This document shows positions 1-64,000 of a DNA stretch of 64,000 nt, piece by piece. The DNA comes from Thermoleophilum album (GTDB taxonomy: Bacteria; Actinomycetota; Thermoleophilia; Solirubrobacterales; Thermoleophilaceae). Every line of letters starts with the position of its first letter. The stretch's first letter is position 1. Both the position numbers and the translations under genes were made by a program. A model generated the notes under the pieces. That model worked only from the letters and a program-made list of their open reading frames with translations. It had not been told where the DNA came from and ran no database searches. The stretch covers positions 1,054,001 to 1,118,000 of the forward strand of contig NZ_FNWJ01000001.1 of assembly GCF_900108055.1 (NCBI RefSeq), written 5' to 3'.

Positions 1-692
1 CCCTGACCGCTCTTGAGGCGCTCTCGGCGCTGCGTTTGACGGTTCTTGCAGCGCTCGTCGCGACGGTCGTGTGCGCGGTTTTCGGGACGGCGGTCGCGCT
101 CGTCGTGGCGCGCTCGCGACTGCCGGGCACCCGTTTCGTCGACAGCTTGCTCGACGTGCCTTTGGCGGTCTCGCCGGTGGTGGTCGGGCTCGCCCTGCTC
201 GCCCTGTTCGGTCGCGGGGGGTGGTTGGAGCACTTCCCGGTGAAGGTCGCGTTCACGCCGCTCGGCGTCGTCGTAGCTACGACCTTCATCTGCGTGCCCT
301 ACGTGGCCCGCGAGCTGATTCCGGTCTTGCGCGCGCTCGGGAGCGAGCGCGAACAAGCGGCCCTCACGCTCGGGGCAGGACCTTTGCAGGCGTTCCGGCT
401 GGTCACGCTGCCGGCTTTGCGTCTCGCCCTGGTGCACGGTGCGGTGCTCTCGCTGGCGCGTGCCCTCGGCGAGTTCGGGGCCGTCAGCGTGATCAGCGGC
501 AACCTGGTCGGACAGACGCAGACGCTGACCCTGCTGATCCAGCAGCGCTACGAGAACTTCGATCTGGCCGGGGCCTACGCGGCGGCTCTGATGTTGGCCG
601 CTGCGGCCTGCGCAGCGCTCGTCTTGCTGCTCAAAACGACGGGAGCGTCGTCCTCGGCGCGTGCCCGCGACGGCGAGGAGGTGATCGGTTGA
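1..692 (+). CDS. cysW: Sulfate/molybdate-type ABC transporter permease, 5' truncated
   Basis: Inner-membrane permease of an ABC importer for sulfate (thiosulfate or molybdate possible). The reading frame is open to the left edge (from base 3), so the N-terminus lies outside the window. About 230 residues with roughly five hydrophobic segments are visible. The permease EAA loop that docks the ATPase is recognisable around [17 protein letters not shown], followed by [15 protein letters not shown], which is typical of CysW/CysT/ModB. The stop overlaps the start of the ATPase gene by 4 bases, so the two are translationally coupled. Substrate is inferred from family and from the neighbouring Rrf2 regulator; ModB is the main alternative. 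Confidence 0.85.
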
Positions 693-1693
693 TCGAATTA
701 CGCAACGTCAGCGTCGCGTTCGGTCCGGTGCGGGCGCTCTCCGACGTCGACCTGCTGGTCGCCGAGGGCGAGCTGGTGGCGCTGCTCGGCCCCTCCGGCT
801 CGGGCAAGTCGACGCTGCTGCGCGTGGTGGCGGGGCTCGAGCCGCCGGTCGCGGGCACGGTCGTGATCGACGGGCGCGACGTCACCTACGAACCGCCACA
901 GCGGCGCGGCATCGGCTTCGTCTTCCAGCACTACGCGCCGTTTCCCCACATGACCGTGCGCGAGAACGTTGCTTTCGGTCTACGCGTGCGCCGCGCCCGG
1001 CGCGAGCTGATTCGCCGCCGCGTCGACGAGCTGCTGGCGATGGTCGGACTGGAGAAGTTCGCCGAGCGACGCCCGCACCAACTCTCCGGAGGCCAGCGTC
1101 AGCGCATGGCCCTCGCGCGGGCGCTGGCGATCGAACCGCGAGTGCTTTTGCTCGACGAGCCGTTCGCTGCACTCGACGCTCACGTCCGGCGCGAGCTGCG
1201 CGCGTGGTTGCGCCGGCTACACGACGAGCTCGGCGCGACCACCCTGATGGTGACCCACGACCGCGCCGAGGCCATGGAACTGGCCGACCGCATCGCGGTC
1301 CTCAACGACGGCCGACTCGAACAGGTCGGTCCTCCCGGTGAGCTGTACGACAACCCGCAAACCCCGTTCGTCCGCGACTTCATCGGCGACACGACGAAGA
1401 TCGGCGGGGTGATCGTGCGGCCCGACGAGCTCGAGCTCTCGCACACGCCGATCGACGAAGCTGCGGAGGCGATGATCACGCGGATCGTCGACCTCGGCCC
1501 CGAGATTCGCGTGGAGCTGACGCTCGCCGACGGTGCGCCTGCCGAGGCCCGCTTTGCGCGCCGGCGGTTCCGCGAGCTCGATGTGCGCAGCGGCGACGTC
1601 GTGTGGGTGCGTGTCGCTGGCGACGCTCTAGTCGATCAGCGTCCGGCCGGGCGCACGCGCGTCTCCCTGGCGTCGGGATCGGCAGCCAGCTGA
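689..1693 (+). CDS. cysA: Sulfate-type ABC transporter ATP-binding protein
   Basis: ATPase that powers the sulfate/thiosulfate importer. 334 aa from TTG 689, which overlaps the cysW stop. Walker A GPSGSGKS (about residues 32-39), Q-loop [14 protein letters not shown], signature [15 protein letters not shown] and Walker [12 protein letters not shown] are all intact, followed by the switch-histidine region TLMVTHD. About 110 C-terminal residues form a TOBE-like regulatory domain, as in CysA/PotA/ModC. The last 58 bases overlap the end of the convergent rrf2 gene. The periplasmic binding protein and CysT subunit must lie upstream of the window. Sulfate rather than molybdate is the likelier substrate but is not proven by sequence. 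Confidence 0.88.
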
Positions 1694-2115
1694 CGCACGC
1701 GGCGGGGCAGGCGCCCAGCCGCGACGTCGGCGAGCGTTACCGCTTCACATACCGAGCGAACGCTCGCGCGCACCGCGATCCAAACGTCTTGGAGCGGCGC
1801 TGCCGAGCCGGCGTACGTTATGCGCTCCGGCGGCTCCCCACGTACGGAGGCGAGCGGCCCCTCGACCGCACGCACGACGTCGGCGATCGTGATCTCGTGT
1901 GGCGGCAACGCGAGCTTGTAGCCGCCTTCGGCGCCGCGTCGCGTTTGCACGAGGCCGGCTGCCCGTAGCTCGCCCAGGATGTTCTCGAGGAAGCTCAAGG
2001 GAAGTCCCTGCGCCGTGGCCAGCGTCTCGGCCTTGGTAAAGGCGTTTTCGCGCGCACGGGCGGCCAGCTCGACCGCTGCGCGGACTGCGTAGTCAGCCTT
2101 CGTGGAGATGCGCAC
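1636..2115 (-). CDS. Rrf2-family transcriptional regulator (CymR-like)
   Basis: Small winged-helix regulator, 159 aa from GTG 2115. The N-terminus ([17 protein letters not shown]) and the wing region ([26 protein letters not shown]) are standard Rrf2. The three-cysteine Fe-S cluster of IscR/NsrR is absent (only one Cys, in SVCEAV), so this is not an Fe-S sensor. That matches CymR, the cysteine-metabolism repressor. It converges on and overlaps cysA by 58 bases and is divergent from the hydroxyacyl-CoA dehydrogenase gene. A -10-like CAGAAT sits 6 nt before the GTG (fwd 2122-2127), so the transcript may be leaderless. Control of the sulfate importer is inferred from position. Confidence 0.85.
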
Positions 2116-2220
2116 GGCGCCATTCTGCCGACGTTCGGTAACTTGCGCCGCCGATCGCGCGCCGGGGCGTCGGCGGCCGGCCCGGAGCGCGGTGTCGTCG
2201 GACGCGCACGGAGAGGAGCG

Positions 2221-3102
2221 ATGTTCGTCTTCAAGGCTGCGGTGGTTGGAGCAGGGACGATGGGCGGCGAGATCGCCCAGGTGATCGCATCCGCCGGCAT
2301 TCCCGTTGTCCTCAAGGACATCGAGGAACGCTTCGTCGAGCAGGGACTGGCGAAGGCGCGGGAGGTCACCGAGGCGCAGCTGCAAGGGCTCGTCGCGAAA
2401 GGCAAGCTGAGTGACGAGGAGGCGCAACGGCAACGCGACGAGACGCTCTCGCTGATCACCGGTACGACCGATTACGGCGCCTTCGGCACGGTCGACTTCG
2501 TGATCGAGGCGGTCCCGGAGCGGATCGAGCTGAAGCGGCGCGTTTTTGCGGAGCTGGATGAGTCGACCCCTGGCCACGCGATCCTGGCATCGAACACCTC
2601 GTCGCTATCGATCACCGAGATGGGCGAGGCTACGAGCCGTCCCGACAAGGTCTGCGGATTCCACTTCTTCTACCCCGCCTCGGTGATGCGGCTGATCGAG
2701 GTCGTGGCAAGCGAGGACAGCTCCCCGGAAACGCTTCAGGCAGCCGTCAACTTCGCGCTTCAGATCCGCAAGACGCCAATCCGGTGCGAGGAGGTCCCGG
2801 GGTTCGTCGTCAATCGCATCCTGATGTCCTCGGTCTCGGAGATCTGGCGCGCGACCGAGGAGCAGGGTCTCACGATCGAGGAAGTCGACCGCGCCGTTCG
2901 CGAGTCCGGTGCCGCGCCGATGGGGCCCTACTACCTGACCGATCTGCTGGGTCTCGACACGGTGCTGCACGTGGCCGAGCACCTGCAGGAGCAGTACGGT
3001 CCGGAGCGCTTCCACGTGCTCGGGCGTTTACGCGAGTTGGTCGCGGCCGGGAACCTCGGGCAGAAGACGGGAAAGGGGTTCTATGAGCACCAGCGCCAGT
3101 AG
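2221..3102 (+). CDS. 3-hydroxyacyl-CoA dehydrogenase (3-hydroxybutyryl-CoA dehydrogenase family)
   Basis: NAD(H)-dependent oxidation of L-3-hydroxyacyl-CoA to 3-ketoacyl-CoA in fatty-acid or butanoate metabolism. 293 aa from ATG 2221, preceded by GGAGAGGAG. An N-terminal Rossmann domain (AAVVGAGTMGGEIA) is followed by the signatures ILASNTSSLSI and GFHFFYPASVMRLIEVV. Then comes the C-terminal helical domain PGFVVNRIL...GAAPMGPYYLTDLLGLD, ending GQKTGKGFYEH. Length and both domains are complete. The 3' end overlaps the next gene by 20 bases; that gene supplies a second dehydrogenase C-domain plus crotonase, so the pair probably works as a two-step complex. Confidence 0.92.
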   Translation: MFVFKAAVVGAGTMGGEIAQVIASAGIPVVLKDIEERFVEQGLAKAREVTEAQLQGLVAKGKLSDEEAQRQRDETLSLITGTTDYGAFGTVDFVIEAVPERIELKRRVFAELDESTPGHAILASNTSSLSITEMGEATSRPDKVCGFHFFYPASVMRLIEVVASEDSSPETLQAAVNFALQIRKTPIRCEEVPGFVVNRILMSSVSEIWRATEEQGLTIEEVDRAVRESGAAPMGPYYLTDLLGLDTVLHVAEHLQEQYGPERFHVLGRLRELVAAGNLGQKTGKGFYEHQRQ

Positions 3103-4183
3103 CGCCGCGGCCACGCTCGTCGAGCGTTTCTCCCTGAAAGCACTGGTCGAGTCGTGCCTGGTGCTAGAGGAAGGGGTCGCAGGTGCCCGCGACATCGAGA
3201 TCGGGATGATGCTCGGCGCGGGGATCCTCCCTGGCCCTTTCCAGCGCGCTGACGAACGCGGTCTCGACGAGGTCCTGGAGGCGCTCGAGCGAGCCCGCGG
3301 AGAGTGGGGAGACGCGTTCGCGCCACCGGCGATCCTGCGCCGCCTCGTGGCCCAGGGAAGGCTGGGCAAGAAGAGCGGGCAAGGTTTCTTTCCCTACCCG
3401 CGACCCGACGAAGGGCCGCAGCGCGAGACCGTGCTGCTGGAGACGCGCGGTGATATCGGCATCGCCTGGCTCAACCGGCCACCGGCCAATCCGCTCTCCC
3501 CGCAGGCGCTGCGCGAGCTTGCCGACCTGTGGGCGGAGGTCGACGGGCGCTTGCGGGCGCTGGTGATCGCGTCGTCGAACGTCTTCACCTTCTGTGCCGG
3601 GGCCGACATCAAGGAGTTCACGCGCATCGATCCGGAACGCGAGGGTCGGGAGCTGATCGAGACCGCGCACCACCTGATGCGCTCGATGGAGCGCTCGAGC
3701 ACGGTCACGATCGCCGCGGTCAACGCGCTGGCCCTGGGTGGCGGCTGCGAACTCGCGATGGCCTGCGACGTACGGATCGCGGCCGAGTCGGCGAGTTTCG
3801 GTCAGCCCGAGATCAATCTCGGGATCATCCCCGGCTTCGGCGGCACGCAGCGCCTGCCGCGCCTTGTCGGCGAGGCGAAAGCGCTCGAGATGAACCTCGT
3901 GGGCGATCCGATCGACGCGTGGGAGGCACACCGCATCGGACTGGTGAACGAGGTCGTTCCCGACCACGAGCTGTTCGACACGGCGCTCGCCTGGGCGCGC
4001 AAACTGGCGGGTCAGGCACCCCTCGCGGTCGGGGAGATCAAGCGCGTTTCGGCGCAGCCGGACCTCGACGAAGGACTCCGTGTCGAAGCCGAAGGGTTTG
4101 CGCGAGTATTCGCCTGCGAGGATGCACGGGAGGGAATCGCAGCCTTCCTCGAGCGACGCCGGGCGAAGTTCCGCGGGCGCTGA
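3083..4183 (+). CDS. Fusion: 3-hydroxyacyl-CoA dehydrogenase C-domain + enoyl-CoA hydratase
   Basis: 366 aa. Residues about 15-106 are a stand-alone 3HCDH C-terminal domain (DIEIGMMLGAGILPGPFQ...GRLGKKSGQGFFPY) with no NAD-binding domain of its own. Residues about 115-366 are a crotonase-fold enoyl-CoA hydratase. The oxyanion-hole loop (CAGADIKEF, ALALGGGCELA) and both catalytic glutamates (E223 in GGGCELAMACD, E243 in QPEINLGI) are present. It hydrates trans-2-enoyl-CoA, the step just before the upstream dehydrogenase. The start overlaps that gene by 20 bases and the end overlaps sir2 by 62. The domain order is unlike FadB/FadJ, where the hydratase is N-terminal. Confidence 0.88.
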   Translation: MSTSASSAAATLVERFSLKALVESCLVLEEGVAGARDIEIGMMLGAGILPGPFQRADERGLDEVLEALERARGEWGDAFAPPAILRRLVAQGRLGKKSGQGFFPYPRPDEGPQRETVLLETRGDIGIAWLNRPPANPLSPQALRELADLWAEVDGRLRALVIASSNVFTFCAGADIKEFTRIDPEREGRELIETAHHLMRSMERSSTVTIAAVNALALGGGCELAMACDVRIAAESASFGQPEINLGIIPGFGGTQRLPRLVGEAKALEMNLVGDPIDAWEAHRIGLVNEVVPDHELFDTALAWARKLAGQAPLAVGEIKRVSAQPDLDEGLRVEAEGFARVFACEDAREGIAAFLERRRAKFRGR

Positions 4184-4925
4184 CGGCCGAGCCGCGCGGC
4201 TCGCGGCACTTCTGCGTGAAGCGCGCTGCGCGGTTGCGCTGACCGGCGCCGGCATCTCAGTGCCCTCCGGGATCCCCGACTTCCGCTCGCCAGGACGCGG
4301 CCTTTGGGAACGTGTCGATCCGATGAAGGTCGCTCACATCGACGCCTTCCGCCGCGATCCCGCCACCTTCTGGCGTTTCTACTCCGAGCGCTTCTTGAGC
4401 CTCGCGGGGGTCGCGCCGAACCCAGCTCACTACGCGCTCGCCGAGCTCGAGCGTCGGGGTTTGGTGTCGGCGGTGATAACTCAGAACATCGACCGACTGC
4501 ACCGCCGCGCCGGCTCCCAGCGGGTGATCGAGGTACACGGTTCGATCGACCGCTGCGTCTGTTTGGTGTGCGGCAAAGAACGCCACTTCGAAGAGGTCCT
4601 CGCCGCCCTTCAGGAAGGGGTAGAGGTGCCAACTTGTGAGCGCTGCGACTCGCCGCTGAAGCCCGACGTCGTGCTGTTCGGCGAGCTGCTTCCGGAGCGT
4701 GCCCTACGCGAAGCGGAGGATCTTGCCCGCAGCGCCGACTTGATGCTCTGCATTGGGTCGTCGCTCGAGGTTTGGCCGGTAGCGGGTTTGCCGCGTCTGA
4801 CCCTCCTCGGCGGCGGCCGCTTGGCGCTCGTCACGCAGGGCCCCACCCCTTACGACGCCGAGGCCGAGTTGAAGCTCGACGGCGACGTGGTCGACGAACT
4901 CCAGGGGGTGCTCGCAGCGCTGTAG
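4122..4925 (+). CDS. cobB: NAD-dependent protein deacylase, sirtuin
   Basis: Removes acyl groups from protein lysines using NAD. 267 aa from ATG 4122; an ATG at 4080 in frame would add 14 residues. NAD-binding motifs GAGISVPSGIPDFRS and TQNIDRLH, catalytic His139 in VIEVHGSID, and two zinc cysteine pairs (C147/C150, C172/C175). FYSER places Y87 and R90 as in E. coli CobB and SIRT5, where Tyr and Arg bind succinyl/malonyl carboxylate, so desuccinylase activity is plausible. The coding region starts inside the hydratase gene (62-base overlap), which suggests co-expression with beta-oxidation. Acyl preference is inferred. Confidence 0.88.
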   Translation: MHGRESQPSSSDAGRSSAGADGRAARLAALLREARCAVALTGAGISVPSGIPDFRSPGRGLWERVDPMKVAHIDAFRRDPATFWRFYSERFLSLAGVAPNPAHYALAELERRGLVSAVITQNIDRLHRRAGSQRVIEVHGSIDRCVCLVCGKERHFEEVLAALQEGVEVPTCERCDSPLKPDVVLFGELLPERALREAEDLARSADLMLCIGSSLEVWPVAGLPRLTLLGGGRLALVTQGPTPYDAEAELKLDGDVVDELQGVLAAL

Positions 4926-4927
4926 CC

Positions 4928-4967
4928 GTAGGTATCGCCCGGCGGGCGAGCGTGTAGGTATCGCCCG
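4928..4967. repeat. Two direct copies of a 14-bp repeat after sir2
   Basis: GTAGGTATCGCCCG occurs at 4928-4941 and again at 4954-4967 (26-bp period), starting two bases after the sir2 stop codon. The rest of the 107-bp gap to the end of the next minus-strand gene holds no recognisable gene. The core TATCGCCC recurs after other stop codons in the window (13217, 45952). Confidence 0.6.
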
Positions 4968-5032
4968 AAAGGCGCGCGCTCGCTCCGACGAGGCACGCGC
5001 TGTGGCTTTGGCGCTGAACGCCGCGCGACTCC

Positions 5033-5962
5033 TCACCTCGTGTTCGCGGGACCGGGCCGGAGCGCCCCGATCAGCTGGTCGACCGCTTGGGCGAGACGCT
5101 CCGCGGCTTCTGCGGCACGATCTTCGTTGGCAGCAGGCACGCTGGCGAGTTGGTTCCGGATCGAGCGCGCCAAGCTGGCGAGCTGGGCGCTGTCGGCCAC
5201 CGCGTCGGCGGCCCCCTCGGCGACGCCCTCGGCGGTCCCGTGGGCGACCCCCTCGGCGAACCCCTCGGCCGCGCCCTCGCGCGCCGCTTCCTCGGCAGCC
5301 GCCTCGAGCATCCACGTCGCTTCGATCAGGCGCGCGCTGGCTAACTGGACGCGCGCTGTGAGCGCCAACTCGAGCGCCGGCGAGCGGCGCCGGCGGGCCG
5401 CCAGCAGATCGGCGAGGAGCGAGTCGGAGGAATCGAGAGCGGAGCCCGCCTCGCCCGTCCGGACCAGCTCGCGGGCCCGCGTCCACGCTCCGACCGCGAC
5501 CTGCTCGCCGCGCCCGAAGCCGACCCGCACGCTGAGAATGCCCGGCCGCAGGAGGTCCGGTGGCCAGCTATCGGCGTGCGCTTGCCGGGCCCGGGCGAAG
5601 AGCTCGTTGGTCTCTCGCAGCGCCCACCCGAGCGCTCCCTCTGGCGATCGCAGGACCTCGCCGAGCCAACGCTCGGCTTGGCCACGATCGGGAAGTGGCT
5701 GGGGCGGGATGACGGTGAGCGTCAGCGGCTTTGGAGTGGCGACGGCCCGCGGCCGGCGCGTGCGACGGAGAAGTCGTCGGCGGCGCAGGCGCCGCGGCGG
5801 CCCGCCGACCACGACGATGGCACGGTGACTTCCTTCCTCGAACCGCACCAGGTAGCGACCGGCGGGCAGCGGTGGCGGAGGAGGGACGACGAGTTGCACG
5901 AAAGGGAACAGAGCGTCGCCCGTCAGCTCTGTCCTCGCGTTATCCAGCAGCGATCGGCTCAA
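5033..5962 (-). CDS. Hypothetical protein with Ala/Glu/Gly repeat C-terminal helix
   Basis: 309 aa, not assigned to a family. The start is uncertain: TTG 5962 follows an AAAAGG. Features in order: an N-terminal segment with PPPPPLPAGRYLVRF, a strongly basic stretch (RRLRRRRLLRRTRRPR, about residues 58-73), a central part with TVIPPQPLPDRGQAERWLGEVL, and a long alanine-rich helical C-terminus. The C-terminus contains short repeats of the type AEGVAEG/AEGFAEG (about residues 215-245) and probably forms a coiled coil. No signal peptide or membrane segment is evident. It lies 64 bp downstream of the murein hydrolase on the same strand, so co-transcription is likely. Codon usage and G/C at third positions fit a real gene better than the opposite-strand frame. 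Confidence 0.6.
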   Translation of the reverse strand: MSRSLLDNARTELTGDALFPFVQLVVPPPPPLPAGRYLVRFEEGSHRAIVVVGGPPRRLRRRRLLRRTRRPRAVATPKPLTLTVIPPQPLPDRGQAERWLGEVLRSPEGALGWALRETNELFARARQAHADSWPPDLLRPGILSVRVGFGRGEQVAVGAWTRARELVRTGEAGSALDSSDSLLADLLAARRRRSPALELALTARVQLASARLIEATWMLEAAAEEAAREGAAEGFAEGVAHGTAEGVAEGAADAVADSAQLASLARSIRNQLASVPAANEDRAAEAAERLAQAVDQLIGALRPGPANTR

Positions 5963-6026
5963 ACCTTTTGCCGGCGCGACGCCTTTGCCCAGAACGCCGG
6001 CTGGCGAGCCGGCAGTGAGGTGTCGG

Positions 6027-8546
6027 TCAGTCGCCCTGGTGGGCGTCGCTCGCGCGGTGGTCGTCGTGCCGCTTCGTCGGGATCGCGTAGGGCGACGGCC
6101 GAACCGGTACCCGCGGATTGCGGATCCGCTTGAGCTGCTCGATTAGGTCGCTCCACTGTCCAGGCTTGAGAATCGCGGTGGCCTCGGCTCCGAGCTTGCC
6201 GTTCTCGCCGAATAGCGGTCGGAAGCCCACGTGTATGTGGTCGTAGTGGTCGGGCAGCGCGAACGACGGGCCGCCCAGGTTGAGCAGCGAGATGATCTCG
6301 TCGGGCCGCATCGTTCCCTGCAGCTTCAGTAACAGTCGGATCGCTTGCTCGGTGATGCCTCCCGGCTCCTGGTGGCCAGTGATCGGGATGCCGTTGAGGG
6401 CGGCAATGTCGACCGCCGTGCCGTACGAGTGGTAGGAGACGTTGCCGGAAGCTGTGTAGAAAGAGTGGCCGCACTTGAGGCTCGTGACGGTCGGTCGCAG
6501 GCCGCTCTCGGCGAGGTACTCCAACACCGCTAGCACGCGTCGGTCGATCTGGCCAGAGCGAATGTCCTGGCGGCCGCACGGGTAGATGTCAATTCGCGGA
6601 TCGCTCAGCACACGCCGTTCGAGGAGCGGCTTGGGAAGCAGCAGGACTTGCCCGATCGACATGCCGTCGCCGTCGTCGCCGTAGAGCACGTTGCGCCCGG
6701 ATGCGCGGTAGATGGCGGTCGCTTCGAGCAGCTTCCAACCATCGAGGATCGGCTTCGGATCGATCAGCGGCGCGCCGCGGCCGGCCGGGCGAATCGCGAA
6801 GTAGACGTGTGCCGCCAGCCCCGGCACGGTGCGACCGATGCGCCCGAGGATCGTCCCACCGATCACGCGTGCTCCCTTGCGGAGGCGACGGAGACGCACA
6901 TCCTTGGCGTCCAAGCCGAACGGTCGCGAGAAGTAGGCGCGGAAGGTCTCGAAACGACCGTCCTTGCGCGCTTTCATCTCGGCAATCTGCTCGAGACCGC
7001 CGTTGTCACGCGCCATTGGGTGGTCCGGGTGCGCGAACAGCCGTTGCTTGAGCGGCAGCGACGGCTGCGCGGGTGCCGCGTCGGCCGGCCGCGACGCCTT
7101 CGGGTCGGGGTCGTCGCGGTGCGTTCCTGGCTGACTGCCAGCCGAGGCAGGACCGCGCGGACGCGGATCCCGGCGGTTGCGCGCCGACAGCGCCTTGGCG
7201 ATCCGCGGACTCGCCTCCGGATCGGCCTTCGGCACCGGGTAGTAGCGCGCGATCGAGCCGAGATGCGCGTACAGGTAACGGTTGCCGTAAACGTCTTGCA
7301 GCACGATGTAACGGCCGAACCGGCGGTTCTCGCCGATCTTCTTGATGACGCCGTCGTTGACGGCCACCACCGGCGCCCCGACGCGCGCGAAGATGCGGAT
7401 ACCCCGGCGGTCGTCGCGGGATTCGACCAAGCGCGCGGCGTTCTGGCCGGGCCGCAGGCGCGTAATCAGCTGGCGCTCGGCGACGTCGTCGGCGTACCGT
7501 GCGCGTGCGTAGACCGGGAAGTGGCCTTCCGTCAAGCCGGTCAGCGAACCGATCAGATCGGCCGGGACGCCGGCGATCAAACGCGCGCGCAGGAGCACCG
7601 AGTCGACGTACCAGTCGGCGTGGTTGTAGGCGTAGATCGCCCGGCGCACGTCCTGGTCGTAACCGGCGGCCTTCAGGTAGCGCGCCGCCGCGAAGATCGC
7701 GTCGACCGGGTTGTACGGGTCTTTGCGCCCGTCCTTGTTGGCGTCGACGCCGTAGATCTTCCAAGTCGAAGGCAGGAACTGCATCCAGCCGACCGCGCCG
7801 GCTGAGGAGACCGCGAGGTTTCGCCCGTAGTCGGTCTCGATCTCGTTGATCGCGGCGAGGATCTCCCAACGCACGCCGTACTGGATGCCAGCCGCCTGAT
7901 AGATCGGCAGCAGGAAGGGCGGCACGCGGAAGCGGCTGATGATGAAGTTCGGGACGCTCTTGGCGTCGGGCGGTGTAGGGAGCACCTCGGTGTAAGTCGG
8001 GTTCGAGCGCGTCGGCGTGCCGTCGGGGTTGCGCAGGCGGGTGGCCGGTCGCGGTCGCGGGCGTGCGCGCTTGGGCCGGTCCGCGTTGGCCTCGCCGCGA
8101 TCCTTCGGCCGCGCCCGTTCGCGGCGCTCGCGCCCCACCCGCGGCTGATCGACCTGAGGCTCGACTTGAGGTTCGGTGGTGGTGGGCGTGGTCGGCGTAG
8201 TGGAGGTGGTGCCGGTGTCCGGCTGCGGCGTGGTCGTGGTGTCGGTGGTCGGCGGTGATTGCTCGGGGTTGGTCGGCGTGGTCGGTGTAGTGGGCACCGT
8301 CGGGGCAGTCGGCGTCGTCGAAGTGCTGCCGCCTAGACCGAGTGTGTCGACCGTCTGCTGGACGGTCGAGCCGGCCTGGTCGAGTGTTACGCGCACCAGC
8401 TGGCCGTTTGCCAGCCGCACGAGGGCGGTGTCGCGCTCTGCCGATGCCGGCCGGCTGAAGGCGGCGGTGGCCGCGGCGATCGCGACCAGGGTCATGACGA
8501 GAGCGAGCGCCAGGCGCCGCAAGATCCCCTGGTTGTCTTGCTGCAT
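6027..8546 (-). CDS. Secreted multidomain murein hydrolase: lytic transglycosylase + M23-like + M15-like
   Basis: 839 aa from ATG 8546, chosen for its GGGAGGA ribosome site and because it starts a signal peptide (hydrophobic residues about 13-30, cleavage near ASA). Residues about 74-130 are a Thr/Pro-rich cell-wall linker and 135-172 a basic linker. Residues about 215-345 are an MltB-type (SLT_2) transglycosylase with a catalytic Glu in AAINEIETDYGRN and AGAVGWMQFLPSTW. Residues about 380-432 resemble an M23/LytM core (GAPVVAVNDGVIKKIG, YAHLG), but the usual first His and Asp ligands are missing. Residues about 660-780 resemble an M15 peptidase, with YHSYGTAVDIAALNG and DHIHVGF supplying metal ligands. 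Likely a cell-wall remodelling enzyme outside the membrane. Confidence 0.88.
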   Translation of the reverse strand: MQQDNQGILRRLALALVMTLVAIAAATAAFSRPASAERDTALVRLANGQLVRVTLDQAGSTVQQTVDTLGLGGSTSTTPTAPTVPTTPTTPTNPEQSPPTTDTTTTPQPDTGTTSTTPTTPTTTEPQVEPQVDQPRVGRERRERARPKDRGEANADRPKRARPRPRPATRLRNPDGTPTRSNPTYTEVLPTPPDAKSVPNFIISRFRVPPFLLPIYQAAGIQYGVRWEILAAINEIETDYGRNLAVSSAGAVGWMQFLPSTWKIYGVDANKDGRKDPYNPVDAIFAAARYLKAAGYDQDVRRAIYAYNHADWYVDSVLLRARLIAGVPADLIGSLTGLTEGHFPVYARARYADDVAERQLITRLRPGQNAARLVESRDDRRGIRIFARVGAPVVAVNDGVIKKIGENRRFGRYIVLQDVYGNRYLYAHLGSIARYYPVPKADPEASPRIAKALSARNRRDPRPRGPASAGSQPGTHRDDPDPKASRPADAAPAQPSLPLKQRLFAHPDHPMARDNGGLEQIAEMKARKDGRFETFRAYFSRPFGLDAKDVRLRRLRKGARVIGGTILGRIGRTVPGLAAHVYFAIRPAGRGAPLIDPKPILDGWKLLEATAIYRASGRNVLYGDDGDGMSIGQVLLLPKPLLERRVLSDPRIDIYPCGRQDIRSGQIDRRVLAVLEYLAESGLRPTVTSLKCGHSFYTASGNVSYHSYGTAVDIAALNGIPITGHQEPGGITEQAIRLLLKLQGTMRPDEIISLLNLGGPSFALPDHYDHIHVGFRPLFGENGKLGAEATAILKPGQWSDLIEQLKRIRNPRVPVRPSPYAIPTKRHDDHRASDAHQGD

Positions 8547-8883
8547 TCCTCCCTTACCTCGGCTCACACGCCCTCGTCGAGGCGCGCGGACGCTAGCAGA
8601 GCTGAGCTCCGTGTCGGCAACGCTAGGTGATCGAGTCTCGCTTCGCAACGGGTAACCGCGTAGGGGAGCGCTCGGCGCGGCTTCACGGCACGACTGAGAC
8701 CTTCTATCGGCAGCCTTACGCGCACCTGTAGCCGCGGCGTGAATCGTGCTCGGCTGGCGGCCCGCGATAGAGGGAGGAGGAAGTGAGAGCAGCCACCGCT
8801 CTTCGGAGGGGAGCGACCCTCTTCGGGATCACCTCTCTCCGGGGGCGCGTCCTTCCGGGATATACGGCGCCCGACTGGGGAAA

Positions 8884-8910
8884 ATCTCAACCTCAACCTC
8901 AGCTTGAGAT
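8884..8910. promoter_or_regulatory. Inverted repeat, possible MerR-type operator
   Basis: Perfect 7-bp arms ATCTCAA and TTGAGAT separated by 13 bp. The inner part reads CCTCAA-N7-TTGAGA, reminiscent of SoxR/MerR-type operators (canonical SoxR box is CCTCAA-N6-TTGAGG). It is 56 bp upstream of the -10 box of the coiled-coil gene, further than a MerR regulator would normally bind. Function unproven. Confidence 0.35.
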
Positions 8911-8965
8911 ATCCCGTCGCGTGGGCGACCGCGCACGCCGCTCGCACCGACCGCGGGTGTGCCGT

Positions 8966-8971
8966 TACGCT
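8966..8971 (+). promoter_or_regulatory. -10 box TACGCT of a leaderless transcript
   Basis: TACGCT lies 6 nt upstream of ATG 8978. With the usual 6-8 nt between the -10 box and the start site, transcription would begin at the ATG. No Shine-Dalgarno sequence is present. Confidence 0.6.
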
Positions 8972-8977
8972 CCCCCC

Positions 8978-9421
8978 ATGGCACCACAGGGACAACGACA
9001 GGGGATGCTGGAGCGATTGTCGCGTCAGGGCGAGGAAGCGCTGGGGAAGGTGGTCGAGGAGATTCTCGCCAACCCTGTTCTCAGCGCAGCCGTCTCGCGC
9101 GCACTGGAGGCGCGAGAGAAAGCCGCCCAGGCGCAAGAGGTGGCGATGGGCGCCCTCAATCTGCCTTCTGCGGCCGACATCGAGCGCCTGACACGGCGCG
9201 TTCGAGCTGTCTCGCAAAGGCTCGAAGGGATCGAAGATCTGCTCGACCGAATCGACGAGCGTCTGGCCTCCATCGAGCAACGTCTCGCCGAGTCGGCGGG
9301 CAGCCAGCGCGCCCAGCGCGCGTCGCAAAGCAAGGGGGGCGCCAGGAGCCGACGGGCGTCGACCTCGCGCCCTGCTACCGGCACCGGTGGCGCGGGCGGC
9401 GAGAGCGCAAGGAGCAGCTGA
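8978..9421 (+). CDS. Coiled-coil phasin-like protein
   Basis: 147 aa. ATG 8978 was chosen because it matches the leaderless promoter and removes an unlike arginine-rich extension. The N-terminal half (GEEALGKVVEEILANPVLSA) and the heptad-rich middle (SQRLEGIEDLLDRIDERLASIEQRL, about residues 75-105) predict amphipathic helices forming a coiled coil. The tail is Ser/Arg/Gly-rich and disordered. It resembles the loose family of polyhydroxyalkanoate-granule-associated or phasin-like proteins, and a shorter similar protein is encoded at 10289. A role on lipid or PHA granules is only an inference; scaffold functions are equally possible. Confidence 0.72.
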   Translation: MAPQGQRQGMLERLSRQGEEALGKVVEEILANPVLSAAVSRALEAREKAAQAQEVAMGALNLPSAADIERLTRRVRAVSQRLEGIEDLLDRIDERLASIEQRLAESAGSQRAQRASQSKGGARSRRASTSRPATGTGGAGGESARSS

Positions 9422-9462
9422 GCTAACGAGCGGCCTACCTAGAGGCTCCCAGCGGCGCTCGA

Positions 9463-10185
9463 TCAGGCCGCAAGCGCCGCGAGTGCGGCCTGCCCGGCGG
9501 CCTCGAGGGCGCGCTCGCGTTCGCTCGCGCTTAGCAGCTCGGCTGCGCCGTCGGCCGGCACTGCCTCGACGAACAGCAAGGCGGCAGCGGGCACCCGCGT
9601 CCAACTCGCGACCGCCAGGAGCGCGGCGGCACCAAGATCAACGACCCTCGCCCCGCGTTCCAGCCAGGCTCCTCGGTTCGCCAGGGTTGGTTCGAAGGGA
9701 AGCGGGCTGGTTGCGCACGGCACCGGTTTTGCTCCGGCGCGGGCGAGCTGCTCGAGCAAACGCGCGTCGGGCCGCGGCTCGCAGCCGTCGAGGATCGTCG
9801 AGCTCACCGGATCTGGTGTGACAAGCCGCGCCACCGTCATTAGCTCGCCGGGCACCGCGTGTGTCAGGCCCGCGCATCCCCAGATTCCCACCAGGCGCTG
9901 CGCACCGAGTGCCACTAGCTCGCAGCAAACGGTGGCCACGCTCGCCGAACCGATACCCACCGACTGGACGGTCAGCGGTCGGCCTGCGGCGGTCGTACCC
10001 ACGTAGCCCCACAAACCGCGTGCGTGGTTGAACATCCGTGGCCGGCGACACAAAGCCTGCGCCAGCACCAGTGCTGCGCGGGGATCGTCGGTCACGATCA
10101 CGTCCGCGGCCAGCGCCGTCTGCGGCTCGAGATGCCGCACCCGTGGAAGATCGAGCCTGCTCGCCGCTTGCTCGCCAGCGCTCAC
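9463..10185 (-). CDS. Nucleoside phosphorylase family protein (PNP/UDP type)
   Basis: 240 aa from GTG 10185. The central segment has the fold signature of the PNP_UDP_1 family: GLWGYVGTTAAGRPLTVQS, VGIGSASVATVCCELVALGA and LVGIWGCAGL. This is the phosphate/ribose-binding part of purine nucleoside and uridine phosphorylases. Expected reaction: nucleoside + phosphate to base + ribose-1-phosphate in the cytosol. Substrate cannot be decided from the sequence; 5'-methylthioadenosine or futalosine nucleosidases share the fold. TAAGGT 9 nt upstream of the start (fwd 10195-10200) may be its -10 box. It lies between two coiled-coil genes and is divergent from the second. Confidence 0.8.
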   Translation of the reverse strand: MSAGEQAASRLDLPRVRHLEPQTALAADVIVTDDPRAALVLAQALCRRPRMFNHARGLWGYVGTTAAGRPLTVQSVGIGSASVATVCCELVALGAQRLVGIWGCAGLTHAVPGELMTVARLVTPDPVSSTILDGCEPRPDARLLEQLARAGAKPVPCATSPLPFEPTLANRGAWLERGARVVDLGAAALLAVASWTRVPAAALLFVEAVPADGAAELLSASERERALEAAGQAALAALAA

Positions 10186-10288
10186 GAGCGCCCCACCTTA
10201 GCTCCGCCAGGCAACCGCCGGGCGTGGCGGCGGCCGCTCCGCTCGGCGGTGTCGCAGGGCGGCGACCGCGTGTGCGAGACTGCGCCGA

Positions 10289-10651
10289 GTGGCGCGCAAG
10301 GGGAGCGGACGTGAGCTTTCCGACGCCGTGCGGGAGGCCGTCGAGCACGCCCTCCAGCGGACGCTCGGATCGGCCGAACGCACGCGTGGTCGAGCACAAG
10401 AAGCGGTTGACGAGCTGGTCGGTGCGCTGGATGAGTTGGTGCGTGGGGCGGAGGAGCGCATCGCGCGCAGCCGCCACACCGTTCGGGGCTTGATCGAGGC
10501 GGAGCTGCCCGCGACTCGTGAGGACGCCAAGCGGTTGGCGGCCTCTTTGCGTCGAATCGAACGCCGCCTGGCAGCGATCGAGCGCCGCCTCGACGAGCTC
10601 GCGCGGGACGCGAACGCTCGCGGCGGGGGCAGCGTCGAGCAGCCGAGCTGA
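10289..10651 (+). CDS. Small coiled-coil phasin-like protein
   Basis: 120 aa from GTG 10289. Almost entirely charged amphipathic helix: GRAQEAVDELVGALDELVRGAEERIA followed by SLRRIERRLAAIERRLDELA near the C-terminus. The C-terminal heptads echo those of the protein at 8978, so the two are probably paralogues of the phasin-like family. No membrane segment, signal peptide or catalytic motif. It sits 40 bp before the epimerase-acyltransferase pair on the same strand and may be co-transcribed. Function unknown; association with hydrophobic granules or envelope lipids would fit its neighbours. Confidence 0.7.
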   Translation: MARKGSGRELSDAVREAVEHALQRTLGSAERTRGRAQEAVDELVGALDELVRGAEERIARSRHTVRGLIEAELPATREDAKRLAASLRRIERRLAAIERRLDELARDANARGGGSVEQPS

Positions 10652-10691
10652 TCATGGGCTTTACGAACTTGCGAGCCGAGACGGAGGCGGG

Positions 10692-11690
10692 GTGGCCGGA
10701 CGTCGAGTGCTAATCACCGGCGCCGGTAGCTACGTCGGCAGCTCGCTGGCCGCAAGGCTCGAACGGGAGCCTTGGGTAGACGCGGTCTTCGCGGTCGACA
10801 CGCGTCCACCCAAGCTCACGCTCGAACGCACCGAGGTGATCGACGCCGACATCCGCAGCCCGGTGTTGGCACGCGTGCTTCCGCAGGTGCGTTGCGACAC
10901 GGTCGTCCACAACCAGATCGTCCGTCAGCCGGGGCCGAACATGAGCCCGCGCAAGATGCACGAGATCAACGTCATCGGCACTTTGCAACTGCTCACCGCC
11001 TGTGAGAAGGCGGAGACCGTGCGGGCGATCGTGATCCGCGGCTCGGCGGGCATCTACGGGGCGGAGCCGGGAGCGCCGCAGTTCTTCAAGGAGGAGGCGA
11101 GTCGCCTGTATCCGCCCCGCACGCGCTTCCAGCGCGACGTGGCCGAGATCGAGAACTACTTCGACGCGTTTGCTAGGCGCCGCCCCGCCGTCGTCTGCAC
11201 GATGCTCCGCTACCAGCCGGCTATCGGGCCCTCAGTCGAGACGCAGTTCACGCGCTATCTCTCACTGCCCGTGGTGCCGACATACCTGGGCTTTGATCCG
11301 CGTCTGCAGTTCGTCCACGAGGACGACGCGGTGGCGGCGCTGGTCGCTGCCGTGCGCAAGCCGGTGCGCGGAGCCGTAAACGTGGCAGGCCCGGGAACGA
11401 TCGGTCTGACGCGCCTGCTGCGGCTCGTTGGCAAGCCCTCGATGCCGTTGCCTGGGCCGCTGTTTGCGGCCGTCACCGACCAGCTCGCGCGACTCGGTTT
11501 GGTGACCTTCTCGGAGGACTTCCGCAGGCTGCTGCGCTATGGACGCGCTGTCGACATCACGCGCTTGCGCCGCGATCTCGGCTTCGAACCGCGCTATTCG
11601 ACAGAGGCGGCGGTCCGCGAGTTCGCCGCTACGCGCGAGGGGATGAGCCTGCTGCCGCCGTTGCGGCGCGTGCTTGAGGCGGTGAGCTGA
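10692..11690 (+). CDS. NAD-dependent epimerase/dehydratase (extended SDR, mycobacterial GalE2-like)
   Basis: 332 aa from GTG 10692 with GGAGG at 10683-10687. Rossmann motif VLITGAGSYVGSSLA at the N-terminus; the extended-SDR fold continues with VVHNQIVRQPG, NVIGTLQLL and VHEDDAVAALV. The classical YxxxK pair is not obvious in the expected place, where RLYPPRTRFQRD is found, so catalysis may be altered. The gene is followed after 2 bp by an acyltransferase. The same pairing occurs in mycobacteria (Rv0501 galE2 and Rv0502), so the two likely act in one envelope-lipid or glycolipid pathway. Sugar epimerase activity is uncertain. Confidence 0.82.
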   Translation: MAGRRVLITGAGSYVGSSLAARLEREPWVDAVFAVDTRPPKLTLERTEVIDADIRSPVLARVLPQVRCDTVVHNQIVRQPGPNMSPRKMHEINVIGTLQLLTACEKAETVRAIVIRGSAGIYGAEPGAPQFFKEEASRLYPPRTRFQRDVAEIENYFDAFARRRPAVVCTMLRYQPAIGPSVETQFTRYLSLPVVPTYLGFDPRLQFVHEDDAVAALVAAVRKPVRGAVNVAGPGTIGLTRLLRLVGKPSMPLPGPLFAAVTDQLARLGLVTFSEDFRRLLRYGRAVDITRLRRDLGFEPRYSTEAAVREFAATREGMSLLPPLRRVLEAVS

Positions 11691-11692
11691 CA

Positions 11693-12754
11693 GTGGCACA
11701 GCGCCGCCGCACCCGACCAGAGACGCAAGGGCGAGCAACCCGTGCGACCGGCGCCGCCGCTGCCGCAGCGTCGGGCAGAGAACGGGCGGACCGGCGAGGT
11801 TCGGTGAGCGAAGAGCAGCGCGCGGCGAACGAGGAGCACGGGTCAAGAGAGAACGAGCGGCGAGACGCTCCTGGCGACTTGCTCGCCGCGTTTCGTCGCG
11901 CTGTGGGGGGCGTGCTCGACGGTCTCCCGAGCGAACTGCGTGACGTCGTCGCGACGGCGTCGCGCCGTCTGGCTGGCGACTACGAGGAAGACGAGTGGGG
12001 TCGAGACCCGGAGTTCGAGCGCGCCCTCGAGCCACTCTTCGACTTTCTTTACGAACGCTGGTGGCGGGTGGAAGCGGTGGCTGTCGAACGGCTGCCAGCA
12101 ACCGGACCGGTGCTGCTCGTCGCCAACCACGCCGGCTTCCTGCCGTGGGATGCGCTGATGATCAAGACCGCGGTGCGACGGGAACATCCGCAGCCCCGCG
12201 AGCTGCGCTTCCTCGAGCTCGACTGGGTCTTCGACACGCCTTGGCTTTCGGCCGTCGTGCGCAAGCTCGGGGGCGTCGCTGCGACTCCCTACAACGCGCT
12301 CACGCTGCTTGAGCGCGGCGAGGCGGTGATCGCTTTCCCGGAGGGTGCGCGCGCGGCCCAGCGCCGGTTCGGGCAGCGCTATCGAATTCAGCGGTTCGGT
12401 CGTGGCGGCGTGGTGGAGATCGCGTTGCGTACCGGAGCGACGTTGCTGCCCGTCGCCGTCGTGGGTAGCGAGGAGGCGCACCCCCGGCTCGCTGACCTGC
12501 CGTGGCTTGGACGCCTCCTGGGTCTGCCGACGCTCCCGGTCACGCCGACCTTCCCGTTGCTCGGACCACTCGGTCTCGTGCCGCTGCCGGCGCGCTGGCG
12601 GATCGAGTTCTGCGAGCCGCTGGAGTTGAGTCGCCGGGGTCCCGAGGCGGCCGACGACCGCGCCTACGTCTTCGAGGTGTCGGAACGGCTGCGCGACACC
12701 CTGCAACAGCGCGTCTACGCGAACTTGGTTGCCCGCGGACCGGCCTTCTTGTGA
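11693..12754 (+). CDS. PlsC-like lysophospholipid/diacylglycerol acyltransferase (Rv0502-like)
   Basis: 353 aa, GTG start 2 bp after the epimerase stop. The first about 65 residues are a charged disordered extension. The acyltransferase domain has VLLVANHAGFLPWDAL (variant of the NHx4D motif, with His and Asp further apart than in classical PlsC), FPEGARAAQRRFG (FPEGxR glycerol-phosphate motif) and TLLPVAVVGSEEAHP. It transfers acyl chains to a lipid acceptor at the membrane. The order epimerase-acyltransferase is conserved in mycobacteria. The acceptor is unknown; phospholipid, triacylglycerol or glycolipid acylation are all possible. Confidence 0.85.
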   Translation: MAQRRRTRPETQGRATRATGAAAAAASGRERADRRGSVSEEQRAANEEHGSRENERRDAPGDLLAAFRRAVGGVLDGLPSELRDVVATASRRLAGDYEEDEWGRDPEFERALEPLFDFLYERWWRVEAVAVERLPATGPVLLVANHAGFLPWDALMIKTAVRREHPQPRELRFLELDWVFDTPWLSAVVRKLGGVAATPYNALTLLERGEAVIAFPEGARAAQRRFGQRYRIQRFGRGGVVEIALRTGATLLPVAVVGSEEAHPRLADLPWLGRLLGLPTLPVTPTFPLLGPLGLVPLPARWRIEFCEPLELSRRGPEAADDRAYVFEVSERLRDTLQQRVYANLVARGPAFL

Positions 12755-12777
12755 TGTCAGGCCGGCCGCGCTAGGTA

Positions 12778-12783
12778 TAGGTT
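12778..12783 (+). promoter_or_regulatory. -10 box TAGGTT of a leaderless transcript
   Basis: TAGGTT (TANNNT) ends 6 nt before ATG 12790 of the SCP2 gene, with an overlapping TATAGG. No ribosome site is visible between box and start. Confidence 0.5.
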
Positions 12784-12789
12784 GCGTAT

Positions 12790-13215
12790 ATGGGTCGCTT
12801 TCGATCGGCGCAAGAGTTCCGGGAGGTCGTCGACCGCACCTTCGAAATGATGGGTAGCGACCCGGACATCGGTCCCAAGCTCGCGGCCGCGCGGACCCCC
12901 CAGCGCTTCGAGTTTCCGGACCTCGATCTGGTGGTCAACGTCACCTACGCTGATCCGCCCCGCGACGGCCAGTACCTACGGTGGGAGTGGAGCGACGACA
13001 TCGACTGGGAGCCCGAGGTCGAACTAACGATGAACTCGGACGTCGCCAACCGCTACTTCCAGGGCAAGGAAAACATCGCGATCGCGCTCGCCCGCCGGCG
13101 CATCAAGTCGAAGGGCAACGTTCGCAAGACGCTCGCCTTGATCCCGATCACCAAGCCGCTTTTCAAGCGCTACCGGGAGATGATCGAGCGCAACTACCCG
13201 CACCTCGTCGAGTAG
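12790..13215 (+). CDS. SCP2 sterol-binding domain protein
   Basis: 141 aa, a single small alpha/beta SCP-2-type lipid-carrier domain. The hydrophobic-cavity pattern FEFPDLDLVVNVTYADPP...YLRWEWSDDI...VELTMNSDVANRYFQGKENIAIALARRRIKSKG is typical of bacterial SCP2 proteins, which bind fatty acyl chains or other hydrophobic ligands. No catalytic residues are expected. ATG 12790 fits the leaderless promoter. It lies between an acyltransferase and a fatty acyl-CoA reductase, so a role as an acyl/lipid carrier is a reasonable inference. Confidence 0.82.
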   Translation: MGRFRSAQEFREVVDRTFEMMGSDPDIGPKLAAARTPQRFEFPDLDLVVNVTYADPPRDGQYLRWEWSDDIDWEPEVELTMNSDVANRYFQGKENIAIALARRRIKSKGNVRKTLALIPITKPLFKRYREMIERNYPHLVE

Positions 13216-13302
13216 TTATCGCCCCTTCGCTCCTTCGCGCGCCGCGTCGCTCGTTCGCGCGCTCGCCGCTCTCGCCGAGCAGCTAGTGCGCGTGCCCCGT
13301 GC

Positions 13303-13357
13303 AGGTAGACGCCGCGCCGTAGAGGTAGACGCCGCGCCTCACAGGTAGACGCCGCGC
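13303..13357. repeat. Three 20-bp tandem repeats at the 3' end of the acyl-CoA reductase gene
   Basis: AGGTAGACGCCGCGC is repeated at 13303, 13323 and 13343 with a strict 20-bp period; the 5 spacer bases vary. The rightmost copy encodes the last residues of the minus-strand reductase (RGVYL) and the other two lie after its stop codon. The period is not a multiple of 3, so the copies do not extend the protein. The preceding bases 13216-13302 hold no gene. Confidence 0.8.
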
Positions 13358-15360
13358 AACAGGTACGCCATCGCCAACGCCTCGGCCGGTATCTCTTCGG
13401 ACGGCGCCGGACGACGGCCATCTGCGTCGGAGGTCGTCGTTGGCTCCACCGCCTTGCCGGCCGCGACCGGTGAATCCGGGAACATGTTGTAGGCGGTGTG
13501 CATGATCCAGTCCACCATCTTCGGGGAGATCGCGTACAGCACCTCCCCGAAGGTGCCGAGTCGCGACGCTTTGCGTTTCGGTTGCTTGATGATCGCGTCG
13601 CAGATCATCGCCGCCGCTTCCTCAGGGCTCAGCGTCGGGAACGCCTTGTAAATCGAGGTTGGCTCGATCATCGGCGTGCGCACGAGCGGCATGTAGACGG
13701 TTGTGAACTTGACGCCGTCGCCGATCGTCTCGGGCGCCGCGCATCGCGAGAAAGCGTCGAGCGCAGCCTTCGAGGCGACGTAAGCGCTGAACCGCGGCGG
13801 GTTGGTCTGCACCCCGATCGAGCTGATGTTGATGATGTGCCCGCTGCGCCGTCGTCGCATCGAGGGGAGCAGCGTCATGATCAGCTTGACCGCCCCGAAG
13901 TAGTTGATGCGCATCGTGCGCTCGAAGTCGTGGAAGCGGTCGTACTCGCGTTCGAGCGAACGCCTGATCGATTTGCCGGCGTTGTTGATGAGGATGTCGA
14001 CGCGTCCTAGCCGCTCGAGCACGCGCCGACCCATCTGCTCGATCTCATCCATGTCGGTGAGATCGCAGGGCTCGACGTGCGCCTTGCCTCCGAGCCGCTC
14101 GACCTCACGCGCGACCTCTTCGAGCTTCTCGCGCGTGCGCGCTACCAACACGACCTCGCCACCGGCCTTGCCGAGCTCGAGTGCGGTGGCCCGACCGATG
14201 CCGCTGGAGGCACCGGTGATCAGTACTACCTTGCCGCGCAGGGCCGCAGCGAGACCGCGCTCCTTGTACAGATCGGGGTCGAGGTGCCGCTCCCAGTAGT
14301 CCCACACGTGGCCGGCGTACGAGGAGAGCGGCGGGCAGGCGATGCCGCTGCCCTCGAGTGCCGCCAACGTCTGGCGGCAATCGAAACGACAGAGGAAGTC
14401 ACGGTTCTCCCAGGCCGCCGGCGGGATGCCGAAGTCGCGGAGGAAGGTCTCCCGGATTCGCCGCACCGTCGGTACCTGTCGCAAAAACGCCCGCAGCTGG
14501 CGCGGCACCGCGTCGGTGATGCGTCGGTCTACCCGCAAGGCGAGCTGGGGCGCGTGGGCCGCGCGCGCGAACTCGTTGATCGCTTGGCCTACCGATAGCG
14601 GCCGCGGATCGACGAGGTGGAACGTGTCGCCCGGCAACCGCTCGTCTGGCAGATGCGCGATGTAGTCGAGCGCGGCAGCGACAAAGTCGACCGGGACGAT
14701 GTTTGTCTGCCCGCCTTCCGGACCCGCCAAGGGGAACCACTGCGGGAATACGTAGCGCAGCCGCTGAATCAACTTGAAGAAGTAGTAGGGCCCGTCAATG
14801 CGGTCGGCCTCTCCGGTGCGTGAGTGACCGACGACGATCCCCGGTCGGTACACCAACAAGCGACCGCGGACCTGTTCGCGGGCGACGCGTTCCGACTCGA
14901 ACTTCGTGCGGTGGTAGGCGTGGGGCAGTGGTTGCCCCTCATCAAACATCGTCTCCAGGAACACACCCTGGTAGCGGCCGGCGACGGCGATTGAGCTCAC
15001 GTGATGGAACCGGCTCGCCCCCAGCTCGTTCGCAAGCTCCACCGCGTGGCGCGTCCCTTCGACGTTCGCCCGCACCATCGTCTGCTCGTCCGCTTCCATG
15101 TCGTAGACGGCCGCCAGGTGGAAGAAGTGGTCGATTGGACCTGGGGGGCCGTCGACACCGGCGCCTGGCTTCGTCAGGTCCCCGACGACAGGCTGCACGC
15201 GGCTTTCGTCGGCCCCTAGGCGGGCAAGTACCTCCTTGAGCCGCCCGCGCGACCCCTCGCGAACGAGCACATAAATCGTGCCGTCGCGCTCCAGAAGGTG
15301 CTGCAGCAGATGGCGACCGATGAAGCCGGTAGCCCCGGTAACGAAGTAGCTGGCGCTCAC
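13339..15360 (-). CDS. Fatty acyl-CoA reductase: extended SDR fused to classical SDR (AcrA1/FAR-like)
   Basis: 673 aa. Residues about 1-370 are a 'male-sterility'-type NAD-binding reductase domain (YFVTGATGFIGRHLLQHLL, AYHRTKFESERVAR with YxxxK). Residues about 380-620 are a second, classical SDR (VVLITGASSGIGRATALEL, ILINNAGKSIRR, YVASKAALDAFSR with YxxxK). This two-reductase layout and length match the Marinobacter fatty acyl-CoA reductases and mycobacterial Rv3391/AcrA1, which reduce acyl-CoA to aldehyde and then alcohol. Product would be a fatty alcohol for wax esters or ether lipids. It converges on the SCP2 gene and is divergent from the MerR-cyclase. The last residues lie in a 20-bp tandem repeat. 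Confidence 0.88.
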   Translation of the reverse strand: MSASYFVTGATGFIGRHLLQHLLERDGTIYVLVREGSRGRLKEVLARLGADESRVQPVVGDLTKPGAGVDGPPGPIDHFFHLAAVYDMEADEQTMVRANVEGTRHAVELANELGASRFHHVSSIAVAGRYQGVFLETMFDEGQPLPHAYHRTKFESERVAREQVRGRLLVYRPGIVVGHSRTGEADRIDGPYYFFKLIQRLRYVFPQWFPLAGPEGGQTNIVPVDFVAAALDYIAHLPDERLPGDTFHLVDPRPLSVGQAINEFARAAHAPQLALRVDRRITDAVPRQLRAFLRQVPTVRRIRETFLRDFGIPPAAWENRDFLCRFDCRQTLAALEGSGIACPPLSSYAGHVWDYWERHLDPDLYKERGLAAALRGKVVLITGASSGIGRATALELGKAGGEVVLVARTREKLEEVAREVERLGGKAHVEPCDLTDMDEIEQMGRRVLERLGRVDILINNAGKSIRRSLEREYDRFHDFERTMRINYFGAVKLIMTLLPSMRRRRSGHIINISSIGVQTNPPRFSAYVASKAALDAFSRCAAPETIGDGVKFTTVYMPLVRTPMIEPTSIYKAFPTLSPEEAAAMICDAIIKQPKRKASRLGTFGEVLYAISPKMVDWIMHTAYNMFPDSPVAAGKAVEPTTTSDADGRRPAPSEEIPAEALAMAYLLRGVYL

Positions 15361-15469
15361 AAGCCGACGTCCTCCCTCGAATCAGAAACGATCAGACGAT
15401 CCCGCGCGGGCGACTCGTGCGGTTGCCCGAGTCTAAACGCGACGATCATTGCGCTCGAGCGGCGATCGG

Positions 15470-15475
15470 TACCGT
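15470..15475 (+). promoter_or_regulatory. -10 box TACCGT of a leaderless transcript
   Basis: TACCGT ends 7 nt before GTG 15483. This supports GTG 15483 over the in-frame upstream start at 15417. Confidence 0.55.
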
Positions 15476-15482
15476 CGGGCTG

Positions 15483-16760
15483 GTGGCTCGCCGAGAAACA
15501 GAAGACACCGCCTCGCCGGCGCTCTCGACAGCCGCGGGCAGCGCTCACGACGACGCCCGCCCGCGGCTCTCGACGGCTGCCGTAGCGGCGGCCGTCGGTG
15601 TCTCGCCGGGCACGCTCAGGCGCTGGGTGGAGCGCGGCGCGATTCCAGGGATGGCGGTCGAGGACTTGCGAAACGGGTGGACCGACCAGGACCTCGCGCA
15701 CGCTCGCATCGTCGCGCGCCTGCGAGCGCGCGGACACACGCTCGAGCGGATCGCCGAAGCCGCGCGTGAAGGGCGTCTCGCCTACGGCCCAGTGGAACAG
15801 ATCCTGCCTGGCGGGGAGGAGCGGATGACGCTCGACCAGGCTGCGGAAGCAACGGGCCTCGAGCCCGACCTGATCGTGCGGATCTGGACGGCACTCGGCC
15901 TGCCGCGTGAGCTCGACCGCCTCTCGCGCAGCGACGTCGAGGCTCTGAAGCACGTGGCGGCGGCGCTGGCGGCTGGCCTCCCAGACGAAGCGTTCCTGCA
16001 GCTCGCGCGCGTGTACGGTCAAGCGCTCAGTCAGATCGCAGACGCCGAGGTTCGCCTGGTTCATCTCTACTTCCACGTGCCGCTGATGCGCGAGGGCGTA
16101 TCCAGCGCCGAGATCGCCGAGCGGATGCAGCATCTCGCGCGCGATCTGCTGCCGCTGGCGACGCCGATCATGGAGCACGTCCACGAGCGCCTGCTCCGGC
16201 ACTTCATCGAGCAGGACGTGGTCGGTCACATGGAGCTTGACGTCGACGACGAAGAGCACCTCAGCGGGCGCGTACGCACCTCCGTGGCCTTCTGCGACCT
16301 ATCCGGCTACAGCCGACTGACCGAGGAGGAGGGCGAGGAACAAGCGTTCTCGACCGTGGAACGCCTGATCGAGGCGGTTCAAGCGACGCTGCCGGAGGGC
16401 GGACGCCTGGTCAAGACGATTGGCGACGAGGTGATGATCGTCTGCCAAGACCCGGGTGCGCTGGTTGATTGGAGCGTCGGCCTGATGAGCTTCTTCCCCG
16501 ACCGTCCGCGGCCGCGTATCGGCATTCACTACGGAAGTGTCCTCTACCGGGACGGCGACTACTACGGCCGGGCGGTGAACCTCGCGGCGCGCATCGTGGC
16601 CCGCGCCAGCGGCGGCGAGGTGCTGGTGAGCGGCGACGTGGTCGACGCTGTGCGTGGCAAGGCGACACGCCACCTACGCTTCGAAAACATCGGCGAGATC
16701 AAGATGAAGGGGTTCAGCAGACCGGTCGTACTGTGGCGAGTCGCGGCGGCCGAGCAGTAG
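15483..16760 (+). CDS. MerR-type HTH fused to class III adenylate cyclase
   Basis: 425 aa. Residues about 28-98 are a MerR-like winged helix (LSTAAVAAAVGVSPGTLRRWVERGAI). Residues 105-255 resemble the regulatory helical domain found before the catalytic domain in mycobacterial Rv1264/Rv2212. Residues 262-425 are a class III nucleotide cyclase. All six canonical catalytic residues are present: metal aspartates D272 (FCDLSGYS) and D315 (GDEVM), base-selecting K311 and D359 (K/D means ATP), transition-state N366 and R370 (AVNLAAR). It should make cAMP as a homodimer. A DNA-binding domain attached to a cyclase is unusual. It is divergent from the acyl-CoA reductase gene and 14 bp before tilS. Confidence 0.88.
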   Translation: MARRETEDTASPALSTAAGSAHDDARPRLSTAAVAAAVGVSPGTLRRWVERGAIPGMAVEDLRNGWTDQDLAHARIVARLRARGHTLERIAEAAREGRLAYGPVEQILPGGEERMTLDQAAEATGLEPDLIVRIWTALGLPRELDRLSRSDVEALKHVAAALAAGLPDEAFLQLARVYGQALSQIADAEVRLVHLYFHVPLMREGVSSAEIAERMQHLARDLLPLATPIMEHVHERLLRHFIEQDVVGHMELDVDDEEHLSGRVRTSVAFCDLSGYSRLTEEEGEEQAFSTVERLIEAVQATLPEGGRLVKTIGDEVMIVCQDPGALVDWSVGLMSFFPDRPRPRIGIHYGSVLYRDGDYYGRAVNLAARIVARASGGEVLVSGDVVDAVRGKATRHLRFENIGEIKMKGFSRPVVLWRVAAAEQ

Positions 16761-16774
16761 CAGGGGCGCGATCT

Positions 16775-18097
16775 TTGCGCGATCCGCTCGATAGCGCTCG
16801 CGCCACAGGGCTGATCGCGCGCGGTCGGCCGCTGCTGGTGATGCTCTCGGGTGGCGGTGATTCGGTTTGCCTCGTGGACGTCGCATTGAGGCTCGGCGCA
16901 CGGGTATCGGCCCTGCATGTCAACTACGGGCTGCGGCCGAGCGCCGACGACGACGAACGTTTCTGCCGCGAACTGTGCGAGCGGCTCGGTGTGCCCCTGT
17001 ACGTCGAGCGCGTCGAGTTACCGGCACGTGGCAACCTTCAGGACGCTGCTCGGCGTGTCCGCTACGAGCTCGCTGAGCGCCTCGCGGAGGGCGACTACGC
17101 GGCCGCACACACCGCGACCGATCAAGCGGAGACGGTCCTTTACCGGCTCGCGACATCCCCGGGTACACGCGCCTTGCTCGGCATGCCCTCGCGCCGGGGT
17201 CGGCTAGTGCGCCCGCTGCTCGGCGTCACGCGGGCCGACGTGCGTGCCTACCTCGAGGCTCGCGGGCTGAGCTGGCGTGAAGACCCCTCGAACGCCGACC
17301 CGCGCTTCGCACGTGCGCGCCTGCGATCGCAGGTCCTACCGGTGCTGCGCGAACTCAACCCCCAGGTCGAGCTCGCGATCGCCGAGACCGCGCGCCAGCT
17401 CGCGGAGGAGCTGGAGGTGGTCGAAGAGCAGGCCAGGCAGGCCGCGCGCCAGCTGGCTCCTACGGGCGCGCTGATGCTGCGTGATCTGGAGCGGCTTCCC
17501 GCGGCGCTCAGTCGCCACCTCCTGCGATCACTTGCCAGCGCAGCGGCCGGGCGGCCCGTGGCGCTGTCGACCGCTGACACTCGGGAGCTTGTCGATCTCG
17601 CGAGAAGCGGAGGTACCCGCTACCTCGACGTCGGAGGCGGCGTGCAAGCGGTCAGCGAATACGGCTCCCTGCGGTTTCGCAAGGCCGCCCCGACGGCGAG
17701 ACCGGAGCCGGTAGAGCTACCGGTGCCGGGCTCGATTCGCTTCGGGCGCTTTCGCGTCGAGGCGCGCCTCGGTGGGAGTGCGGCGGAGCCCGGCCCCGAG
17801 GAGGTCGCAGTCGCGCGGGAGCGCTTGGTCGAGCCGTTAAAGGTGCGCGCCTGGCGCGCTGGTGACCGCATGCAGCCGCAGGGGCTGCGCGGCACGAAGA
17901 CGCTGCAGGACGTTTTCACCGACCGCAAGGTCCCGCGTGAGCTGCGGCACGAGTTGCCGGTCGTCGAGAGTGGCGGGGAGATCGTCTGGGTGGCAGGCGT
18001 GGCGCTCGGCGAGCGCTTCGCGGCGCGCCCGGGGGATGCAGCGGTGCTGCTGAGCGCGCGGCTCGTCGGCGCCGAAGCCACCGGAGAAGCTACTTAG
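16775..18097 (+). CDS. tilS: tRNA(Ile)-lysidine synthase
   Basis: Converts C34 of the tRNA-Ile CAU anticodon to lysidine, with ATP and lysine. 440 aa from TTG 16775; the start is the only plausible one near the preceding stop. The PP-loop ATPase motif is MLSGGGDSVCLVD, followed by ALHVNYGLRPSADDDERFC and HTATDQAETVLYRL typical of TilS. The C-terminal part (VRAWRAGDRMQPQGLRGTKTLQDVFTDRKVPRELR) matches the TilS substrate-binding domain. It heads the conserved tilS-hpt-ftsH series. Essential in most bacteria. Confidence 0.92.
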   Translation: MRDPLDSARATGLIARGRPLLVMLSGGGDSVCLVDVALRLGARVSALHVNYGLRPSADDDERFCRELCERLGVPLYVERVELPARGNLQDAARRVRYELAERLAEGDYAAAHTATDQAETVLYRLATSPGTRALLGMPSRRGRLVRPLLGVTRADVRAYLEARGLSWREDPSNADPRFARARLRSQVLPVLRELNPQVELAIAETARQLAEELEVVEEQARQAARQLAPTGALMLRDLERLPAALSRHLLRSLASAAAGRPVALSTADTRELVDLARSGGTRYLDVGGGVQAVSEYGSLRFRKAAPTARPEPVELPVPGSIRFGRFRVEARLGGSAAEPGPEEVAVARERLVEPLKVRAWRAGDRMQPQGLRGTKTLQDVFTDRKVPRELRHELPVVESGGEIVWVAGVALGERFAARPGDAAVLLSARLVGAEATGEAT

Positions 18098-18161
18098 GCA
18101 TCGCCGGCCGACATTCGGCGGCAAACTTCTCGAGCAGCATGGAGTCGCGGGTAGATTGAGC

Positions 18162-18737
18162 GTGAGCGGTCCGATGCCGACCGGCAGTGCTCACAACGCC
18201 GACGCAACAGTCGGCGCGGTGCTCGTCGACGGGCCGGCGCTGAGCCGCCGGGTGAGCGAGCTCGGCCTCGAGATCTCGCGTGATTACGAAGGTCGCGAGC
18301 TCTTGCTGGTGGGCGTTTTGAAGGGCGCCGTTTTCTTCATCAGCGACCTCATGCGGGCGCTGCACGTGCCTTGCGAGGTCGACTTCATGGCGGTCGCTTC
18401 GTACGGCGACGCCACCTCCAGCTCCGGGGTCGTGCGGATCCTCAAGGATCTGGATCGTCCGATCGAGGGACGAGACGTCCTGCTCGTCGAGGACATCGTC
18501 GACTCCGGGCTCACTCTCTCCTATCTGCTGCGAACGCTGCGCGCGCGGGCGCCCGCTTCGCTCGAGGTCTGTGCGCTGTTGACCAAGCCGGGGCGGCGCA
18601 AGATCGACCTGCCGATTCGCTACGTCGGCTTCGAGATCCCCGACCGCTTTGTCGTGGGCTACGGACTCGACTACCGCGAGCGGTACCGCAATCTCCCGTA
18701 CGTGGCGGCGCTCGAGCGCTCCACTCGTGCGCTATAG
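18162..18737 (+). CDS. hpt: Hypoxanthine phosphoribosyltransferase
   Basis: Purine salvage: hypoxanthine or guanine + PRPP to IMP or GMP. About 191 aa from GTG 18162; TTG 18156 and ATG 18174 are alternatives. Type I PRTase fold with the PRPP loop VLLVEDIVDSGLTLSYLL, the flexible loop region MAVASYGDATSSSGVVRILKDLD and the C-terminal purine-contacting DRFVVGYGLDYRERYRNLPYV. Located between tilS and ftsH as in Bacillus and many actinobacteria. Confidence 0.93.
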   Translation: MSGPMPTGSAHNADATVGAVLVDGPALSRRVSELGLEISRDYEGRELLLVGVLKGAVFFISDLMRALHVPCEVDFMAVASYGDATSSSGVVRILKDLDRPIEGRDVLLVEDIVDSGLTLSYLLRTLRARAPASLEVCALLTKPGRRKIDLPIRYVGFEIPDRFVVGYGLDYRERYRNLPYVAALERSTRAL

Positions 18738-18798
18738 GCGGCAGGCGGTTAAGCCGAAAACAGTCGGGGAGCGCGCCCCCACCCACGCGACAACCGCA

Positions 18799-18826
18799 TT
18801 GGACAGCGCAACACCGCTGCTACGCT
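18799..18826 (+). promoter_or_regulatory. Promoter upstream of ftsH
   Basis: -35 TTGGAC (18799-18804) and -10 TACGCT (18821-18826) with a 16-bp spacer. Transcription would start near 18833 and give about a 60-nt leader before GTG 18893. Confidence 0.6.
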
Positions 18827-18892
18827 CGGGTTTCACCCGATGCCGGACGCCGCCAGCAGGCGGCGGAGCGGCAAAAGGGGGCTAGACGAGAC

Positions 18893-20875
18893 GTGAGACC
18901 GAGACTGACGAGATTCTTCCGCAGCGCCCTCTTTCCGATTCTCATCGTCTTCGTCCTGGTGCTGTTCGCGCAGCGGCTGATCACGCCCGCGTCGAACACG
19001 CGCCAGCCCCACTACTCGGACTTCCTCACCCAGGTCGAGCAGGGTCGGGTCAAGCAGGTCACCCTCAACACCAAGAACAATCGCCTCGACGTCGAGCTCA
19101 AGTCCGGGCAGAAGTACGAGACCGCCTACCCCGACAACACCGAGCAGCAGCTGGTCGACCAGCTGAGGCGCGCCGGTGCCGAGGTCGACGTAAAGGCGAA
19201 GACCTCGTCGGGGTGGTTGCCGATCTTGAGCTACGGCCTGCCGATGCTGCTGTTCCTGCTCTTCTGGCTCTTCATCATCAACCAGATGCAGGGGGCCGGG
19301 CCGAAGGTGATGTCGTTCGGCAAGTCGCGGGCTAAGCGGCTGTCGGTCGATCAACCGAAGATCACCTTCCGCGACGTCGCCGGTGTCGACGAGGCCGTCG
19401 AGGAGCTCCAGGAGATCAAGGAGTTCCTCGAGAACCCCAAGAAATTCCAAGCACTAGGGGCGAGGATTCCCAAGGGCGTGCTTTTGTACGGCCCGCCGGG
19501 TACCGGCAAGACGCTGCTCGCCCGGGCCGTGGCGGGGGAAGCCGGCGTTCCCTTCTTCTCGATCTCAGGTTCCGATTTCGTGGAGATGTTCGTTGGCGTC
19601 GGTGCTTCGCGCGTGCGCGATCTCTTCGAGCAGGCCAAGCAGAATGCCCCCTGCATCATCTTCATGGACGAGATCGACGCCGTCGGACGGCACCGCGGTG
19701 CCGGTCTGGGCGGCGGTCACGACGAGCGCGAGCAGACGCTCAACCAGCTGCTCGTCGAGATGGACGGCTTCGAGATGAAGGACAACATCATCTTGATCGC
19801 CGCCACCAACCGCCCGGACATTCTCGATCCGGCGCTCCTGCGTCCCGGTCGTTTCGACCGCCAGATCGTCGTCGACCGTCCGGACCTGAAGGGACGGCGC
19901 GAGATCCTGGCCGTCCACACGCGCGGCAAGCCGCTCGCGCCGGGGGTCGACCTCGACAACCTGGCGGCGCAGACGCCTGGCTTCACCGGGGCCGACCTTC
20001 AGAACCTCGTGAACGAGGCCGCCCTGCTAGCCGCGCGCGAAGGCAGCCGGAGGATCGAGCACCGTCACCTTGAGGAAGGGATCATGCGGGTGCTCGCCGG
20101 CCCGGAGAAGAAGTCGCGCGTGATGTCGGAGAAAGAGCGGCGCATCACCGCGTACCACGAGATGGGTCACGCGCTGGTCGCGCACTACCTCGAGAACACC
20201 GATCCCGTGCACAAGATCTCGGTGATCTCGCGCGGCCAGGCGCTCGGCTACACGATCTCCCTGCCGACGGAGGACAAGTTCCTCACCACCAAAGCCGAGC
20301 TCGAGGACTCGATGGCGATGACGCTCGGCGGCCGCGCCGCCGAGGAGCTTGTCTTCGGCGAGGTGACGACCGGTGCCGCCAACGACCTCGAGAAGGTCAC
20401 GCGCACGGCCAAGCAGATGGTGATGCGCTTCGGTATGTCCGAGAAGCTCGGGCCTCGGGTTTTCGGCCACGACCACACGCAACCGTTCCTCGGGCGCGAG
20501 CTCGCCACCGAGCCGGACTACTCAGATGAGATCGCGCGTGAGATCGACGATGAGATCCGTCGCATCGTCGAGGAGGCGCATCGGCGCGCCCGCCAAGTGC
20601 TCGAGCAGCACCGCGCCGACCTCGATCGCCTGTCGGAGATCCTGATCCGGCGCGAGACGATCGAGCGTGAGCAGTTCCTCAAGTTGCTCGAGGGGGCGAG
20701 CGAGGAGGAGGTCTTCGGCAGCGAGGAAGAGACTGCGGAACCGCCACCGGCTGCGCAGCCGGTGCCCGAGCCCCAACGCAAGCCGCTCCCGGCCCCTGGC
20801 CCGATCCCGCGGCCGGGTCTCGCCGGCGGTGCCGCCGAGCTGCGCGGGGAAGGTCCGCAGCCGCCCCTGCGCTAA
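18893..20875 (+). CDS. ftsH: ATP-dependent zinc metalloprotease FtsH
   Basis: Membrane-anchored AAA+ protease for quality control of membrane and regulatory proteins. 660 aa from GTG 18893. Two N-terminal membrane segments (about residues 10-26 and 105-125) flank a short extracytoplasmic part. The AAA domain has Walker A GPPGTGKT, Walker [12 protein letters not shown] and [17 protein letters not shown]. The zinc protease motif HEMGH ([17 protein letters not shown]) is intact. A Pro/Glu-rich C-terminal tail of about 60 residues follows the protease. It has its own promoter and follows tilS-hpt, a widely conserved order. Confidence 0.96.
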
Positions 20876-20889
20876 CCGGCCGGTCGCGC

Positions 20890-20895
20890 GATACT
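20890..20895 (+). promoter_or_regulatory. -10 box GATACT of a leaderless transcript
   Basis: GATACT ends 7 nt before GTG 20903 of folP, in the short gap after ftsH. Confidence 0.5.
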
Positions 20896-20902
20896 CCCGC
20901 GC

Positions 20903-21772
20903 GTGCCCGCTGCGTCCCTAGCCCAACGTCCCCTCCCGGTCGACCTTGAGTTCCCGGTGGTGATGGGGATCGTCAACGTCACTCCCGACTCGTTTTCCGA
21001 CGGAGGTTTGTTCGTCGACCCCGACGCCGCCGCACGGCATGCGCGCAAGCTAGCTGCCGAGGGAGCGCAGATCGTTGACGTCGGGGGCGAGTCGACGCGC
21101 CCCGGCGCCCAGCCGGTCTCCGCAGAAGAGGAGCTTCGCCGGGTGGTGCCGGTTCTCGAACGACTCGCCAGTGCCGGGCTAGCGGCTCGGATCTCGATCG
21201 ACACCACTAAGCTCGCCGTGGCCGAACGCGCGCTCGAACTCGGCGCGACCGTGGTCAACGACGTTTCGGCGTTCCGTTTTGAGCCGGAGCTGGCGGACCT
21301 GGTTGCGCAGCGCCGCTGCGATTGCGTGCTGATGCACATGCGCGGCGAGCCGCGGACGATGCAGATCGACCCGCGTTACGACGACGTTGTGGCCGACGTC
21401 AAGGCGTTCTTGGCGGAACGCATCGAGTTCGCGCTGTCGCGCGGCATTGCCGAGGAACGGATCTGGATCGATCCGGGCATCGGCTTCGGCAAGACCGTGG
21501 AGCACAACCTCGAGCTGATCGCGCGACTCGACGAGCTACTCGAGTTGGGGCGGCCGGTTCTCATCGGCACCTCCCGCAAGAGCTTCATTGGTCGCATCTG
21601 TGAGCGCCCGGAGCAAGAGCGGCTGGCCGGCACGATCGCCAGCAACGTGCTCGCACTGGAGCGCGGTGCCAGCATCTTCCGGGTACACGACGTAGCCGAG
21701 CATGTCGATGCTCTGCGTCTAGCCGCTGCTACGTTGCGCCGAACCCGAACCGACGCCGGGGAGGTCAGTTGA
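20903..21772 (+). CDS. folP: Dihydropteroate synthase
   Basis: Condenses 6-hydroxymethyl-dihydropterin diphosphate with p-aminobenzoate; sulfonamide target. 289 aa. Signatures PVVMGIVNVTPDSFSDGG, IVDVGGESTRPGAQPV, ISIDTTKLAVAERAL, DCVLMHMRGEPRTMQ and IGTSRKSFIGRI are all present. It is the first gene of folP-folB-folK; its stop overlaps the folB start. The leaderless promoter just upstream suggests separate transcription from ftsH. Confidence 0.95.
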   Translation: MPAASLAQRPLPVDLEFPVVMGIVNVTPDSFSDGGLFVDPDAAARHARKLAAEGAQIVDVGGESTRPGAQPVSAEEELRRVVPVLERLASAGLAARISIDTTKLAVAERALELGATVVNDVSAFRFEPELADLVAQRRCDCVLMHMRGEPRTMQIDPRYDDVVADVKAFLAERIEFALSRGIAEERIWIDPGIGFGKTVEHNLELIARLDELLELGRPVLIGTSRKSFIGRICERPEQERLAGTIASNVLALERGASIFRVHDVAEHVDALRLAAATLRRTRTDAGEVS

Positions 21773-22221
21773 GCTGGGAGCGTGATCCTTACGACCAGGA
21801 GCCCGAGGGCGAAGACGAAGACGGGTTCGACTACGAGGAGGACGACGACGCTGGTGTCGAGCCGAGCGTGACCGTCGAGATCACCGGGCTCTCGCTGTAC
21901 ACGAGGCACGGGGTGACCGAGGCCGAACGCGAGCTCGGTCAGCGGTTGGTCTTCGATGTCACGTTCGAGCTCGACCACTGCGACGCCACGCTCACCGACC
22001 GGCTCGAGGACACCGTCGACTACGCCGCCGTCTGCGAGCAGATCGCATTGGCCGCTCAAGAGCGCTCGTACAAGACCCTGGAGCGGCTGTGTTCCTCGAT
22101 CGCCGACCGCCTCGTCGAGCGGTTCGGCGTCGTCAGCGTGCGTGTCAAGGCGACCAAACCCGAACCACCGATACCGCTTCCGCTTGAGGGCGTGTCGGTG
22201 GAGGTGTGGAAGGAGGTCTAG
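21769..22221 (+). CDS. folB: Dihydroneopterin aldolase with acidic N-terminal extension
   Basis: Converts dihydroneopterin to 6-hydroxymethyl-dihydropterin and glycolaldehyde. 150 aa from TTG 21769, overlapping the folP stop by 4 bases. Residues about 35-150 are the T-fold FolB domain (VEITGLSLYTRHGVTEAERELGQRLVFD, LEDTVDYAAVC, VRVKATKPEPP). The first about 32 residues are highly acidic (Asp/Glu-rich, QEPEGEDEDG) and not part of the family. An internal start would shorten it, but no good one with a ribosome site was seen. Confidence 0.9.
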   Translation: MSWERDPYDQEPEGEDEDGFDYEEDDDAGVEPSVTVEITGLSLYTRHGVTEAERELGQRLVFDVTFELDHCDATLTDRLEDTVDYAAVCEQIALAAQERSYKTLERLCSSIADRLVERFGVVSVRVKATKPEPPIPLPLEGVSVEVWKEV

Positions 22222-22229
22222 CGGCGGCC

Positions 22230-22748
22230 GTGCTCGGCACGATCGCCTACCTTGGCCTCGGTTCCAACGAGGGCGACCGCCTAAGGGCGCTACGCCTGGC
22301 GCTCGACCGCCTGGTCGCCAAGGGTGTTGAGCTGGAAGCCGTGTCGACCGTCTACGAGACGGAGCCGCAAGGGGAGGTCCGTGATCAGCCGGACTTCCTG
22401 AACGCTTGTGCACACGTCCGCTACTCAGGCGACGCGGAGTCGCTGCTCGACCTCTGCAAACAAGTGGAGCGCGAACTTGGTCGCAACCCCTCGGGGCGTC
22501 GACACGGGCCGCGCCCGGTCGATGTCGATCTGTTGGTGTTCGGAGACCTCGTCTACCGCAGCGAGCGTCTGGTGCTGCCGCATCCCGAGATCAGGTCGCG
22601 GCGCTTCGTGCTCGAGCCGCTGCTGGAGCTCGAGCCGACGCTCACGCTGCCCGATGATGGGACCCCGTTGCGCCAACACCTCTCAGCGGTTCGCGAGCAA
22701 CGGGTGGTCTCGCTCGGTCCGCTATTGCAGCGCGACGGGAGTCGCTAG
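22230..22748 (+). CDS. folK: 2-amino-4-hydroxy-6-hydroxymethyldihydropteridine pyrophosphokinase
   Basis: Transfers pyrophosphate from ATP to 6-hydroxymethyl-dihydropterin. 172 aa from GTG 22230; GTG 22206 is an alternative that would overlap folB. AAGGAGG at 22210-22216 serves as ribosome site for the later start, although the spacing is long. Family motifs: IAYLGLGSNEGDR near the N-terminus, FLNACAHV, and RHGPRPVDVDLLVFGD with the catalytic loop aspartates, then LPHPEIRSRRFVLEPLLEL. Completes the folate set folP-folB-folK. Confidence 0.92.
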   Translation: MLGTIAYLGLGSNEGDRLRALRLALDRLVAKGVELEAVSTVYETEPQGEVRDQPDFLNACAHVRYSGDAESLLDLCKQVERELGRNPSGRRHGPRPVDVDLLVFGDLVYRSERLVLPHPEIRSRRFVLEPLLELEPTLTLPDDGTPLRQHLSAVREQRVVSLGPLLQRDGSR

Positions 22749-22754
22749 CGCCAC

Positions 22755-23624
22755 GTGCCTTCGCTACCGCGACCGATACGGCGGCTCACGCGCACACGGC
22801 TATGGCTCGCGGTCGAGCTCTTCAGCCGCGAGAACATGGGCGACGCGGCAGCTGCCCTCACTTACTACGCCTTTCTGTCGCTGTTTCCCGCTCTCCTCGT
22901 GCTCTTCTCGCTGCTCGGCTTGCTCGACGCCGGCGCCGCCAACGAGATCGTTACCCGCGTCCGTCGCGTTGCCCCGGGGCCCGCGGCGGAAGTCGTCGAC
23001 GGCGCCCTCAAGGACTTGCGCGCCGGCGGTGCCACACCCCTCGCCTTGGTCAGCACGGCGCTGGCGCTGTGGTCGGCGTCGGCCTACGTGCAGGGCTTTC
23101 GGCGGGCGGCTGCGCAGGCGCTCGGGAAGCGCTTCGACGAGGGTCCTCCGTGGCGGGCGTGGCCGCGGCGGTTTGGCGCGACCGTCGCCCTAGTGTTGCT
23201 GCTTGCCTTGCTCGGCTTCGTGCTGACCGCTACCGGGAGCGTCGCGCGCACGCTCGGCGACCTGCTCGGTGTCGGCGATGACGCGCTGCGCCTATGGGCG
23301 CTCGCCCGCTGGCCACTGATCCTGATTGGAGCAATCGCCATCGTCGGTGTTCTCTACAGCTTCGCGGGGGTCGGCAAACTTTTCTCGCTGCGCGGCACCC
23401 CTGGGGCAGCTCTGGCGGTCCTCCTCGTCGTCATCGGTTCGATCGGATTCAGCCTCTACGTCAGCCGCTTCGCCGCCTACAACCGCACTTACGGTGCGCT
23501 TGCCAGCGTTGTCGTGTTCCTGATCTGGATGTGGATCGCCAACGCCGCTCTGCTGCTCGGAGTGTGCTTCGAACGAGTCGCGAAAAGGGCCCGGGAAGTA
23601 ACTCCACAGGGTGCGACGGCGTAA
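22755..23624 (+). CDS. YihY/BrkB-family inner membrane protein
   Basis: 289 aa from GTG 22755, 6 bp after folK. About six predicted membrane segments with family signatures FSRENMGDAAAALTYYAFLSLFPALLVLFSLLG and, near the C-terminus, YNRTYGALASVVVFLIWMWIANAALLLG. These match the YihY/virulence factor BrkB family, once wrongly called RNase BN. Molecular function is not established. Location at the end of the folate genes suggests read-through transcription. A pyrimidine-rich tract lies downstream before fabD. Confidence 0.9.
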   Translation: MPSLPRPIRRLTRTRLWLAVELFSRENMGDAAAALTYYAFLSLFPALLVLFSLLGLLDAGAANEIVTRVRRVAPGPAAEVVDGALKDLRAGGATPLALVSTALALWSASAYVQGFRRAAAQALGKRFDEGPPWRAWPRRFGATVALVLLLALLGFVLTATGSVARTLGDLLGVGDDALRLWALARWPLILIGAIAIVGVLYSFAGVGKLFSLRGTPGAALAVLLVVIGSIGFSLYVSRFAAYNRTYGALASVVVFLIWMWIANAALLLGVCFERVAKRAREVTPQGATA

Positions 23625-23690
23625 CGGCGAGCCGGTTCGGGGGGTAAGCGCCGGAGAAGCGACGGATCGCCGGCCGCGGGGGTCTGTCGG

Positions 23691-23749
23691 TATCTTGCGA
23701 CGCCGCGCCTCGCGCACACGAGGTGCCTCGCCCTCTTTCTTTTTCTTCC
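23691..23749 (+). promoter_or_regulatory. Putative fab-cluster promoter and pyrimidine-rich leader/terminator
   Basis: TATCTT at 23691-23696 is a plausible -10 box. Downstream, CCTCG (23708-23712) can pair with CGAGG (23719-23723), and GAGG-TG-CCTC lies next to it. A long pyrimidine run (CTCTTTCTTTTTCTTCC, 23733-23749) follows. It could be a weak intrinsic terminator for yihY, or an attenuator in the fabD leader. No gene lies between 23625 and 23792. Confidence 0.4.
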
Positions 23750-23792
23750 TAGACCACGGACCAGAGCTCGATACGACTGAGAGCAACCGTCG

Positions 23793-24653
23793 ATGATCGA
23801 CCGCCCGACAGCGATCTTGTTCCCCGGCCAAGGCAGCCAAGCGCCGGGGATGCGTGAGCTCGTCGAAGAGGTACGGCCGGATTTGCTCGAGTTGGTGCTC
23901 GAGGCGCTGGGGTGCGATCCGTTCGAGCGCGCCGACGAGAGCACGCGCTTTGCGCAGCCAGCGATTTTCTGCGCTTCGCTCGCCGGCTGGGAGCTCGTAC
24001 GCGCGACCGAGTTTCCAGTCGCGATGGCCGGGCACTCGCTCGGCGAGCTGACTGCTTTGGTCGCGGCGGGTGCGATCGACGAGGTGGACGGCGTGCGCCT
24101 GGCTTGTGCTCGCGGCCAGTTGATGGCGGAGGCGGCTGATCAGGTCCCAGGCGCGATGGTTGCCTTGCGGGCCTCGGTGGAGCAGGCCGAAGAGCTCGTG
24201 GCCGACACGGAGGTCGTGGTAGCGAACCACAACGCGCCTCAACAGGTGGTCGTGTCCGGTCCCGAGGCGGCGGTCGCGGCGCTCGAAGCGCGCCTCGAGG
24301 AGCGCGGGGTCGGGAACCGCCGGCTTCCGGTGCGCGGCGCCTTCCACTCGCCGCTGATGGCAGAAGCTGCCCGGCGCTTTGCTGAGGAGCTAGCGCAAGT
24401 CGACCTGCGCCAGCCCGGGGTGCCGGTGATCGCCTGCGCTACCGGGCGTCCCTTCGCCGACATCCAGACCGAGCTCGCCGAAGCGATCGTGCGCCCGGTT
24501 CGCTTCGTTGGTGTTGTTGAAGAGCTCAGGTCGCTGGGTGTGGAACGTTTCGTGGAGGTCGGTCCGGGGCGTGTCCTAAGCGGCCTGGTGCGTCGGATCG
24601 ATGGGTCCCTCGAGGTCGTGGGGCCACCTACGCCGGAGGTGGTGGATGGCTAG
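23793..24653 (+). CDS. fabD: Malonyl-CoA:ACP transacylase
   Basis: Loads malonyl groups onto ACP for type II fatty acid synthesis. 286 aa from ATG 23793. Signatures: ILFPGQGSQAPGM (start of the fold and part of the oxyanion hole), GHSLGELTAL with the nucleophilic Ser, the catalytic His in RGAFHSPLM, and VEVGPGRVLSGLVRRI near the C-terminus. First gene of a fabD-fabH-fabG-acpP-fabF-fabI cluster; its stop overlaps the fabH start by 8 bases. Confidence 0.95.
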   Translation: MIDRPTAILFPGQGSQAPGMRELVEEVRPDLLELVLEALGCDPFERADESTRFAQPAIFCASLAGWELVRATEFPVAMAGHSLGELTALVAAGAIDEVDGVRLACARGQLMAEAADQVPGAMVALRASVEQAEELVADTEVVVANHNAPQQVVVSGPEAAVAALEARLEERGVGNRRLPVRGAFHSPLMAEAARRFAEELAQVDLRQPGVPVIACATGRPFADIQTELAEAIVRPVRFVGVVEELRSLGVERFVEVGPGRVLSGLVRRIDGSLEVVGPPTPEVVDG

Positions 24654-25722
24654 GTTTGCTTCGGTTCGCGCCCGGATGGCAGCCCCGATGCGTGCCGCGC
24701 GGCGCCGCTCGCTAATCGCGCGCGGCGTGCCGCGAGCGGGCGCTATCGGCTCGGTTACGAGGCGCCCCTTGCGGCGCAGCCTGCCCGCGCGAATCGCTGG
24801 CATTGGCGCTGCCGTGCCGGCGCGCGCGGTGCCATCGAGCGAAATCGCCGAGCGCCTCGGGGTCGACGAGCGTTGGATCGTCACCCGCACCGGAGTGCGC
24901 AGTCGCTACCTGGCCGACGCCGACGATTCGCTGGCCGAGCTGGCGGCCGCGGCGGCCCGTGCTGCCCTAGCCGATGCGGGCCTCGAAGCAGCGGCGATCG
25001 ACTTGGTCTTGGTGGCGACGATGGCCGCCGACGATCTCACCCCCAACGCAGCACCGCTCGTTGCCGGTCTGATCGGTGCCGAGGGCGCAGGAGCCTTCGA
25101 CATCGGCGCCGCTTGCACCGGTTTTCTGTCGGCTCTGGCCAGCGCAGCGGGCATGGTCGAGTCCGGGCGCTCCCAGGGCGCACTCGTGATCGGTGCCGAC
25201 CTACTGAGCCGGTTGACCGACCCTGGTGATCGCGGTACCGCTGCGCTCTTCGCCGACGGGGCGGGTGCCGCGGTCGTGGTGCCGGGTCCGCGGCCAGGTG
25301 CAGAGATCGGATCGATCTTGCTCTCGTCGACGCCCGACGAGCAGCGCATCGTCCACGCGACGCACGACCAACGCAAGATCCGCATGCAGGGCCAAGAGAC
25401 CTTCCGCTTGGCTGTGCAGCAGATGTCGGAAGTCACGGTCGCTGCCGCCGAGCAGGCCGGCTTGCGTCTCGACGAGATCGATCTGTTCGTCTACCACCAG
25501 GCGAACGCCCGCATCCTGCGGGCTGTCGGCGAACGGCTGGGGCTGCCCAGCGAGCGGGTCGTTCAATCAATCGATCGCTACGGCAACACCTCGTCGGCGA
25601 CGATCCCGATCGCGCTGTGCGACGCGCGCGACCGCGGGCTCTTGAAGCCGGGCGCGAAGGTTCTGGTCGGCGCCTTCGGAGCCGGGTTCACTTGGGGAGC
25701 CGGAGTGATCGAGTGGGCGTGA
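24646..25722 (+). CDS. fabH: 3-oxoacyl-ACP synthase III with Arg-rich N-terminal extension
   Basis: Initiates fatty acid synthesis by condensing acyl-CoA with malonyl-ACP. 358 aa from ATG 24646 (CGGAGGTGG upstream, 8-base overlap with fabD). The catalytic triad is present: Cys in FDIGAACTGFLSAL, His in VYHQANARI, Asn in YGNTSSATIP. The first about 45 residues are Arg/Ala-rich (RARMAAPMRAARRRSL) and precede the normal start of the thiolase fold (RIAGIGAAVPARAVPS). Typical FabH is 310-335 aa, so the extension is unusual; internal ATGs at 24676 or 24688 could be used. Confidence 0.93.
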   Translation: MARFASVRARMAAPMRAARRRSLIARGVPRAGAIGSVTRRPLRRSLPARIAGIGAAVPARAVPSSEIAERLGVDERWIVTRTGVRSRYLADADDSLAELAAAAARAALADAGLEAAAIDLVLVATMAADDLTPNAAPLVAGLIGAEGAGAFDIGAACTGFLSALASAAGMVESGRSQGALVIGADLLSRLTDPGDRGTAALFADGAGAAVVVPGPRPGAEIGSILLSSTPDEQRIVHATHDQRKIRMQGQETFRLAVQQMSEVTVAAAEQAGLRLDEIDLFVYHQANARILRAVGERLGLPSERVVQSIDRYGNTSSATIPIALCDARDRGLLKPGAKVLVGAFGAGFTWGAGVIEWA

Positions 25723-26504
25723 GCGAGACCTCATCGAGAGCGCCCGCGGCAGCACGACAAGCCGCCGACGACCCACGGACGGTCGGGGTGGCGCTAGTAA
25801 CCGGCGCCTCCCGCGGCATTGGCGCGGCGACGGCGCGAGCCCTTGCGCGCGACGGCTGGCGTGTCGCCGTCAACTACCGTGCCGACGAGGCCGGCGCCCT
25901 AGCGACCTGTGAGGCGATCGGGGAGAGCGGCGGCACGGCCTTCCCGGTGCGTGCCGACGTGGCCGACCCAGAGGCATGCGAGCGGGCGCTAGCGGAGCTC
26001 GAAGAAGAGGTTGGCCCGGTGCTGGTCCTCGTCAACAACGCCGGCATCCGCCGCGACGGCCTAGCGCCGCAGCTGAGCGACGACGATTGGGCGGCGGTGC
26101 TCGACGTAAACCTCTCGGCGCCGTTTCGGCTGACGCGGCGCGTGCTCGGTCCGATGTTGCGCCGGCGCTTCGGCCGGATAGTCAACGTCGTCTCGGTCGT
26201 CGGGCCGCTGCGCGCGAACGCCGGTCAGGCGAACTACGCGGCGGCGAAGGCCGGCTTGGCGGCCGTCACCCGGACGGTTGCGGTGGAGGTCGCACGCCGA
26301 GGCATCACCGTCAACGCGGTCGCTCCAGGGCTCGTCGAAACGGAGCTGACGAAGGACGTGGGCGAGCGGCTAGTCCCGCTTGTTCCCGCCCGGCGGGCGG
26401 GGACCTGCGAGGAGATCGCAGCCGTCGTACGGTTCCTCTGCTCGCCCGAAGCGTCGTACGTGACCGGTGCAGTAATCCCGGTCGACGGCGGCCTCAGCGC
26501 TTGA
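25719..26504 (+). CDS. fabG: 3-oxoacyl-ACP reductase
   Basis: NADPH-dependent reduction of 3-ketoacyl-ACP. About 261 aa from GTG 25719, overlapping the fabH stop by 4 bases; GTG 25713 is an alternative. Classical SDR: cofactor motif VTGASRGIGAATA, NNAG in LVNNAGIRRDG, catalytic Ser in NVVSVVG, YxxxK in NYAAAKAGLAAVTR, and the C-terminal VTGAVIPVDGGLSA. The first about 20 residues are an extra Ala-rich segment. Directly followed by acpP. Confidence 0.94.
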   Translation: MSETSSRAPAAARQAADDPRTVGVALVTGASRGIGAATARALARDGWRVAVNYRADEAGALATCEAIGESGGTAFPVRADVADPEACERALAELEEEVGPVLVLVNNAGIRRDGLAPQLSDDDWAAVLDVNLSAPFRLTRRVLGPMLRRRFGRIVNVVSVVGPLRANAGQANYAAAKAGLAAVTRTVAVEVARRGITVNAVAPGLVETELTKDVGERLVPLVPARRAGTCEEIAAVVRFLCSPEASYVTGAVIPVDGGLSA

Positions 26505-26527
26505 ACACAAACCAAAAGGAGGACGTA

Positions 26528-26779
26528 ATGGCTCAGCAGGCAGTCACCAAGGAGCAGATCCAGGAGCGCGTGTTCAAGGCGCTCGTCGAGTTCGGTGCCG
26601 ATCCCGACAAGGTCACGCTGGACGCGGAGTTCGAGGCTCTCGACATCGACTCGCTCGACCTCGTCGAGCTCGCCCAGATCGTCGAGGACGAGTACGGCGT
26701 CCATCTCGAAGGCAAGGACATGGAGGGTCTGAGGACGGTCGGTGAGGCGATCGACTTGATTGCTTCGCGAGTGTCGTGA
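26528..26779 (+). CDS. acpP: Acyl carrier protein
   Basis: 83 aa acidic four-helix carrier of growing acyl chains. ATG 26528 is preceded by a near-perfect AAAGGAGG ribosome site (26516-26523), the strongest in the fab cluster, in line with high ACP demand. The phosphopantetheine attachment Ser is in LDIDSLDLVELAQ. Helix III has EDEYGVHLEGKD. Flanked by fabG and fabF as expected. Confidence 0.96.
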   Translation: MAQQAVTKEQIQERVFKALVEFGADPDKVTLDAEFEALDIDSLDLVELAQIVEDEYGVHLEGKDMEGLRTVGEAIDLIASRVS

Positions 26780-26843
26780 ACTGGCCCGGCACGGGAAGCG
26801 GTCACTGCGCCACGCGACGTCTACTAGCGACCACGGCACGGGC

Positions 26844-28097
26844 TTGAGCGAGGATCAACAGTCCCAGACCTGGCCGCAGCCGATCGCCGGTGAGCGCCGG
26901 CGGGTTGCGATCACGGGAGTCGGTGCGGTGACGCCGCTCGGGCTCGGTGCACGGACGCTGCACGAGCGGTGGCTCGCGGGTGTCAGCGGCATCGTCGATG
27001 GCGTTGGGCGGTGCAGCGAGTTCGACCCGCGTGAGCATCTTTCGGCGAAGGAGGCGCGCCGCGCCGACCGCTTCACGCAGCTCGCGATCGTCGCCGCCGA
27101 CGAGGCCCTCCGCGATGCCGGCCTCGTGGCCGGTGAGCACTACCCGGCGGACCGCGTGGGATGTCTGATCGCGACCGGTATCGGTGGCATCGCGACAATC
27201 GAGCAGCAGCATGTGGTGCTGATGGAGCGGGGCGCCGAACGCGTCTCGCCGTTGGCCGTGCCGCTGCTGATGGCGAACGCTGCCGCCGGCGTAATTTCGA
27301 TGCGGCACGGGCTGCGCGGACCTTCCTACGCCGTCGCTTCGGCTTGTGCGTCGGGTGCTCACGCACTGGTCTGCGCCCACCGCATGGTTGCCTACGGGGA
27401 CGCGGACGCGGTTGTCGTAGGTGGTAGCGAAGCTGCCTTGACGTCCCTCGCGATGGCCGCCTTTGCGGCCATGGAGGCGACCTCCCGCAGCGGCCTCTCG
27501 TGCCCCTTCGATCGCCGCCGTGACGGCTTCGTGCTGGGCGAGGGCGCCGGCGTGCTGGTGCTCGAATCGGAGCGGGCAGCGCGCGCCCGCGGGGCGCGCA
27601 TCCTTGGCTACCTGCGGGGCTGCGGAATGACCTCCGACGCGCACCATTTGACCGCGCCGGAGCCTGGCGGGCGCGGCGCGGCACGGGCCATCGAGCTCGC
27701 CCTCGAGGATGCCGGGGTGACGCCTGAGGATGTCGTCTACATCAACGCTCACGGCACTTCGACACCGCTCAACGACCGCACCGAGACGGAGGCGATCAAA
27801 GAGGTATTCGGCACGCGGGCCTGGCAAGTGCCGGTCAGCTCCTTGAAGTCGGCGGTGGGGCACTTGCTAGGCGCGGCGGGAGCGGTCGAGGCGATCGCGC
27901 TGCTTTTGGCTCTGCGCGATCGGGTGGCGCCGCCCACGCTCAATTACGAGCAGCCGGAAGAGGGGCTCGACCTCGACTATGTCCCCAACGCCGCGAAGCC
28001 GCTCGCGGTGGAGGGTGGCCGTCCCCTCATCGGCATCTCCAACTCGTTCGGCTTTGGCGGGCACAACGCCGTCCTGTGCATCGAAGCGGCCGCCTGA
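26844..28097 (+). CDS. fabF: 3-oxoacyl-ACP synthase II
   Basis: Elongating condensing enzyme of type II fatty acid synthesis. 417 aa from TTG 26844; a TTG at 26760 overlapping acpP would add 28 unlike residues. Signatures: VAITGVGAVTPLGLG, active-site Cys in VASACASGAHALV, the two catalytic histidines in INAHGTSTPLND and SAVGHLLGAAG, and ISNSFGFGGHNAVL at the end. The stop overlaps the fabI start by one base. Confidence 0.95.
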   Translation: MSEDQQSQTWPQPIAGERRRVAITGVGAVTPLGLGARTLHERWLAGVSGIVDGVGRCSEFDPREHLSAKEARRADRFTQLAIVAADEALRDAGLVAGEHYPADRVGCLIATGIGGIATIEQQHVVLMERGAERVSPLAVPLLMANAAAGVISMRHGLRGPSYAVASACASGAHALVCAHRMVAYGDADAVVVGGSEAALTSLAMAAFAAMEATSRSGLSCPFDRRRDGFVLGEGAGVLVLESERAARARGARILGYLRGCGMTSDAHHLTAPEPGGRGAARAIELALEDAGVTPEDVVYINAHGTSTPLNDRTETEAIKEVFGTRAWQVPVSSLKSAVGHLLGAAGAVEAIALLLALRDRVAPPTLNYEQPEEGLDLDYVPNAAKPLAVEGGRPLIGISNSFGFGGHNAVLCIEAAA

Positions 28098-28993
28098 TGG
28101 TCGACCACAGCGAGCGCCAGAACACCCCTGTCGCGCCCGGCCTGCTGGCCGGCAAGCGTTTGCTGATCACCGGTGTCGTGACGCGCCAGAGCATCGCTTT
28201 CGCGGTGGCCGAGAGAGCTCAGCGGGACGGTGCGACGATCGCGCTCACTAGCTTCGGTCGTGCGCGCCGCCTCACCGAGCGGGCCGCGCGGCGCTTGCCG
28301 GAGCCGCCGCCAGTGCTCGAGTTCGACGCTTCGCAGCCGTCGCACTACGAAGAGCTGCGCCGCAGCGCGGAGCGCACGCTGGGCCGTATCGATGGCGTGT
28401 TGCACGCGATCGCCTTCGCTCCGCCCGACGCGCTCGGCGGGTCATTTCTGACGACGCCGGCAGAGTCCGCCGAGCTGGCCTTCCGCATCAGCTCCTGGTC
28501 GCTGCCGGCACTCGGTGCGGCTCTGCAACCTCTGCTCGAGCGTCCCGCCAGCATCGTGGCGCTCGACTTCGACGCTTCGGTCGCCTGGCCGGTCTACGAC
28601 TGGATGGGCGTGGCCAAGGCCGCCCTCGAGTCCGGGGCCCGCTACTTGGCGCGCTACCTCGGCCCGCACGGGGTGCGTGTAAATCTGGTCTCGGCAGGTC
28701 CCGTGAGGACGGTGGCGGCCAGCGGCATCCCGGGCTTCTCGATGCTCGCCGACCTCTGGCGCTCGCAGGCGCCGCTCGGCTGGGATGTCGGAGACCCCGG
28801 CCCAGTCGCCGACACTGTCGCCTTCCTCCTGTCCGACCTCTCGCGTGGCATCAGCGGCGAGATCATCCACGTTGACGGCGGCTACCACGCGATGGGCGCG
28901 CCGCTGGTCGAGCGCGGCTCGGAGGAGTTCGAGCGCGGCGCGGGGGGCCTTGAGCGCGGCGCGGGGGGCCTTGAGCGCGGCGCGGAGGAATGA
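28097..28993 (+). CDS. fabI: Enoyl-ACP reductase (FabI/InhA type) with repeat C-terminal tail
   Basis: NADH-dependent reduction of trans-2-enoyl-ACP, the last step of each elongation cycle. 298 aa from ATG 28097. Motifs: RLLITGVVTRQSIAFAVAE (FabI-type variant cofactor site), IAFAPPDALGG and the active site YDWMGVAKAALES with Tyr and Lys in the YxxMxxxK form as in InhA. SGEIIHVDGGYHAMG closes the normal domain near residue 268. A tail of four heptapeptide units (ERGSEEF, ERGAGGL twice, ERGAEE) follows, encoded by 21-bp tandem repeats. The tail is absent from the family. Confidence 0.93.
   Translation: MVDHSERQNTPVAPGLLAGKRLLITGVVTRQSIAFAVAERAQRDGATIALTSFGRARRLTERAARRLPEPPPVLEFDASQPSHYEELRRSAERTLGRIDGVLHAIAFAPPDALGGSFLTTPAESAELAFRISSWSLPALGAALQPLLERPASIVALDFDASVAWPVYDWMGVAKAALESGARYLARYLGPHGVRVNLVSAGPVRTVAASGIPGFSMLADLWRSQAPLGWDVGDPGPVADTVAFLLSDLSRGISGEIIHVDGGYHAMGAPLVERGSEEFERGAGGLERGAGGLERGAEE
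28910..28988 (+). repeat. 21-bp tandem repeats encoding heptapeptides at the fabI 3' end
   Basis: Units start at 28910, 28931, 28952 and 28973. The second and third are identical (GAGCGCGGCGCGGGGGGCCTT), the first is diverged and the last is partial. All stay in frame and encode ERGxxxx heptapeptides up to the fabI stop codon. Confidence 0.85.
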
Positions 28994-29776
28994 GTGACGG
29001 TGCTGCTGGCGGTCGACGTCGGCAACACCCAGACACACCTCGGGCTCTACGAGGGCGAGCGACTGCTCGACCACTGGCGGTTCGCGACCGTGCGCGAAGC
29101 CACTGCCGACGAGCTCGCGACGGTGGTGGTCGACATGATCGGACTGCGCGGGATCGAGCTCGGTGCGGTCGACGCCGCGATCGTCTCGTCGGTGGTGCCC
29201 ACACTCGCCGCCGAGTACGAGCAACTGATCCGTCGCTACCTGGGGGGTGCCGGAGCGCTCGTCGGCCCGCACCTGCGCACCGGTATGCCGATTCGGATCG
29301 ACAACCCGCACGAGCTCGGCGCCGATCGGCTCGCCAACGCTGTCGCTGCCTACGAACGCTGCGGCGGCGCGTGCATCGCCGTCGACTTCGGTACCGCTAT
29401 CAACTACGACGTCGTATCCGCAACCGGCGAGTACCTCGGGGGGGTGATCGCGCCGGGCATCGAGGTCTCGCTCGAGGCCCTCAGCCAGCGCGCCGCGCGA
29501 CTTCCGAAGGTCGACCTCGCGGTCCCGAAGCGAGCCATCGGCAAGAGCACGCGCGAGGCCATCCAGGTCGGCGTGGTTTTTGGCTACGCCGGCTCGGTGG
29601 ACGCGATCGTCGCGCGCTTGCGGGAGGAGCTCGGGGAGGAAGCGACGGCGATCGCCACTGGCGGCTTCGCACACTTGATCGCGCCGAATTGCGAGCAGCT
29701 CGACGAGGTGGACGAACTGCTCACGCTTGACGGCCTGCGCCTGATCTGGGAGCGCAACCGCGACGGGGCACCGTAA
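28994..29776 (+). CDS. coaX: Type III pantothenate kinase
   Basis: First step of coenzyme A synthesis: pantothenate + ATP to 4'-phosphopantothenate. 260 aa, GTG start immediately after the fabI stop with GGAGGAA upstream. Acetate/sugar-kinase fold motifs: LLAVDVGNTQTHLGLY (phosphate loop), HELGADRLANAVAAY, CIAVDFGTAINYDVV and ATGGFAHLI. CoaX in Bacillus sits after ftsH; here it follows the fatty-acid genes, and the CoA-derived pantetheine arm links it functionally to ACP. Confidence 0.94.
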   Translation: MTVLLAVDVGNTQTHLGLYEGERLLDHWRFATVREATADELATVVVDMIGLRGIELGAVDAAIVSSVVPTLAAEYEQLIRRYLGGAGALVGPHLRTGMPIRIDNPHELGADRLANAVAAYERCGGACIAVDFGTAINYDVVSATGEYLGGVIAPGIEVSLEALSQRAARLPKVDLAVPKRAIGKSTREAIQVGVVFGYAGSVDAIVARLREELGEEATAIATGGFAHLIAPNCEQLDEVDELLTLDGLRLIWERNRDGAP

Positions 29777-29785
29777 CGCGCCGCC

Positions 29786-29791
29786 TATCCT
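29786..29791 (+). promoter_or_regulatory. -10 box TATCCT of a leaderless transcript
   Basis: TATCCT ends 7 nt before GTG 29799 of the yidC-like gene. Confidence 0.6.
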
Positions 29792-29798
29792 CCGGCGC

Positions 29799-30563
29799 GT
29801 GGGGACGCTGCTATCTCCGTTGATCGCTGCCGAGGCCGCGGTGCTGCGCGCGTTTCACAGCCTCGGTCTGGGTTGGGGACTGGCGATCGTGGCGCTCACG
29901 ATCGTCGTGCGCAGCGCTTTGCTGCCGATCGTCGCACGGCAGGTTCGCGCGCAACGGGAGCTGCGCCGCCACCTGCCGGAGCTGACGGCGCTGCGCCGTC
30001 GTCACGCCGACGACCGTGAGCGCTTGCAGCGCGAGCTGCTCGAGTACTACCGCCGCCACCGCATCAATCCGCTGGCGTCGCTAGCTCCGACGCTGCTGCA
30101 GATTCCCGTTTTCATTTCCCTCTACTTCCTGATGCGCGAAGAAGTTCGCGAGGGCCTGTTTCGCCATGCCGGGTTCCTGTTCGTCCCGGATCTCGGGTCA
30201 CAGCCTCACGGCACCGTGTTGATCGCGCTGATCGCCGCCTACGCGACCGCTCAGCTTGCCGCCAGCGCGCTCGCCGCTAGCTCGCTGGAGGGTGGGCAGC
30301 GCGGTCTCGTGATGGCGATGCCGCTGCTCTTCGCCGGCGTCGTTGCTCGCGTGCCAGCCGGTCTCGCTGTCTACTGGATCACGTCGGCGCTCTGGTCGTT
30401 CGGACAGCAGCTCACGATCCGCCGGTTGCTCGGACCAGCACCGGCGATGGCCGTCCCGGCCGCCGACGAGCAGGGCGGCCAAAGCGCGGTGGCGAGTGCT
30501 CGAGGCGTCCGCACAGCGCCTCCCCCGCGCACGAAACGCAAGCGCAAGCGCGCACGCCGGTGA
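29799..30563 (+). CDS. YidC/Oxa1-family membrane insertase, short second paralogue
   Basis: 254 aa from GTG 29799. Typical Oxa1-fold pattern: a first membrane segment (GLAIVALTIVVRSALLPI, about residues 25-45), then a charged cytoplasmic hairpin (RQVRAQRELRRHLPEL...LLEYYRRHRINPL). Next come LAPTLLQIPVFISLYFLM and further segments, and a Lys/Arg-rich tail (TKRKRKRARR) for ribosome contact. There is no signal or lipoprotein peptide and the large periplasmic domain is lacking. The usual yidC copy sits near rpmH-rnpA, so this is likely a second copy. Its stop overlaps the dus start by 4 bases. Confidence 0.85.
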   Translation: MGTLLSPLIAAEAAVLRAFHSLGLGWGLAIVALTIVVRSALLPIVARQVRAQRELRRHLPELTALRRRHADDRERLQRELLEYYRRHRINPLASLAPTLLQIPVFISLYFLMREEVREGLFRHAGFLFVPDLGSQPHGTVLIALIAAYATAQLAASALAASSLEGGQRGLVMAMPLLFAGVVARVPAGLAVYWITSALWSFGQQLTIRRLLGPAPAMAVPAADEQGGQSAVASARGVRTAPPPRTKRKRKRARR

Positions 30564-31579
30564 CCCCCTGCGAGGCCCGCCCACCCCTCACGAGCCCCTG
30601 GCGACTGGGCTCGCTCGAGCTCGACAACCGGCTCGTGCTCGCCCCGCTTGCCGGGATCGGCAAGTGGTTCGTGAGGCTCCAGGCAAAGCGCTACGGAGCC
30701 GGCCTGGTGGTCTCCGAGATGGTCTCGAGCCACGGCCTCGTGCGCGGCAACGAGCGCACGCTACGCGAATTCCTCCGCATCCACCCGGACGAGCATCCGG
30801 TCTCGATCCAACTGTTCGGCGACGATCCCGCGGTGATGCGCGAAGCGGCCGCGATCGTGCAGACGGCCGGCGCCGACGCGATCGACATCAACATGGGCTG
30901 CCCGGTGCGCAAGGTCTGCCGAGCAGGAGCCGGCGCGGCCTTGCTCGAGGACCCTGACCGCGCGGTAGCGCTAGCCCGCGCCGCGGTCGAGGGGTCAGGC
31001 TTGCCCGTCACCTGCAAGCTGCGATCGGGTCTTGTTCCGGGCGATCGCTCCGGCGTTGCGCTGGCTCATCGCCTGGCCGCCGAGGCGGGCGTCGCCGGCA
31101 TCGGCTTCCATCCGCGCCATGCCTCGCAGCAACACAAGGGCCGACCGGACTACGCGCTTGCGGCCCGGCTTTGCGAGGAGCTGTCGGTGCCGGTGGTGCT
31201 GTCGGGAGGCTTGCACGACGACGAGCGGGTGCTGGCCGCGTGGCAGGAGGTCGGCGCCGAGGCGGTGATGCTGGCGCGCGGCGCGCTCGGCAATCCCTGG
31301 CTCTTCGCTCGGCTGCTTGGGCGCTACGAAGGTGAACCCTCGCCGGCGGAGGTCTTCGACGAGCTGGAGCGCGTGATCGCCGGCGCTGTCGAGCTGATGG
31401 GGGTCGAACGTGCCGACCACTACCTGCGCAAGTTCTACCCCTGGTACGCGGAGCGCTTGCGCCCTTACTTCCCCAAGTCGCTGCGTACCCGCCTGTGTGA
31501 GGCCGCGACGGTTGCCGACGCGCGCGCCGTGATCGAGGAGCTGCGGCAACGTGCGGCCGCCCTGCGCGCCGCCGCCTGA
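30560..31579 (+). CDS. dus: tRNA-dihydrouridine synthase
   Basis: FMN- and NADPH-dependent reduction of uridine in the tRNA D-loop. 339 aa from GTG 30560. TIM-barrel with LAPLAGIGKWFVRLQAKRYGAGLVVSEMV, the catalytic Cys in MGCPVRKVCRAGAGAALL, FMN contacts in CKLRSG and SGGLHDDERV, GALGNPWLF, and the C-terminal helical RNA-binding domain (DHYLRKFYPWYAERL). DusB-type genes precede greA-lysS in many Gram-positive genomes, as here. Confidence 0.93.
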   Translation: MTPCEARPPLTSPWRLGSLELDNRLVLAPLAGIGKWFVRLQAKRYGAGLVVSEMVSSHGLVRGNERTLREFLRIHPDEHPVSIQLFGDDPAVMREAAAIVQTAGADAIDINMGCPVRKVCRAGAGAALLEDPDRAVALARAAVEGSGLPVTCKLRSGLVPGDRSGVALAHRLAAEAGVAGIGFHPRHASQQHKGRPDYALAARLCEELSVPVVLSGGLHDDERVLAAWQEVGAEAVMLARGALGNPWLFARLLGRYEGEPSPAEVFDELERVIAGAVELMGVERADHYLRKFYPWYAERLRPYFPKSLRTRLCEAATVADARAVIEELRQRAAALRAAA

Positions 31580-31586
31580 GAGCCCG

Positions 31587-31615
31587 TTCGGAGGCCGAAA
31601 AGCCGCTGCTACACT
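31587..31615 (+). promoter_or_regulatory. Promoter of greA
   Basis: TTCGGA (31587-31592) and TACACT (31610-31615) with a 17-bp spacer. The -35 region is embedded in the dyad TTCGG-AGG-CCGAA. A start near 31622 gives about a 58-nt leader before ATG 31680, which has GGAGGG as ribosome site. Confidence 0.6.
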
Positions 31616-31679
31616 GCTCCGTCCCCTCGGCCGGGCGGCGGGATTTGCGCGCAGCCGACGGGGAAACGGAGGGACCGCG

Positions 31680-32156
31680 ATGCCGAGAGAACTTGTTCTT
31701 ACACGCAAAGGACTCGAGGAGCTCAAAGCCAAGATCGAGCACCTCCAGACGCAGCGGCGCCGCGAGGTCGCCCAGCGCATCAAGGAGGCGCGCGAGTTCG
31801 GCGACATCTCCGAGAATTCGGAGTACGACGACGCGAAGAACGAGCAGGCGATGCTCGAAAAGCAGATCGCCGAGCTCGAGGAGAAGCTTCGCAACGCGCG
31901 TGTTATCGACGAGGACGAGGTCTCGACCGACGTCGTCGGCGTCGGCTGCACGGTCCACGTAAAGGACCAAAAGACCGGCAAGTCGCAAAAGCTGCGCATC
32001 GTCGGCTCGGCCGAGGCCGATCCGTCACAGAACAAGATCTCCAACGAGTCGCCGGTCGGCAAGGCCCTGATCGGGCACAAGCGGGGCGATGTCGTGCGCG
32101 TACAGGTACCGCGCGGGCCGGCGCGCGAGCTCAAGATCACGAAGATCGAGGCCTAG
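31680..32156 (+). CDS. greA: Transcription elongation factor GreA
   Basis: Binds the RNA polymerase secondary channel and rescues backtracked complexes by stimulating RNA cleavage. 158 aa, standard length. The N-terminal coiled coil has the acidic tip residues in EAREFGDISENSEYDDAKNEQ. The C-terminal globular domain has KLRIVGSAEADPSQNKISNESPVGKALIGHKRGDVV. ATG 31680 follows GGAGGGACCGCG. Located between dus and lysS. Confidence 0.96.
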   Translation: MPRELVLTRKGLEELKAKIEHLQTQRRREVAQRIKEAREFGDISENSEYDDAKNEQAMLEKQIAELEEKLRNARVIDEDEVSTDVVGVGCTVHVKDQKTGKSQKLRIVGSAEADPSQNKISNESPVGKALIGHKRGDVVRVQVPRGPARELKITKIEA

Positions 32157-32179
32157 GGGCTTCGGCGGCCTAATCACCG

Positions 32180-32185
32180 TAACCT
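32180..32185 (+). promoter_or_regulatory. -10 box TAACCT of a leaderless transcript
   Basis: TAACCT ends 6 nt before GTG 32192 of lysS. Confidence 0.55.
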
Positions 32186-32191
32186 GCGGGC

Positions 32192-33742
32192 GTGCCCGAA
32201 GCCGAAGACGCGACTACGGCCGCTCGCGGAGGGGGCGGTAAGCGGGACGCAGACGGCGGTGAGCAGGGCGCGGGCGGTGCCGAGGCCGCTCGGGCCGAGC
32301 GACCGCTCGAACGTGACCGGCGCGAGAAGCTCGCGCGCTTGCGCGCGCTCGGGATCGATCCCTATCCGCACGCGTACCCGACGCCGACGCCGGCCGCAGA
32401 GATCCAGGAGCGGCACCGCCAGCTCGCTCCCGGGGAAGAGCTCGAAACCGTCTACCGAGTAGCGGGACGGCTAGCCGCCCGCCGCGGTCACGGCGGGGCC
32501 GCCTTCCTCGACATCGTCGATCGCAGCGCGCGCATCCAGGTTCTTGCCCGCCGCGATCGGCTTGGCGAGTCGTCGTTCGAGCTGCTCACGAGCCTCGATC
32601 TGGGCGACATCGTCGGGGTCGAGGGCAACGTGCTGCGCACGCGCCGGGGCGAGCTCAGTATTGCCGCGCGCGAGTGGCGACTGCTCGCCAAGTCGCTGCG
32701 CCCGCCACCCGACAAGTACCACGGGCTCGAGGACGTCGAGCTGCGCTATCGCCACCGCGAGCTCGACCTGATCGCCAACGCCGAGACGCGCGAGCTGTTC
32801 GTCACCCGCGCGCGCATCGTCACAGCGATCCGGCGGTGGCTCGACGAGCGCGGCTTCATCGAAGTCGAAACGCCGGTGCTGCAACCGATCTACGGCGGCG
32901 CCCACGCGCGCCCCTTCGTCACGCATTACAACGCGCTCGATCGCGACTTCTACTTGCGGATCGCGACCGAGCTCTATCTCAAGCGGCTGATCGTCGGTGG
33001 GCTCGAGCGCGTCTACGAGCTCGGCAAAGACTTTCGCAACGAGGGCCTCTCGCACAAACACAACCCTGAGTTCACGATGCTCGAGTGGTACGAGGCGTAC
33101 GCCGACTACCTGGTGGTTGCGGAGGAACTCGAGGAACTGGTGCGCTACGTCGCCAAGGAGATCGACTACGCCGGCCCCCTGCGCTTCGACCGCCCCTGGC
33201 GGCGAGTGACGTTGCGCGAGGCGATCGCCGAGCGCACCGGGCTCGACGTACTGGAACTGCGGGATCGCGACGCGCTGATGGAGGCGGCGCGCGAGCGGGG
33301 CATCGAGCTCGATCCGCAAGCGACGTGGGCGCAACTAGTCGACGACCTGCTGTCCAAGCACGTGGAACCGCACCTTGAGCAGCCGACCTTCGTCTTCGAC
33401 TATCCGAAGGAGCTCTCCCCCTTCGCCAAGGACCATCGCAGCGAACCGGGGCTGGTCGAGCGGTTCGAGTGCTTCGCGGGCGGCATCGAGTTCGCCAACG
33501 CCTTCAGCGAGCTCAACGATCCGGAGGAGCAGCGTCGCCGCTTCGAAGCGCAGGCCAGGGAGCGCGCGGCCGGCGACGAGGAGGCGCAACCGTGGGACGA
33601 GGACTTCCTACGCGCGCTCGAGCATGGGATGCCGCCGACCGGTGGTATCGGCGTGGGCATCGACCGACTGGTGATGCTCCTGACCGGCCGCCGGTCGATC
33701 CGCGAGGTCGTCCTCTTCCCGGCGATGCGACCGCTCGCCTAG
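32192..33742 (+). CDS. lysS: Lysyl-tRNA synthetase, class II
   Basis: Charges tRNA-Lys. 516 aa from GTG 32192 with a Gly/Ala/charged N-terminal extension of about 40 residues. OB-fold anticodon-binding domain (YRVAGRLAARRGHGGAAFLDIVD) about residues 85-180. The class II catalytic core has motif 1 (IRRWLDERGFIEVETPVLQPIYGGAHARPF), motif 2 (KDFRNEGLSHKHNPEFTMLEWYEAY) and motif 3 (GIGVGIDRLVMLLTG). Ends VVLFPAMRPLA, as usual. In Bacillus the gene also follows dus. Confidence 0.96.
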   Translation: MPEAEDATTAARGGGGKRDADGGEQGAGGAEAARAERPLERDRREKLARLRALGIDPYPHAYPTPTPAAEIQERHRQLAPGEELETVYRVAGRLAARRGHGGAAFLDIVDRSARIQVLARRDRLGESSFELLTSLDLGDIVGVEGNVLRTRRGELSIAAREWRLLAKSLRPPPDKYHGLEDVELRYRHRELDLIANAETRELFVTRARIVTAIRRWLDERGFIEVETPVLQPIYGGAHARPFVTHYNALDRDFYLRIATELYLKRLIVGGLERVYELGKDFRNEGLSHKHNPEFTMLEWYEAYADYLVVAEELEELVRYVAKEIDYAGPLRFDRPWRRVTLREAIAERTGLDVLELRDRDALMEAARERGIELDPQATWAQLVDDLLSKHVEPHLEQPTFVFDYPKELSPFAKDHRSEPGLVERFECFAGGIEFANAFSELNDPEEQRRRFEAQARERAAGDEEAQPWDEDFLRALEHGMPPTGGIGVGIDRLVMLLTGRRSIREVVLFPAMRPLA

Positions 33743-33771
33743 TCGGCGCGGGCCGCCTCGCTCGGCGCCGA
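33743..33771 (+). terminator. Hairpin after lysS
   Basis: TCGGCGC (33743-33749) pairs with GCGCCGA (33765-33771) directly after the lysS stop; no U-run follows, so efficiency is uncertain. Confidence 0.4.
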
Positions 33772-33828
33772 TTGGGCGGGCTGGCGGCGCTGCTCGCAGA
33801 GCCCCGTGCAACGGCGGCTGCGGAACCC

Positions 33829-33858
33829 TTCGGAGGCCGACCTACCCGTTGGTAGACT
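33829..33858 (+). promoter_or_regulatory. Promoter of clpC
   Basis: TTCGGA (33829-33834) and TAGACT (33853-33858) with an 18-bp spacer. The 12-mer TTCGGAGGCCGA covering the -35 box is identical to the one at the greA promoter. A start near 33866 gives about a 120-nt leader. Confidence 0.55.
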
Positions 33859-33880
33859 GGCCACAGGCGTCGGATGGAAG

Positions 33881-33951
33881 ACCCAGATCCGCTCACCCGG
33901 TCGGCCGCAGGTGCCGATATCCCGGGAGAGAGGTCTGGGTATCTGCCGACC
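33881..33951 (+). promoter_or_regulatory. Structured 5' leader of clpC with interleaved pairings
   Basis: Two 7-bp perfect complementary pairs interleave: ACCCAGA (33881-33887) with TCTGGGT (33934-33940), and GGTCGGC (33899-33905) with GCCGACC (33945-33951). They can form a pseudoknot or alternative hairpins. No known riboswitch class was recognised. The clpC GTG follows 36 nt later. Confidence 0.4.
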
Positions 33952-33986
33952 CGTGAAAACGAGGCAAGGGAAGAGGCGTAGCTCCC

Positions 33987-36608
<2,622 letters not shown>

Positions 36609-36623
36609 CCGCGGTTTCGCACG

Positions 36624-36642
36624 GCCGCGCGCTCGGCGCGGC
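36624..36642 (+). terminator. Short GC hairpin after clpC
   Basis: GCCGCG (36624-36629) pairs with CGCGGC (36637-36642), 16 bp after the clpC stop. No U-run; low confidence. Confidence 0.3.
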
Positions 36643-36670
36643 GTGGTCCGACAGCGTCCGGCCGGGCGGC

Positions 36671-36676
36671 TACGGT
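36671..36676 (+). promoter_or_regulatory. -10 box TACGGT of a leaderless transcript
   Basis: TACGGT ends 7 nt before ATG 36684 of radA; TCCGAC at 36647-36652 may be the -35 (18-bp spacer). Confidence 0.55.
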
Positions 36677-36683
36677 CGCTGCG

Positions 36684-38096
36684 ATGGCCACGCAAGCACT
36701 GCACGTGTGCGCGCGCTGTGGCTTCGAGAGCCGTCGCTGGCACGGTCGTTGTCCGGGCTGTGGAAGTTGGAACACCCTGGTCGAGCAGCGCGTGCCCGAG
36801 CGGCGCCCGAGCGGCGGTGCGAGTAGTGGCGCACAGCCCGTGGTGCCGCGCCGGCTCGCGGATATCGAGGCGGACGTCGATCGCCGGCTCGCCACCGGCA
36901 TTGCCGAGCTCGACCGCGTTCTCGGCGGCGGCTTCGTGCCCGGGTCGCTTGTGCTTCTGGGCGGCGAGCCGGGGATCGGCAAGTCCACGCTCACGACGAT
37001 GGCGGCCGCTGCGCTCACCGCCGAGGGCGAGAGAGTCCTCTACGTGTCTGGCGAGGAGTCGGCCGGTCAGGTCCGTCTGCGCGCCGAGCGGATCGGTTCG
37101 GGTGCGCTCCAGATTCCGGTGATCTGCGAAACCGATGTCGCAGCGATCTGCGCGACGCTCGAGCGGGAACGGCCGGTTCTCTGTGTCGTCGACTCGGTGC
37201 AGGTGCTGCGTGACCCGGTGCTCACCAGCGCGCCGGGCTCAGTGGCGCAGGTTCGCGAGACAGCGGCGCGGCTCCTCGAGGTCGCCAAGCGCCGGCGCGT
37301 GTGCGTGCTGTTGGTCGGTCACGTGACCAAAGACGGGGCGATCGCCGGTCCCCGCACGCTCGAGCACCTCGTCGACTGCGTGCTCGCCTTCGAGGGCGAG
37401 CGTGAACGCGGGCTGCGCGTCTTGAGGGCGTTCAAGAATCGCTTCGGTGCGAGCGGCGAGGCAGGTCTGTTCGAGCTCGCCGACGAAGGGCTCGTCGAGG
37501 TCGTCGACGCCTCGGCCCGGTTGGTCGCCGGTGGTACGCCGCCGCCTGGGTCGGTCGTGCTCTCGGCGCTCGAGGGTTCGAGGCCGCTTTTGTGCGAAGT
37601 TCAGGCGCTGGTGGTGCCCTCGGAGACGGTGCCACCACGGCGGGTGACGGCCGGCATCGATCGCAACCGTTTGGCGTTGGTGCTCGCCGTGCTGCAGCGC
37701 TACGCCGGTCTGCGCATCGGCAACAGCGACGTCTTCGTGTCGATCGCCGGCGGTCTGCGGGTCGACGAGCCCGGCGCGGACCTGGCGGTGGCGTTGGCCG
37801 TGGTCTCCGCCGTGCGCGGGGTTCCGCTCGGTGATGCGGGGCGGCGGGTAGTCGCCTTCGGCGAAGTCGGTCTCGGTGGCGAGCTGCGCGCGGTCGCGCG
37901 CCCCGAGCGGCGTCTGGCGGAAGCCGAGCGGTTCGGCCTCGGTCCGGTGGTGGCCCCGGGCGCGGAGTTGCGCTATTTGCGGGCGGCGCTGGTGCGGGCG
38001 TTCGCGGTCGTCGGGCAGCGCCAGGGTTCCGGGGGCAGCGCCGCCAAGTCGATGTCCGAGATCCAGGGCAGCGCGCCCGCCGAGCAGGCGGCATAG
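36684..38096 (+). CDS. radA: DNA repair protein RadA/Sms
   Basis: DnaB-like ATPase that promotes branch migration in recombinational repair. 470 aa. N-terminal zinc finger CARCGF...CPGCGSW, RecA-like ATPase with Walker A GGEPGIGKST (about residues 92-101), YVSGEESAGQVRLRA and CVVDSVQVL. The RadA-specific KNRFG motif is in RAFKNRFGASGE. A Lon-like C-terminal domain follows (DVFVSIAGGLRVDEPGADLAVALAV...FGEVGLGGELRAV). Followed by disA as in Bacillus, where the RadA and DisA proteins interact functionally. Confidence 0.96.
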   Translation: MATQALHVCARCGFESRRWHGRCPGCGSWNTLVEQRVPERRPSGGASSGAQPVVPRRLADIEADVDRRLATGIAELDRVLGGGFVPGSLVLLGGEPGIGKSTLTTMAAAALTAEGERVLYVSGEESAGQVRLRAERIGSGALQIPVICETDVAAICATLERERPVLCVVDSVQVLRDPVLTSAPGSVAQVRETAARLLEVAKRRRVCVLLVGHVTKDGAIAGPRTLEHLVDCVLAFEGERERGLRVLRAFKNRFGASGEAGLFELADEGLVEVVDASARLVAGGTPPPGSVVLSALEGSRPLLCEVQALVVPSETVPPRRVTAGIDRNRLALVLAVLQRYAGLRIGNSDVFVSIAGGLRVDEPGADLAVALAVVSAVRGVPLGDAGRRVVAFGEVGLGGELRAVARPERRLAEAERFGLGPVVAPGAELRYLRAALVRAFAVVGQRQGSGGSAAKSMSEIQGSAPAEQAA

Positions 38097-38365
38097 ACCG
38101 CGGCGAGCGCGGCGCTTCGTTTGTCCGGTAGCGGGTAGTCGGTCGTTGTCACGACGCGGCCCGCCCTCCGCAGCAGCTGCCGCGTGCTATCCGACTGACA
38201 AGTAGCCGACTACGACTGCTCTGCCGTGGCGCAGCCGCTGCCGCGCAGGACCGCCAGCACAGCCGGAAGCCCTGTTAGGACGCTCAGGACAGGCGACGGC
38301 AAGCGCCGGCGGGCGTGAGCCACCGGTGACGTCTCCGGGAAACCGCATCAAAACGCCATCTTCCG

Positions 38366-38371
38366 TATCAT
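38366..38371 (+). promoter_or_regulatory. -10 box TATCAT of a leaderless transcript
   Basis: TATCAT ends 8 nt before ATG 38380 of disA. The 283-bp gap 38097-38379 holds no gene; an 8-bp complementary pair (38135-38142 with 38206-38213) is the only other structure seen. Confidence 0.6.
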
Positions 38372-38379
38372 CGAGCACT

Positions 38380-39489
38380 ATGGCTCAGGCCGGGGATGAT
38401 GGCAGCGGGCTCGATGCTCGACAGGAACCCCGGCTGGTCAGAGCCCTAGAAATGGTCGCGCCGGGGACGGCGCTGCGCGAGGGGCTCGACAACATCGTTC
38501 GCGCCCGCACCGGTGCCTTGATCTGTATCGGCGAGCACGACGAGCTCGCGTTCCTGCTTTCGGGTGGAGTGAAGATCGACGTCGACTACACGCCGCAACT
38601 GCTTTACCAGCTAGCGAAGATGGACGGCGCGATCATCCTGTCTCCGAACGCGAGCAAGATCGTCTGGGCGAACGTGCAGCTGATGCCCGATCCGACGATC
38701 ACCTCGCTGGAAACGGGCACCCGTCACCGCACCGCCGAGCGTGTCTCTAAGCAAACCAACGCGCTCGTCATCGCGATCTCTCAGACCCGCAACGTCGTCT
38801 CCCTCTACCTCGACGGCAGCAAGTACATCCTCGAGGACATCCCAGTCGTGCTGGCGAAGGCCAACCAGGCCCTCGCCACGCTCGACAAATACCGCTCCCG
38901 CCTCGATCAGGTCTCGACCCGCTTGACCGCGCTCGAGTTCGAAGGCGGCGCGACCCTCCACGACGTGCTCACCGTGCTCCAGCGCTCCGAACTGGTGACG
39001 CGCATGGCGATGGAGATCGAGCGCTTCATCGTCGAACTCGGCGCGGAGGGGCGCCTAATCGAAATGCAGCTGGAAGAGACGATGGTCGGTGTCGCTGCCG
39101 AGCGCGCTGCGCTGGTCAAGGACTACATCGTCGATCCCGACGAGGAGAACTTCGCGCGCGTGCTCGAAACGCTCGCACGCCTCTCCCACCAAGACTTGCT
39201 CGACTTCGGACAGCTCGCCGAGCTGCTCGGCTACGACCGCAAGGTCAACACGCTCGATCAGCCGGTATCGCCACGTGGGTATCGGATCCTCGGGCGTATC
39301 CCGCGCCTACCGCGGCTGGTAGTGCAGCGGATAGTCGAGGAGTTTCGGGGGCTGGACGAGATCATCGCGGCTTCCGACGAGGATCTCGAGGCAGTCGAAG
39401 GCGTTGGCGACCTCCGCGCAAAGGAGATCCGCGAGGGCCTGCGCCGCCTGCAGGAGATCAACCTCGTCGACCGCTACCTGCAGACGTAA
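38380..39489 (+). CDS. disA: DNA-integrity scanning diadenylate cyclase DisA
   Basis: Makes c-di-AMP from two ATP while scanning DNA for damage. 369 aa; ATG 38380 matches the leaderless promoter (an in-frame start at 38326 adds 18 residues). DAC domain with DGA in AKMDGAIILSPNA and RHR in GTRHRTAERVSKQT, both catalytic motifs intact. A helical spine follows, then the C-terminal helix-hairpin-helix DNA-binding domain (DLEAVEGVGDLRAKEIREGLRRLQ). An octameric protein in other bacteria. Paired with radA. Confidence 0.96.
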   Translation: MAQAGDDGSGLDARQEPRLVRALEMVAPGTALREGLDNIVRARTGALICIGEHDELAFLLSGGVKIDVDYTPQLLYQLAKMDGAIILSPNASKIVWANVQLMPDPTITSLETGTRHRTAERVSKQTNALVIAISQTRNVVSLYLDGSKYILEDIPVVLAKANQALATLDKYRSRLDQVSTRLTALEFEGGATLHDVLTVLQRSELVTRMAMEIERFIVELGAEGRLIEMQLEETMVGVAAERAALVKDYIVDPDEENFARVLETLARLSHQDLLDFGQLAELLGYDRKVNTLDQPVSPRGYRILGRIPRLPRLVVQRIVEEFRGLDEIIAASDEDLEAVEGVGDLRAKEIREGLRRLQEINLVDRYLQT

Positions 39490-39500
39490 ACGGTCAACGA

Positions 39501-39520
39501 CCGGCGCGCGCTCGCGCCGG
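39501..39520 (+). terminator. Strong GC hairpin between disA and carD
   Basis: CCGGCGCG (39501-39508) and CGCGCCGG (39513-39520) form an 8-bp stem with a 4-nt loop, 11 bp after the disA stop. No U-run, so it may be a weak terminator or a leader structure for carD. Confidence 0.45.
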
Positions 39521-39552
39521 CGACGCTCGAGGAGGGAACCATCAGCGAGACC

Positions 39553-40116
39553 ATGGAGCGCGACGAGAAGATCACAATCGACGGCGACGGTGCCAACTGC
39601 CAGTTCGAGGTCGGTGACAACGTCGTTTACCCGCACCACGGAGCCGGCAAGGTGGTGCGCAAGGAGGTCAAGGAGGTGCTCGGCGAAACTCGCGAGTACC
39701 TGACGATCAAGATCCTCCACAACGACATGACCATGATGGTTCCGACCGAGAACGCCGGCCGGGCCGGCCTTCGGCGAGTGATCAGCGACGAAGAAGTGCA
39801 GCGCGTCCTCTCGGTGCTGCGCGAGGACGTCAGCCAGATGCCGAAAAACTGGAACCGTCGCTTCAAGTACAACCGCGAGAAGATCAAGACCGGCGACGTT
39901 TTCGAGCTCGCCGAGGTGGTGCGCAACCTCGGCATCCGTGAGCTCGAAAAGGGCCTCTCGACCGGCGAGAAGCAGATGTACACGCGCGCCAAGAAGATCC
40001 TCGCGTCGGAGCTGATGTACGCGCTGGACATGGCCGAGGAGGAGGCCGAGGCGCACCTCGAACAGGTCATCCGCGAGGCCCACGCCGAGCGCAACGGCGC
40101 TGCCGCAACGGCCTGA
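39553..40116 (+). CDS. carD: CarD-family transcription regulator
   Basis: RNA polymerase-binding factor that stabilises the open complex at rRNA and other promoters. 187 aa from ATG 39553. GGAGGG lies 16 nt upstream, a long spacing; an in-frame ATC at 39541 is better placed but would be a very rare start codon. N-terminal RNAP-interacting (TRCF-like) domain: FEVGDNVVYPHHGAGKVVRKE...MMVPTENAGRAGLR. C-terminal helical DNA-binding domain: FELAEVVRNLGIRELEKGLSTGEKQMYTRAKKILASEL. In actinobacteria carD precedes ispD-ispF, as here. Confidence 0.95.
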   Translation: MERDEKITIDGDGANCQFEVGDNVVYPHHGAGKVVRKEVKEVLGETREYLTIKILHNDMTMMVPTENAGRAGLRRVISDEEVQRVLSVLREDVSQMPKNWNRRFKYNREKIKTGDVFELAEVVRNLGIRELEKGLSTGEKQMYTRAKKILASELMYALDMAEEEAEAHLEQVIREAHAERNGAAATA

Positions 40117-40136
40117 CGGCCGTTCCCGACAGCGCC

Positions 40137-40835
40137 GTGGTGGCCGGGCTGATCGCGGCGGCGGGCCGGGGCGAGCGCCTCGGCGGCGCGCGACCGAAAG
40201 CGCTCGTCGGGCTTGCCGGCAAGCCGCTTGTGGGGCGCGCCGCCGCTGCGATCGCCCCGGCCTGCGATCTCCTGGTCGTCGCGGTGCCAGCCGACGCCGA
40301 TCCCGCACCGTTCCGAGAGGCGCTCGCCGAATGCGGTGTGGTCGCGCGCGTCTGCGCGGGCGGCGCCGCGCGGTCGCTCTCCGTCAAGGCTGCGCTGCGC
40401 GAGGCCGAGGGTGCGGACCGGATCGTCGTCCACGACGCCGCACGTCCGTTCGCGACGCCGGCGCTCGTGCAAGCCTGCCTGGACGCCCTTGCGGAGGCCG
40501 ACGCTGCGATCGCGGCGGTTCCGCTTACCGACACCGTCAAGGAGTCGCGCGACGGTCGGTTCGTCGACCGCACGCTCGACCGCTCGCGGCTTTGGGCTGT
40601 GCAGACGCCACAGGCTTTCAGGCGGTCGGCGCTCGAACGTGCGCTGGCGCGTCCCGACCGGGAGCTCGCCGCCGCCACCGACGAGGCCTCTCTGGTCGAG
40701 CGCGACGGCGGGCGTGTGCGCCTGGTGGCGTCGACACCCCGCAACTTGAAGATCACGGTGCCGGCAGATCTCGAACTCGCAGAGGCGCTGCTGGCTTGCA
40801 GGACGCGGACGGGCGTGGGGAGCGAGCAATGCTGA
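40137..40835 (+). CDS. ispD: 2-C-methyl-D-erythritol 4-phosphate cytidylyltransferase
   Basis: Third step of the MEP isoprenoid pathway: CTP + MEP to CDP-ME. 232 aa from GTG 40137 (40140 also possible). Nucleotidyltransferase motifs: LIAAAGRGERLGGARPKALVGLAGKPL with the catalytic Arg/Lys, VVHDAARPFATPALV, DTVKES, QTPQAFR and DEASLVE. The reaction is completed downstream by ispF; ispE is not in the window. The end overlaps the PHP gene by 7 bases. Confidence 0.94.
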   Translation: MVAGLIAAAGRGERLGGARPKALVGLAGKPLVGRAAAAIAPACDLLVVAVPADADPAPFREALAECGVVARVCAGGAARSLSVKAALREAEGADRIVVHDAARPFATPALVQACLDALAEADAAIAAVPLTDTVKESRDGRFVDRTLDRSRLWAVQTPQAFRRSALERALARPDRELAAATDEASLVERDGGRVRLVASTPRNLKITVPADLELAEALLACRTRTGVGSEQC

Positions 40836-41671
40836 CCGACTACCACCTCCATCTGCGTCCGGACGAGAAAGACGCGCGCGCCGCCGATCACTTCACCGTC
40901 GAGAACGCGAGCCGCTACCGCGAGCGCGCGCGCGAACTTGGGATCGACGAACTCGGTGTCTCGGAGCACGTCCACCGCTTCGCGCAGGCGCTGACGATCT
41001 CCGACCATCCCTGGTATCGGCACTGGGCGAGCGACGATCTCGACGAGTACTGCGCGTTCGTGCGCGAGCAGACGGACCTTCGGCTCGGTATCGAGGTCGA
41101 CTACCTGCCGGGGCGCGAGGATCGCCTCGCGGAGCTAGTCGCGACGCGCGATTTCGACTACGTCGTTGGCTCCGTGCACTTCGTCGACGGTGCGATCGTC
41201 GATCTGCTCGGCGACGAGCGCTGGCGCGACTACGACGTTTGGCGATTGCACGATCCCGACACGGTCTGGCGCCGCTACTTCGAGCTCCTAGCCGACGCGG
41301 TGCGCAGCGGCCTATTCGACATCCTTGCCCACCCCGACCTCGTAAAGGTGCAGGGACGATCGGGACCTTGGCCTGAGCGCGACCCTCGCTACTACTGGGA
41401 GCCTACGCTCGAGGCGCTCGCCGAAAGCGACGTCGCGGTCGAGTTCTCGACCGCGGGCTGGCGCAAGCCGATCGGCGAGCCCTACCCCGATGAGGGGTTC
41501 TTGCGCGAGTGCCTGGCGCTCGGCCGGGTGGTAGCGCTCTCGTCGGACGCGCACCGACCCGACCAGATCGGCTACCGCTACGACGAGGCGGTGGAGCGTT
41601 TGGGAGCCCTCGGGGTGGAGCGCATCGCGGTTTTTGAGCGGCGCAGCCGACGCCTCGAGCCGCTCGGGTGA
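40829..41671 (+). CDS. PHP-domain phosphoesterase (histidinol-phosphatase-like)
   Basis: 280 aa from ATG 40829, overlapping the ispD stop. PHP metal-binding motifs: TDYHLHLRPDE (N-terminal HxH), GVSEHVHRF, GIEVDYLPG, VVGSVHFVDG, ILAHPDLVK and SSDAHRPDQIGYRY. These are arranged as in HisK-type histidinol phosphatases, which form L-histidinol. No other histidine genes are nearby, so the substrate may be another phosphomonoester. Placement between ispD and ispF suggests expression with isoprenoid genes but not necessarily function there. Confidence 0.85.
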   Translation: MLTDYHLHLRPDEKDARAADHFTVENASRYRERARELGIDELGVSEHVHRFAQALTISDHPWYRHWASDDLDEYCAFVREQTDLRLGIEVDYLPGREDRLAELVATRDFDYVVGSVHFVDGAIVDLLGDERWRDYDVWRLHDPDTVWRRYFELLADAVRSGLFDILAHPDLVKVQGRSGPWPERDPRYYWEPTLEALAESDVAVEFSTAGWRKPIGEPYPDEGFLRECLALGRVVALSSDAHRPDQIGYRYDEAVERLGALGVERIAVFERRSRRLEPLG

Positions 41672-41690
41672 GGTCTCTTTGGGGCAAGCG

Positions 41691-42197
41691 ATGGGACGGC
41701 TCAGGAGCGGCCTTGGTTACGACGCTCACCGCCTCGCAAGCGGGCGCCGCCTGGTGCTCGGTGGGGTCGAGATCGAGGGGACTGATCGCGGCCTCGAAGG
41801 CCACTCGGACGCGGACGTCCTGACCCACGCCGTGATCGACGCCTTGCTCGGCGCGGCGGCACTGGCCGACATCGGTGCGCACTTCCCCGACACCGACGAG
41901 CAATACCGGGACGCCGATTCGGTCGAACTCCTGCGCTCGACGCTCGAGCGCGTATGCGACGCAGGCTTCCGACTGGTCAACGTCGACGCCACGGTGATCT
42001 GCGAAGCGCCTCGGCTGGCTCCCTACCGGGATTCCATGCGGCGGCGGTTAGCGGCCGCGCTCGGTCTTTCCGAGCGAGCTGTCAACGTGAAGTTCACACG
42101 TGGCGAGGGGATGGGGTTCGTGGGGCGCGGCGAGGGCATCGCTGCGCTGGCGATCGCGACTCTCGAGGAGGGAGGCGACGGACATGGCACAAGCTGA
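41691..42197 (+). CDS. ispF: 2-C-methyl-D-erythritol 2,4-cyclodiphosphate synthase
   Basis: Cyclises CDP-ME-2-phosphate in the MEP pathway. 168 aa from ATG 41691, chosen because SGLGYDAHRL follows at once. Metal ligands Asp and His in GYDAHRL and His in GHSDADVLTHAVIDALLGAA; IGAHFPDTD and the C-terminal VKFTRGEGMGFVGRGEGIAALA complete the family pattern. Trimeric enzyme. The end overlaps the amidase start by 14 bases. Confidence 0.95.
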   Translation: MGRLRSGLGYDAHRLASGRRLVLGGVEIEGTDRGLEGHSDADVLTHAVIDALLGAAALADIGAHFPDTDEQYRDADSVELLRSTLERVCDAGFRLVNVDATVICEAPRLAPYRDSMRRRLAAALGLSERAVNVKFTRGEGMGFVGRGEGIAALAIATLEEGGDGHGTS

Positions 42198-43650
42198 TAC
42201 GACTGCGGGAAAAGGCGGAGCGAGTGTCGAGCGCGGCGCCCCTAGCCAGGTGCCGCCAAGCGGCGACGACCTCGCTTTTGCCGGCGTCGAGGGGATGCTC
42301 GGACTACTGGAACGCCGAGAGCTCTCGGCGCGAGAGCTCACTGAGTACCTACTCCGGCGCATCGATCGCATCGATCGCGAGCTCCGAGCCTTCCGCAGGG
42401 TGTTCGCCGAGCGCGCACTGGCCGAGGCCGAGCAGGCGGACGCGCGGCGCCGCGCCGGCGACCAGCGTCCGCTCCTCGGCTTGCCGATAGCGGTAAAGGA
42501 CGATCACGACGTTGCCGGGGAGCTGACCGCGCTCGGCAGCGCCGCGGTCACGCGCCGCGCGCGCGAGGACTGCGAACTGGTGCGTCGCCTGCGCTCAGCG
42601 GGCGCGATCGTCATCGGCAAGACCAACGTCCCCGAGCTGCTCTCGATCGGCGCGACCGAGTCGCTCGCGTGGGGGATCACCAGAAACCCATGGAATCTGG
42701 AGCGCACCCCGGGGGGATCGTCCGGTGGCAGCGCCGCGGCGGTCGCCGCGGGGCTCGTGCCTGCGGCGACGGGTTCGGACGGTGCTGGCTCGATTCGCAT
42801 CCCGGCGGCTTGCTGCCACTTGCTGGGGCTGAAGCCCAGTCGCGACCTCGTTCCCACGGCGCCACTGCGCGAACCCTGGCACGGCATGACCGTCTACGGG
42901 TTTCTCACGCGCACGGTGCGCGACACGGCGTTGCTGTACGACGCCTGCGCGATTCCGCTGCCCGGCGGCTATTCGGCGAAGGCGCGTGCCTGGGTCGAGC
43001 TGGTGGGGGAGGCTCCTGGCAAGCTCAAGGTCGGCGTCTCGACGCGACCGCCGCTCCCCGCCCCGCTCGACGCGACGGTGCGTGCGGCCCTCGAACGAGT
43101 TGTCGAGGAGCTGCGCTCGGCAGGGCACGTCGTCGAGCGGGTCGACATTCCCTATGGGGCATCGCCCCTGCGCGCTGTCGCCCGCTACCTGCGTGGAGTC
43201 GCTGACGACGCGCGGGCAGTCGACCGCCCGGAGCGGTTGCAGCGCCGCACGCGCGGTCTCGCACGGCTCGGGCGGGCCATTCCGGACGCGCTGCTGGCGC
43301 GCGCTCGCGCCGGCGAGCAACGCGACCGCCTGCGGATCGGTCGCCTGTTCGAGCAGTACGACCTGCTCCTGACACCGACCGTCGCGCGTCCGCCGGTCGC
43401 AGCTACTGCCTGGGAGGGGCTAGGTGGCCTGCGGACGCTGCTGTCGATGGGGCAGGTGTACCCCTACACGCCGGTCTGGAACCACGTCGGTTTCGCCGCG
43501 GTAGCAGTGCCGGCCGGGATCGGCGACGACGGTTTGCCGCGCTCCGTGCAACTGGTCGCGCGTGACGGTTGCGAACCGCTCGCGCTGCGCCTCGCCGCGC
43601 AGCTCGAGGAGCGACTCGCGACCGCGCTCCCACGGCCTCCGATCGACTGA
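42184..43650 (+). CDS. Amidase-signature family hydrolase
   Basis: 488 aa from ATG 42184 with a strong GGAGGGAGG ribosome site inside ispF. Catalytic Ser-cisSer-Lys triad: Lys in LPIAVKDDHDV, cis-Ser in RTPGGSSGGSAAAVAAG and nucleophilic Ser in TGSDGAGSIRIPAACC. The C-terminal half is typical (PTVARPPV, NHVGFAAVAVPAG). Hydrolyses a carboxamide of unknown identity. GatA is a relative, but no gatB or gatC is adjacent and the sequence lacks a GatA-specific context. It overlaps ispF but nothing links it to isoprenoid metabolism. Confidence 0.88.
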   Translation: MAQADTTAGKGGASVERGAPSQVPPSGDDLAFAGVEGMLGLLERRELSARELTEYLLRRIDRIDRELRAFRRVFAERALAEAEQADARRRAGDQRPLLGLPIAVKDDHDVAGELTALGSAAVTRRAREDCELVRRLRSAGAIVIGKTNVPELLSIGATESLAWGITRNPWNLERTPGGSSGGSAAAVAAGLVPAATGSDGAGSIRIPAACCHLLGLKPSRDLVPTAPLREPWHGMTVYGFLTRTVRDTALLYDACAIPLPGGYSAKARAWVELVGEAPGKLKVGVSTRPPLPAPLDATVRAALERVVEELRSAGHVVERVDIPYGASPLRAVARYLRGVADDARAVDRPERLQRRTRGLARLGRAIPDALLARARAGEQRDRLRIGRLFEQYDLLLTPTVARPPVAATAWEGLGGLRTLLSMGQVYPYTPVWNHVGFAAVAVPAGIGDDGLPRSVQLVARDGCEPLALRLAAQLEERLATALPRPPID

Positions 43651-43676
43651 GCGCCGCTTGCGGGCTCACCCGCACC

Positions 43677-43682
43677 TACACT
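43677..43682 (+). promoter_or_regulatory. -10 box TACACT of a leaderless transcript
   Basis: TACACT ends 7 nt before GTG 43690 of cysS; no ribosome site is present. Confidence 0.6.
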
Positions 43683-43689
43683 GCGCGCG

Positions 43690-45056
<1,367 letters not shown>

Positions 45057-45060
<4 letters not shown>

Positions 45061-45935
45061 CCCCGGGTCGCGCGTCGCGGCGTGCGTCGTCTCGCACGAG
45101 GCGCCCCGTCTCTGCTGCGAGCGGCGAGCGACAGCGCTCAGGCGGGCCTGAGCGAAGCGGGGTTGAGCGAAGCGGGGCTGAGCGGGCACAGCTAGAGCTA
45201 GCGCACGAGACGGCGTCGCTGGTTTGCGGACGCAACCCGGTGCGGGAGCTTCTGCGAGCAGGGCGGCGCCGCCCGCTGGAGGTGCTGGCGACGCCAAGGC
45301 GCGCGGAAGAGGAGTGGCTCGACCTGGTTCGAGATCGTCTGCGCGTTGTCGAGCGCTCGCTGCTCGACGAGCTCACCGAGATCGAGCACCAAGGCATCGT
45401 GGCGTTCGCCGAGCCTTATCCCTACGTCGATAGCGAGGAGCTGCTGGCGGCCGAAGATGCACTCGTAATCGCCCTCGATCAGGTCCAGGATCCCCGCAAC
45501 CTCGGGGCTGTGTGCCGGGTCGCCGACGCCGTCGGGGCCAGTGGCGTAGTTATCTGCAAGCGGCGCGCCGCCGCTGTGACGAGCGTCGTCTGCCGGGCAT
45601 CGGCGGGGGCCGTCGAGCATGTCCGCGTAGCGCGCGTTGGCTCGCTGCCGCAGTGGCTCGAATGGGCACGCGCAGCGGGGGCTTGGAGCTACCTGGCCGA
45701 CGCCACTGGGGAGCCCTGGCATCGCTTCGACTATCGGGGGCGGGCGGTGCTGGTGTTCGGCAGCGAGGGAGCAGGGTCGCGCAAGACGGTGCGCCGGGCG
45801 GTCGACGCGACGGTGGCCCTGGAGCAGGCCGGGGCTGTTTCGTCGTTGAACGTGGCGACGGCCTGCGCTGCGCTGGCCTACGGGGTGCGTTGGCAGCGTT
45901 GCGGGCTGATCGGCCAGCGGCGCGAGCGCTCCTGA
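45057..45935 (+). CDS. rlmB: 23S rRNA (guanosine-2'-O-)-methyltransferase RlmB
   Basis: SpoU/TrmH-family methyltransferase for G2251 of 23S rRNA. 292 aa. The first about 50 residues are a disordered Arg/Ser-rich extension with ERSG repeats. Residues about 55-130 are the L30e-like substrate-binding domain (LVCGRNPVRELLRAG, IEHQGIVAFAEPY). The trefoil-knot SPOUT domain has ALDQVQDPRNLGAVCRVADAVGASGVVI, VLVFGSEGAGSRKTVRRAVD and SSLNVATACAALAYGVRWQR. Translationally coupled to cysS. The mrnC gene normally between them in Bacillus is missing. Confidence 0.93.
45150..45185 (+). repeat. 15-bp tandem repeat in the rlmB N-terminal extension
   Basis: GAGCGAAGCGGGG(T/C)T units at 45150-45164 and 45165-45179 (identical except one base), followed by a partial third copy. 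In frame they give pentapeptides ERSGV, ERSGA, ERAQ in the disordered N-terminus. Confidence 0.8.
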
Positions 45936-45988
45936 GTCGGGGTCATTGAGCTATCGCCCGCAAGGAATTTTTCAAGCGCAGCCAGCTC

Positions 45989-46018
45989 TTGACATGGCGC
46001 TTGCATTACCGATACGTT
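45989..46018 (+). promoter_or_regulatory. Consensus promoter of sigH
   Basis: Perfect -35 TTGACA (45989-45994) and -10 TACGTT (46013-46018) with an 18-bp spacer; GATACG at 46011 is an alternative (16 bp). Start site near 46025, giving about a 98-nt leader. Confidence 0.7.
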
Positions 46019-46024
46019 GCGTGA

Positions 46025-46045
46025 GGCTCAACCTTAGGTTCAGCC
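46025..46045. promoter_or_regulatory. 21-bp palindrome at the sigH transcription start, likely operator
   Basis: GGCTCAACCT-T-AGGTTCAGCC: 10-bp arms with one mismatch around a single central base at 46035. It covers the predicted start site, a position suited to repression. The cognate regulator is unknown. Confidence 0.6.
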
Positions 46046-46122
46046 AGTCGGCATAGTCCGGCGCCGAGGGGAGGTAGGCGCCACGTGGCTTCACGGGTCT
46101 CGACCCGAGAAAGGAGCTTGCG

Positions 46123-46905
46123 ATGGCAACCACTACCTCTCCAACTGCATCGGCGCGCGCAAAGACCGCAGACCTGCACCAGCAGCAGCTCAGAGAGCAG
46201 CCGCGGGCGGCACTTGCCGAGCGGGCTCGCGAAAGCGACCGCGGGTCAATGCGCATGCTGCGCTCGCGGACAAAGCCTAAGTTTCAGGTAGAGATTGATG
46301 ATCACTACCTGGTGGCGCTAGCTAAAGAGGGGCGACGGGACGCGGTAGAGGCACTGGTTCGCCGCTACCACGGCTTCGTGCGCCTCAAGGCCTCCTCCTA
46401 CTTCCTCGTGGGGGGAGACTCCGACGACCTCGTGCAGGAGGGGCTCCTCGGTCTCTACAAGGCGATTCGCGACTACCGTGCGGACCGCGAATCGAGCTTC
46501 CGCAACTTCGCGGAGCTGTGCATCACGCGCCAGATCATCACGGCGGTTAAGACCTCCACGCGCCACAAGCACGCGCCGCTCAACGAGTACGTCTCGTTCT
46601 CCCAGAGCACCGCGGCGGCCGAGGGCGATCAAACTTTGGACGAGCTCTTGCCCGGCGCCCCCGATCGCGATCCGGCTTCGGAGGTGATCCGCCAAGAAGA
46701 GTTCAACAGCCTCGTCGAGTGCCTCACCACCCGCCTCTCGGAGCTCGAGAGCCGGGTGCTTTCGCTGTATCTGGACGGCCACTCCTACGAGTCGATCGCG
46801 AACCGCATCGGCTGCGACGCGAAGACCGTCGACAACGCGCTCCAGCGGGTGAAGCGCAAGGTCGGTTTGCACCTCGCAGCGCGCGAGGTCGCCGTCGCAG
46901 CCTGA
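46123..46905 (+). CDS. sigH: RNA polymerase sigma factor SigH/Spo0H-like
   Basis: 260 aa from ATG 46123 (AAAGGAG upstream). The first about 60 residues are an extra Ala/Arg-rich segment. The rest aligns with Bacillus SigH: region 2 ASSYFLVGGDSDDLVQEGLLGLYKAIRDY, FAELCITRQIITAVKT, APLNEYVSF, and region 4 SYESIANRIGCDAKTVDNALQRVKRKV. Recognises an alternative promoter class; in Bacillus it governs post-exponential genes and sporulation entry, but the regulon here is unknown. Lies after rlmB as in Bacillus (yacP missing). Preceded by a consensus promoter with a palindrome at the start site. Confidence 0.92.
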   Translation: MATTTSPTASARAKTADLHQQQLREQPRAALAERARESDRGSMRMLRSRTKPKFQVEIDDHYLVALAKEGRRDAVEALVRRYHGFVRLKASSYFLVGGDSDDLVQEGLLGLYKAIRDYRADRESSFRNFAELCITRQIITAVKTSTRHKHAPLNEYVSFSQSTAAAEGDQTLDELLPGAPDRDPASEVIRQEEFNSLVECLTTRLSELESRVLSLYLDGHSYESIANRIGCDAKTVDNALQRVKRKVGLHLAAREVAVAA

Positions 46906-47005
46906 GTCGGGACTCCCCGTCGACGGTGCGCGCCTCGTGCGCCCCTCGACTCTGCCGCGCCTCTGCGTCAGCCAGGCGCTGGGCAGCGGTACGCTCAGGA
47001 AGGAT

Positions 47006-47078
47006 GCCCGCCTAGCTCAATTGGTAGAGCGCTGCACTTGTAATGCAGGGGTTCCCGGTTCGAGTCCGGGGGCGGGCT
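47006..47078 (+). tRNA. tRNA-Thr (anticodon TGT)
   Basis: 73-nt cloverleaf: acceptor stem GCCCGCC/GGCGGGC, D-arm AGCTCAATTGGTAGAGC, anticodon stem CTGCA/TGCAG around loop CTTGTAA (anticodon TGT, reads ACA), T-arm CCCGG-TTCGAGT-CCGGG, discriminator T. CCA is not encoded. A TACGCT -10 box lies at 46990-46995, 10 nt before the 5' end. Confidence 0.96.
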
Positions 47079-47173
47079 TTGCCCTGTTGTGCGGGCGGCC
47101 GCGATGAGGGCCACGGGTGGCGCGCAGCGCGCCTGCGTAACCGGTGCCCTTGCCGTGGGTAGCGGGTACTTGC

Positions 47174-48967
47174 ATGGCCCCTGCGAACGACAGCTCCACA
47201 GTGAGCGCGCCAGCGCCAGCGTCCGCGCGGCTGCCGGCTGGCGCGGGCGGTTCGGGGGCAGCCGATGAGCCCGCTGCAGGAGCCGATCGCCGGGCGGGTC
47301 GCCAGCCGACCAGCGACAAGCGCCTAAGACGCGACGAGCACTTACGACGCCTGCACGAGGCGACCCGGCGGCGCGGCGTCAACAAGGTTGTGTACTGGCT
47401 CACGCGGGTGGTGCTGCAGCCGCTGATCCACGCCTGGTTTCGACTCGAGCGGATCGGTCACCGCCACATACCCGACGGCCCGGTAATTCTCGCCGCTAAC
47501 CACCGCAGCTTCCTCGACCCCTTCGTGATCGGCTGCTGCCTGCGTCGACCGGTCTATTTCGTGGCTAAACGCGAGCTCTTCGAACGGCGTTTCTGGGGGC
47601 GGTACCTGAACTGGCTCGGTGCTTTCCCAGTACGGCGCGGCGAGTCCGACGAGGACGCCGTCGAAACCGCTCTCGCCCTTTTGCGCAGAGGACAGGCGGT
47701 GGTGATCTTCCCGGAGGGCACCCGTATCCGTCACGGCTCCTTGGGCAAGCCGCGGCGCGGCGTTGGCAGACTGGCGCTGGAATCGGGGGCGCCGGTAGTG
47801 CCGATCGCCGTCACCGGCACCGAGCGGGCGCGGCGCGGCTTGCTGGTGCGGCCCGTGAAGGTGCGCGTTCGTTGCGGGGCTCCGCTGCGCTTCCCCCGCG
47901 TCGAGCGTCCCTCGCCGGCCCTCGCGCGAGCGGTGCTCGAGCGGATCTGGCCACACATTCAGGTGCAGTGGGAGTGGCTCGGCGGCGACCCGCCCTTGCG
48001 CAGTGCAATGGTGCTCGGCGACGGAGCGAAAGCGGAAGCGCTCGCCGCGCTGCTCGGGCAGGCTGGTCTCAACGTGGCGCGCGGCCCGCAGGTGGAGCCG
48101 GAGGATCGAACGACCCGCGGGCGGGCGGTCGCGCGGGCGGTCGCGCGGGCCGGCTCGCGACTGCGCGGGCGGACGCTCGAGCCGTCCGGGAGCCCCGACC
48201 TCCTCGTGCTGGCCGCGTCCGCCCAGGCGCTCCCACAGTTGACGGCCGAGGCTGCGCAAGTCGTCGACGAGCGCACGCTAGTGCTGGTCGCCGCGAAGGG
48301 GCTCGTGCCGCCCCTCGGCACGACGCCGGCGGCCTACGTCTCGGAACGCTTGCGTGCGCGCGCCGTCGTCGCTCTCGGCGGGCCGGTACGTGCCGACGAC
48401 ATCGCGGCCGGTGAAGCCTGTGCGGTGGTCGCCGCCACCGACCCCGGTGCGCGTGCGCGCGTCGCGCAGGCGCTGCGCTCCGGTGGTCTCGAGGTCGAGG
48501 AGTCGAGCGACGTGGTCGGCGTCGAGCTCGCCGGCTGTGCGAACGGGGCGGCGGCGCTGGCGGCTTTGGCGGTCGGCGACGAGCGCGTGGCCCTCGCTGG
48601 TGCCGCGGCCGCACGGGTGTTCGAGGAGGTCGAGCGCCTGGGCCGCCAGCTCGGCGCCCGCCCGGACACGTTCGCGGGGCTAGCTGGTGCCGGTGAGTTG
48701 GTCAGCGCCGTGCTGTCGCGGCCCACCGCCGACGGCTGCGAGCAACCAGAGGACGCCGAGAACACATGCAGCCGCGGAGCGGCAGGGGCTCACCAGTTTC
48801 CCGCCGGTGCGCTCGAGGCGATCGCCCTCCTCGAGGGGCGCATGCGCCGAGCGGGCGTCGACGCACCGGTAACGCGGTCGCTGCGCGCGCTTCTCGAGGG
48901 TCGCATCGATCGCGCGCGTTGGCTGGAGCGGGTTCGCAGACCGCGGCCCACGCAACGCGCAGCCTGA
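47174..48967 (+). CDS. Fusion: 1-acylglycerol-3-phosphate acyltransferase + GpsA-like domain
   Basis: 597 aa from ATG 47174. Residues 1-65 are a disordered Ala/Arg-rich leader. Residues about 75-270 are a PlsC acyltransferase with the exact NHx4D motif (NHRSFLD, H110-D115), FPEGTR (179-184) and VVPIAVTGTERA. Residues about 277-597 resemble NAD-dependent glycerol-3-phosphate dehydrogenase: MVLGDGAKAEALAALL (degenerate Rossmann loop), GGPVRADDIAAGEACAVVAATD, VVGVELAGCANGAAALAAL, DTFAGLAGAGELVSAVLS. The catalytic Lys of GALKNV appears as Asn456 in GCANGA. The second domain may be inactive or regulatory. The enzyme should act in phosphatidic acid synthesis at the membrane. Confidence 0.85.
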   Translation: MAPANDSSTVSAPAPASARLPAGAGGSGAADEPAAGADRRAGRQPTSDKRLRRDEHLRRLHEATRRRGVNKVVYWLTRVVLQPLIHAWFRLERIGHRHIPDGPVILAANHRSFLDPFVIGCCLRRPVYFVAKRELFERRFWGRYLNWLGAFPVRRGESDEDAVETALALLRRGQAVVIFPEGTRIRHGSLGKPRRGVGRLALESGAPVVPIAVTGTERARRGLLVRPVKVRVRCGAPLRFPRVERPSPALARAVLERIWPHIQVQWEWLGGDPPLRSAMVLGDGAKAEALAALLGQAGLNVARGPQVEPEDRTTRGRAVARAVARAGSRLRGRTLEPSGSPDLLVLAASAQALPQLTAEAAQVVDERTLVLVAAKGLVPPLGTTPAAYVSERLRARAVVALGGPVRADDIAAGEACAVVAATDPGARARVAQALRSGGLEVEESSDVVGVELAGCANGAAALAALAVGDERVALAGAAAARVFEEVERLGRQLGARPDTFAGLAGAGELVSAVLSRPTADGCEQPEDAENTCSRGAAGAHQFPAGALEAIALLEGRMRRAGVDAPVTRSLRALLEGRIDRARWLERVRRPRPTQRAA

Positions 48968-48993
48968 GCACGGCGGGCTAGCCTCGCTACTCG

Positions 48994-49608
48994 GTGAGCG
49001 CAAGTCGCCCCTCGAAAGCCGAGCTCGACCGTGAATTCAGCGAGCTCTACCGGACGCACCTCCGCGACGTCTACAGCTACGCCTACTACCGCGTCGGCAA
49101 TCATCACGACGCCGAGGATCTGACCGAGCAGACTTTTCTGCAGGCTTACCGTCACTACGAGCGTGCACGCGCGGAAGCCAACGGACGACCGCTGCGGCCC
49201 TGGTTGATCCGCATCACCCACAACCTGGCCGCCAACTGGTTCCGCGACCGCAGCCGCCGACCACAAACTCCGCTCGAGGACGCGCAACCACTGGTGGCAC
49301 CGCACGGCACCGAGGAGCTGGCAGAGGAACGGGCCGACGCCCGCGAAGTGCTCGCGTGTGTGGCGCAGCTCCCCGAAGACCGCCGTGATGCGTTGGTCAT
49401 GCGCTTCGCGTTGGGCATGGACAATCGCGAGATCGCGCGTGCGCTCGGCCGCTCGGAAGGGGCCACGAAGGTGCTGCTCCACCGTGCGATCCGGCAGCTC
49501 GAGCGGCTTCTAGCGGAGCGACGAGGGGCGCCCGAGGGGCGCGCTGGGGAAGCGTCGCAGGGGGACGCTGCCAGCGCCGGAGACGCCTTGAGCGAGAAAG
49601 GGGCGTAG
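48994..49608 (+). CDS. ECF-type RNA polymerase sigma factor
   Basis: 204 aa from GTG 48994. Region 2: EFSELYRTHLRDVYSYAYYRVGNHHDAEDLTEQTFLQAYRHY, followed by PWLIRITHNLAANWFRDRSRR. Region 4: LPEDRRDALVMRFALGMDNREIARALGRSEGATKVLLHRAIRQLERLL. There is no region 3 or 1, so it is an extracytoplasmic-function type sigma factor. The C-terminal about 30 residues are disordered. Followed after 50 bp by a small single-pass membrane protein that could be its anti-sigma factor. The gap contains the palindrome TTCGGCGCCGAA at 49612-49623. Confidence 0.9.
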   Translation: MSASRPSKAELDREFSELYRTHLRDVYSYAYYRVGNHHDAEDLTEQTFLQAYRHYERARAEANGRPLRPWLIRITHNLAANWFRDRSRRPQTPLEDAQPLVAPHGTEELAEERADAREVLACVAQLPEDRRDALVMRFALGMDNREIARALGRSEGATKVLLHRAIRQLERLLAERRGAPEGRAGEASQGDAASAGDALSEKGA

Positions 49609-49658
49609 CGTTTCGGCGCCGAAGAGGTAGTTACCTGCGAGGTACCTAGGAAGCGAAG

Positions 49659-50021
49659 ATGGGTGAAGCCGACGTCGAAGCTCTACTGCGCGGGGCGCTG
49701 CGACCGGTCGAGCCGCAAGAGAGCCTTGCCGAGCGCCTCGAGCGGCGGCTAGTCGGTGTCCGCAGCGCGGCCGTCGACGAGCTCGCCGACTGGGAACTGC
49801 GGGCGCTGCGCGACCCGCGTCGCTGGCTTCGGGCGCTCATCGCCGTGATCTGTGGGGCGGCGGCAGCGACGGCCCTGGCCTTGCTGCGGCTGCATCAGGC
49901 TCGTCGCTCGCGGCCGCGGGGGCTCGCCGCGACCGCTGCGCGTTTGCGGTCGCAGATACGGCGCCCGCTCGAGCGCACGCAACTGCGCCGCGCGCGCGGG
50001 CGCCGGCGCATCATCGCCTGA
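49659..50021 (+). CDS. Small single-pass membrane protein next to ECF sigma
   Basis: 120 aa from ATG 49659 (GGAAGCGAAG upstream). N-terminal about 55 residues are acidic/amphipathic (EADVEALLRGALRPVEPQESLAERLERRLVGV), then one membrane segment (ALIAVICGAAAATALALL, about residues 59-76) and an Arg-rich tail (RRARGRRRIIA). There is no zinc-binding HxxxCxxC anti-sigma motif. Layout and position just after the sigma gene suggest a membrane-anchored anti-sigma-like partner, but no homology was recognised. Confidence 0.6.
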   Translation: MGEADVEALLRGALRPVEPQESLAERLERRLVGVRSAAVDELADWELRALRDPRRWLRALIAVICGAAAATALALLRLHQARRSRPRGLAATAARLRSQIRRPLERTQLRRARGRRRIIA

Positions 50022-50042
50022 AATCGTTTCCGCAAAGCGAGC

Positions 50043-50070
50043 GGGGGCGCCCCATCGCGGCGGCGCCCCC
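50043..50070 (+). terminator. GC-rich hairpin after the small membrane protein gene
   Basis: GGGGGCGCC (50043-50051) and GGCGCCCCC (50062-50070) form a perfect 9-bp stem with a 10-nt loop, 21 bp after the stop codon. No U-run follows. Confidence 0.5.
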
Positions 50071-50315
50071 ACCCCAAAGATTGCCGCGGGCGCAGCGACC
50101 CGGAAGTCCCGGAACCAACCTCGCACTCGGCCCGCGGTGTAGCCCCCACATTGCGAATCGACGCCCCCGACGCGCGCTTGAGGATGCTCGAGTCCCGTGG
50201 ACGTTTGTTCGATGGGGCCTCATCGGCCGCGGTCGCCGTCGCCTCAAGCACTCCTTCGCGGTCTGGACGAATGTCGTAGGTCAAGGGTTACCGGCACCTG
50301 ACGATCAACACCCCA

Positions 50316-50339
50316 GGTGATTCAACTGGACGAATCACC
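50316..50339. promoter_or_regulatory. Inverted repeat upstream of the small membrane protein/glycosyltransferase genes
   Basis: GGTGATT-N10-AATCACC, perfect 7-bp arms, 19 bp before the ribosome site of the gene at 50372. Could be an operator or a leader hairpin controlling access to the ribosome site. Confidence 0.4.
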
Positions 50340-50371
50340 CAGCCCCCAGGGAGAGTGCAAGGAGGTCCCCC

Positions 50372-50623
50372 ATGTCGATCCGAGCTGTCGGCGGCGGCGG
50401 TGCCGTGGCAGCCGCTGCGATAGTCCCGCCCGAACTCAGCGAGCTGTCGCTGACGGCGATCGCAGCGTTTACGTGCGTTGCGCTGTTGGTCTTCCTCGCG
50501 GTGGGCGAGCTTGCCCGCCGGGCGGAGGAACGCGGGGTCGGTGATGGCGACCTGATCAGTCCAGAGCAGGATCGCCAGGCACTCCTCGAGCGTGTAGCTG
50601 CGCTCGAGGAACACAGCACGTAG
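50372..50623 (+). CDS. Small membrane protein, unknown
   Basis: 83 aa from ATG 50372 with a strong AAGGAGG ribosome site 7 nt upstream. One central membrane segment (LTAIAAFTCVALLVFLAVGEL, about residues 27-47), preceded by a Gly/Ala-rich start. A charged C-terminal helix follows (LISPEQDRQALLERVAALEEH). No family recognised. It precedes the glycosyltransferase gene by 36 bp on the same strand, so it may be an accessory subunit of that membrane enzyme. Confidence 0.6.
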   Translation: MSIRAVGGGGAVAAAAIVPPELSELSLTAIAAFTCVALLVFLAVGELARRAEERGVGDGDLISPEQDRQALLERVAALEEHST

Positions 50624-50659
50624 CCGCCCGCACAAGCGACCGCCGAGCTCGGTAACGAG

Positions 50660-51877
50660 GTGCTGCCCGACCTCCTACCTCCGCTCGCGGTCGTACTCCT
50701 ACTGTTGGCGTTCGACCTCCAGAACGCCTTCGTTCCGTTCTCACGCGTGGTGCTCCGGCCTAGCGGCCGGAGCACCCGCGATTACACAATTGTCATCCCG
50801 TTGTTTGGCGATCCCTCGTATTGGCGGAATCGCCATCACCTCGAGCCTTACAAGGATCGTGTGTTGCTCGCCTGCAACATCGACACCGTTGCGATGGCCG
50901 AGTTCGCCGACCGGGTCGAAGCTGAGGGGTGGCGTGTCTTCAGATCTTGGGACGACCACCGCATCAGTCCTGTGCAAACCCTGGCCAAAGCGCTGTCGGT
51001 GATCGACACGACCTGGATGATGCGGCTCGATGGTGATTCGTATCCGGAAGACGATTTCGGCAAGGCCGTTGCCGCAGCCGAGGACGCCGATGCCGACCTT
51101 TGCTCGGTGAAAGTCTTGCCGTCGCGCCGACACACGGTCGCCGAGCACCTGCAAGGCGTCGAGTACGACCTCGCGATGCGCAGCCGCCACCTGCGGCCAT
51201 GGGCGACCTCCGGTGCCTGCATGATCGCTCGCACCGAGGCCATGAAGGCGATCATGAGGCGGCACTCGATGTGGTTCTTCGGGGAGGACATCGAGACCGG
51301 CGTGATCGCCGAGCAACTACAGATGCGTGTGCGCCACATCGACTTCGTCGTTTACACGGAAGTGCCCTCGACTCTCCGCGAGCTCTTCAGGCAGCGGAAA
51401 GGCTGGTGGGCTGGTCATTTTCAACTCGCCGTTTTGAACATCGAGCAACAACTGCGTTTCCCGGCGCTCGCCGTTTACAACCTCTGCCTGATCTACATCC
51501 TCTTCGAGGGCAAGTGGCACGACATCTTCGTATACACACACGTGTTACCAACGCTGATCCTCGTCTACACGCTGATGACCACCATCACCAACTGGCCGGT
51601 GCGATCACGCTGGCTCATCGCCTTTCCCTACTACTCGCTCATTCAAGTGCTCGTAATGCCGCCCGTCGGTGCCTATTACTACGTGCGCACACGCATCCGT
51701 TGGAAACGCCCCGGGCGGTACCGCATCGAGTTCTTCCGCACCCGCCCGGGTGCTCCGCGGATGGTTCGACCCCTGGACTTCAAGGGTCGGCTCGTGCGTT
51801 ACGCCTGGCACGCGGCCTTCATCGCTGCGATCCTCTCGCCGCTCGCCGTGCTGATCGCGGGGATCGAACTCCTCTGA
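50660..51877 (+). CDS. Membrane glycosyltransferase, family 2
   Basis: 405 aa from GTG 50660 (weak ribosome site). One N-terminal membrane segment (about residues 5-20), then a cytosolic GT-A domain and three or four C-terminal segments (LCLIYILFEG, VLPTLILVYTLMTTI, AFIAAILSPLAVLIAG). Catalytic motifs: DGD in MRLDGDSYPE, the general base region FFGEDIETG, and RQRKGWWAGH, a variant of the QxxRW motif of processive GT2 enzymes such as cellulose and hyaluronan synthases. Product unknown, probably an exopolysaccharide. Base composition is visibly lower in GC than its neighbours, suggesting acquisition by transfer. Confidence 0.82.
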   Translation: MLPDLLPPLAVVLLLLAFDLQNAFVPFSRVVLRPSGRSTRDYTIVIPLFGDPSYWRNRHHLEPYKDRVLLACNIDTVAMAEFADRVEAEGWRVFRSWDDHRISPVQTLAKALSVIDTTWMMRLDGDSYPEDDFGKAVAAAEDADADLCSVKVLPSRRHTVAEHLQGVEYDLAMRSRHLRPWATSGACMIARTEAMKAIMRRHSMWFFGEDIETGVIAEQLQMRVRHIDFVVYTEVPSTLRELFRQRKGWWAGHFQLAVLNIEQQLRFPALAVYNLCLIYILFEGKWHDIFVYTHVLPTLILVYTLMTTITNWPVRSRWLIAFPYYSLIQVLVMPPVGAYYYVRTRIRWKRPGRYRIEFFRTRPGAPRMVRPLDFKGRLVRYAWHAAFIAAILSPLAVLIAGIELL

Positions 51878-51954
51878 CAGGGAGCCGGTTAACCAAGCGA
51901 TTAGCCCCGCCGCACGGGTCGGCGGCTGGTGCGAGCGAGGCCGGGACGGAAAAG

Positions 51955-51987
51955 GATCGGCCGAGCCACGGCGTGGGTCGGCCGATC
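51955..51987 (-). terminator. Intrinsic terminator of the DUF4383 gene
   Basis: GATCGGCCGA (51955-51964) and TCGGCCGATC (51978-51987) form a perfect 10-bp stem, extended inside by CCAC/GTGG. Read on the minus strand the stem is followed by CCTTTTCC, a U-run. Lies between the convergent glycosyltransferase and DUF4383 genes and may act in both directions. Confidence 0.75.
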
Positions 51988-52010
51988 GAACCCTTCGTCT
52001 TGACCCTGGT

Positions 52011-52430
52011 TCAGTGCTGAGCTGCGGTGCTCGGGCTCTCCGTTGCCGGAGTGGCAAGGAAGGCGCCGAGCCCGACCAGGCCGATCGCCAGGTGCAGGAC
52101 GTTGTCCTCGGTGTTGACCGGGATGAAGCCCAGAATCGACTCGCCCGAGCCGATCAGGAATCCCCACACCGCGACGATCACGTAGACCACGCCGAGCAGG
52201 CCAGCGTAGCCCCTCGCGTACGCGTAGTTGCCGGCCGCGGCCAGGCCGAGTACGCCGGTCGCGATGTGTACGACGTTGTGCCAGCCGTTCACGTCGAGGA
52301 TCCCGAGGACCGCGTCGACATCACCGGGAGACCCGAAGCTGGACGAGTAGAAGAACCCGATGATGCCGGCCAGGGTCAGCACGGCACCGAATACGAGCCC
52401 GTACAGCTGAGCAGGTGAACGCCCTTGCAT
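52011..52430 (-). CDS. DUF4383 membrane protein
   Basis: 139 aa from ATG 52430, with GGAGG about 10 nt upstream. Four membrane segments: LYGLVFGAVLTLAGIIGFFY, the middle stretch around NGWHNVVHIATGVLGLAAAG, GYAGLLGVVYVIVAVWGFLIG and DNVLHLAIGLVGLGAFLAT. The repeated H-N/H-L pattern in membrane helices (HNVVHI, DNVLHLAIG) is characteristic of DUF4383 proteins, common in actinobacteria and of unknown function. It has its own terminator, and a perfect palindrome lies in its upstream region. Confidence 0.85.
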   Translation of the reverse strand: MQGRSPAQLYGLVFGAVLTLAGIIGFFYSSSFGSPGDVDAVLGILDVNGWHNVVHIATGVLGLAAAGNYAYARGYAGLLGVVYVIVAVWGFLIGSGESILGFIPVNTEDNVLHLAIGLVGLGAFLATPATESPSTAAQH

Positions 52431-52450
52431 CGTTTCTATACCTCCTACCT

Positions 52451-52465
52451 CTCGAAACTTTCGAG
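52451..52465. promoter_or_regulatory. 15-bp perfect palindrome upstream of DUF4383
   Basis: CTCGAAA-C-TTTCGAG, 7-bp perfect arms around one base, 20 bp upstream of the DUF4383 start codon and beyond its ribosome site. Position and symmetry suit a repressor operator; a leader hairpin is the alternative. Confidence 0.5.
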
Positions 52466-52527
52466 TTGGACCGTTCCTAAAGCCCTATACGCGTTGACCC
52501 CATGATTGGTTGCCCGCCGGTGATCGT

Positions 52528-52533
52528 TACGCT
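52528..52533 (+). promoter_or_regulatory. -10 box TACGCT of a leaderless transcript
   Basis: TACGCT ends 7 nt before GTG 52541 of the rhomboid gene; TTGGTT at 52506-52511 is a plausible -35 (16-bp spacer). Confidence 0.65.
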
Positions 52534-52540
52534 GCCGTAA

Positions 52541-53356
52541 GTGGCCTTCTGCTATCGCCATCCTCGCCGCGAAACCGGCGTCTCCTGCTCGAGTTGCGGT
52601 CGCGCGATCTGCCCCGAGTGCATGACCAGCACGCCGGTCGGCATGCGCTGCCCGGACTGCGCGGGTGCGACCACGCGCGTAGTGCGTGGCGTCGGCGGCG
52701 GCGCGCCGCGGGTCACGTACTTGTTGATCGCCTTGAACGTGCTGGTGTTTGCCGGGGAACTGCTCGGCGGCGGTGCGGCCACCGGTACCGGCGGTGCGGG
52801 CTCGTTGATCGCCGAGCTCGGACTCTCGCGAGCGGCGGTCGGGGCCGGCGAGTGGTGGCGGATCGTCACCGCCGGTTTCCTGCACGGCGGGCTCTTCCAC
52901 CTGGCTTTCAACATGCTCGCCCTGTACGTGCTTGGTGATCTTCTCGAGCCGCGACTCGGCGCTGTCCGCTTCCTCGCCCTCTACCTCGCTTCGCTCGCCT
53001 GCGGCGCGCTCGGAGCGCTGTTGTTGGCTCCGGACGGGGTGACCGTCGGAGCATCGGGAGCCGTTTTCGGGCTGATGGGGGCGGCCGCCGTGATGATGTG
53101 GCGGGACGGGATTCCGCTTTTCGAAAGCGGGCTCGGTGCTTGGATCCTCCTGAACTTGCTGATCACGTTCCTGGTGCCACGAATCTCGATCGGAGGCCAC
53201 CTGGGCGGCCTGCTCGGTGGGGCGCTCGCTGCGTGGTTGCTTGGGCGTGCCGGTAGCGTCGGCCTGCGTGGAAACGCCGCGCTTTTGCCGGTCGTTGCGA
53301 TCGCTGCGCTGGCGGTCGCTGGAGCGATCGCGATATCCAGCGGAACCGGCTACTAG
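52541..53356 (+). CDS. Rhomboid-family intramembrane serine protease with zinc-finger N-terminus
   Basis: 271 aa from GTG 52541. Residues 4-40 form a small zinc-binding module (CYRHP, CSSCGRAICPEC, CPDC). Residues about 57-260 are a six-segment rhomboid with WWRIVTAGFLHGGLFHLAFNM (Asn124), catalytic Ser172 in GASGAVFG and catalytic His220 in IGGHLGGLLGG. It cleaves transmembrane substrates; the substrate is unknown. This B-box-like zinc module before a rhomboid core is common in actinobacteria. Leaderless promoter upstream; convergent with the BtuF-like gene. Confidence 0.92.
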   Translation: MAFCYRHPRRETGVSCSSCGRAICPECMTSTPVGMRCPDCAGATTRVVRGVGGGAPRVTYLLIALNVLVFAGELLGGGAATGTGGAGSLIAELGLSRAAVGAGEWWRIVTAGFLHGGLFHLAFNMLALYVLGDLLEPRLGAVRFLALYLASLACGALGALLLAPDGVTVGASGAVFGLMGAAAVMMWRDGIPLFESGLGAWILLNLLITFLVPRISIGGHLGGLLGGALAAWLLGRAGSVGLRGNAALLPVVAIAALAVAGAIAISSGTGY

Positions 53357-53373
53357 GGGAGTTGCGCGCCCGC

Positions 53374-54270
53374 TTACCCCAGGTCCAGCTCGACCGCCCT
53401 ACCACGTCCGGGACTGGCGATCAGGTGTGGATGGAGCAGGTGGCCGATCAGCTCGATCCCTTCGGCAAGCCGCGGTCCGGGACGCGAGAAGTAGGCCGAG
53501 GCGTCGACGGCGAACACACGCGCCGCGAGCGCTTCGAGGCGGTCACGCAGGCGCAGAGCCTCGCTGCCGGCCTCTTCCACGCGATAGCCGCACGGCATCA
53601 CGACGACGACCTCCGGCCGGGCCGCCCTGACCTCCTCCCAGCTGGCCCGCCGCGACGGTTCGCCCGGCATGCCGAGCACGTCCTCGCCGCCGGCGAGGGC
53701 GATCATCTGAGGAACCCAGTGTCCGGCGATCCACGGCGGGTCGAGCCACTCGAGGGCCACCACTCGCGGCTTGTCGGACGCTTCCGCGGCGGCTCGCTCG
53801 ACCGCTTCCACGCGTCGGCCGAGGGCTTCCAGGAGCTCGTCGGCGCGCTCCTCAACACCGCACGCCTCCGCGAGTCGCCGGATATCAGCGAACGCCTCGC
53901 CAAGCGTCGAGGGGTCGAGAGCGAGCACGCGCGGGCGCGACTCGAGTCGCGCCGCCACCGCCAGCACGTCGTCGTAGGAGACCGCGCAGACCGTGCAGAC
54001 CTCTTGGGTGACGATCAGGTCGGGCTGCAGCGCTGCGAGCAGCGCAGCATCCAACTCGTAGATCGGCTGTCCATGCTCGAGGGTGGCGGCGACGCGCTGG
54101 TCGACCTCGTGCGGCGGTAGCCCCGGCGGCAGTACGCTACGCGTGAGTTGCGGGAGCGCCTGCGCTTCGGGTGGGTAATCGCACTCGTGCGTAACTCCCA
54201 CCACGCAGGAGCCGAGGCCGAGCGCGAACAGCGACTCGGTAGCGGAAGGGACTAGCGAGGCGATCTTCAC
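53374..54270 (-). CDS. Cobalamin-binding (BtuF-like) protein without signal peptide
   Basis: 298 aa from GTG 54270, where VKIASLVPSATESLFALGLG begins. That is the typical mature start of BtuF/FecB-type substrate-binding proteins. Further family features: VVGVTHECDYPPEA, LQPDLIVTQEVCTVC, VVALEWLDPPWIAGHWVPQMI and GEDVLG. No signal peptide or lipobox is seen, so it is probably cytosolic, as in many actinobacterial 'cobalamin-binding proteins' that lack a cognate permease. No B12 transporter gene is nearby. It is divergent from the PCD gene with only 15 bp between start codons, so their promoters must overlap the opposite gene. Confidence 0.82.
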   Translation of the reverse strand: MKIASLVPSATESLFALGLGSCVVGVTHECDYPPEAQALPQLTRSVLPPGLPPHEVDQRVAATLEHGQPIYELDAALLAALQPDLIVTQEVCTVCAVSYDDVLAVAARLESRPRVLALDPSTLGEAFADIRRLAEACGVEERADELLEALGRRVEAVERAAAEASDKPRVVALEWLDPPWIAGHWVPQMIALAGGEDVLGMPGEPSRRASWEEVRAARPEVVVVMPCGYRVEEAGSEALRLRDRLEALAARVFAVDASAYFSRPGPRLAEGIELIGHLLHPHLIASPGRGRAVELDLG

Positions 54271-54285
54271 GGTACGGGAGCAAAC

Positions 54286-54570
54286 ATGCCACGTCTCGAC
54301 GAACAGCGAATAGCGGAACTGCTTGCCGGCCTTGAAGGGTGGCAGCGTCAGGGCGATGCGATCGTCAAGGAGTTCCGCTGCGGCGACTTCTCGGGGTCCG
54401 TGCGGTTCGTCGCTCGTGTCGCCGAGGTTGCCGACCAGCTGAACCACCACCCCGACGTCGAGATCTCCTGGGACCGCGTGCGCTTGTCGTTGACCACGCA
54501 CTCGCAGGGTGGTCTCACGGAACGCGATTTCGAGCTAGCGCGTCGCATCGACGAGCTCGCCGCCGAGTAG
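54286..54570 (+). CDS. 4a-hydroxytetrahydrobiopterin dehydratase (pterin carbinolamine dehydratase)
   Basis: 94 aa from ATG 54286 (GGGAG 5 nt upstream), normal length for PCD. Active-site motif NHHPDVEISW with conserved histidines; LTTHSQGGLTERDFELARRIDEL completes the family pattern. Dehydrates 4a-hydroxy-tetrahydropterin after aromatic amino acid hydroxylases, but no phenylalanine hydroxylase gene is in the window. Some bacterial members act instead in molybdopterin or folate-related metabolism. Followed by a terminator-like hairpin at 54605. Confidence 0.92.
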   Translation: MPRLDEQRIAELLAGLEGWQRQGDAIVKEFRCGDFSGSVRFVARVAEVADQLNHHPDVEISWDRVRLSLTTHSQGGLTERDFELARRIDELAAE

Positions 54571-54604
54571 GCCCGCAGGGGGCGCACCGCCGGGGGGCGC
54601 AAGC

Positions 54605-54628
54605 GGCGCCAGCGGCCCTGCTGGCGCC
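54605..54628 (+). terminator. Hairpin after the PCD gene
   Basis: GGCGCCAGC (54605-54613) and GCTGGCGCC (54620-54628): perfect 9-bp stem, 6-nt loop, 35 bp after the stop; no U-run. Confidence 0.5.
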
Positions 54629-54745
54629 CAACGGCCCTACCCAAGCCGGCGTCGGAGCTTTGTCCGCCCGCCTCGCGGCGGCTAAAGCGCGGCCGCGACT
54701 CGTCGACGACATCCAGCGAGTGGTGCCGCCCGCGTCGCCGCTCGC

Positions 54746-55756
54746 GTGAGCGGGGCGAGTGAGCGGCCGGCAGCGAACGACGCGATGGCCGAAAGCGCGA
54801 ATTTGCCGAGCAGCGCCCCTTCGAGCGCGAACCCCCCGCCTCCGGAGGCGGTCGGGAACGGTGCCGTGACTTCCGGGCGGGCCCCGGCCGTCGACCGCCT
54901 GGAGGAACGCTGGATCGATCCGCCCGGCGTCGGCAGCGCCTTTGGCGACGATCCCAGGCGCGCGGCCGTCGAGGCGGTGGAGCAGGCGCTCGGTGGGCGC
55001 GAGGTGCGTCCGCGCGACGTCGTCCTGCTGTTCAGCGCAGGCTACGAGGAGCCGGTCGAGGGCTTTCAGCTCGCTCAGCGCGCGGCGGCGCCGGCGCGGG
55101 TGGCGGCCTGCTCGAGCGACGGTGCCTTCACCGCCGGTCGCCAAGTCGCCCACGGTTGTTGCGCGATCCACCTCTCTTCCGCGCACCTTCGGCTCGGCTT
55201 GGCGCTCGCCGAGCTCGCACCCGACCTGGCCGGCGCGACCCGTCGCGCGACCGAGCTGGCCCGCGCCGAAGCGCAAAGCGCGGGCGGAGAGCCGACGCAC
55301 GCTGCGCTCGTCCTGCTCAGCGACGGCCTGGCCGGCGATCAGTGGGAGATCGTGCGCGGTGCCTACGAGGTCACCGGCGCAGCGGTACCGATCGTCGGTG
55401 GCGCCGCGGGTGACGATCTGCGCATCAGCCGCACCTACCAGCACGCCGGGCGCACCACGACGAACGGCGTGATCGCCCTCTGGCTGGGTACCGAGGAGCC
55501 GCTTGCGGTGGGCGTCGCGCACGGCTGGCGACCGATCGGTGCCCCGATGCTCGTCACGCGCGCCGAAGGGAACGTGATTTTGGAGCTCGACGGCCGGCCA
55601 GCGCGCGACGCACAACGGATCGCGACGGCCTGCGGGACCACAAGGCTTTGCGGCTTCTTCACTTACGGGGAGTTTGGGCGCATAACCGGTACCACCGGAT
55701 TCCACAACGCGAGCGTCGCGGTGCTGGCCCTGCCGGCTGCGGAGCCCAGACCTTGA
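54746..55756 (+). CDS. FIST-domain sensor protein with shortened C-terminal domain
   Basis: 336 aa from GTG 54746. The first about 50 residues are disordered. Residues about 60-250 resemble FIST_N (VVLLFSAGYEEPVEGFQLAQ, VAACSSDGAFTAGRQVAHG, AALVLLSDGLAGDQWEIVRG, VPIVGGAAGDDLRI). FIST_C begins normally (GAPMLVTRAEGNVILELDGRPARDA) and ends normally (CGFFTYGEFGRITGTTGFHNASVAVLALP), but only about 12 residues separate the two. By my estimate about 90-100 residues of the usual domain are missing. FIST proteins are proposed small-ligand sensors. The stop overlaps the GGDEF gene start by 4 bases, so they form a coupled pair. Confidence 0.82.
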   Translation: MSGASERPAANDAMAESANLPSSAPSSANPPPPEAVGNGAVTSGRAPAVDRLEERWIDPPGVGSAFGDDPRRAAVEAVEQALGGREVRPRDVVLLFSAGYEEPVEGFQLAQRAAAPARVAACSSDGAFTAGRQVAHGCCAIHLSSAHLRLGLALAELAPDLAGATRRATELARAEAQSAGGEPTHAALVLLSDGLAGDQWEIVRGAYEVTGAAVPIVGGAAGDDLRISRTYQHAGRTTTNGVIALWLGTEEPLAVGVAHGWRPIGAPMLVTRAEGNVILELDGRPARDAQRIATACGTTRLCGFFTYGEFGRITGTTGFHNASVAVLALPAAEPRP

Positions 55757-58029
55757 GCGCCACGCCGTTGCGCAGCAGCTCGGAAGACGGTTGGGAACAC
55801 GCGTTCCTCGAGCTGCGCGAGGAAAACGAGCGTCTGCGGCGCCGGCTCCGGGAGCTCGAGCGGCAGGCCGGGCAGGCACTGATGCGCGCCACCCGTCTAG
55901 CACAGGTGGTGACGCTCCTGGGGCGCCCGGAGGGAGTCTCGGGAGAGTCGCTCGCGCTCGCGGCGACGGACATCGCGTCGCTGTTCTCGGCCGACGTGTG
56001 CGCGCTGCTCGTGGGACCCGACGATGATCTCGCACTCGGCTGCCAGTGGGGGGTTCCAGCGCACGCGCTCCCGCAACGCCCGGTAGCGCTGCCACGAGCG
56101 CTGCTCGCGAAACTGCCCGATGATCGTGTGCTGGTGTCGACCGGGGAGTTGCCGCTTCCCGAATGGCTCGCGGGGTGCGGGCTCGCCCACCTCGCCTGGA
56201 CGAGACTGGTTGGCACCAAGGGCGTCGGGATCATGGTTGTCGGCCGCCGCGCCGATGAGCCGTTCTCGCGGGAGGACGAAGCGGAGCTCAGGGCGATCGC
56301 CTACCGTCTCGCGACCGCCCTCGAGAACGAGCGCTTGCGGGCAGCACGCGAGCGACAGCTGACGCGCCTCAGGCGGCTGCACGCCCTCACCTGCGAGTTG
56401 AGCGCGGCGATCGACCCCGAGGCGGTGGCGCGCAGTTTGGCGCGCGCGGCGGTCGACGATCTGCAAGCGTCGGCCTGCGCCGTCTACATCGCCCGCAACG
56501 GGGGACTCGAGCTGGTCGATGCGCGCGGCATCGAGGCCGCGCGGATGCCGCAGCGGCTGGCAGCCCACGACCCGGCCGGTGCGCTCGGTCGCGACGTCTG
56601 CGTGCTCGAGCTGCGTGATGACGAGCGGTTGTTCGGGGTCGTAGCGGTTAAGCCCGCGCCGCAAGCGGGCTCCGAACTCGACCTGGTGGTTCGCAGCGCC
56701 ACCGACGTCGGAGCTTTGGCCTTGCGCCGCGCGCTTTTGTGGGAGCGCACCAAGGAGCAGGCGAAGCTCGACTCGTTGACCGGCCTGCCGGCCCATCGCG
56801 CGTTCCACGAGCGGTTCGAAGAGCTCTTGGTGTCTGCTGCGGGTCCGGTCTCGCTGGCCTTGATCGACATCGACAACTTCAAGCAGGTCAACGATCGCTT
56901 CGGGCATCCCGTCGGCGACGACGCGCTGCGCGCGCTCGCCGACGCCCTGCGCGCCGGCACCCGCGCGCACGACGAACCGTTCCGCATCGGTGGCGAGGAG
57001 TTCGCGGTGCTGATGCCGGCGACCGACGCGACCAACGCGCTGCGCGCGGCGATCCGGCTCTGCGAGGTCGTGCGGGCCGCCCCCGCGCCGGTACCCCTCA
57101 CGATCAGCGTCGGCATCGCTCAGGCCGGGTTGCACGGCAGCACTCGCGACGAGCTCGTGGCGGCCGCCGACGCCGCCCTCTACCGCGCTAAGCGAGCCGG
57201 CAAAGACCGCGCGGTGCTCGCCACTCAGGGCGACGACACAGCGTCCGGTGATCGCTCAGCGCAAAGCCTCGCGCGCCATCGCCTGGCGGTGATCGAGGGC
57301 GGGGCGGCGCGCGCCCGCGAGCGCGCAGAGGGGGCCTCGGGGCTCGCCGGCGACCAACCAGTGCGCCCCGAGCCGCAGCCCACGGGGTCGGTCAGCTTGA
57401 CTCCGGTTCCCGCCGCCAACAGTGTCGCTTCGACTGCCGGTCGGCTGGGCTACGAAGTTGGTGGGGACCCGCTCGCTGCGCTGCTCGCTGCGTTGCGGCG
57501 ACGCGACCCCACCACGGTCCTCCACGACCGCCTCGCCTCGCGACTGGTGCGCGAGATCGGCGAGCACGCCGGCGTCGAGCGGCACGTCGTGGAGCTCGCC
57601 GAGGCCGCGGCGACGGTCCACGCGCTCGGTAAACTCGCCTGGCCGGAGCGCATCTTGCGCGGCCAAAGGCCTCTGTCAGGTGCCGAGTATGAAGTGGTCC
57701 GGTACCACACGCTGGCCGGCGAGGCGCTGCTGCGAAGTATCGGGCGCTTGGACGTGGCGCGCGTGGTGCGCCAACACCATGAGCGCTTCGACGGCTCCGG
57801 GTATCCGGATGGTTTGGCCGCTGACGAGATCCCTACGGCCGCGCGCCTCCTCCACCTCGCCGATGCGCTGGCGGCGATGTCGCTCGACCGGCCGTACCGA
57901 CGAGCGCTCGATCCCGCGCAGGTGCGCGACGAACTGCAGCGGGGACGTGGCCGCCAGTTCGATCCTGAGCTAGCGGCCGCGGCGCTGTCGTTGCCCGGGG
58001 CGCCGTTCGGTCGCGGCGCGAGGTGCTAG
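55753..58029 (+). CDS. GAF-GAF-GGDEF-HD-GYP c-di-GMP signalling protein
   Basis: 758 aa from TTG 55753, overlapping the FIST gene stop. A coiled coil (about 15-45) is followed by two GAF-like domains (about 60-195 and 205-330). A diguanylate cyclase domain spans 335-490 with GGEEF at 413-417 and an inhibitory RxxD site at 404-407. An HD-GYP domain spans about 570-750 with HHE (675-677) and GYP (683-685). The HD dyad reads H623-A624 (VHALGK instead of LHDIGK), so phosphodiesterase activity is probably lost. Cytosolic; makes c-di-GMP in response to GAF or FIST input. Confidence 0.88.
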   Translation: MSATPLRSSSEDGWEHAFLELREENERLRRRLRELERQAGQALMRATRLAQVVTLLGRPEGVSGESLALAATDIASLFSADVCALLVGPDDDLALGCQWGVPAHALPQRPVALPRALLAKLPDDRVLVSTGELPLPEWLAGCGLAHLAWTRLVGTKGVGIMVVGRRADEPFSREDEAELRAIAYRLATALENERLRAARERQLTRLRRLHALTCELSAAIDPEAVARSLARAAVDDLQASACAVYIARNGGLELVDARGIEAARMPQRLAAHDPAGALGRDVCVLELRDDERLFGVVAVKPAPQAGSELDLVVRSATDVGALALRRALLWERTKEQAKLDSLTGLPAHRAFHERFEELLVSAAGPVSLALIDIDNFKQVNDRFGHPVGDDALRALADALRAGTRAHDEPFRIGGEEFAVLMPATDATNALRAAIRLCEVVRAAPAPVPLTISVGIAQAGLHGSTRDELVAAADAALYRAKRAGKDRAVLATQGDDTASGDRSAQSLARHRLAVIEGGAARARERAEGASGLAGDQPVRPEPQPTGSVSLTPVPAANSVASTAGRLGYEVGGDPLAALLAALRRRDPTTVLHDRLASRLVREIGEHAGVERHVVELAEAAATVHALGKLAWPERILRGQRPLSGAEYEVVRYHTLAGEALLRSIGRLDVARVVRQHHERFDGSGYPDGLAADEIPTAARLLHLADALAAMSLDRPYRRALDPAQVRDELQRGRGRQFDPELAAAALSLPGAPFGRGARC

Positions 58030-58134
58030 CGTCTCAAACGAGCTTTCGCCGATGCGCGACGACGATCCGCCTCGAAGTAGCTTGCCGCCGAGCGGGGCCG
58101 GGTCGCCCCGGTCGGGGCGCGTGGAGGTGCGTGC

Positions 58135-59589
58135 ATGACCGCGGTGCTGCTGATTGCTGCTGTTTTCGCGCTGGTCGCCCTCAATGGTTTCTTCGTGGCC
58201 GCCGAGTTCGCGCTGGTAAGGGCGCGGCAAGGGCGACTCGAGGAGCTCGCCAAGGCCGGCAGCAGCGGTGCCCGCACTGCTCTGCGTCAACTAGAGCTCA
58301 TCGATCAGTACCTCGCGGCCTGCCAGCTCGGTATCACGATGACCTCGATCGGCATTGGGTTCCTCGGCGAGCCGGCGGTCGCGCGCCTGATCGAGCCGCT
58401 TTTTACGGGAGCCCTCGGGCACGCGGTCGCGCTCGGTATCTCGGTGACGCTCGCTTACGTTCTGGTGACAGCGCTGCACATCACGCTTGGCGAGCAGGTT
58501 CCGAAGATCTACGCGATCGTGCATGCGGAGCGCACGGCCGCGTTCCTGGCGCGTCCGCTCGGCTGGTTCAACACGCTGTTCCGTCCAGCTGTCCACGCGC
58601 TGAACGGCGCTTCGAACGCGATCCTGAGACTGCTGCGGGTCGACCCGCGCGCCGAGTTCGAGCAGGGGATCACGGCCGAGGAGCTCAAGTACCTGATCGT
58701 CCGTGGTCTGCGCGCCGCCCAGCTCGACCCCGGTGAGGCAGGGATGCTGTCAGGCGTCTTCCATCTCCACGAGCAGCAAGCGCGTCACGTAATGACGCCA
58801 ATTCCGGCGGTTGTGACGTGCGACGTCTCGGAGACCGCCGGTGTGGCGCTGCGTCGGTGCGTCGATTCGGGACACACGCGCCTGGTGGTCACCGAGCAAG
58901 GGTCGACCGACAAAGTTCGCGGTGTTGTGCACGTCAACTCTTTGGCGCGACGCGTTCTCACCGAGGGACCGGACGCACCGATCGAGGGAGCGATCAAGGA
59001 CGTCTTGATCGTTCCCGAGACGAAGCCCCTCGACGACCTCCTTGCCGACCTTCAGCGTGAGCGCGCGTCGATGGCTGTGGTGATCGACGAGTATGGGCGG
59101 ACGGTGGGCATCGTTACGGTCGAGGACATCCTCGAGGAGATCGTCGGCGAGATCGCCGACGAGACCGATCCGGTGGTTACGGGCGTGCGCCGTTTGCGCA
59201 ACGGCGATTGGTGGGTGCGCGGGCACGTTCCGATCACCGATTTGCGGGACTACGGAATCGATCTGCCGATCGAGCCCGGCGAGTACAACTCGATCGGCGG
59301 CTATGTCTTCGGGCAGCTCGGTCGCTTGCCGAAGCGCGGCGACTTGGTGCGGATCGACGGCTTCTCGCTCCGTGTCGAATCGGTGCGTGAGAACCGCATC
59401 GAGGCGGTACGCATCCGCGACCATCGCGGCGAACCGCCGCCATCGCAGGAGCGCCAAAAGGACGACCGCAACGGCCAAAAAGACGGCCGTGCCGACAGCG
59501 GGCGCGCGGCTTACTCAGAGCCGCCGCCTCCCGGCGAGGGGCGGCCGGTCGAGCGCGCGGCTGCCGATCCCGACGCGCGGACGAGCTGA
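58135..59589 (+). CDS. CNNM/CorC-HlyC family membrane transporter
   Basis: 484 aa from ATG 58135 (GGAGGTG upstream). Residues about 1-190 are a DUF21 (CNNM) transmembrane domain (LNGFFVAAEFALVRARQGRLEEL, LGITMTSIGIGFLGEPAVARL, LGEQVPKIYAI). Residues about 205-330 are paired CBS domains (RHVMTPIPAVVT, SMAVVIDEYGRTVGIVTVEDILEEIVGEI). Residues about 345-425 are the CorC_HlyC domain (DWWVRGHVPITDL, YNSIGGYVFGQLG). The tail is charged and disordered. Relatives transport or sense divalent cations such as Mg2+; the older label 'hemolysin' is misleading. Confidence 0.92.
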   Translation: MTAVLLIAAVFALVALNGFFVAAEFALVRARQGRLEELAKAGSSGARTALRQLELIDQYLAACQLGITMTSIGIGFLGEPAVARLIEPLFTGALGHAVALGISVTLAYVLVTALHITLGEQVPKIYAIVHAERTAAFLARPLGWFNTLFRPAVHALNGASNAILRLLRVDPRAEFEQGITAEELKYLIVRGLRAAQLDPGEAGMLSGVFHLHEQQARHVMTPIPAVVTCDVSETAGVALRRCVDSGHTRLVVTEQGSTDKVRGVVHVNSLARRVLTEGPDAPIEGAIKDVLIVPETKPLDDLLADLQRERASMAVVIDEYGRTVGIVTVEDILEEIVGEIADETDPVVTGVRRLRNGDWWVRGHVPITDLRDYGIDLPIEPGEYNSIGGYVFGQLGRLPKRGDLVRIDGFSLRVESVRENRIEAVRIRDHRGEPPPSQERQKDDRNGQKDGRADSGRAAYSEPPPPGEGRPVERAAADPDARTS

Positions 59590-59664
59590 GTCCCGCGCTG
59601 TGGCGTGCGAGCAGCGTGGCTGCCCGCCCGGGCCGGAGCGAAGCCCCGCCGCTCGCCGGCCGCG

Positions 59665-60432
59665 CTACTCGTACTCGTAAAAGCCCGCCTTGGTCTTGCG
59701 GCCAAGACGGCCCTGGGCGATCAGTTCACGCACGCGCGGAGGGATCTCGACCCCGATCGACTCTCCGATCGCCGCCGACACGTCAAGCCCCACGAAGTCG
59801 AGCAGGGCGAGTGGCCCCATCGGGTGCCCGGCGCCGAGCTTCATGCAGGTGTCGATCGCCTGTGGTTCGAGACCCGTTTCCTCGAGCAGGCGCACAGCGT
59901 CGAACAGGTAGGGGAAGAGCAGGCGGTTGACGACGAACCCCGGTACGTCGGGCACCTCGACCGCGACCTTGCCGAGCTGCTCGCACACACCGTGCAGCAG
60001 GGACCGCGTCTCCTCACTCGCCTCGGCCGGGAAGGCGAGCTCAACGAGCTTCATCTTCTCGACGGGGTTGAAGACGTGAAGCGCGCCGAAGCGCTCGGGT
60101 CGTCCGCTTGCCCTTGCCAACTCCGCGACCGACAGCGAGGACGTCGTGCTCGCGAGCACGGTGTCGGCGGGCAGCGCAGCGTCGAGACGGCCCAACAGCT
60201 CCCGCTTGGTCTCGAGCTCCTCAGCGACTGACTCGACGACGAGCTCGCGATCGGCGAGTGCTGCTAGGTCGTTGGTTACCGGCAGATCGCGCTTCAGCCG
60301 GGCGCGTGCACGCTCGGGGACACGCGCCCAGACCAGCACGTCGATTCCCGCGTCGGCTGCAGCACGCGCGAGACCCGCGCCAATCGTGCCGCTGCCGACG
60401 ATGCCCAGCTTTTCGGTTCGCTCGTTCGCCAA
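59665..60432 (-). CDS. 3-hydroxyacyl-CoA dehydrogenase (second copy)
   Basis: 255 aa from TTG 60432, chosen for its GGAGGAGG ribosome site. NAD-binding KLGIVGSGTIGAGLARAAADAG, then TVLASTTSSLSVAELAR, FGALHVFNPVEKMKLVEL, PGFVVNRLLFPYLFDAV, GAGHPMGPLALLDFVGLD and GRKTKAGFYEYE. It is shorter than the 293-aa copy at 2221, mainly because the N-terminal domain is compact. Oxidises 3-hydroxyacyl-CoA or forms 3-hydroxybutyryl-CoA. It is divergent from the thiolase gene across a 251-bp region carrying an inverted repeat, suggesting joint control of two consecutive beta-oxidation steps. Confidence 0.92.
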   Translation of the reverse strand: MANERTEKLGIVGSGTIGAGLARAAADAGIDVLVWARVPERARARLKRDLPVTNDLAALADRELVVESVAEELETKRELLGRLDAALPADTVLASTTSSLSVAELARASGRPERFGALHVFNPVEKMKLVELAFPAEASEETRSLLHGVCEQLGKVAVEVPDVPGFVVNRLLFPYLFDAVRLLEETGLEPQAIDTCMKLGAGHPMGPLALLDFVGLDVSAAIGESIGVEIPPRVRELIAQGRLGRKTKAGFYEYE

Positions 60433-60547
60433 GCCTCCTCCTGGGTGTCCTGTTTTTCCGCTTCGTGAGGTTGCTGGTATCGGCCTGGCGAGCAGAGCCC
60501 TCGGCTCCCGCTGCCTGCCGATCCGTCTAAACTGGCCTGGGCATTGG

Positions 60548-60565
60548 TTTGGCCAGCCAGCCAAA
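60548..60565. promoter_or_regulatory. Inverted repeat between divergent hbd-like and thiolase genes
   Basis: TTTGGC-N6-GCCAAA, perfect 6-bp arms, placed 6 bp upstream of the putative -35 box of the thiolase promoter. A good candidate operator for a fatty-acid-responsive regulator (TetR or FadR-like). Confidence 0.5.
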
Positions 60566-60571
60566 TGGTTC

Positions 60572-60600
60572 TGAACTGCCGGTCAGGAAAAACGTACCCT
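60572..60600 (+). promoter_or_regulatory. Putative thiolase promoter
   Basis: TGAACT (60572-60577) and TACCCT (60595-60600), 17-bp spacer; start near 60607 gives about a 77-nt leader before ATG 60684. Confidence 0.45.
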
Positions 60601-60683
60601 AGCGTCGGCGTCGGAAGGGCGTCGCAACGGGGGGCGGGAAATACCTGCCGAGGCGCGACTTTCGGGAGGAGGCAGAGGCGACG

Positions 60684-61883
60684 ATGAGGAACGGTGCTGG
60701 GCGCGAAGTCGTAATCGTCGAGGCCGCGCGTACGCCAATTGGGCGCGGGCACCCGGAGAAGGGCTACTACAAGGACGTCCATCCGAACGAGCTGCTCGGC
60801 GCTTGCTACAAGGCGGTTATCGAGCGCGCCGGGATCGAGCCGTCGCTCGTCGAGGACGTCATTTGCGGCTGCGTGCAGCAGTACGGCGAGCAGTCGTTCA
60901 ACATCGGCCGCAACGCCTGGTTGCAGGCCGGGCTACCGATCGAGACGCCGGCGACGACCGTCGATCGTCAGTGCGGCTCGGCGCAACAGGCGGTGAATTT
61001 CGCCGCGGCGTTGATCGCTTCCGGTGTTCACGACGTGGTGATCGGCGCCGGTGTCGAGCACATGGGCCACATCCCGATGGGGGTTGGCTTCAAGTGGGTC
61101 GACGAGGTCGGCACGCCGTGGCCGAAGGAGCTCTTGGAGCGCTACGCGTTGGTGCCCCAGGGCATCTCCGCGGAGATGATCGCCGCCAAGTGGGAGATCC
61201 CGCGCTCCGAGCTCGACGAGCTCGGTCTGCGCTCGCACCGGCTCGCGCACCAAGCGACCGAGGAGGGCCGCTTCGAGCGCGAGATCGTGCCCTTCCAGGT
61301 GAACGGCACCACCTACGTAACCGACCAGGGCATCCGCCCCGACACAAGCCTCGAGAAGCTGGCCGAGCTGAAGCCCGCCTTCCCGCAAGCCGCTCCCTAC
61401 GTCGGCGGCGAGGAGAACCTCAAGGTCACTGCGGGCAACTCGTCCCAGATCTCCGACGGTGCCGCCGCGGTGCTTTTGATGAGCCGCGAGAAGGCGGAGG
61501 CGCTAGGTCTCGAGCCGCGCGCCCGGATCGTCGATCAGACGACCGTGGGCGTCGACCCGGTGATCATGCTCACCGGCCCGATTCCCGCCACCAGGCGGAT
61601 TCTTGAGCGCAACGGGATGACGATCAACGACATCGATCTGATCGAAATCAACGAAGCGTTCGCGTCTGTGGTAGCAGCCTGGCGACGGGAGCTGGAGCCC
61701 GACATGGACCGCGTGAACGTCAACGGCGGCGCGATCGCGCTCGGTCACCCGCTCGGGTCGACCGGCGCTCGCCTAATCACCACGCTTCTGCACGAGCTCG
61801 AACGCCGCGACGCGGAGATCGGCTTCGTGACCATGTGCTGCGGCGGCGGGCTCGGCACCGGCACGCTCATTCAGCGGATCTAA
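60684..61883 (+). CDS. Acetyl-CoA acyltransferase (thiolase)
   Basis: 399 aa from ATG 60684. Nucleophilic Cys in TVDRQCGSAQQAVNFAAALI, catalytic His in NGGAIALGHPLGSTGARL and the second Cys in TMCCGGGLGTG; INEAFASVVAAW is also standard. Cleaves 3-ketoacyl-CoA with CoA in beta-oxidation, or runs in reverse to make acetoacetyl-CoA. Length is normal. The adjacent acyl-CoA dehydrogenase pair and dehydrogenase support a degradative role for fatty acids or larger acyl-CoA substrates. The last 4 bases overlap the convergent GNAT gene. Confidence 0.93.
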   Translation: MRNGAGREVVIVEAARTPIGRGHPEKGYYKDVHPNELLGACYKAVIERAGIEPSLVEDVICGCVQQYGEQSFNIGRNAWLQAGLPIETPATTVDRQCGSAQQAVNFAAALIASGVHDVVIGAGVEHMGHIPMGVGFKWVDEVGTPWPKELLERYALVPQGISAEMIAAKWEIPRSELDELGLRSHRLAHQATEEGRFEREIVPFQVNGTTYVTDQGIRPDTSLEKLAELKPAFPQAAPYVGGEENLKVTAGNSSQISDGAAAVLLMSREKAEALGLEPRARIVDQTTVGVDPVIMLTGPIPATRRILERNGMTINDIDLIEINEAFASVVAAWRRELEPDMDRVNVNGGAIALGHPLGSTGARLITTLLHELERRDAEIGFVTMCCGGGLGTGTLIQRI

Positions 61884-62665
61884 GGAGACGGCGCGGAGCG
61901 GTCGGGGCCCAGCGGCGGCGGGGCGAACGGATGCTCTCGCAGGCGCAGCCGGCACGCCTCGCCGCCAGGTGGCCCCGGAGGCGGCGCTCCTGGCCACGGT
62001 CCGGAATCGCGGCGCCGCACGCAGCGTCGACGCCCACGGTCCGCTCCCGCGTAGCTCAGGAGAACCGTGTGCGGCAGTGCGATCGCGCGGATTTCGGCGG
62101 CCGGCAGCCAGCCGATCTTCTGCACGGCACGCATGCTCGGGCGGTTGTGGGCGAGCACGTAACACAGCCCCCGTGTGAACCCGAGATCGGCGAGCATCGC
62201 GAACGTGCGCAGTGCGCGTGCGGGCGTGATCCCGCGACCGCGGAGATCTCGGCGCGTGTAGCTGTCGTACGCGTAAATGAAGTGCGACGGCAGAACGATG
62301 TGCAAGCCGATCTCGGGGATCCACGCCTCGCCAGGGTGCCACCAGGCAACCGACACGAGCTCGGCGCCCAGCCACGCGCCGATCGCGAGCGAACCAGCGG
62401 CGAGTCGCTCGCGCAACTGTTTCGCTCCGCCGAACGGCCGCAAGGCGGCGTACTGCTCGGCGTGCTCGGTGCCCAGCGGGGCAACGCGCAACCCCTCGAT
62501 TTTTGGCGACGCGCTCGCGCTCGTCGGGCGCAGCGAGCGTTCGAAGATCACCAGACGGCGGAAGCCCAGGCGCTCTACGAGCGTGCCAACAAGGGCTGGC
62601 AACCCACCGAGCTCGTACCGCTCACGCGCGCGGGCCAGCAGCCCGCGCTGTCGTCGCTCGAACAC
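61880..62665 (-). CDS. GNAT-like N-acyltransferase
   Basis: 261 aa from ATG 62665. The central 100 residues resemble a GNAT fold: LAIGAWLGAELVSVAWWHPGEAWIPEIG, then the acetyl-CoA-binding signature SYTRRDLRGRGITPARALRTFAMLADLGF and VLAHNRPSMRAVQKIGWLP. The N-terminal about 45 residues are basic/hydrophobic and the C-terminal about 45 are a Pro/Arg-rich tail. The acyl acceptor is unknown. It is convergent with the thiolase gene (4-base overlap) and divergent from the acyl-CoA dehydrogenase gene. Confidence 0.75.
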   Translation of the reverse strand: MFERRQRGLLARARERYELGGLPALVGTLVERLGFRRLVIFERSLRPTSASASPKIEGLRVAPLGTEHAEQYAALRPFGGAKQLRERLAAGSLAIGAWLGAELVSVAWWHPGEAWIPEIGLHIVLPSHFIYAYDSYTRRDLRGRGITPARALRTFAMLADLGFTRGLCYVLAHNRPSMRAVQKIGWLPAAEIRAIALPHTVLLSYAGADRGRRRCVRRRDSGPWPGAPPPGPPGGEACRLRLREHPFAPPPLGPDRSAPSP

Positions 62666-62759
62666 CAGGTGAGCTTAAGACGAAAGCAGCGTGCGGGCGC
62701 CGGAAGGCGAAAGCCGAGCCGGCCTTACAAATCGAATAAGTGTTAGTTTCGGAGGCGCT

Positions 62760-63896
62760 ATGGACCTCACGCTTTCACCATCCGAGCAGAAGTTCCGGGA
62801 CGAGCTGCGGGCCTGGCTCGAGGCCAACCACCCCGGCCCAGAGCCCGACGATCCTGACGAGGCGTTCGAGTTCCGACGTCAGTGGCAGCGCAAGCTGCAC
62901 GAGGGCGGTTGGGCCGGCGTCTCCTGGCCGCGCGAGTACGGCGGCCGTGGCGCGAGCGTCATCGAGCAGGCGATCTACAGCGAGGAGATGGTCCGGGCCA
63001 AGGCTCCTCAGCCAGCGAACATCCTGGGCTTGCTGATGGGTGGTCCGGTGGTTATCCACCACGGCACCGAGGAGCAGCGCCGACGCTTCCTGGAGCCGAT
63101 CCTCTCGGCCGAGGAGATCTGGTGTCAGGGCTTTTCGGAGCCGGAAGCTGGCTCCGATCTCGCGTCGTTGAAGACGCGCGCGGTCCGTGACGGCGACGAG
63201 TGGGTGGTGACGGGCCAGAAGGTTTGGACGACCTACGCACACAAAGCAAAGTGGTGCATGCTGCTCGCCCGCACCGACCCCGACGCGCCAAAGCACCAGG
63301 GGCTCACCTACTTCATCATGGACATGGAGCAGGACGCGGTGCAGGTGCGTCCGCTGCGCCAGATCACCGGCGAGGCGGAATTCAACGAGCTGTTCATCGA
63401 GGGCGCGCGCATCCCCGACGAGAACGTGATCGGCGGGGTCGGTAACGGCTGGGCCGTGGCGATTACAACGCTCATGCACGAGCGCGCGGGGCTCGGTGCG
63501 GCGGCTGCCGCGGGGGTCCGACTGATGCTCGACGAAGTAGTCGAGCTCGCCCGAGAGCGCGGCCTTGCGGACGACCCGATCGTCCGCGATCGGATCGCTC
63601 AGTTCAAGATCGAAGTCGAGGCCCTTCGCTTCACCAGCTGGCGCGGTCTCACGCAGATCCAAAAGCGCGGGGTGCCGGGGCCCGAAGGCTCACTTCCGAA
63701 GTGGCACTGGTCGGAGATCAGCCAGGCACTCACGGAGTTCGCGATCGAGCTGCGAGGCGAAGAGGGGCCGGTGTGGGACTCGCGCTGGGTCTATCGCTTC
63801 TTGCGCTCGCGCGCGAACTCGATCGAGGGCGGTACGACCGAGATCCTCAAGAACATCGTTGCCGAGCGGGTGCTCGGCCTCCCGAAGCTGAGGTGA
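62760..63896 (+). CDS. Acyl-CoA dehydrogenase
   Basis: 378 aa from ATG 62760 with TCGGAGG upstream. FAD-dependent alpha,beta-desaturation of acyl-CoA. Signatures: WCQGFSEPEAGSDLASLKTRA (substrate and flavin contacts), WVVTGQKVWTTYAHKAKWCM, FNELFIEGARIPDENVIGGVGNGW and the C-terminal ANSIEGGTTEILKNIVAERVLGLP, where the catalytic Glu is expected. A second dehydrogenase gene follows after 4 bp, the arrangement of heterotetrameric FadE pairs in actinobacteria. The upstream region is locally AT-rich (around 62725-62750). Confidence 0.92.
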   Translation: MDLTLSPSEQKFRDELRAWLEANHPGPEPDDPDEAFEFRRQWQRKLHEGGWAGVSWPREYGGRGASVIEQAIYSEEMVRAKAPQPANILGLLMGGPVVIHHGTEEQRRRFLEPILSAEEIWCQGFSEPEAGSDLASLKTRAVRDGDEWVVTGQKVWTTYAHKAKWCMLLARTDPDAPKHQGLTYFIMDMEQDAVQVRPLRQITGEAEFNELFIEGARIPDENVIGGVGNGWAVAITTLMHERAGLGAAAAAGVRLMLDEVVELARERGLADDPIVRDRIAQFKIEVEALRFTSWRGLTQIQKRGVPGPEGSLPKWHWSEISQALTEFAIELRGEEGPVWDSRWVYRFLRSRANSIEGGTTEILKNIVAERVLGLPKLR

Positions 63897-63900
63897 GGAG

Positions 63901-64000
63901 ATGAACTTCGACTTCAACGACGATCAGCAGGCGATCAAGCGGACCGCCCGCGAGCTGCTCGCGGCGCGCTTCACCCCCGATCGCGTGCGCGAGCTGGCGG
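63901..64000 (+). CDS. Second acyl-CoA dehydrogenase subunit, cut by window end
   Basis: ATG 63901, 4 bp after the previous stop, with TGAGGAG as ribosome site. Only 33 residues are visible. They read MNFDFNDDQQAIKRTARELL and onward, a normal acyl-CoA dehydrogenase N-terminal helix. The gene continues beyond the window. Tight coupling with the preceding dehydrogenase suggests an alpha/beta pair. Confidence 0.85.
   Translation, partial: MNFDFNDDQQAIKRTARELLAARFTPDRVRELA

What the first reader, a model, noticed from the sequence alone, without database searches (positions are those of the whole stretch)
46025..46045. 21-bp near-perfect palindrome on the start site of a consensus sigH promoter
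Below a perfect TTGACA -35 and an 18-bp-spaced TACGTT lies GGCTCAACCT-T-AGGTTCAGCC, centred about 10 bp downstream of the predicted start. Its size, symmetry and place are those of a repressor operator, so the alternative sigma factor is probably under tight negative control by an unknown regulator, possibly autoregulatory.
Basis: partly seen in the sequence, partly recalled or inferred. Interest (0 to 1): 0.5.

Follow-up and report, generated by a model that had tools for sequence, protein, structure and literature searches.

The report
FtsR binding site controlling sigma factor
The palindrome at the start of this sigma-factor gene is very probably a docking site for FtsR, the protein that controls cell-division genes in actinobacteria, which would tie an alternative sigma factor to the division programme in a group of soil and hot-spring bacteria.

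Summary
Symmetry alone is unremarkable: 14 palindromes this good lie in the window, shuffles give a mean of 7.3. Comparison gives it meaning. In relatives (Solirubrobacterales by record title) a 21-25 bp motif sits on the sigH start. A matrix built from 77 such sites finds the motif upstream of ftsZ, the ftsR operon, mihF and a coiled-coil gene. The published binding sites of FtsR, a MerR-family regulator, fit it (PMC6683498, passages read). This genome encodes FtsR (195.5 bits, cut-off 150). So the palindrome is very probably an FtsR operator. Relatives carry a second strong site within the first codons of sigH (58 of 79; 0 of 79 in each control segment), where third-position GC is 0.36 against 0.93; here it is weak (46276-46300). 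Its place downstream of the -10 box suggests repression, which is inferred. A conserved leader hairpin (46060-46082) remains unexplained.

The parts
45989..45994 (+). -35 hexamer TTGACA of the predicted sigH promoter
   Evidence: all 53 sigH loci outside family f4 that were read had TTGAC at the like place, the 5 f4 loci did not
46013..46018 (+). -10 hexamer TACGTT, 18-bp spacing
46020..46044 (+). O1: predicted FtsR operator on the sigH start site; best matrix match in the 64-kb window, also when the matrix holds no sequence of its own family f1
   Evidence: 24.4; 23.5 without f1; R2 hit 14.0 bits at 46022-46043
46123..46905 (+). sigH coding sequence, 260 aa
46276..46300 (+). O2: weak second FtsR-like site inside sigH, where most relatives have a strong one
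   Evidence: 11.8 here; 22.1 in L003 and L004
46060..46082 (+). conserved leader hairpin P2, GGCGCC-GAGGGGAGGTA-GGCGCC, function unknown
   Evidence: no Rfam match
46087..46118 (+). predicted stem P3: GGCTTC (46087-46092) opposite GGAGCT (46113-46118), covering the ribosome-binding site
8885..8909 (-). second-best FtsR-like site of the window, 68 nt before the coiled-coil gene; predicted regulon member
   Evidence: 21.2
8978..9421 (+). 147-aa predicted coiled-coil protein with the motif upstream in most relatives examined; no Pfam family above its cut-off

Best explanation
The palindrome is the core of an operator (O1, 46020-46044) for FtsR, the MerR-family regulator of ftsZ in actinobacteria. 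An FtsR dimer would bind the 25-bp inverted repeat over the transcription start, just downstream of the -10 box, and block initiation or escape of RNA polymerase, so that sigH is made only when FtsR is absent or inactive. In most relatives a second site (O2) lies in the first codons of sigH and would strengthen the block, by bridging or as a roadblock; in this genome O2 is weak. FtsR would also act at ftsZ, its own operon (small protein, FHA protein, ftsR), mihF and a coiled-coil gene. Shown by computation: the motif, its conservation, its presence at these genes, the FtsR gene. Inferred: that FtsR binds it, and that binding represses.
For: Published sites in the sigH-derived matrix (77 sites): C. 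glutamicum ftsZ 22.3 and M. tuberculosis ftsZ 18.1, each reached by 0 of 2000 shuffles; C. glutamicum cop1 19.9. Not circular: the single C. glutamicum ftsZ site, slid blind over about 400 nt of sigH upstream, matches best at the motif in 40 of 80 sequences (chance about 1.4); on every second sequence 23 of 40, against a mean of 2.55 and a maximum of 14 of 40 for 200 shuffled queries. Matrix scores >=14 (threshold chosen): upstream of ftsZ 21 of 30, control inside the gene 0 of 30; ftsR operon 19 of 29, control 0 of 29; mihF 20 of 27, control 0; coiled-coil gene 15 of 23. Hits occur on either strand. FtsR: G000 C2:454909-455583, 195.5 bits against 150; 38 of 41 genomes searched have a match. 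In this genome ftsZ scores 15.3, the ftsR operon 12.7, mihF 24.1. O2: 58 of 79 >=14 against 0 of 79 in each of the next two 200-nt segments; 61 of 79 beat all 100 synonymous resamplings; GC3 0.36 against 0.926.
Against: No binding or expression data. The blind test fails in 40 of 80; in this genome the published ftsZ site's top match is 13 of 21, 4 nt away on the other strand, and the motif itself (12 of 21) ties with two other places. 6 of 30 ftsZ and 5 of 29 ftsR-operon upstreams do not beat their shuffles; 7 of 23 coiled-coil-gene upstreams do not. The degenerate search shows an excess over its control in this genome (21 against 8) but hardly in G001 (9 against 8) and G002 (9 against 7), and single R2 hits are weak (best E 0.155 here). 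L054 and L056 lack the motif. O2 and the ftsR-operon site are weak here. C. glutamicum FtsR activates ftsZ, so repression at sigH rests on position. O1-O2 spacings show no helical phasing, against a simple loop. An RNA reading of the same stretch has support of its own.
Confidence: 0.87

Rival explanations
1. The palindrome acts as RNA: it is stem P1 of a structured sigH leader (P1, P2 with a GGGAGG loop, P3 covering the ribosome-binding site) that controls translation.
For: The 5' arm pairs better with its own downstream than with other sequences' downstream in 80 non-redundant leaders (z -8.9, 0 of 5000; within f1 z -5.6), and P2 and P3 arms likewise when pooled (z -6.5 with 80, z -4.4 with 67). 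The sense-strand advantage expected of G-U pairs exceeds that of swapped pairs: 0 of 5000 permutations reach it in all 80, 165 of 5000 in f1, 9 of 5000 in the rest. A model of motif plus P2 gives one hit per genome at E below 1e-8, in genomes of the same order only.
Against: The same motif occurs at ftsZ, mihF, the ftsR operon and inside coding sequence, on both strands, and before sigH in other families of the class, where I saw no P2 in the upstreams printed. Inside families the signal is uneven: P1 f2 z -0.7, P2 f1 z 0.0, P3 f1 z -1.6. One of five pooled control pairs also gave z -3.1. P2 core pairs hardly vary and show no clear excess over shuffles. Half-sites are partly self-complementary, so P1 may be a by-product of the operator.
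Confidence: 0.3
2. The site is bound by another MerR-family protein (for example HspR) or another regulator, with ftsZ and the ftsR operon as coincidental shared targets.
For: MerR-family sites resemble one another (recalled); FtsR of this genome also scores weakly to the HspR model (36.1 bits).
Against: The targets are those expected of FtsR (ftsZ, and its own operon) and the published FtsR sites fit the matrix; the HspR match is far below its cut-off of 105. Whether these genomes hold an HspR of their own was not searched.
Confidence: 0.08
3. A chance palindrome of no function.
For: Palindromes of this quality are common in the window: 14, against a mean of 7.3 in shuffles.
Against: The motif is kept at the like place in families f1-f4 and recurs at other genes.
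Confidence: 0.02

Closest known systems
FtsR binding site of the ftsZ promoter, Corynebacterium glutamicum (PMC6683498, passages read), and the M. tuberculosis ftsZ (Rv1828) site proposed there
   Same: 25-bp imperfect inverted repeat; the printed ftsZ site agrees with 15 of the 18 constrained positions of the 21-nt sigH consensus; the motif is upstream of ftsZ here too; the regulator meets the NCBIfam equivalog model TF_FtsR_Actino
   Different: Here the site lies on the start of a SigH-type sigma factor gene, often with a second site inside the coding sequence; the C. glutamicum ftsZ site is centred at -73 and activates
FtsR site at cop1 of C. glutamicum (PMC6683498, passages read)
   Same: Site overlaps the core promoter and the gene is potentially repressed
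   Different: [quoted passage not shown] at sigH the motif starts after the -10 box
Staphylococcus aureus sigH 5'-UTR inverted repeat (PMC3486894, passages read)
   Same: A sigH gene with an inverted repeat before it that lowers expression
   Different: That is a 13-base repeat just before the start codon, thought to hide the ribosome-binding site; ours is at the predicted transcription start and recurs as a DNA motif at other genes

Membership tests
FtsR operator | 25-bp inverted repeat matching the published site | tested here: met
   15 of 18 constrained consensus positions agree; the blind match places it at the motif in 40 of 80
FtsR operator | genome encodes an FtsR equivalog | tested here: met
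   NF050798, 195.5 bits, cut-off 150; G000 C2:454909-455583
FtsR operator | same motif upstream of ftsZ | tested here: met
   21 of 30 >=14, 24 of 30 beat all 100 shuffles (30 loci of 41 genomes searched); this genome 15.3
FtsR operator | binding of purified FtsR | not testable with these tools
   needs EMSA or ChIP
Structured regulatory RNA of a known Rfam family | match to an Rfam covariance model | tested here: not met
   no leader match at E up to 10 in window 40000-56000 or up to 5 in 20 of the relatives' loci
CsrA target (leader hairpin P2) | A(N)GGA in a hairpin loop (recalled) and CsrA present | tested here: inconclusive
   CsrA match in 54 of 61 genomes, but loop AGGGGA does not fit the recalled consensus

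The most novel reading that the evidence does not exclude
In Thermoleophilia FtsR is not only a division regulator but a hub: it would hold ftsZ, a nucleoid protein (mIHF), its own FHA operon and an alternative sigma factor in one switch. sigH would be gated twice, by two FtsR operators that bracket its start codon, one of them written into the coding sequence at the cost of codon usage, and by a leader RNA not found in Rfam with a GGGAGG-loop hairpin and a masked ribosome-binding site.
Probability: 0.3. Interest if true: 0.75.

Novelty: new member of a known kind. Interest (0 to 1): 0.55.

Why it matters
It gives an orphan palindrome a probable regulator and predicts that a SigH-type sigma factor is under a cell-division regulator in Thermoleophilia, a class that none of the species named in the FtsR passages I read belongs to (taxonomy recalled). 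In the papers searched no text joins FtsR and sigH (0 papers). The second site inside sigH codons is a clear case of regulatory DNA overriding codon usage, and the set of targets makes the role of FtsR testable outside the genera studied so far.

Tried and rejected
RNA-only reading: taken up first, because the 5' arm pairs with downstream sequence that varies with it; demoted when the same motif turned up before other genes on either strand. Known RNA families: none. CsrA as the P2 binder: CsrA is common (54 of 61) but the loop does not fit the recalled consensus, and P2 is kept, for example, in L046, L050, L056 and L059, whose genomes gave no CsrA match. Leader peptide behind GGGAGG: no conserved start codon on inspection. 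Copies of P2 elsewhere: one P2 pattern matched 17 of 31 genomes, with extra, unconserved matches in G013 (two), G014 (one) and a match away from sigH in G034; reversed-pattern controls gave similar stray numbers. DNA looping by phased O1 and O2: no helical phasing. Two R2 hits between convergent genes (G005 C174, E 0.067; G037 C17:44525, E 0.108) may be terminators and were not counted as targets. The MAFFT alignment misplaced the P1 3' arms, so pairing was tested without alignment.

Rows dropped or not given: L001 repeats L002; L054 and L056 have no motif and were left out of swap tests and the matrix; of the 80 named loci 5 were not placed by the script (L077, L078, L103, L117, L124), 3 were left out (L096, L100, L134) and 20 repeated loci already held; 108 sequences were thinned to 80, and the 3 f4 rows among them were left out of the matrix (77 sites). 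The score threshold of 14 was chosen; the shuffle was an approximate dinucleotide shuffle, those exact. ftsZ: 30 loci of 41 genomes. ftsR: 30 loci of 38 matches, L321 too short, L301 and L305 with short upstreams but counted. Coiled-coil gene: 24 genomes matched, L212 had no upstream, 23 scored. mihF: 30 loci returned, L356-L358 (a fragment and two weak relatives) not scored, 27 scored. O2: 58 of 79 after rounding.

Full report
Observation. The palindrome GGCTCAACCT-T-AGGTTCAGCC is at 46025-46045, below TTGACA (45989-45994) and TACGTT (46013-46018) with an 18-bp spacer. The gene 46123-46905 is a SigH-type sigma factor: above the cut-off of NF006148 and NF006145, below that of TIGR02859. It stands behind cysS and an rlmB-like gene. 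Taken alone the palindrome is unremarkable: 14 of equal quality in the window, mean 7.3 (range 2-14) in 20 shuffles; no other copy in the genome within 3 mismatches.

Relatives. A sigH query matched 61 of 61 genomes at E <= 0.001, in G007, G015 and G029 only weakly. The 58 strong loci, this genome included, were read. In families f1-f4 a 21-nt block, AAGGSTGRASTNNAGSTTNAG in its commonest form, starts shortly after the -10 box; L054 and L056 lack it. Its centre lies 14-24 nt (median 20) past the approximate end of the -10 box in 42 sequences; here 14 nt, at 46032. Record titles of named relatives include Conexibacter, Solirubrobacter, Svornostia abyssi, Thermoleophilaceae MAGs and Bacterium HR41; the order and class names I use come from these titles. 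In 20 genomes of other families of the class, 14 of 20 sigH upstreams hold a matrix hit better than all 100 shuffles; several of these overlap the end of the upstream reading frame (seen by eye).

From palindrome to regulon. A degenerate search (CTSAACCTNAGGTTSAG, up to 3 mismatches) gave 21 sites in this genome against 8 for the reversed control; in G001 and G002 there was hardly an excess (9 against 8, 9 against 7). The site with a single mismatch, at window 8892, lies before a coiled-coil gene at 8978. The matrix made from 77 sigH sites then found the motif before that gene in relatives: 16 of 23 upstreams, this genome included, beat all 100 shuffles, 15 of them scoring 14.7 or more. A sequence-only model (R2; single hits weak, best E 0.0016, here 0.155) and reading of its hits pointed to mihF, the operon small protein-FHA-MerR, ftsZ, and single cases before mreB-, yidC- and ftsW-like genes. 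Names other than FtsR, FHA and SigH were read from sequence by eye, not by a family search.

The regulator. The MerR protein of that operon is FtsR: 215 bits (L233) and 195.5 bits (this genome) against a cut-off of 150 for NF050798. The FtsR paper (PMC6683498; passages read) prints the C. glutamicum ftsZ site AACCCTAAAGTAAAGGTTGAGGGTA, an imperfect 25-bp inverted repeat, and reports similar sites at ftsZ of other actinobacteria. It agrees with 15 of 18 constrained positions of the sigH consensus and scores 22.3 with the sigH matrix over 22 aligned columns, 0 of 2000 shuffles reaching that; the M. tuberculosis ftsZ site printed there scores 18.1 and the cop1 site 19.9. The blind test that uses only the published ftsZ site puts it at the motif in 40 of 80 (chance about 1.4); 23 of 40 against a shuffled-query mean of 2.55 and maximum of 14; the cop1 site does so in 39 of 80. 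For this genome's own sigH the blind test is not decisive (13 of 21 at 4 nt away on the other strand; 12 of 21 at the motif, tied with two other places).

Tests at predicted targets. ftsZ: 21 of 30 >= 14, 24 of 30 beat all 100 shuffles, control inside the gene 0 of 30 (highest 8.2). ftsR operon: 19 of 29 and 24 of 29, control 0 of 29; a thirtieth locus was too short. mihF: 20 of 27 and 27 of 27 (50 shuffles), control 0. This genome: ftsZ 15.3, ftsR operon 12.7, mihF 24.1, coiled-coil gene 21.2, sigH 24.4. With no sequence of family f1 in the matrix, sigH O1 is still the best site of the 64-kb window (23.5) and the coiled-coil gene's the second (22.0).

A second operator in the coding sequence. 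In the first 200 nt of sigH 58 of 79 sequences score >= 14, median 19.3, against 0 of 79 in each of the next two segments. 69 of 79 beat all 50 dinucleotide shuffles and 61 of 79 beat all 100 resamplings that keep the protein and use the codon usage of the rest of the gene; GC3 of the codons under sites >= 14 is 0.36 (464 codons) against 0.926 later in the gene (7540 codons). So the DNA itself seems to be under selection there. Low GC near start codons has other causes (recalled), but these do not predict the motif. In this genome the second site (46276-46300) scores only 11.8; in L003 and L004 it scores 22.1. Spacing from O1 runs from 126 to 338 bp, median 160, without helical phase.

Mechanism. 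Shown: motif, conservation, shared targets, presence of FtsR. Inferred: FtsR binds O1; because the motif covers the predicted start and lies downstream of the -10 box it should repress. The paper gives both activation (ftsZ) and potential repression (cop1, site overlapping the core promoter). My estimate is 0.87 that O1 is an FtsR site and about 0.65 that it represses.

The leader RNA. Downstream of O1 the order shares a hairpin whose loop region holds GGGAGG in all 58 sigH loci read (the search looked for GGGAGG and no locus was without one), here 46060-46082, and a predicted stem that covers the ribosome-binding site. Pairing of P1, P2 and P3 arms exceeds that of swapped arms when pooled and P1 pairing favours the sense strand, but support within families is uneven, one of five pooled controls also deviated (z -3.1), and P2 core pairs hardly vary. 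A model of block plus P2 hits at E < 1e-8 only genomes of the same order, once each, in 299 genomes of the class; f4 genomes gave no hit. For genomes these hits lie at sigH; for the others I did not check. No Rfam family matches. I leave its function open. S. aureus sigH is a precedent for control by an inverted repeat in the leader (PMC3486894, passages read).

Novelty. The kind (FtsR operator) is known; the target, the lineage and the coding-sequence operator were not met in the searches made: no paper of the library holds both FtsR and sigH. The library lacks most papers of subscription journals.

Noticed in passing
window 46060-46082; L003-L059: Leader hairpin with GGGAGG in its loop region in all 58 sigH loci read, no Rfam match; candidate regulatory RNA or ribosome-binding decoy.
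   Followed up: partly
window 8153-8177; L259: FtsR-like site (18.8) inside the divergent transglycosylase/M23 peptidase gene, about 735 bp from the coiled-coil gene's site; a hit also lies inside a like-looking reading frame in L259 (G006 C72:13193).
   Followed up: no
L049, L051, L053 upstream of -35: A TGCAA-N-TTGCA palindrome recurs just upstream of the sigH -35 box in several relatives (by eye); possibly another regulator's site.
   Followed up: no
L005-L059 promoter spacers: CCATAAC recurs between -35 and -10 of sigH in many f1 and f2 loci and as CCATAA in f4 (by eye), but not in this genus or f3.
   Followed up: no
L162, L167, L170, L172: In other families of the class the sigH promoter and motif appear to lie inside the 3' end of the upstream reading frame (peptide LEDKVDPETLRRLE and the like).
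   Followed up: no
L225, L253, L262: Single FtsR-like sites before mreB-, yidC- and ftsW-like genes in individual genomes; possible further regulon members.
   Followed up: no
L360:1514-1538 (G000 C2): A second, weaker site (10.4) between the stronger site and ftsZ in this genome.
   Followed up: no

Follow-up and report, generated by a model that had tools for sequence, protein, structure and literature searches.

The gene at 47174..48967, on the forward strand of the window (the whole 64,000-nucleotide stretch of Thermoleophilum album DNA analysed here), encodes a PlsC-type acyltransferase joined to a GpsA-like domain. It is best explained, with a probability of about 0.7, as an ancestral bifunctional acyltransferase and glycerol-3-phosphate (G3P) dehydrogenase whose GpsA half is dead in the window genus and is kept as a folded remnant under selection. 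The locus would encode an order-specific lipid enzyme, in which an acyltransferase is followed by an NAD(P)H-dependent G3P dehydrogenase. Judged by its residues, the GpsA half is most likely active in most of the order, where G3P would be made from DHAP beside an acyltransferase that uses either G3P or 1-acyl-G3P. In the window genus a separate GpsA would supply G3P, and the fused half, being redundant, would have lost catalysis. It would persist as a folded remnant with a structural role, probably in folding, stability or oligomerisation, under purifying selection that has weakened, with the acyltransferase half still at work.

The coding sequence runs from ATG to TGA, specifies 597 aa and has known orthologues; an alternative in-frame GTG start lies upstream of the ATG, at 47144. 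The parts of the protein described below, and the ECF-type sigma factor gene, are likewise read from the forward strand. The PF01553 acyltransferase domain covers residues 95-213 (47456..47812, Pfam E 4.2e-30), with an intact NHx4D motif (NHRSFLD, residues 109-115, 47498..47518) and an intact FPEGTR motif (residues 179-184, 47708..47725). NHx4D and FPEG are present in every aligned fusion. Against TIGR00530 the acyltransferase part scores 96.5 bits, under the cut-off of 102.95. The GpsA-like domain, delimited by Pfam and by structural alignment, occupies residues ~273-593 (47990..48952); PF01210 matches at 342-423 and PF07479 at 446-578 (E about 1e-7 each, both above the gathering cut-offs). 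In phmmer searches against solved structures, the first half matched PlsC (5kym) and the second half GpsA (1z82/3k96). The initial annotation had proposed a PlsC-GpsA fusion with both acyltransferase motifs intact, and the ORF, the Pfam domains and the orthologues agree with it. A chance or artefactual ORF is excluded by the Pfam matches, the fold and 62 orthologous loci; nor is the fusion an assembly artefact, since it recurs in at least 40 other genomes. Around the gene, neither a sigma-70-type promoter nor an intrinsic terminator was matched. A second PF01553-type acyltransferase (VANHAGFLPWD, FPEGARAA) is encoded in the window at 11693-12754, and is one of six PF01553 matches in the window genome.

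The fold of the C-terminal half was assessed on an AlphaFold model of the full-length protein, built from a two-sequence alignment. Mean pLDDT was 53 overall. Most of the GpsA half reached ~80, and confidence was low in the segments 305-338 and 504-541; the C-terminal half modelled alone reached a pLDDT of 50, and the full-length model was the better one. In VIA-align, residues 273-591 of the predicted structure superposed on Coxiella GpsA (3k96) with Z 26.4 and rmsd 3.1 over 277 residues, and the best 16 entries were all G3P dehydrogenases. Foldseek matched the model to GpsA with E 1e-13. The C-terminal half is thus predicted to have the GpsA fold, a Rossmann part followed by a helical C-terminal domain, as had been supposed from the sequence.

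Catalysis by glycerol-3-phosphate dehydrogenase depends on K120, K204, D260, R269 and N270 (human numbering); N205 and T264 take part in the network, and the R269A substitution costs 4.5 million-fold in kcat/Km (PMC12874384). At the position of the catalytic lysine the window protein has Asn457 (codon AAC, 48542-48544), within GCANGA, which starts at residue 454; GGPVRADD starts at residue 402. The Lys-to-Asn change noted earlier is real, with the residue being 457 and not 456. Realignment does not bring a lysine to this position, since the column is without gaps against 91 intact GpsA domains, which have Lys in 100%. The loss extends well beyond the single lysine to which it had been ascribed. 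At K120, K204, N205, D260, T264, R269 and N270 the window protein has K, N, G, E, A, A and D, and its two congeners have S or N, Q, S, Q, A, R and R, the last two positions being of uncertain placement because the loop has been replaced. Six of the seven catalytic residues are thus gone in the window protein, namely the equivalents of Lys204, Asn205, Asp260, Thr264, Arg269 and Asn270. Asn457-Gly458 (48542..48547) stand in place of Lys-Asn (K204-N205), and Glu508 (48695..48697) in place of Asp260. Only Lys375 (48296..48298), equivalent to K120 of human GPD1, is retained, and it is Ser or Asn in the two congeners. The set of catalytic and phosphate-binding residues that marks GpsA (K120, K204, D260, R269, N270) is accordingly incomplete in the window protein, and the congeners are without K120 too.

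The surrounding sequence has diverged in the same way. Residues 515-541 (48716..48796), modelled with low confidence, are unrelated to the SRNRRAGELLG loop that binds the substrate phosphate in intact relatives; this SRN-carrying loop has been substituted, and the VPS proline is gone. The GxGxxA nucleotide loop is retained in the window species. Of the 50 columns whose residue is conserved in 90% or more of the 91 intact GpsA domains, the window protein has lost 27 and retained 23, the latter mainly glycines and other structural residues. Retention is 23-24 of 50 across the genus, 45-48 in sampled intact fusions and 50 of 50 in the stand-alone GpsA of the window genome, an intact separate gpsA (G000:C1:198551-199534) of the kind the initial annotation had asked about. 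Sequence identity breaks down in two segments, 301-350 and 526-550, which in a GpsA hold the cofactor and the substrate phosphate. From these losses the fused GpsA half is predicted to be catalytically inactive in the window genus, and with the fold kept, the earlier view of it as a pseudoenzyme in this genome is probable.

The same residues bear on the role first suggested for the domain, that of a sensor or allosteric pseudoenzyme through which the level of G3P or NADH would govern acylation; DHAP was considered here as a further ligand. The predicted GpsA fold, the purifying selection described below and the retention of the GxGxxA loop and Lys375 in the window species are consistent with such a role. 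However, the phosphate-binding loop carrying Arg269 and Asn270 has been replaced, the 301-350 region has lost conserved residues, the VPS proline is missing, Lys375 is Ser or Asn in the congeners, and other lineages have dropped the domain altogether. Because the substrate-phosphate residues and part of the cofactor region are lost, sensing of G3P or NADH is disfavoured; none of the results points to allostery, and we regard this role as improbable.

Selection on the inactivated domain was estimated from codon changes. Between the two congeners (G001 and G002), the GpsA-like domain has accumulated 12 nonsynonymous and 32 synonymous changes (dN/dS 0.14), and neutrality is rejected with p 2e-9. 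Between the window species and G001, the GpsA-like domain has a dN/dS of 0.36, compared with 0.08 in the acyltransferase half and 0.20 in the stand-alone GpsA; pairs of intact fusions gave 0.02 to 0.38. The reading frame is unbroken in the three genomes of the genus, and the window and congener proteins are 60-82% identical at residues 376-500 and 551-597. Thus the dead GpsA domain evolves faster, yet not neutrally. Loss of catalytic residues with fold and purifying selection kept, as in a conserved pseudoenzyme, is seen here on a sample of three genomes of the genus. Were the GpsA half functionless and simply heading for loss, one would expect the faster evolution and the long stem branch seen in this genus, and the decay, truncation and complete loss seen elsewhere at the same locus. 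The intact frame in three genomes, the excess of synonymous changes between the congeners and the segments that are still 60-82% identical argue against pure decay, which is unlikely. A folded remnant with a structural role fits better, and the residual purifying selection could also reflect a real new function.

Across the order, the state of the GpsA half varies at this one locus. All seven catalytic residues are present in 42 of 62 fusion loci, one conservative Thr/Ser swap being allowed, so the possibility raised earlier, that the lysine is lost throughout the architecture, is rejected. Judging by these residues, the intact fusions would have DHAP reductase activity. In 24 of the 42 genomes the intact fusion is the only GpsA detected with PF07479, and 18 have another; among the 24 is every genome of families f3 and f4 with the locus, none of which has another PF07479 match. 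The fused GpsA half is decayed in 8 genomes and absent in 12, and 18 of these 20 carry a stand-alone GpsA. The two without a detected second GpsA (G010, G184) are 84-90% complete. In three genomes (G013, G022, G181) the ORF stops roughly where the Rossmann part ends, and in others, such as G173 and G164, the acyltransferase stands alone and is followed by the same ECF sigma gene. The acyltransferase tree calls for about 8 events of decay or loss, of which 4 are required by branches with strong support. Decay is associated with a second GpsA (Fisher p 7e-4, kinship ignored); the association is non-significant with phylogenetic pairing, a test that is powerless here because there are only 4 independent pairs. 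Glycerol kinase, found in 14 of 14 genomes checked, could supply G3P even in genomes that have no GpsA. One of these, G161 (C1, a single contig, 93% complete), has no fusion, no detectable GpsA and a glycerol kinase; its membrane lipids may depend on glycerol. A single syntenic locus thus offers a natural series of intact bifunctional enzyme, dead folded domain, truncation and complete loss, in which the emergence and loss of a pseudoenzyme domain can be tested directly.

The fusion represents a single orthologous locus, present in 62 genomes of one order. In a search of 41 relatives and 199 genomes of the class it was confined to the window's order, in which all 49 matches from the 199 class genomes fall. 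Among the matches listed for 296 genomes of the phylum, no single-frame two-domain match lay outside the order. A scan of genome contigs with one protein yielded a single close relative. In the GpsA-domain tree the fused domains form one clade (96/94) beside a stand-alone clade (100/97), the window genus having a stem branch of 1.33. The conserved gene order is cysS, rlmB, sigma factor, fusion, ECF sigma, small protein and rhomboid. The location between cysS-rlmB-sigma and the ECF sigma gene is common to families f1, f3 and f4, and the ECF sigma neighbour is also present in f2. In the window this gene (48994..49608) starts 27 bp past the fusion stop, and it lies shortly 3' in all families checked, including loci without a GpsA half. 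Its constancy suggests that lipid synthesis is functionally tied to an envelope or stress regulon. A tRNA-Thr gene (anticodon TGT, 47006-47078) separates the fusion from the upstream sigma gene, and a 120-aa protein with no Pfam match is encoded after the ECF sigma gene, at 49659-50021. A plsC-gpsA operon surviving in the class as the source of the fusion was considered and rejected for the class outgroups: these have the orders aroA-cmk-plsC-der-gpsA or der-plsY-gpsA, where plsC and gpsA are not adjacent, the gene names being based on sequence reading and conserved order. In G337, another actinobacterial genome, plsC is ~24 bp upstream of gpsA.

The usual substrate of PlsC is 1-acyl-G3P. The initial annotation took the fusion to join functions of one pathway; PlsC and GpsA are indeed joined, but their steps are not consecutive unless the acyltransferase half takes G3P. 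PlsY (PF02660) is absent in 21 of 24 genomes of the order, whereas 3 of 3 class outgroups have it, and PlsX is present in 27 of 27. PF19277 detected PlsB in 0 of 27 genomes; some PlsB-like enzymes may escape this model, as E. coli was its sole match among control genomes. G027 (96% complete) encodes no PF01553 proteins beyond the fusion and one adjoining glpK, so the two acylation steps must fall to this pair or to an unknown enzyme. The loci cited for the order-wide PlsY/PlsB gap are G027:C3 and G027:C21, and a PF01553 gene adjoins glycerol kinase in three genomes (L175, L176, L177). The lack of PlsY in the order raises the question of which enzyme acylates G3P, for which some genomes offer a very short list of candidates. 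Since most of the order has neither PlsY nor a detectable PlsB, the acyltransferase half becomes a candidate for this step, and G3P as its acceptor is plausible from gene content. If the fusion acylates G3P, two consecutive reactions (DHAP to G3P to 1-acyl-G3P) would be joined and the fusion to GpsA would be explained. Replacement of PlsY by the acyltransferase half is compatible with the best explanation, as an addition to it. The PlsY gap relative to the outgroups, the universal PlsX, the PlsB result and the two PF01553 proteins of G027 speak for it; on the other hand, G3P and 1-acyl-G3P acyltransferases are inseparable by motifs, PlsB-like enzymes may lie outside PF19277 detection, and, PlsX being kept, an unknown acyl-phosphate-dependent enzyme is possible instead. 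We put it forward tentatively, at less than even odds. A broader version, in which PlsY was lost and the first phospholipid steps were re-invented as one polypeptide, with the GpsA half kept in the window genus as a structural or regulatory subunit, is conceivable and rather doubtful.

No description of a PlsC-GpsA fusion was found in the open-access papers searched. The window protein shares fold and domain order with GpsA (PF01210/PF07479; 3k96, 1z82), and most fusion orthologues also share the complete catalytic set; it differs in being fused to an acyltransferase and, in this genus, in being without the catalytic and phosphate-binding residues. With PlsC (PF01553; TIGR00530; 5kym) it shares NHx4D, FPEGTR and the overall domain, and differs in its C-terminal GpsA domain, its possible G3P acceptor and its sub-cut-off TIGR00530 score. 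The algal bidomain GPDH, exemplified by Dunaliella DsGPDH (6iuy), joins a phosphoserine phosphatase to GPDH (PMC7468427). Like the window fusion, it joins GPDH to a pathway-neighbour enzyme; unlike it, it is eukaryotic, and its partner is a glycerol-making phosphatase of another fold. Aas (acyl-ACP synthetase/acyltransferase), to which the acyltransferase part of the window protein has NCBIfam matches, likewise joins a PF01553 acyltransferase to a lipid-pathway enzyme, but there the partner is an acyl-ACP synthetase and not GpsA.
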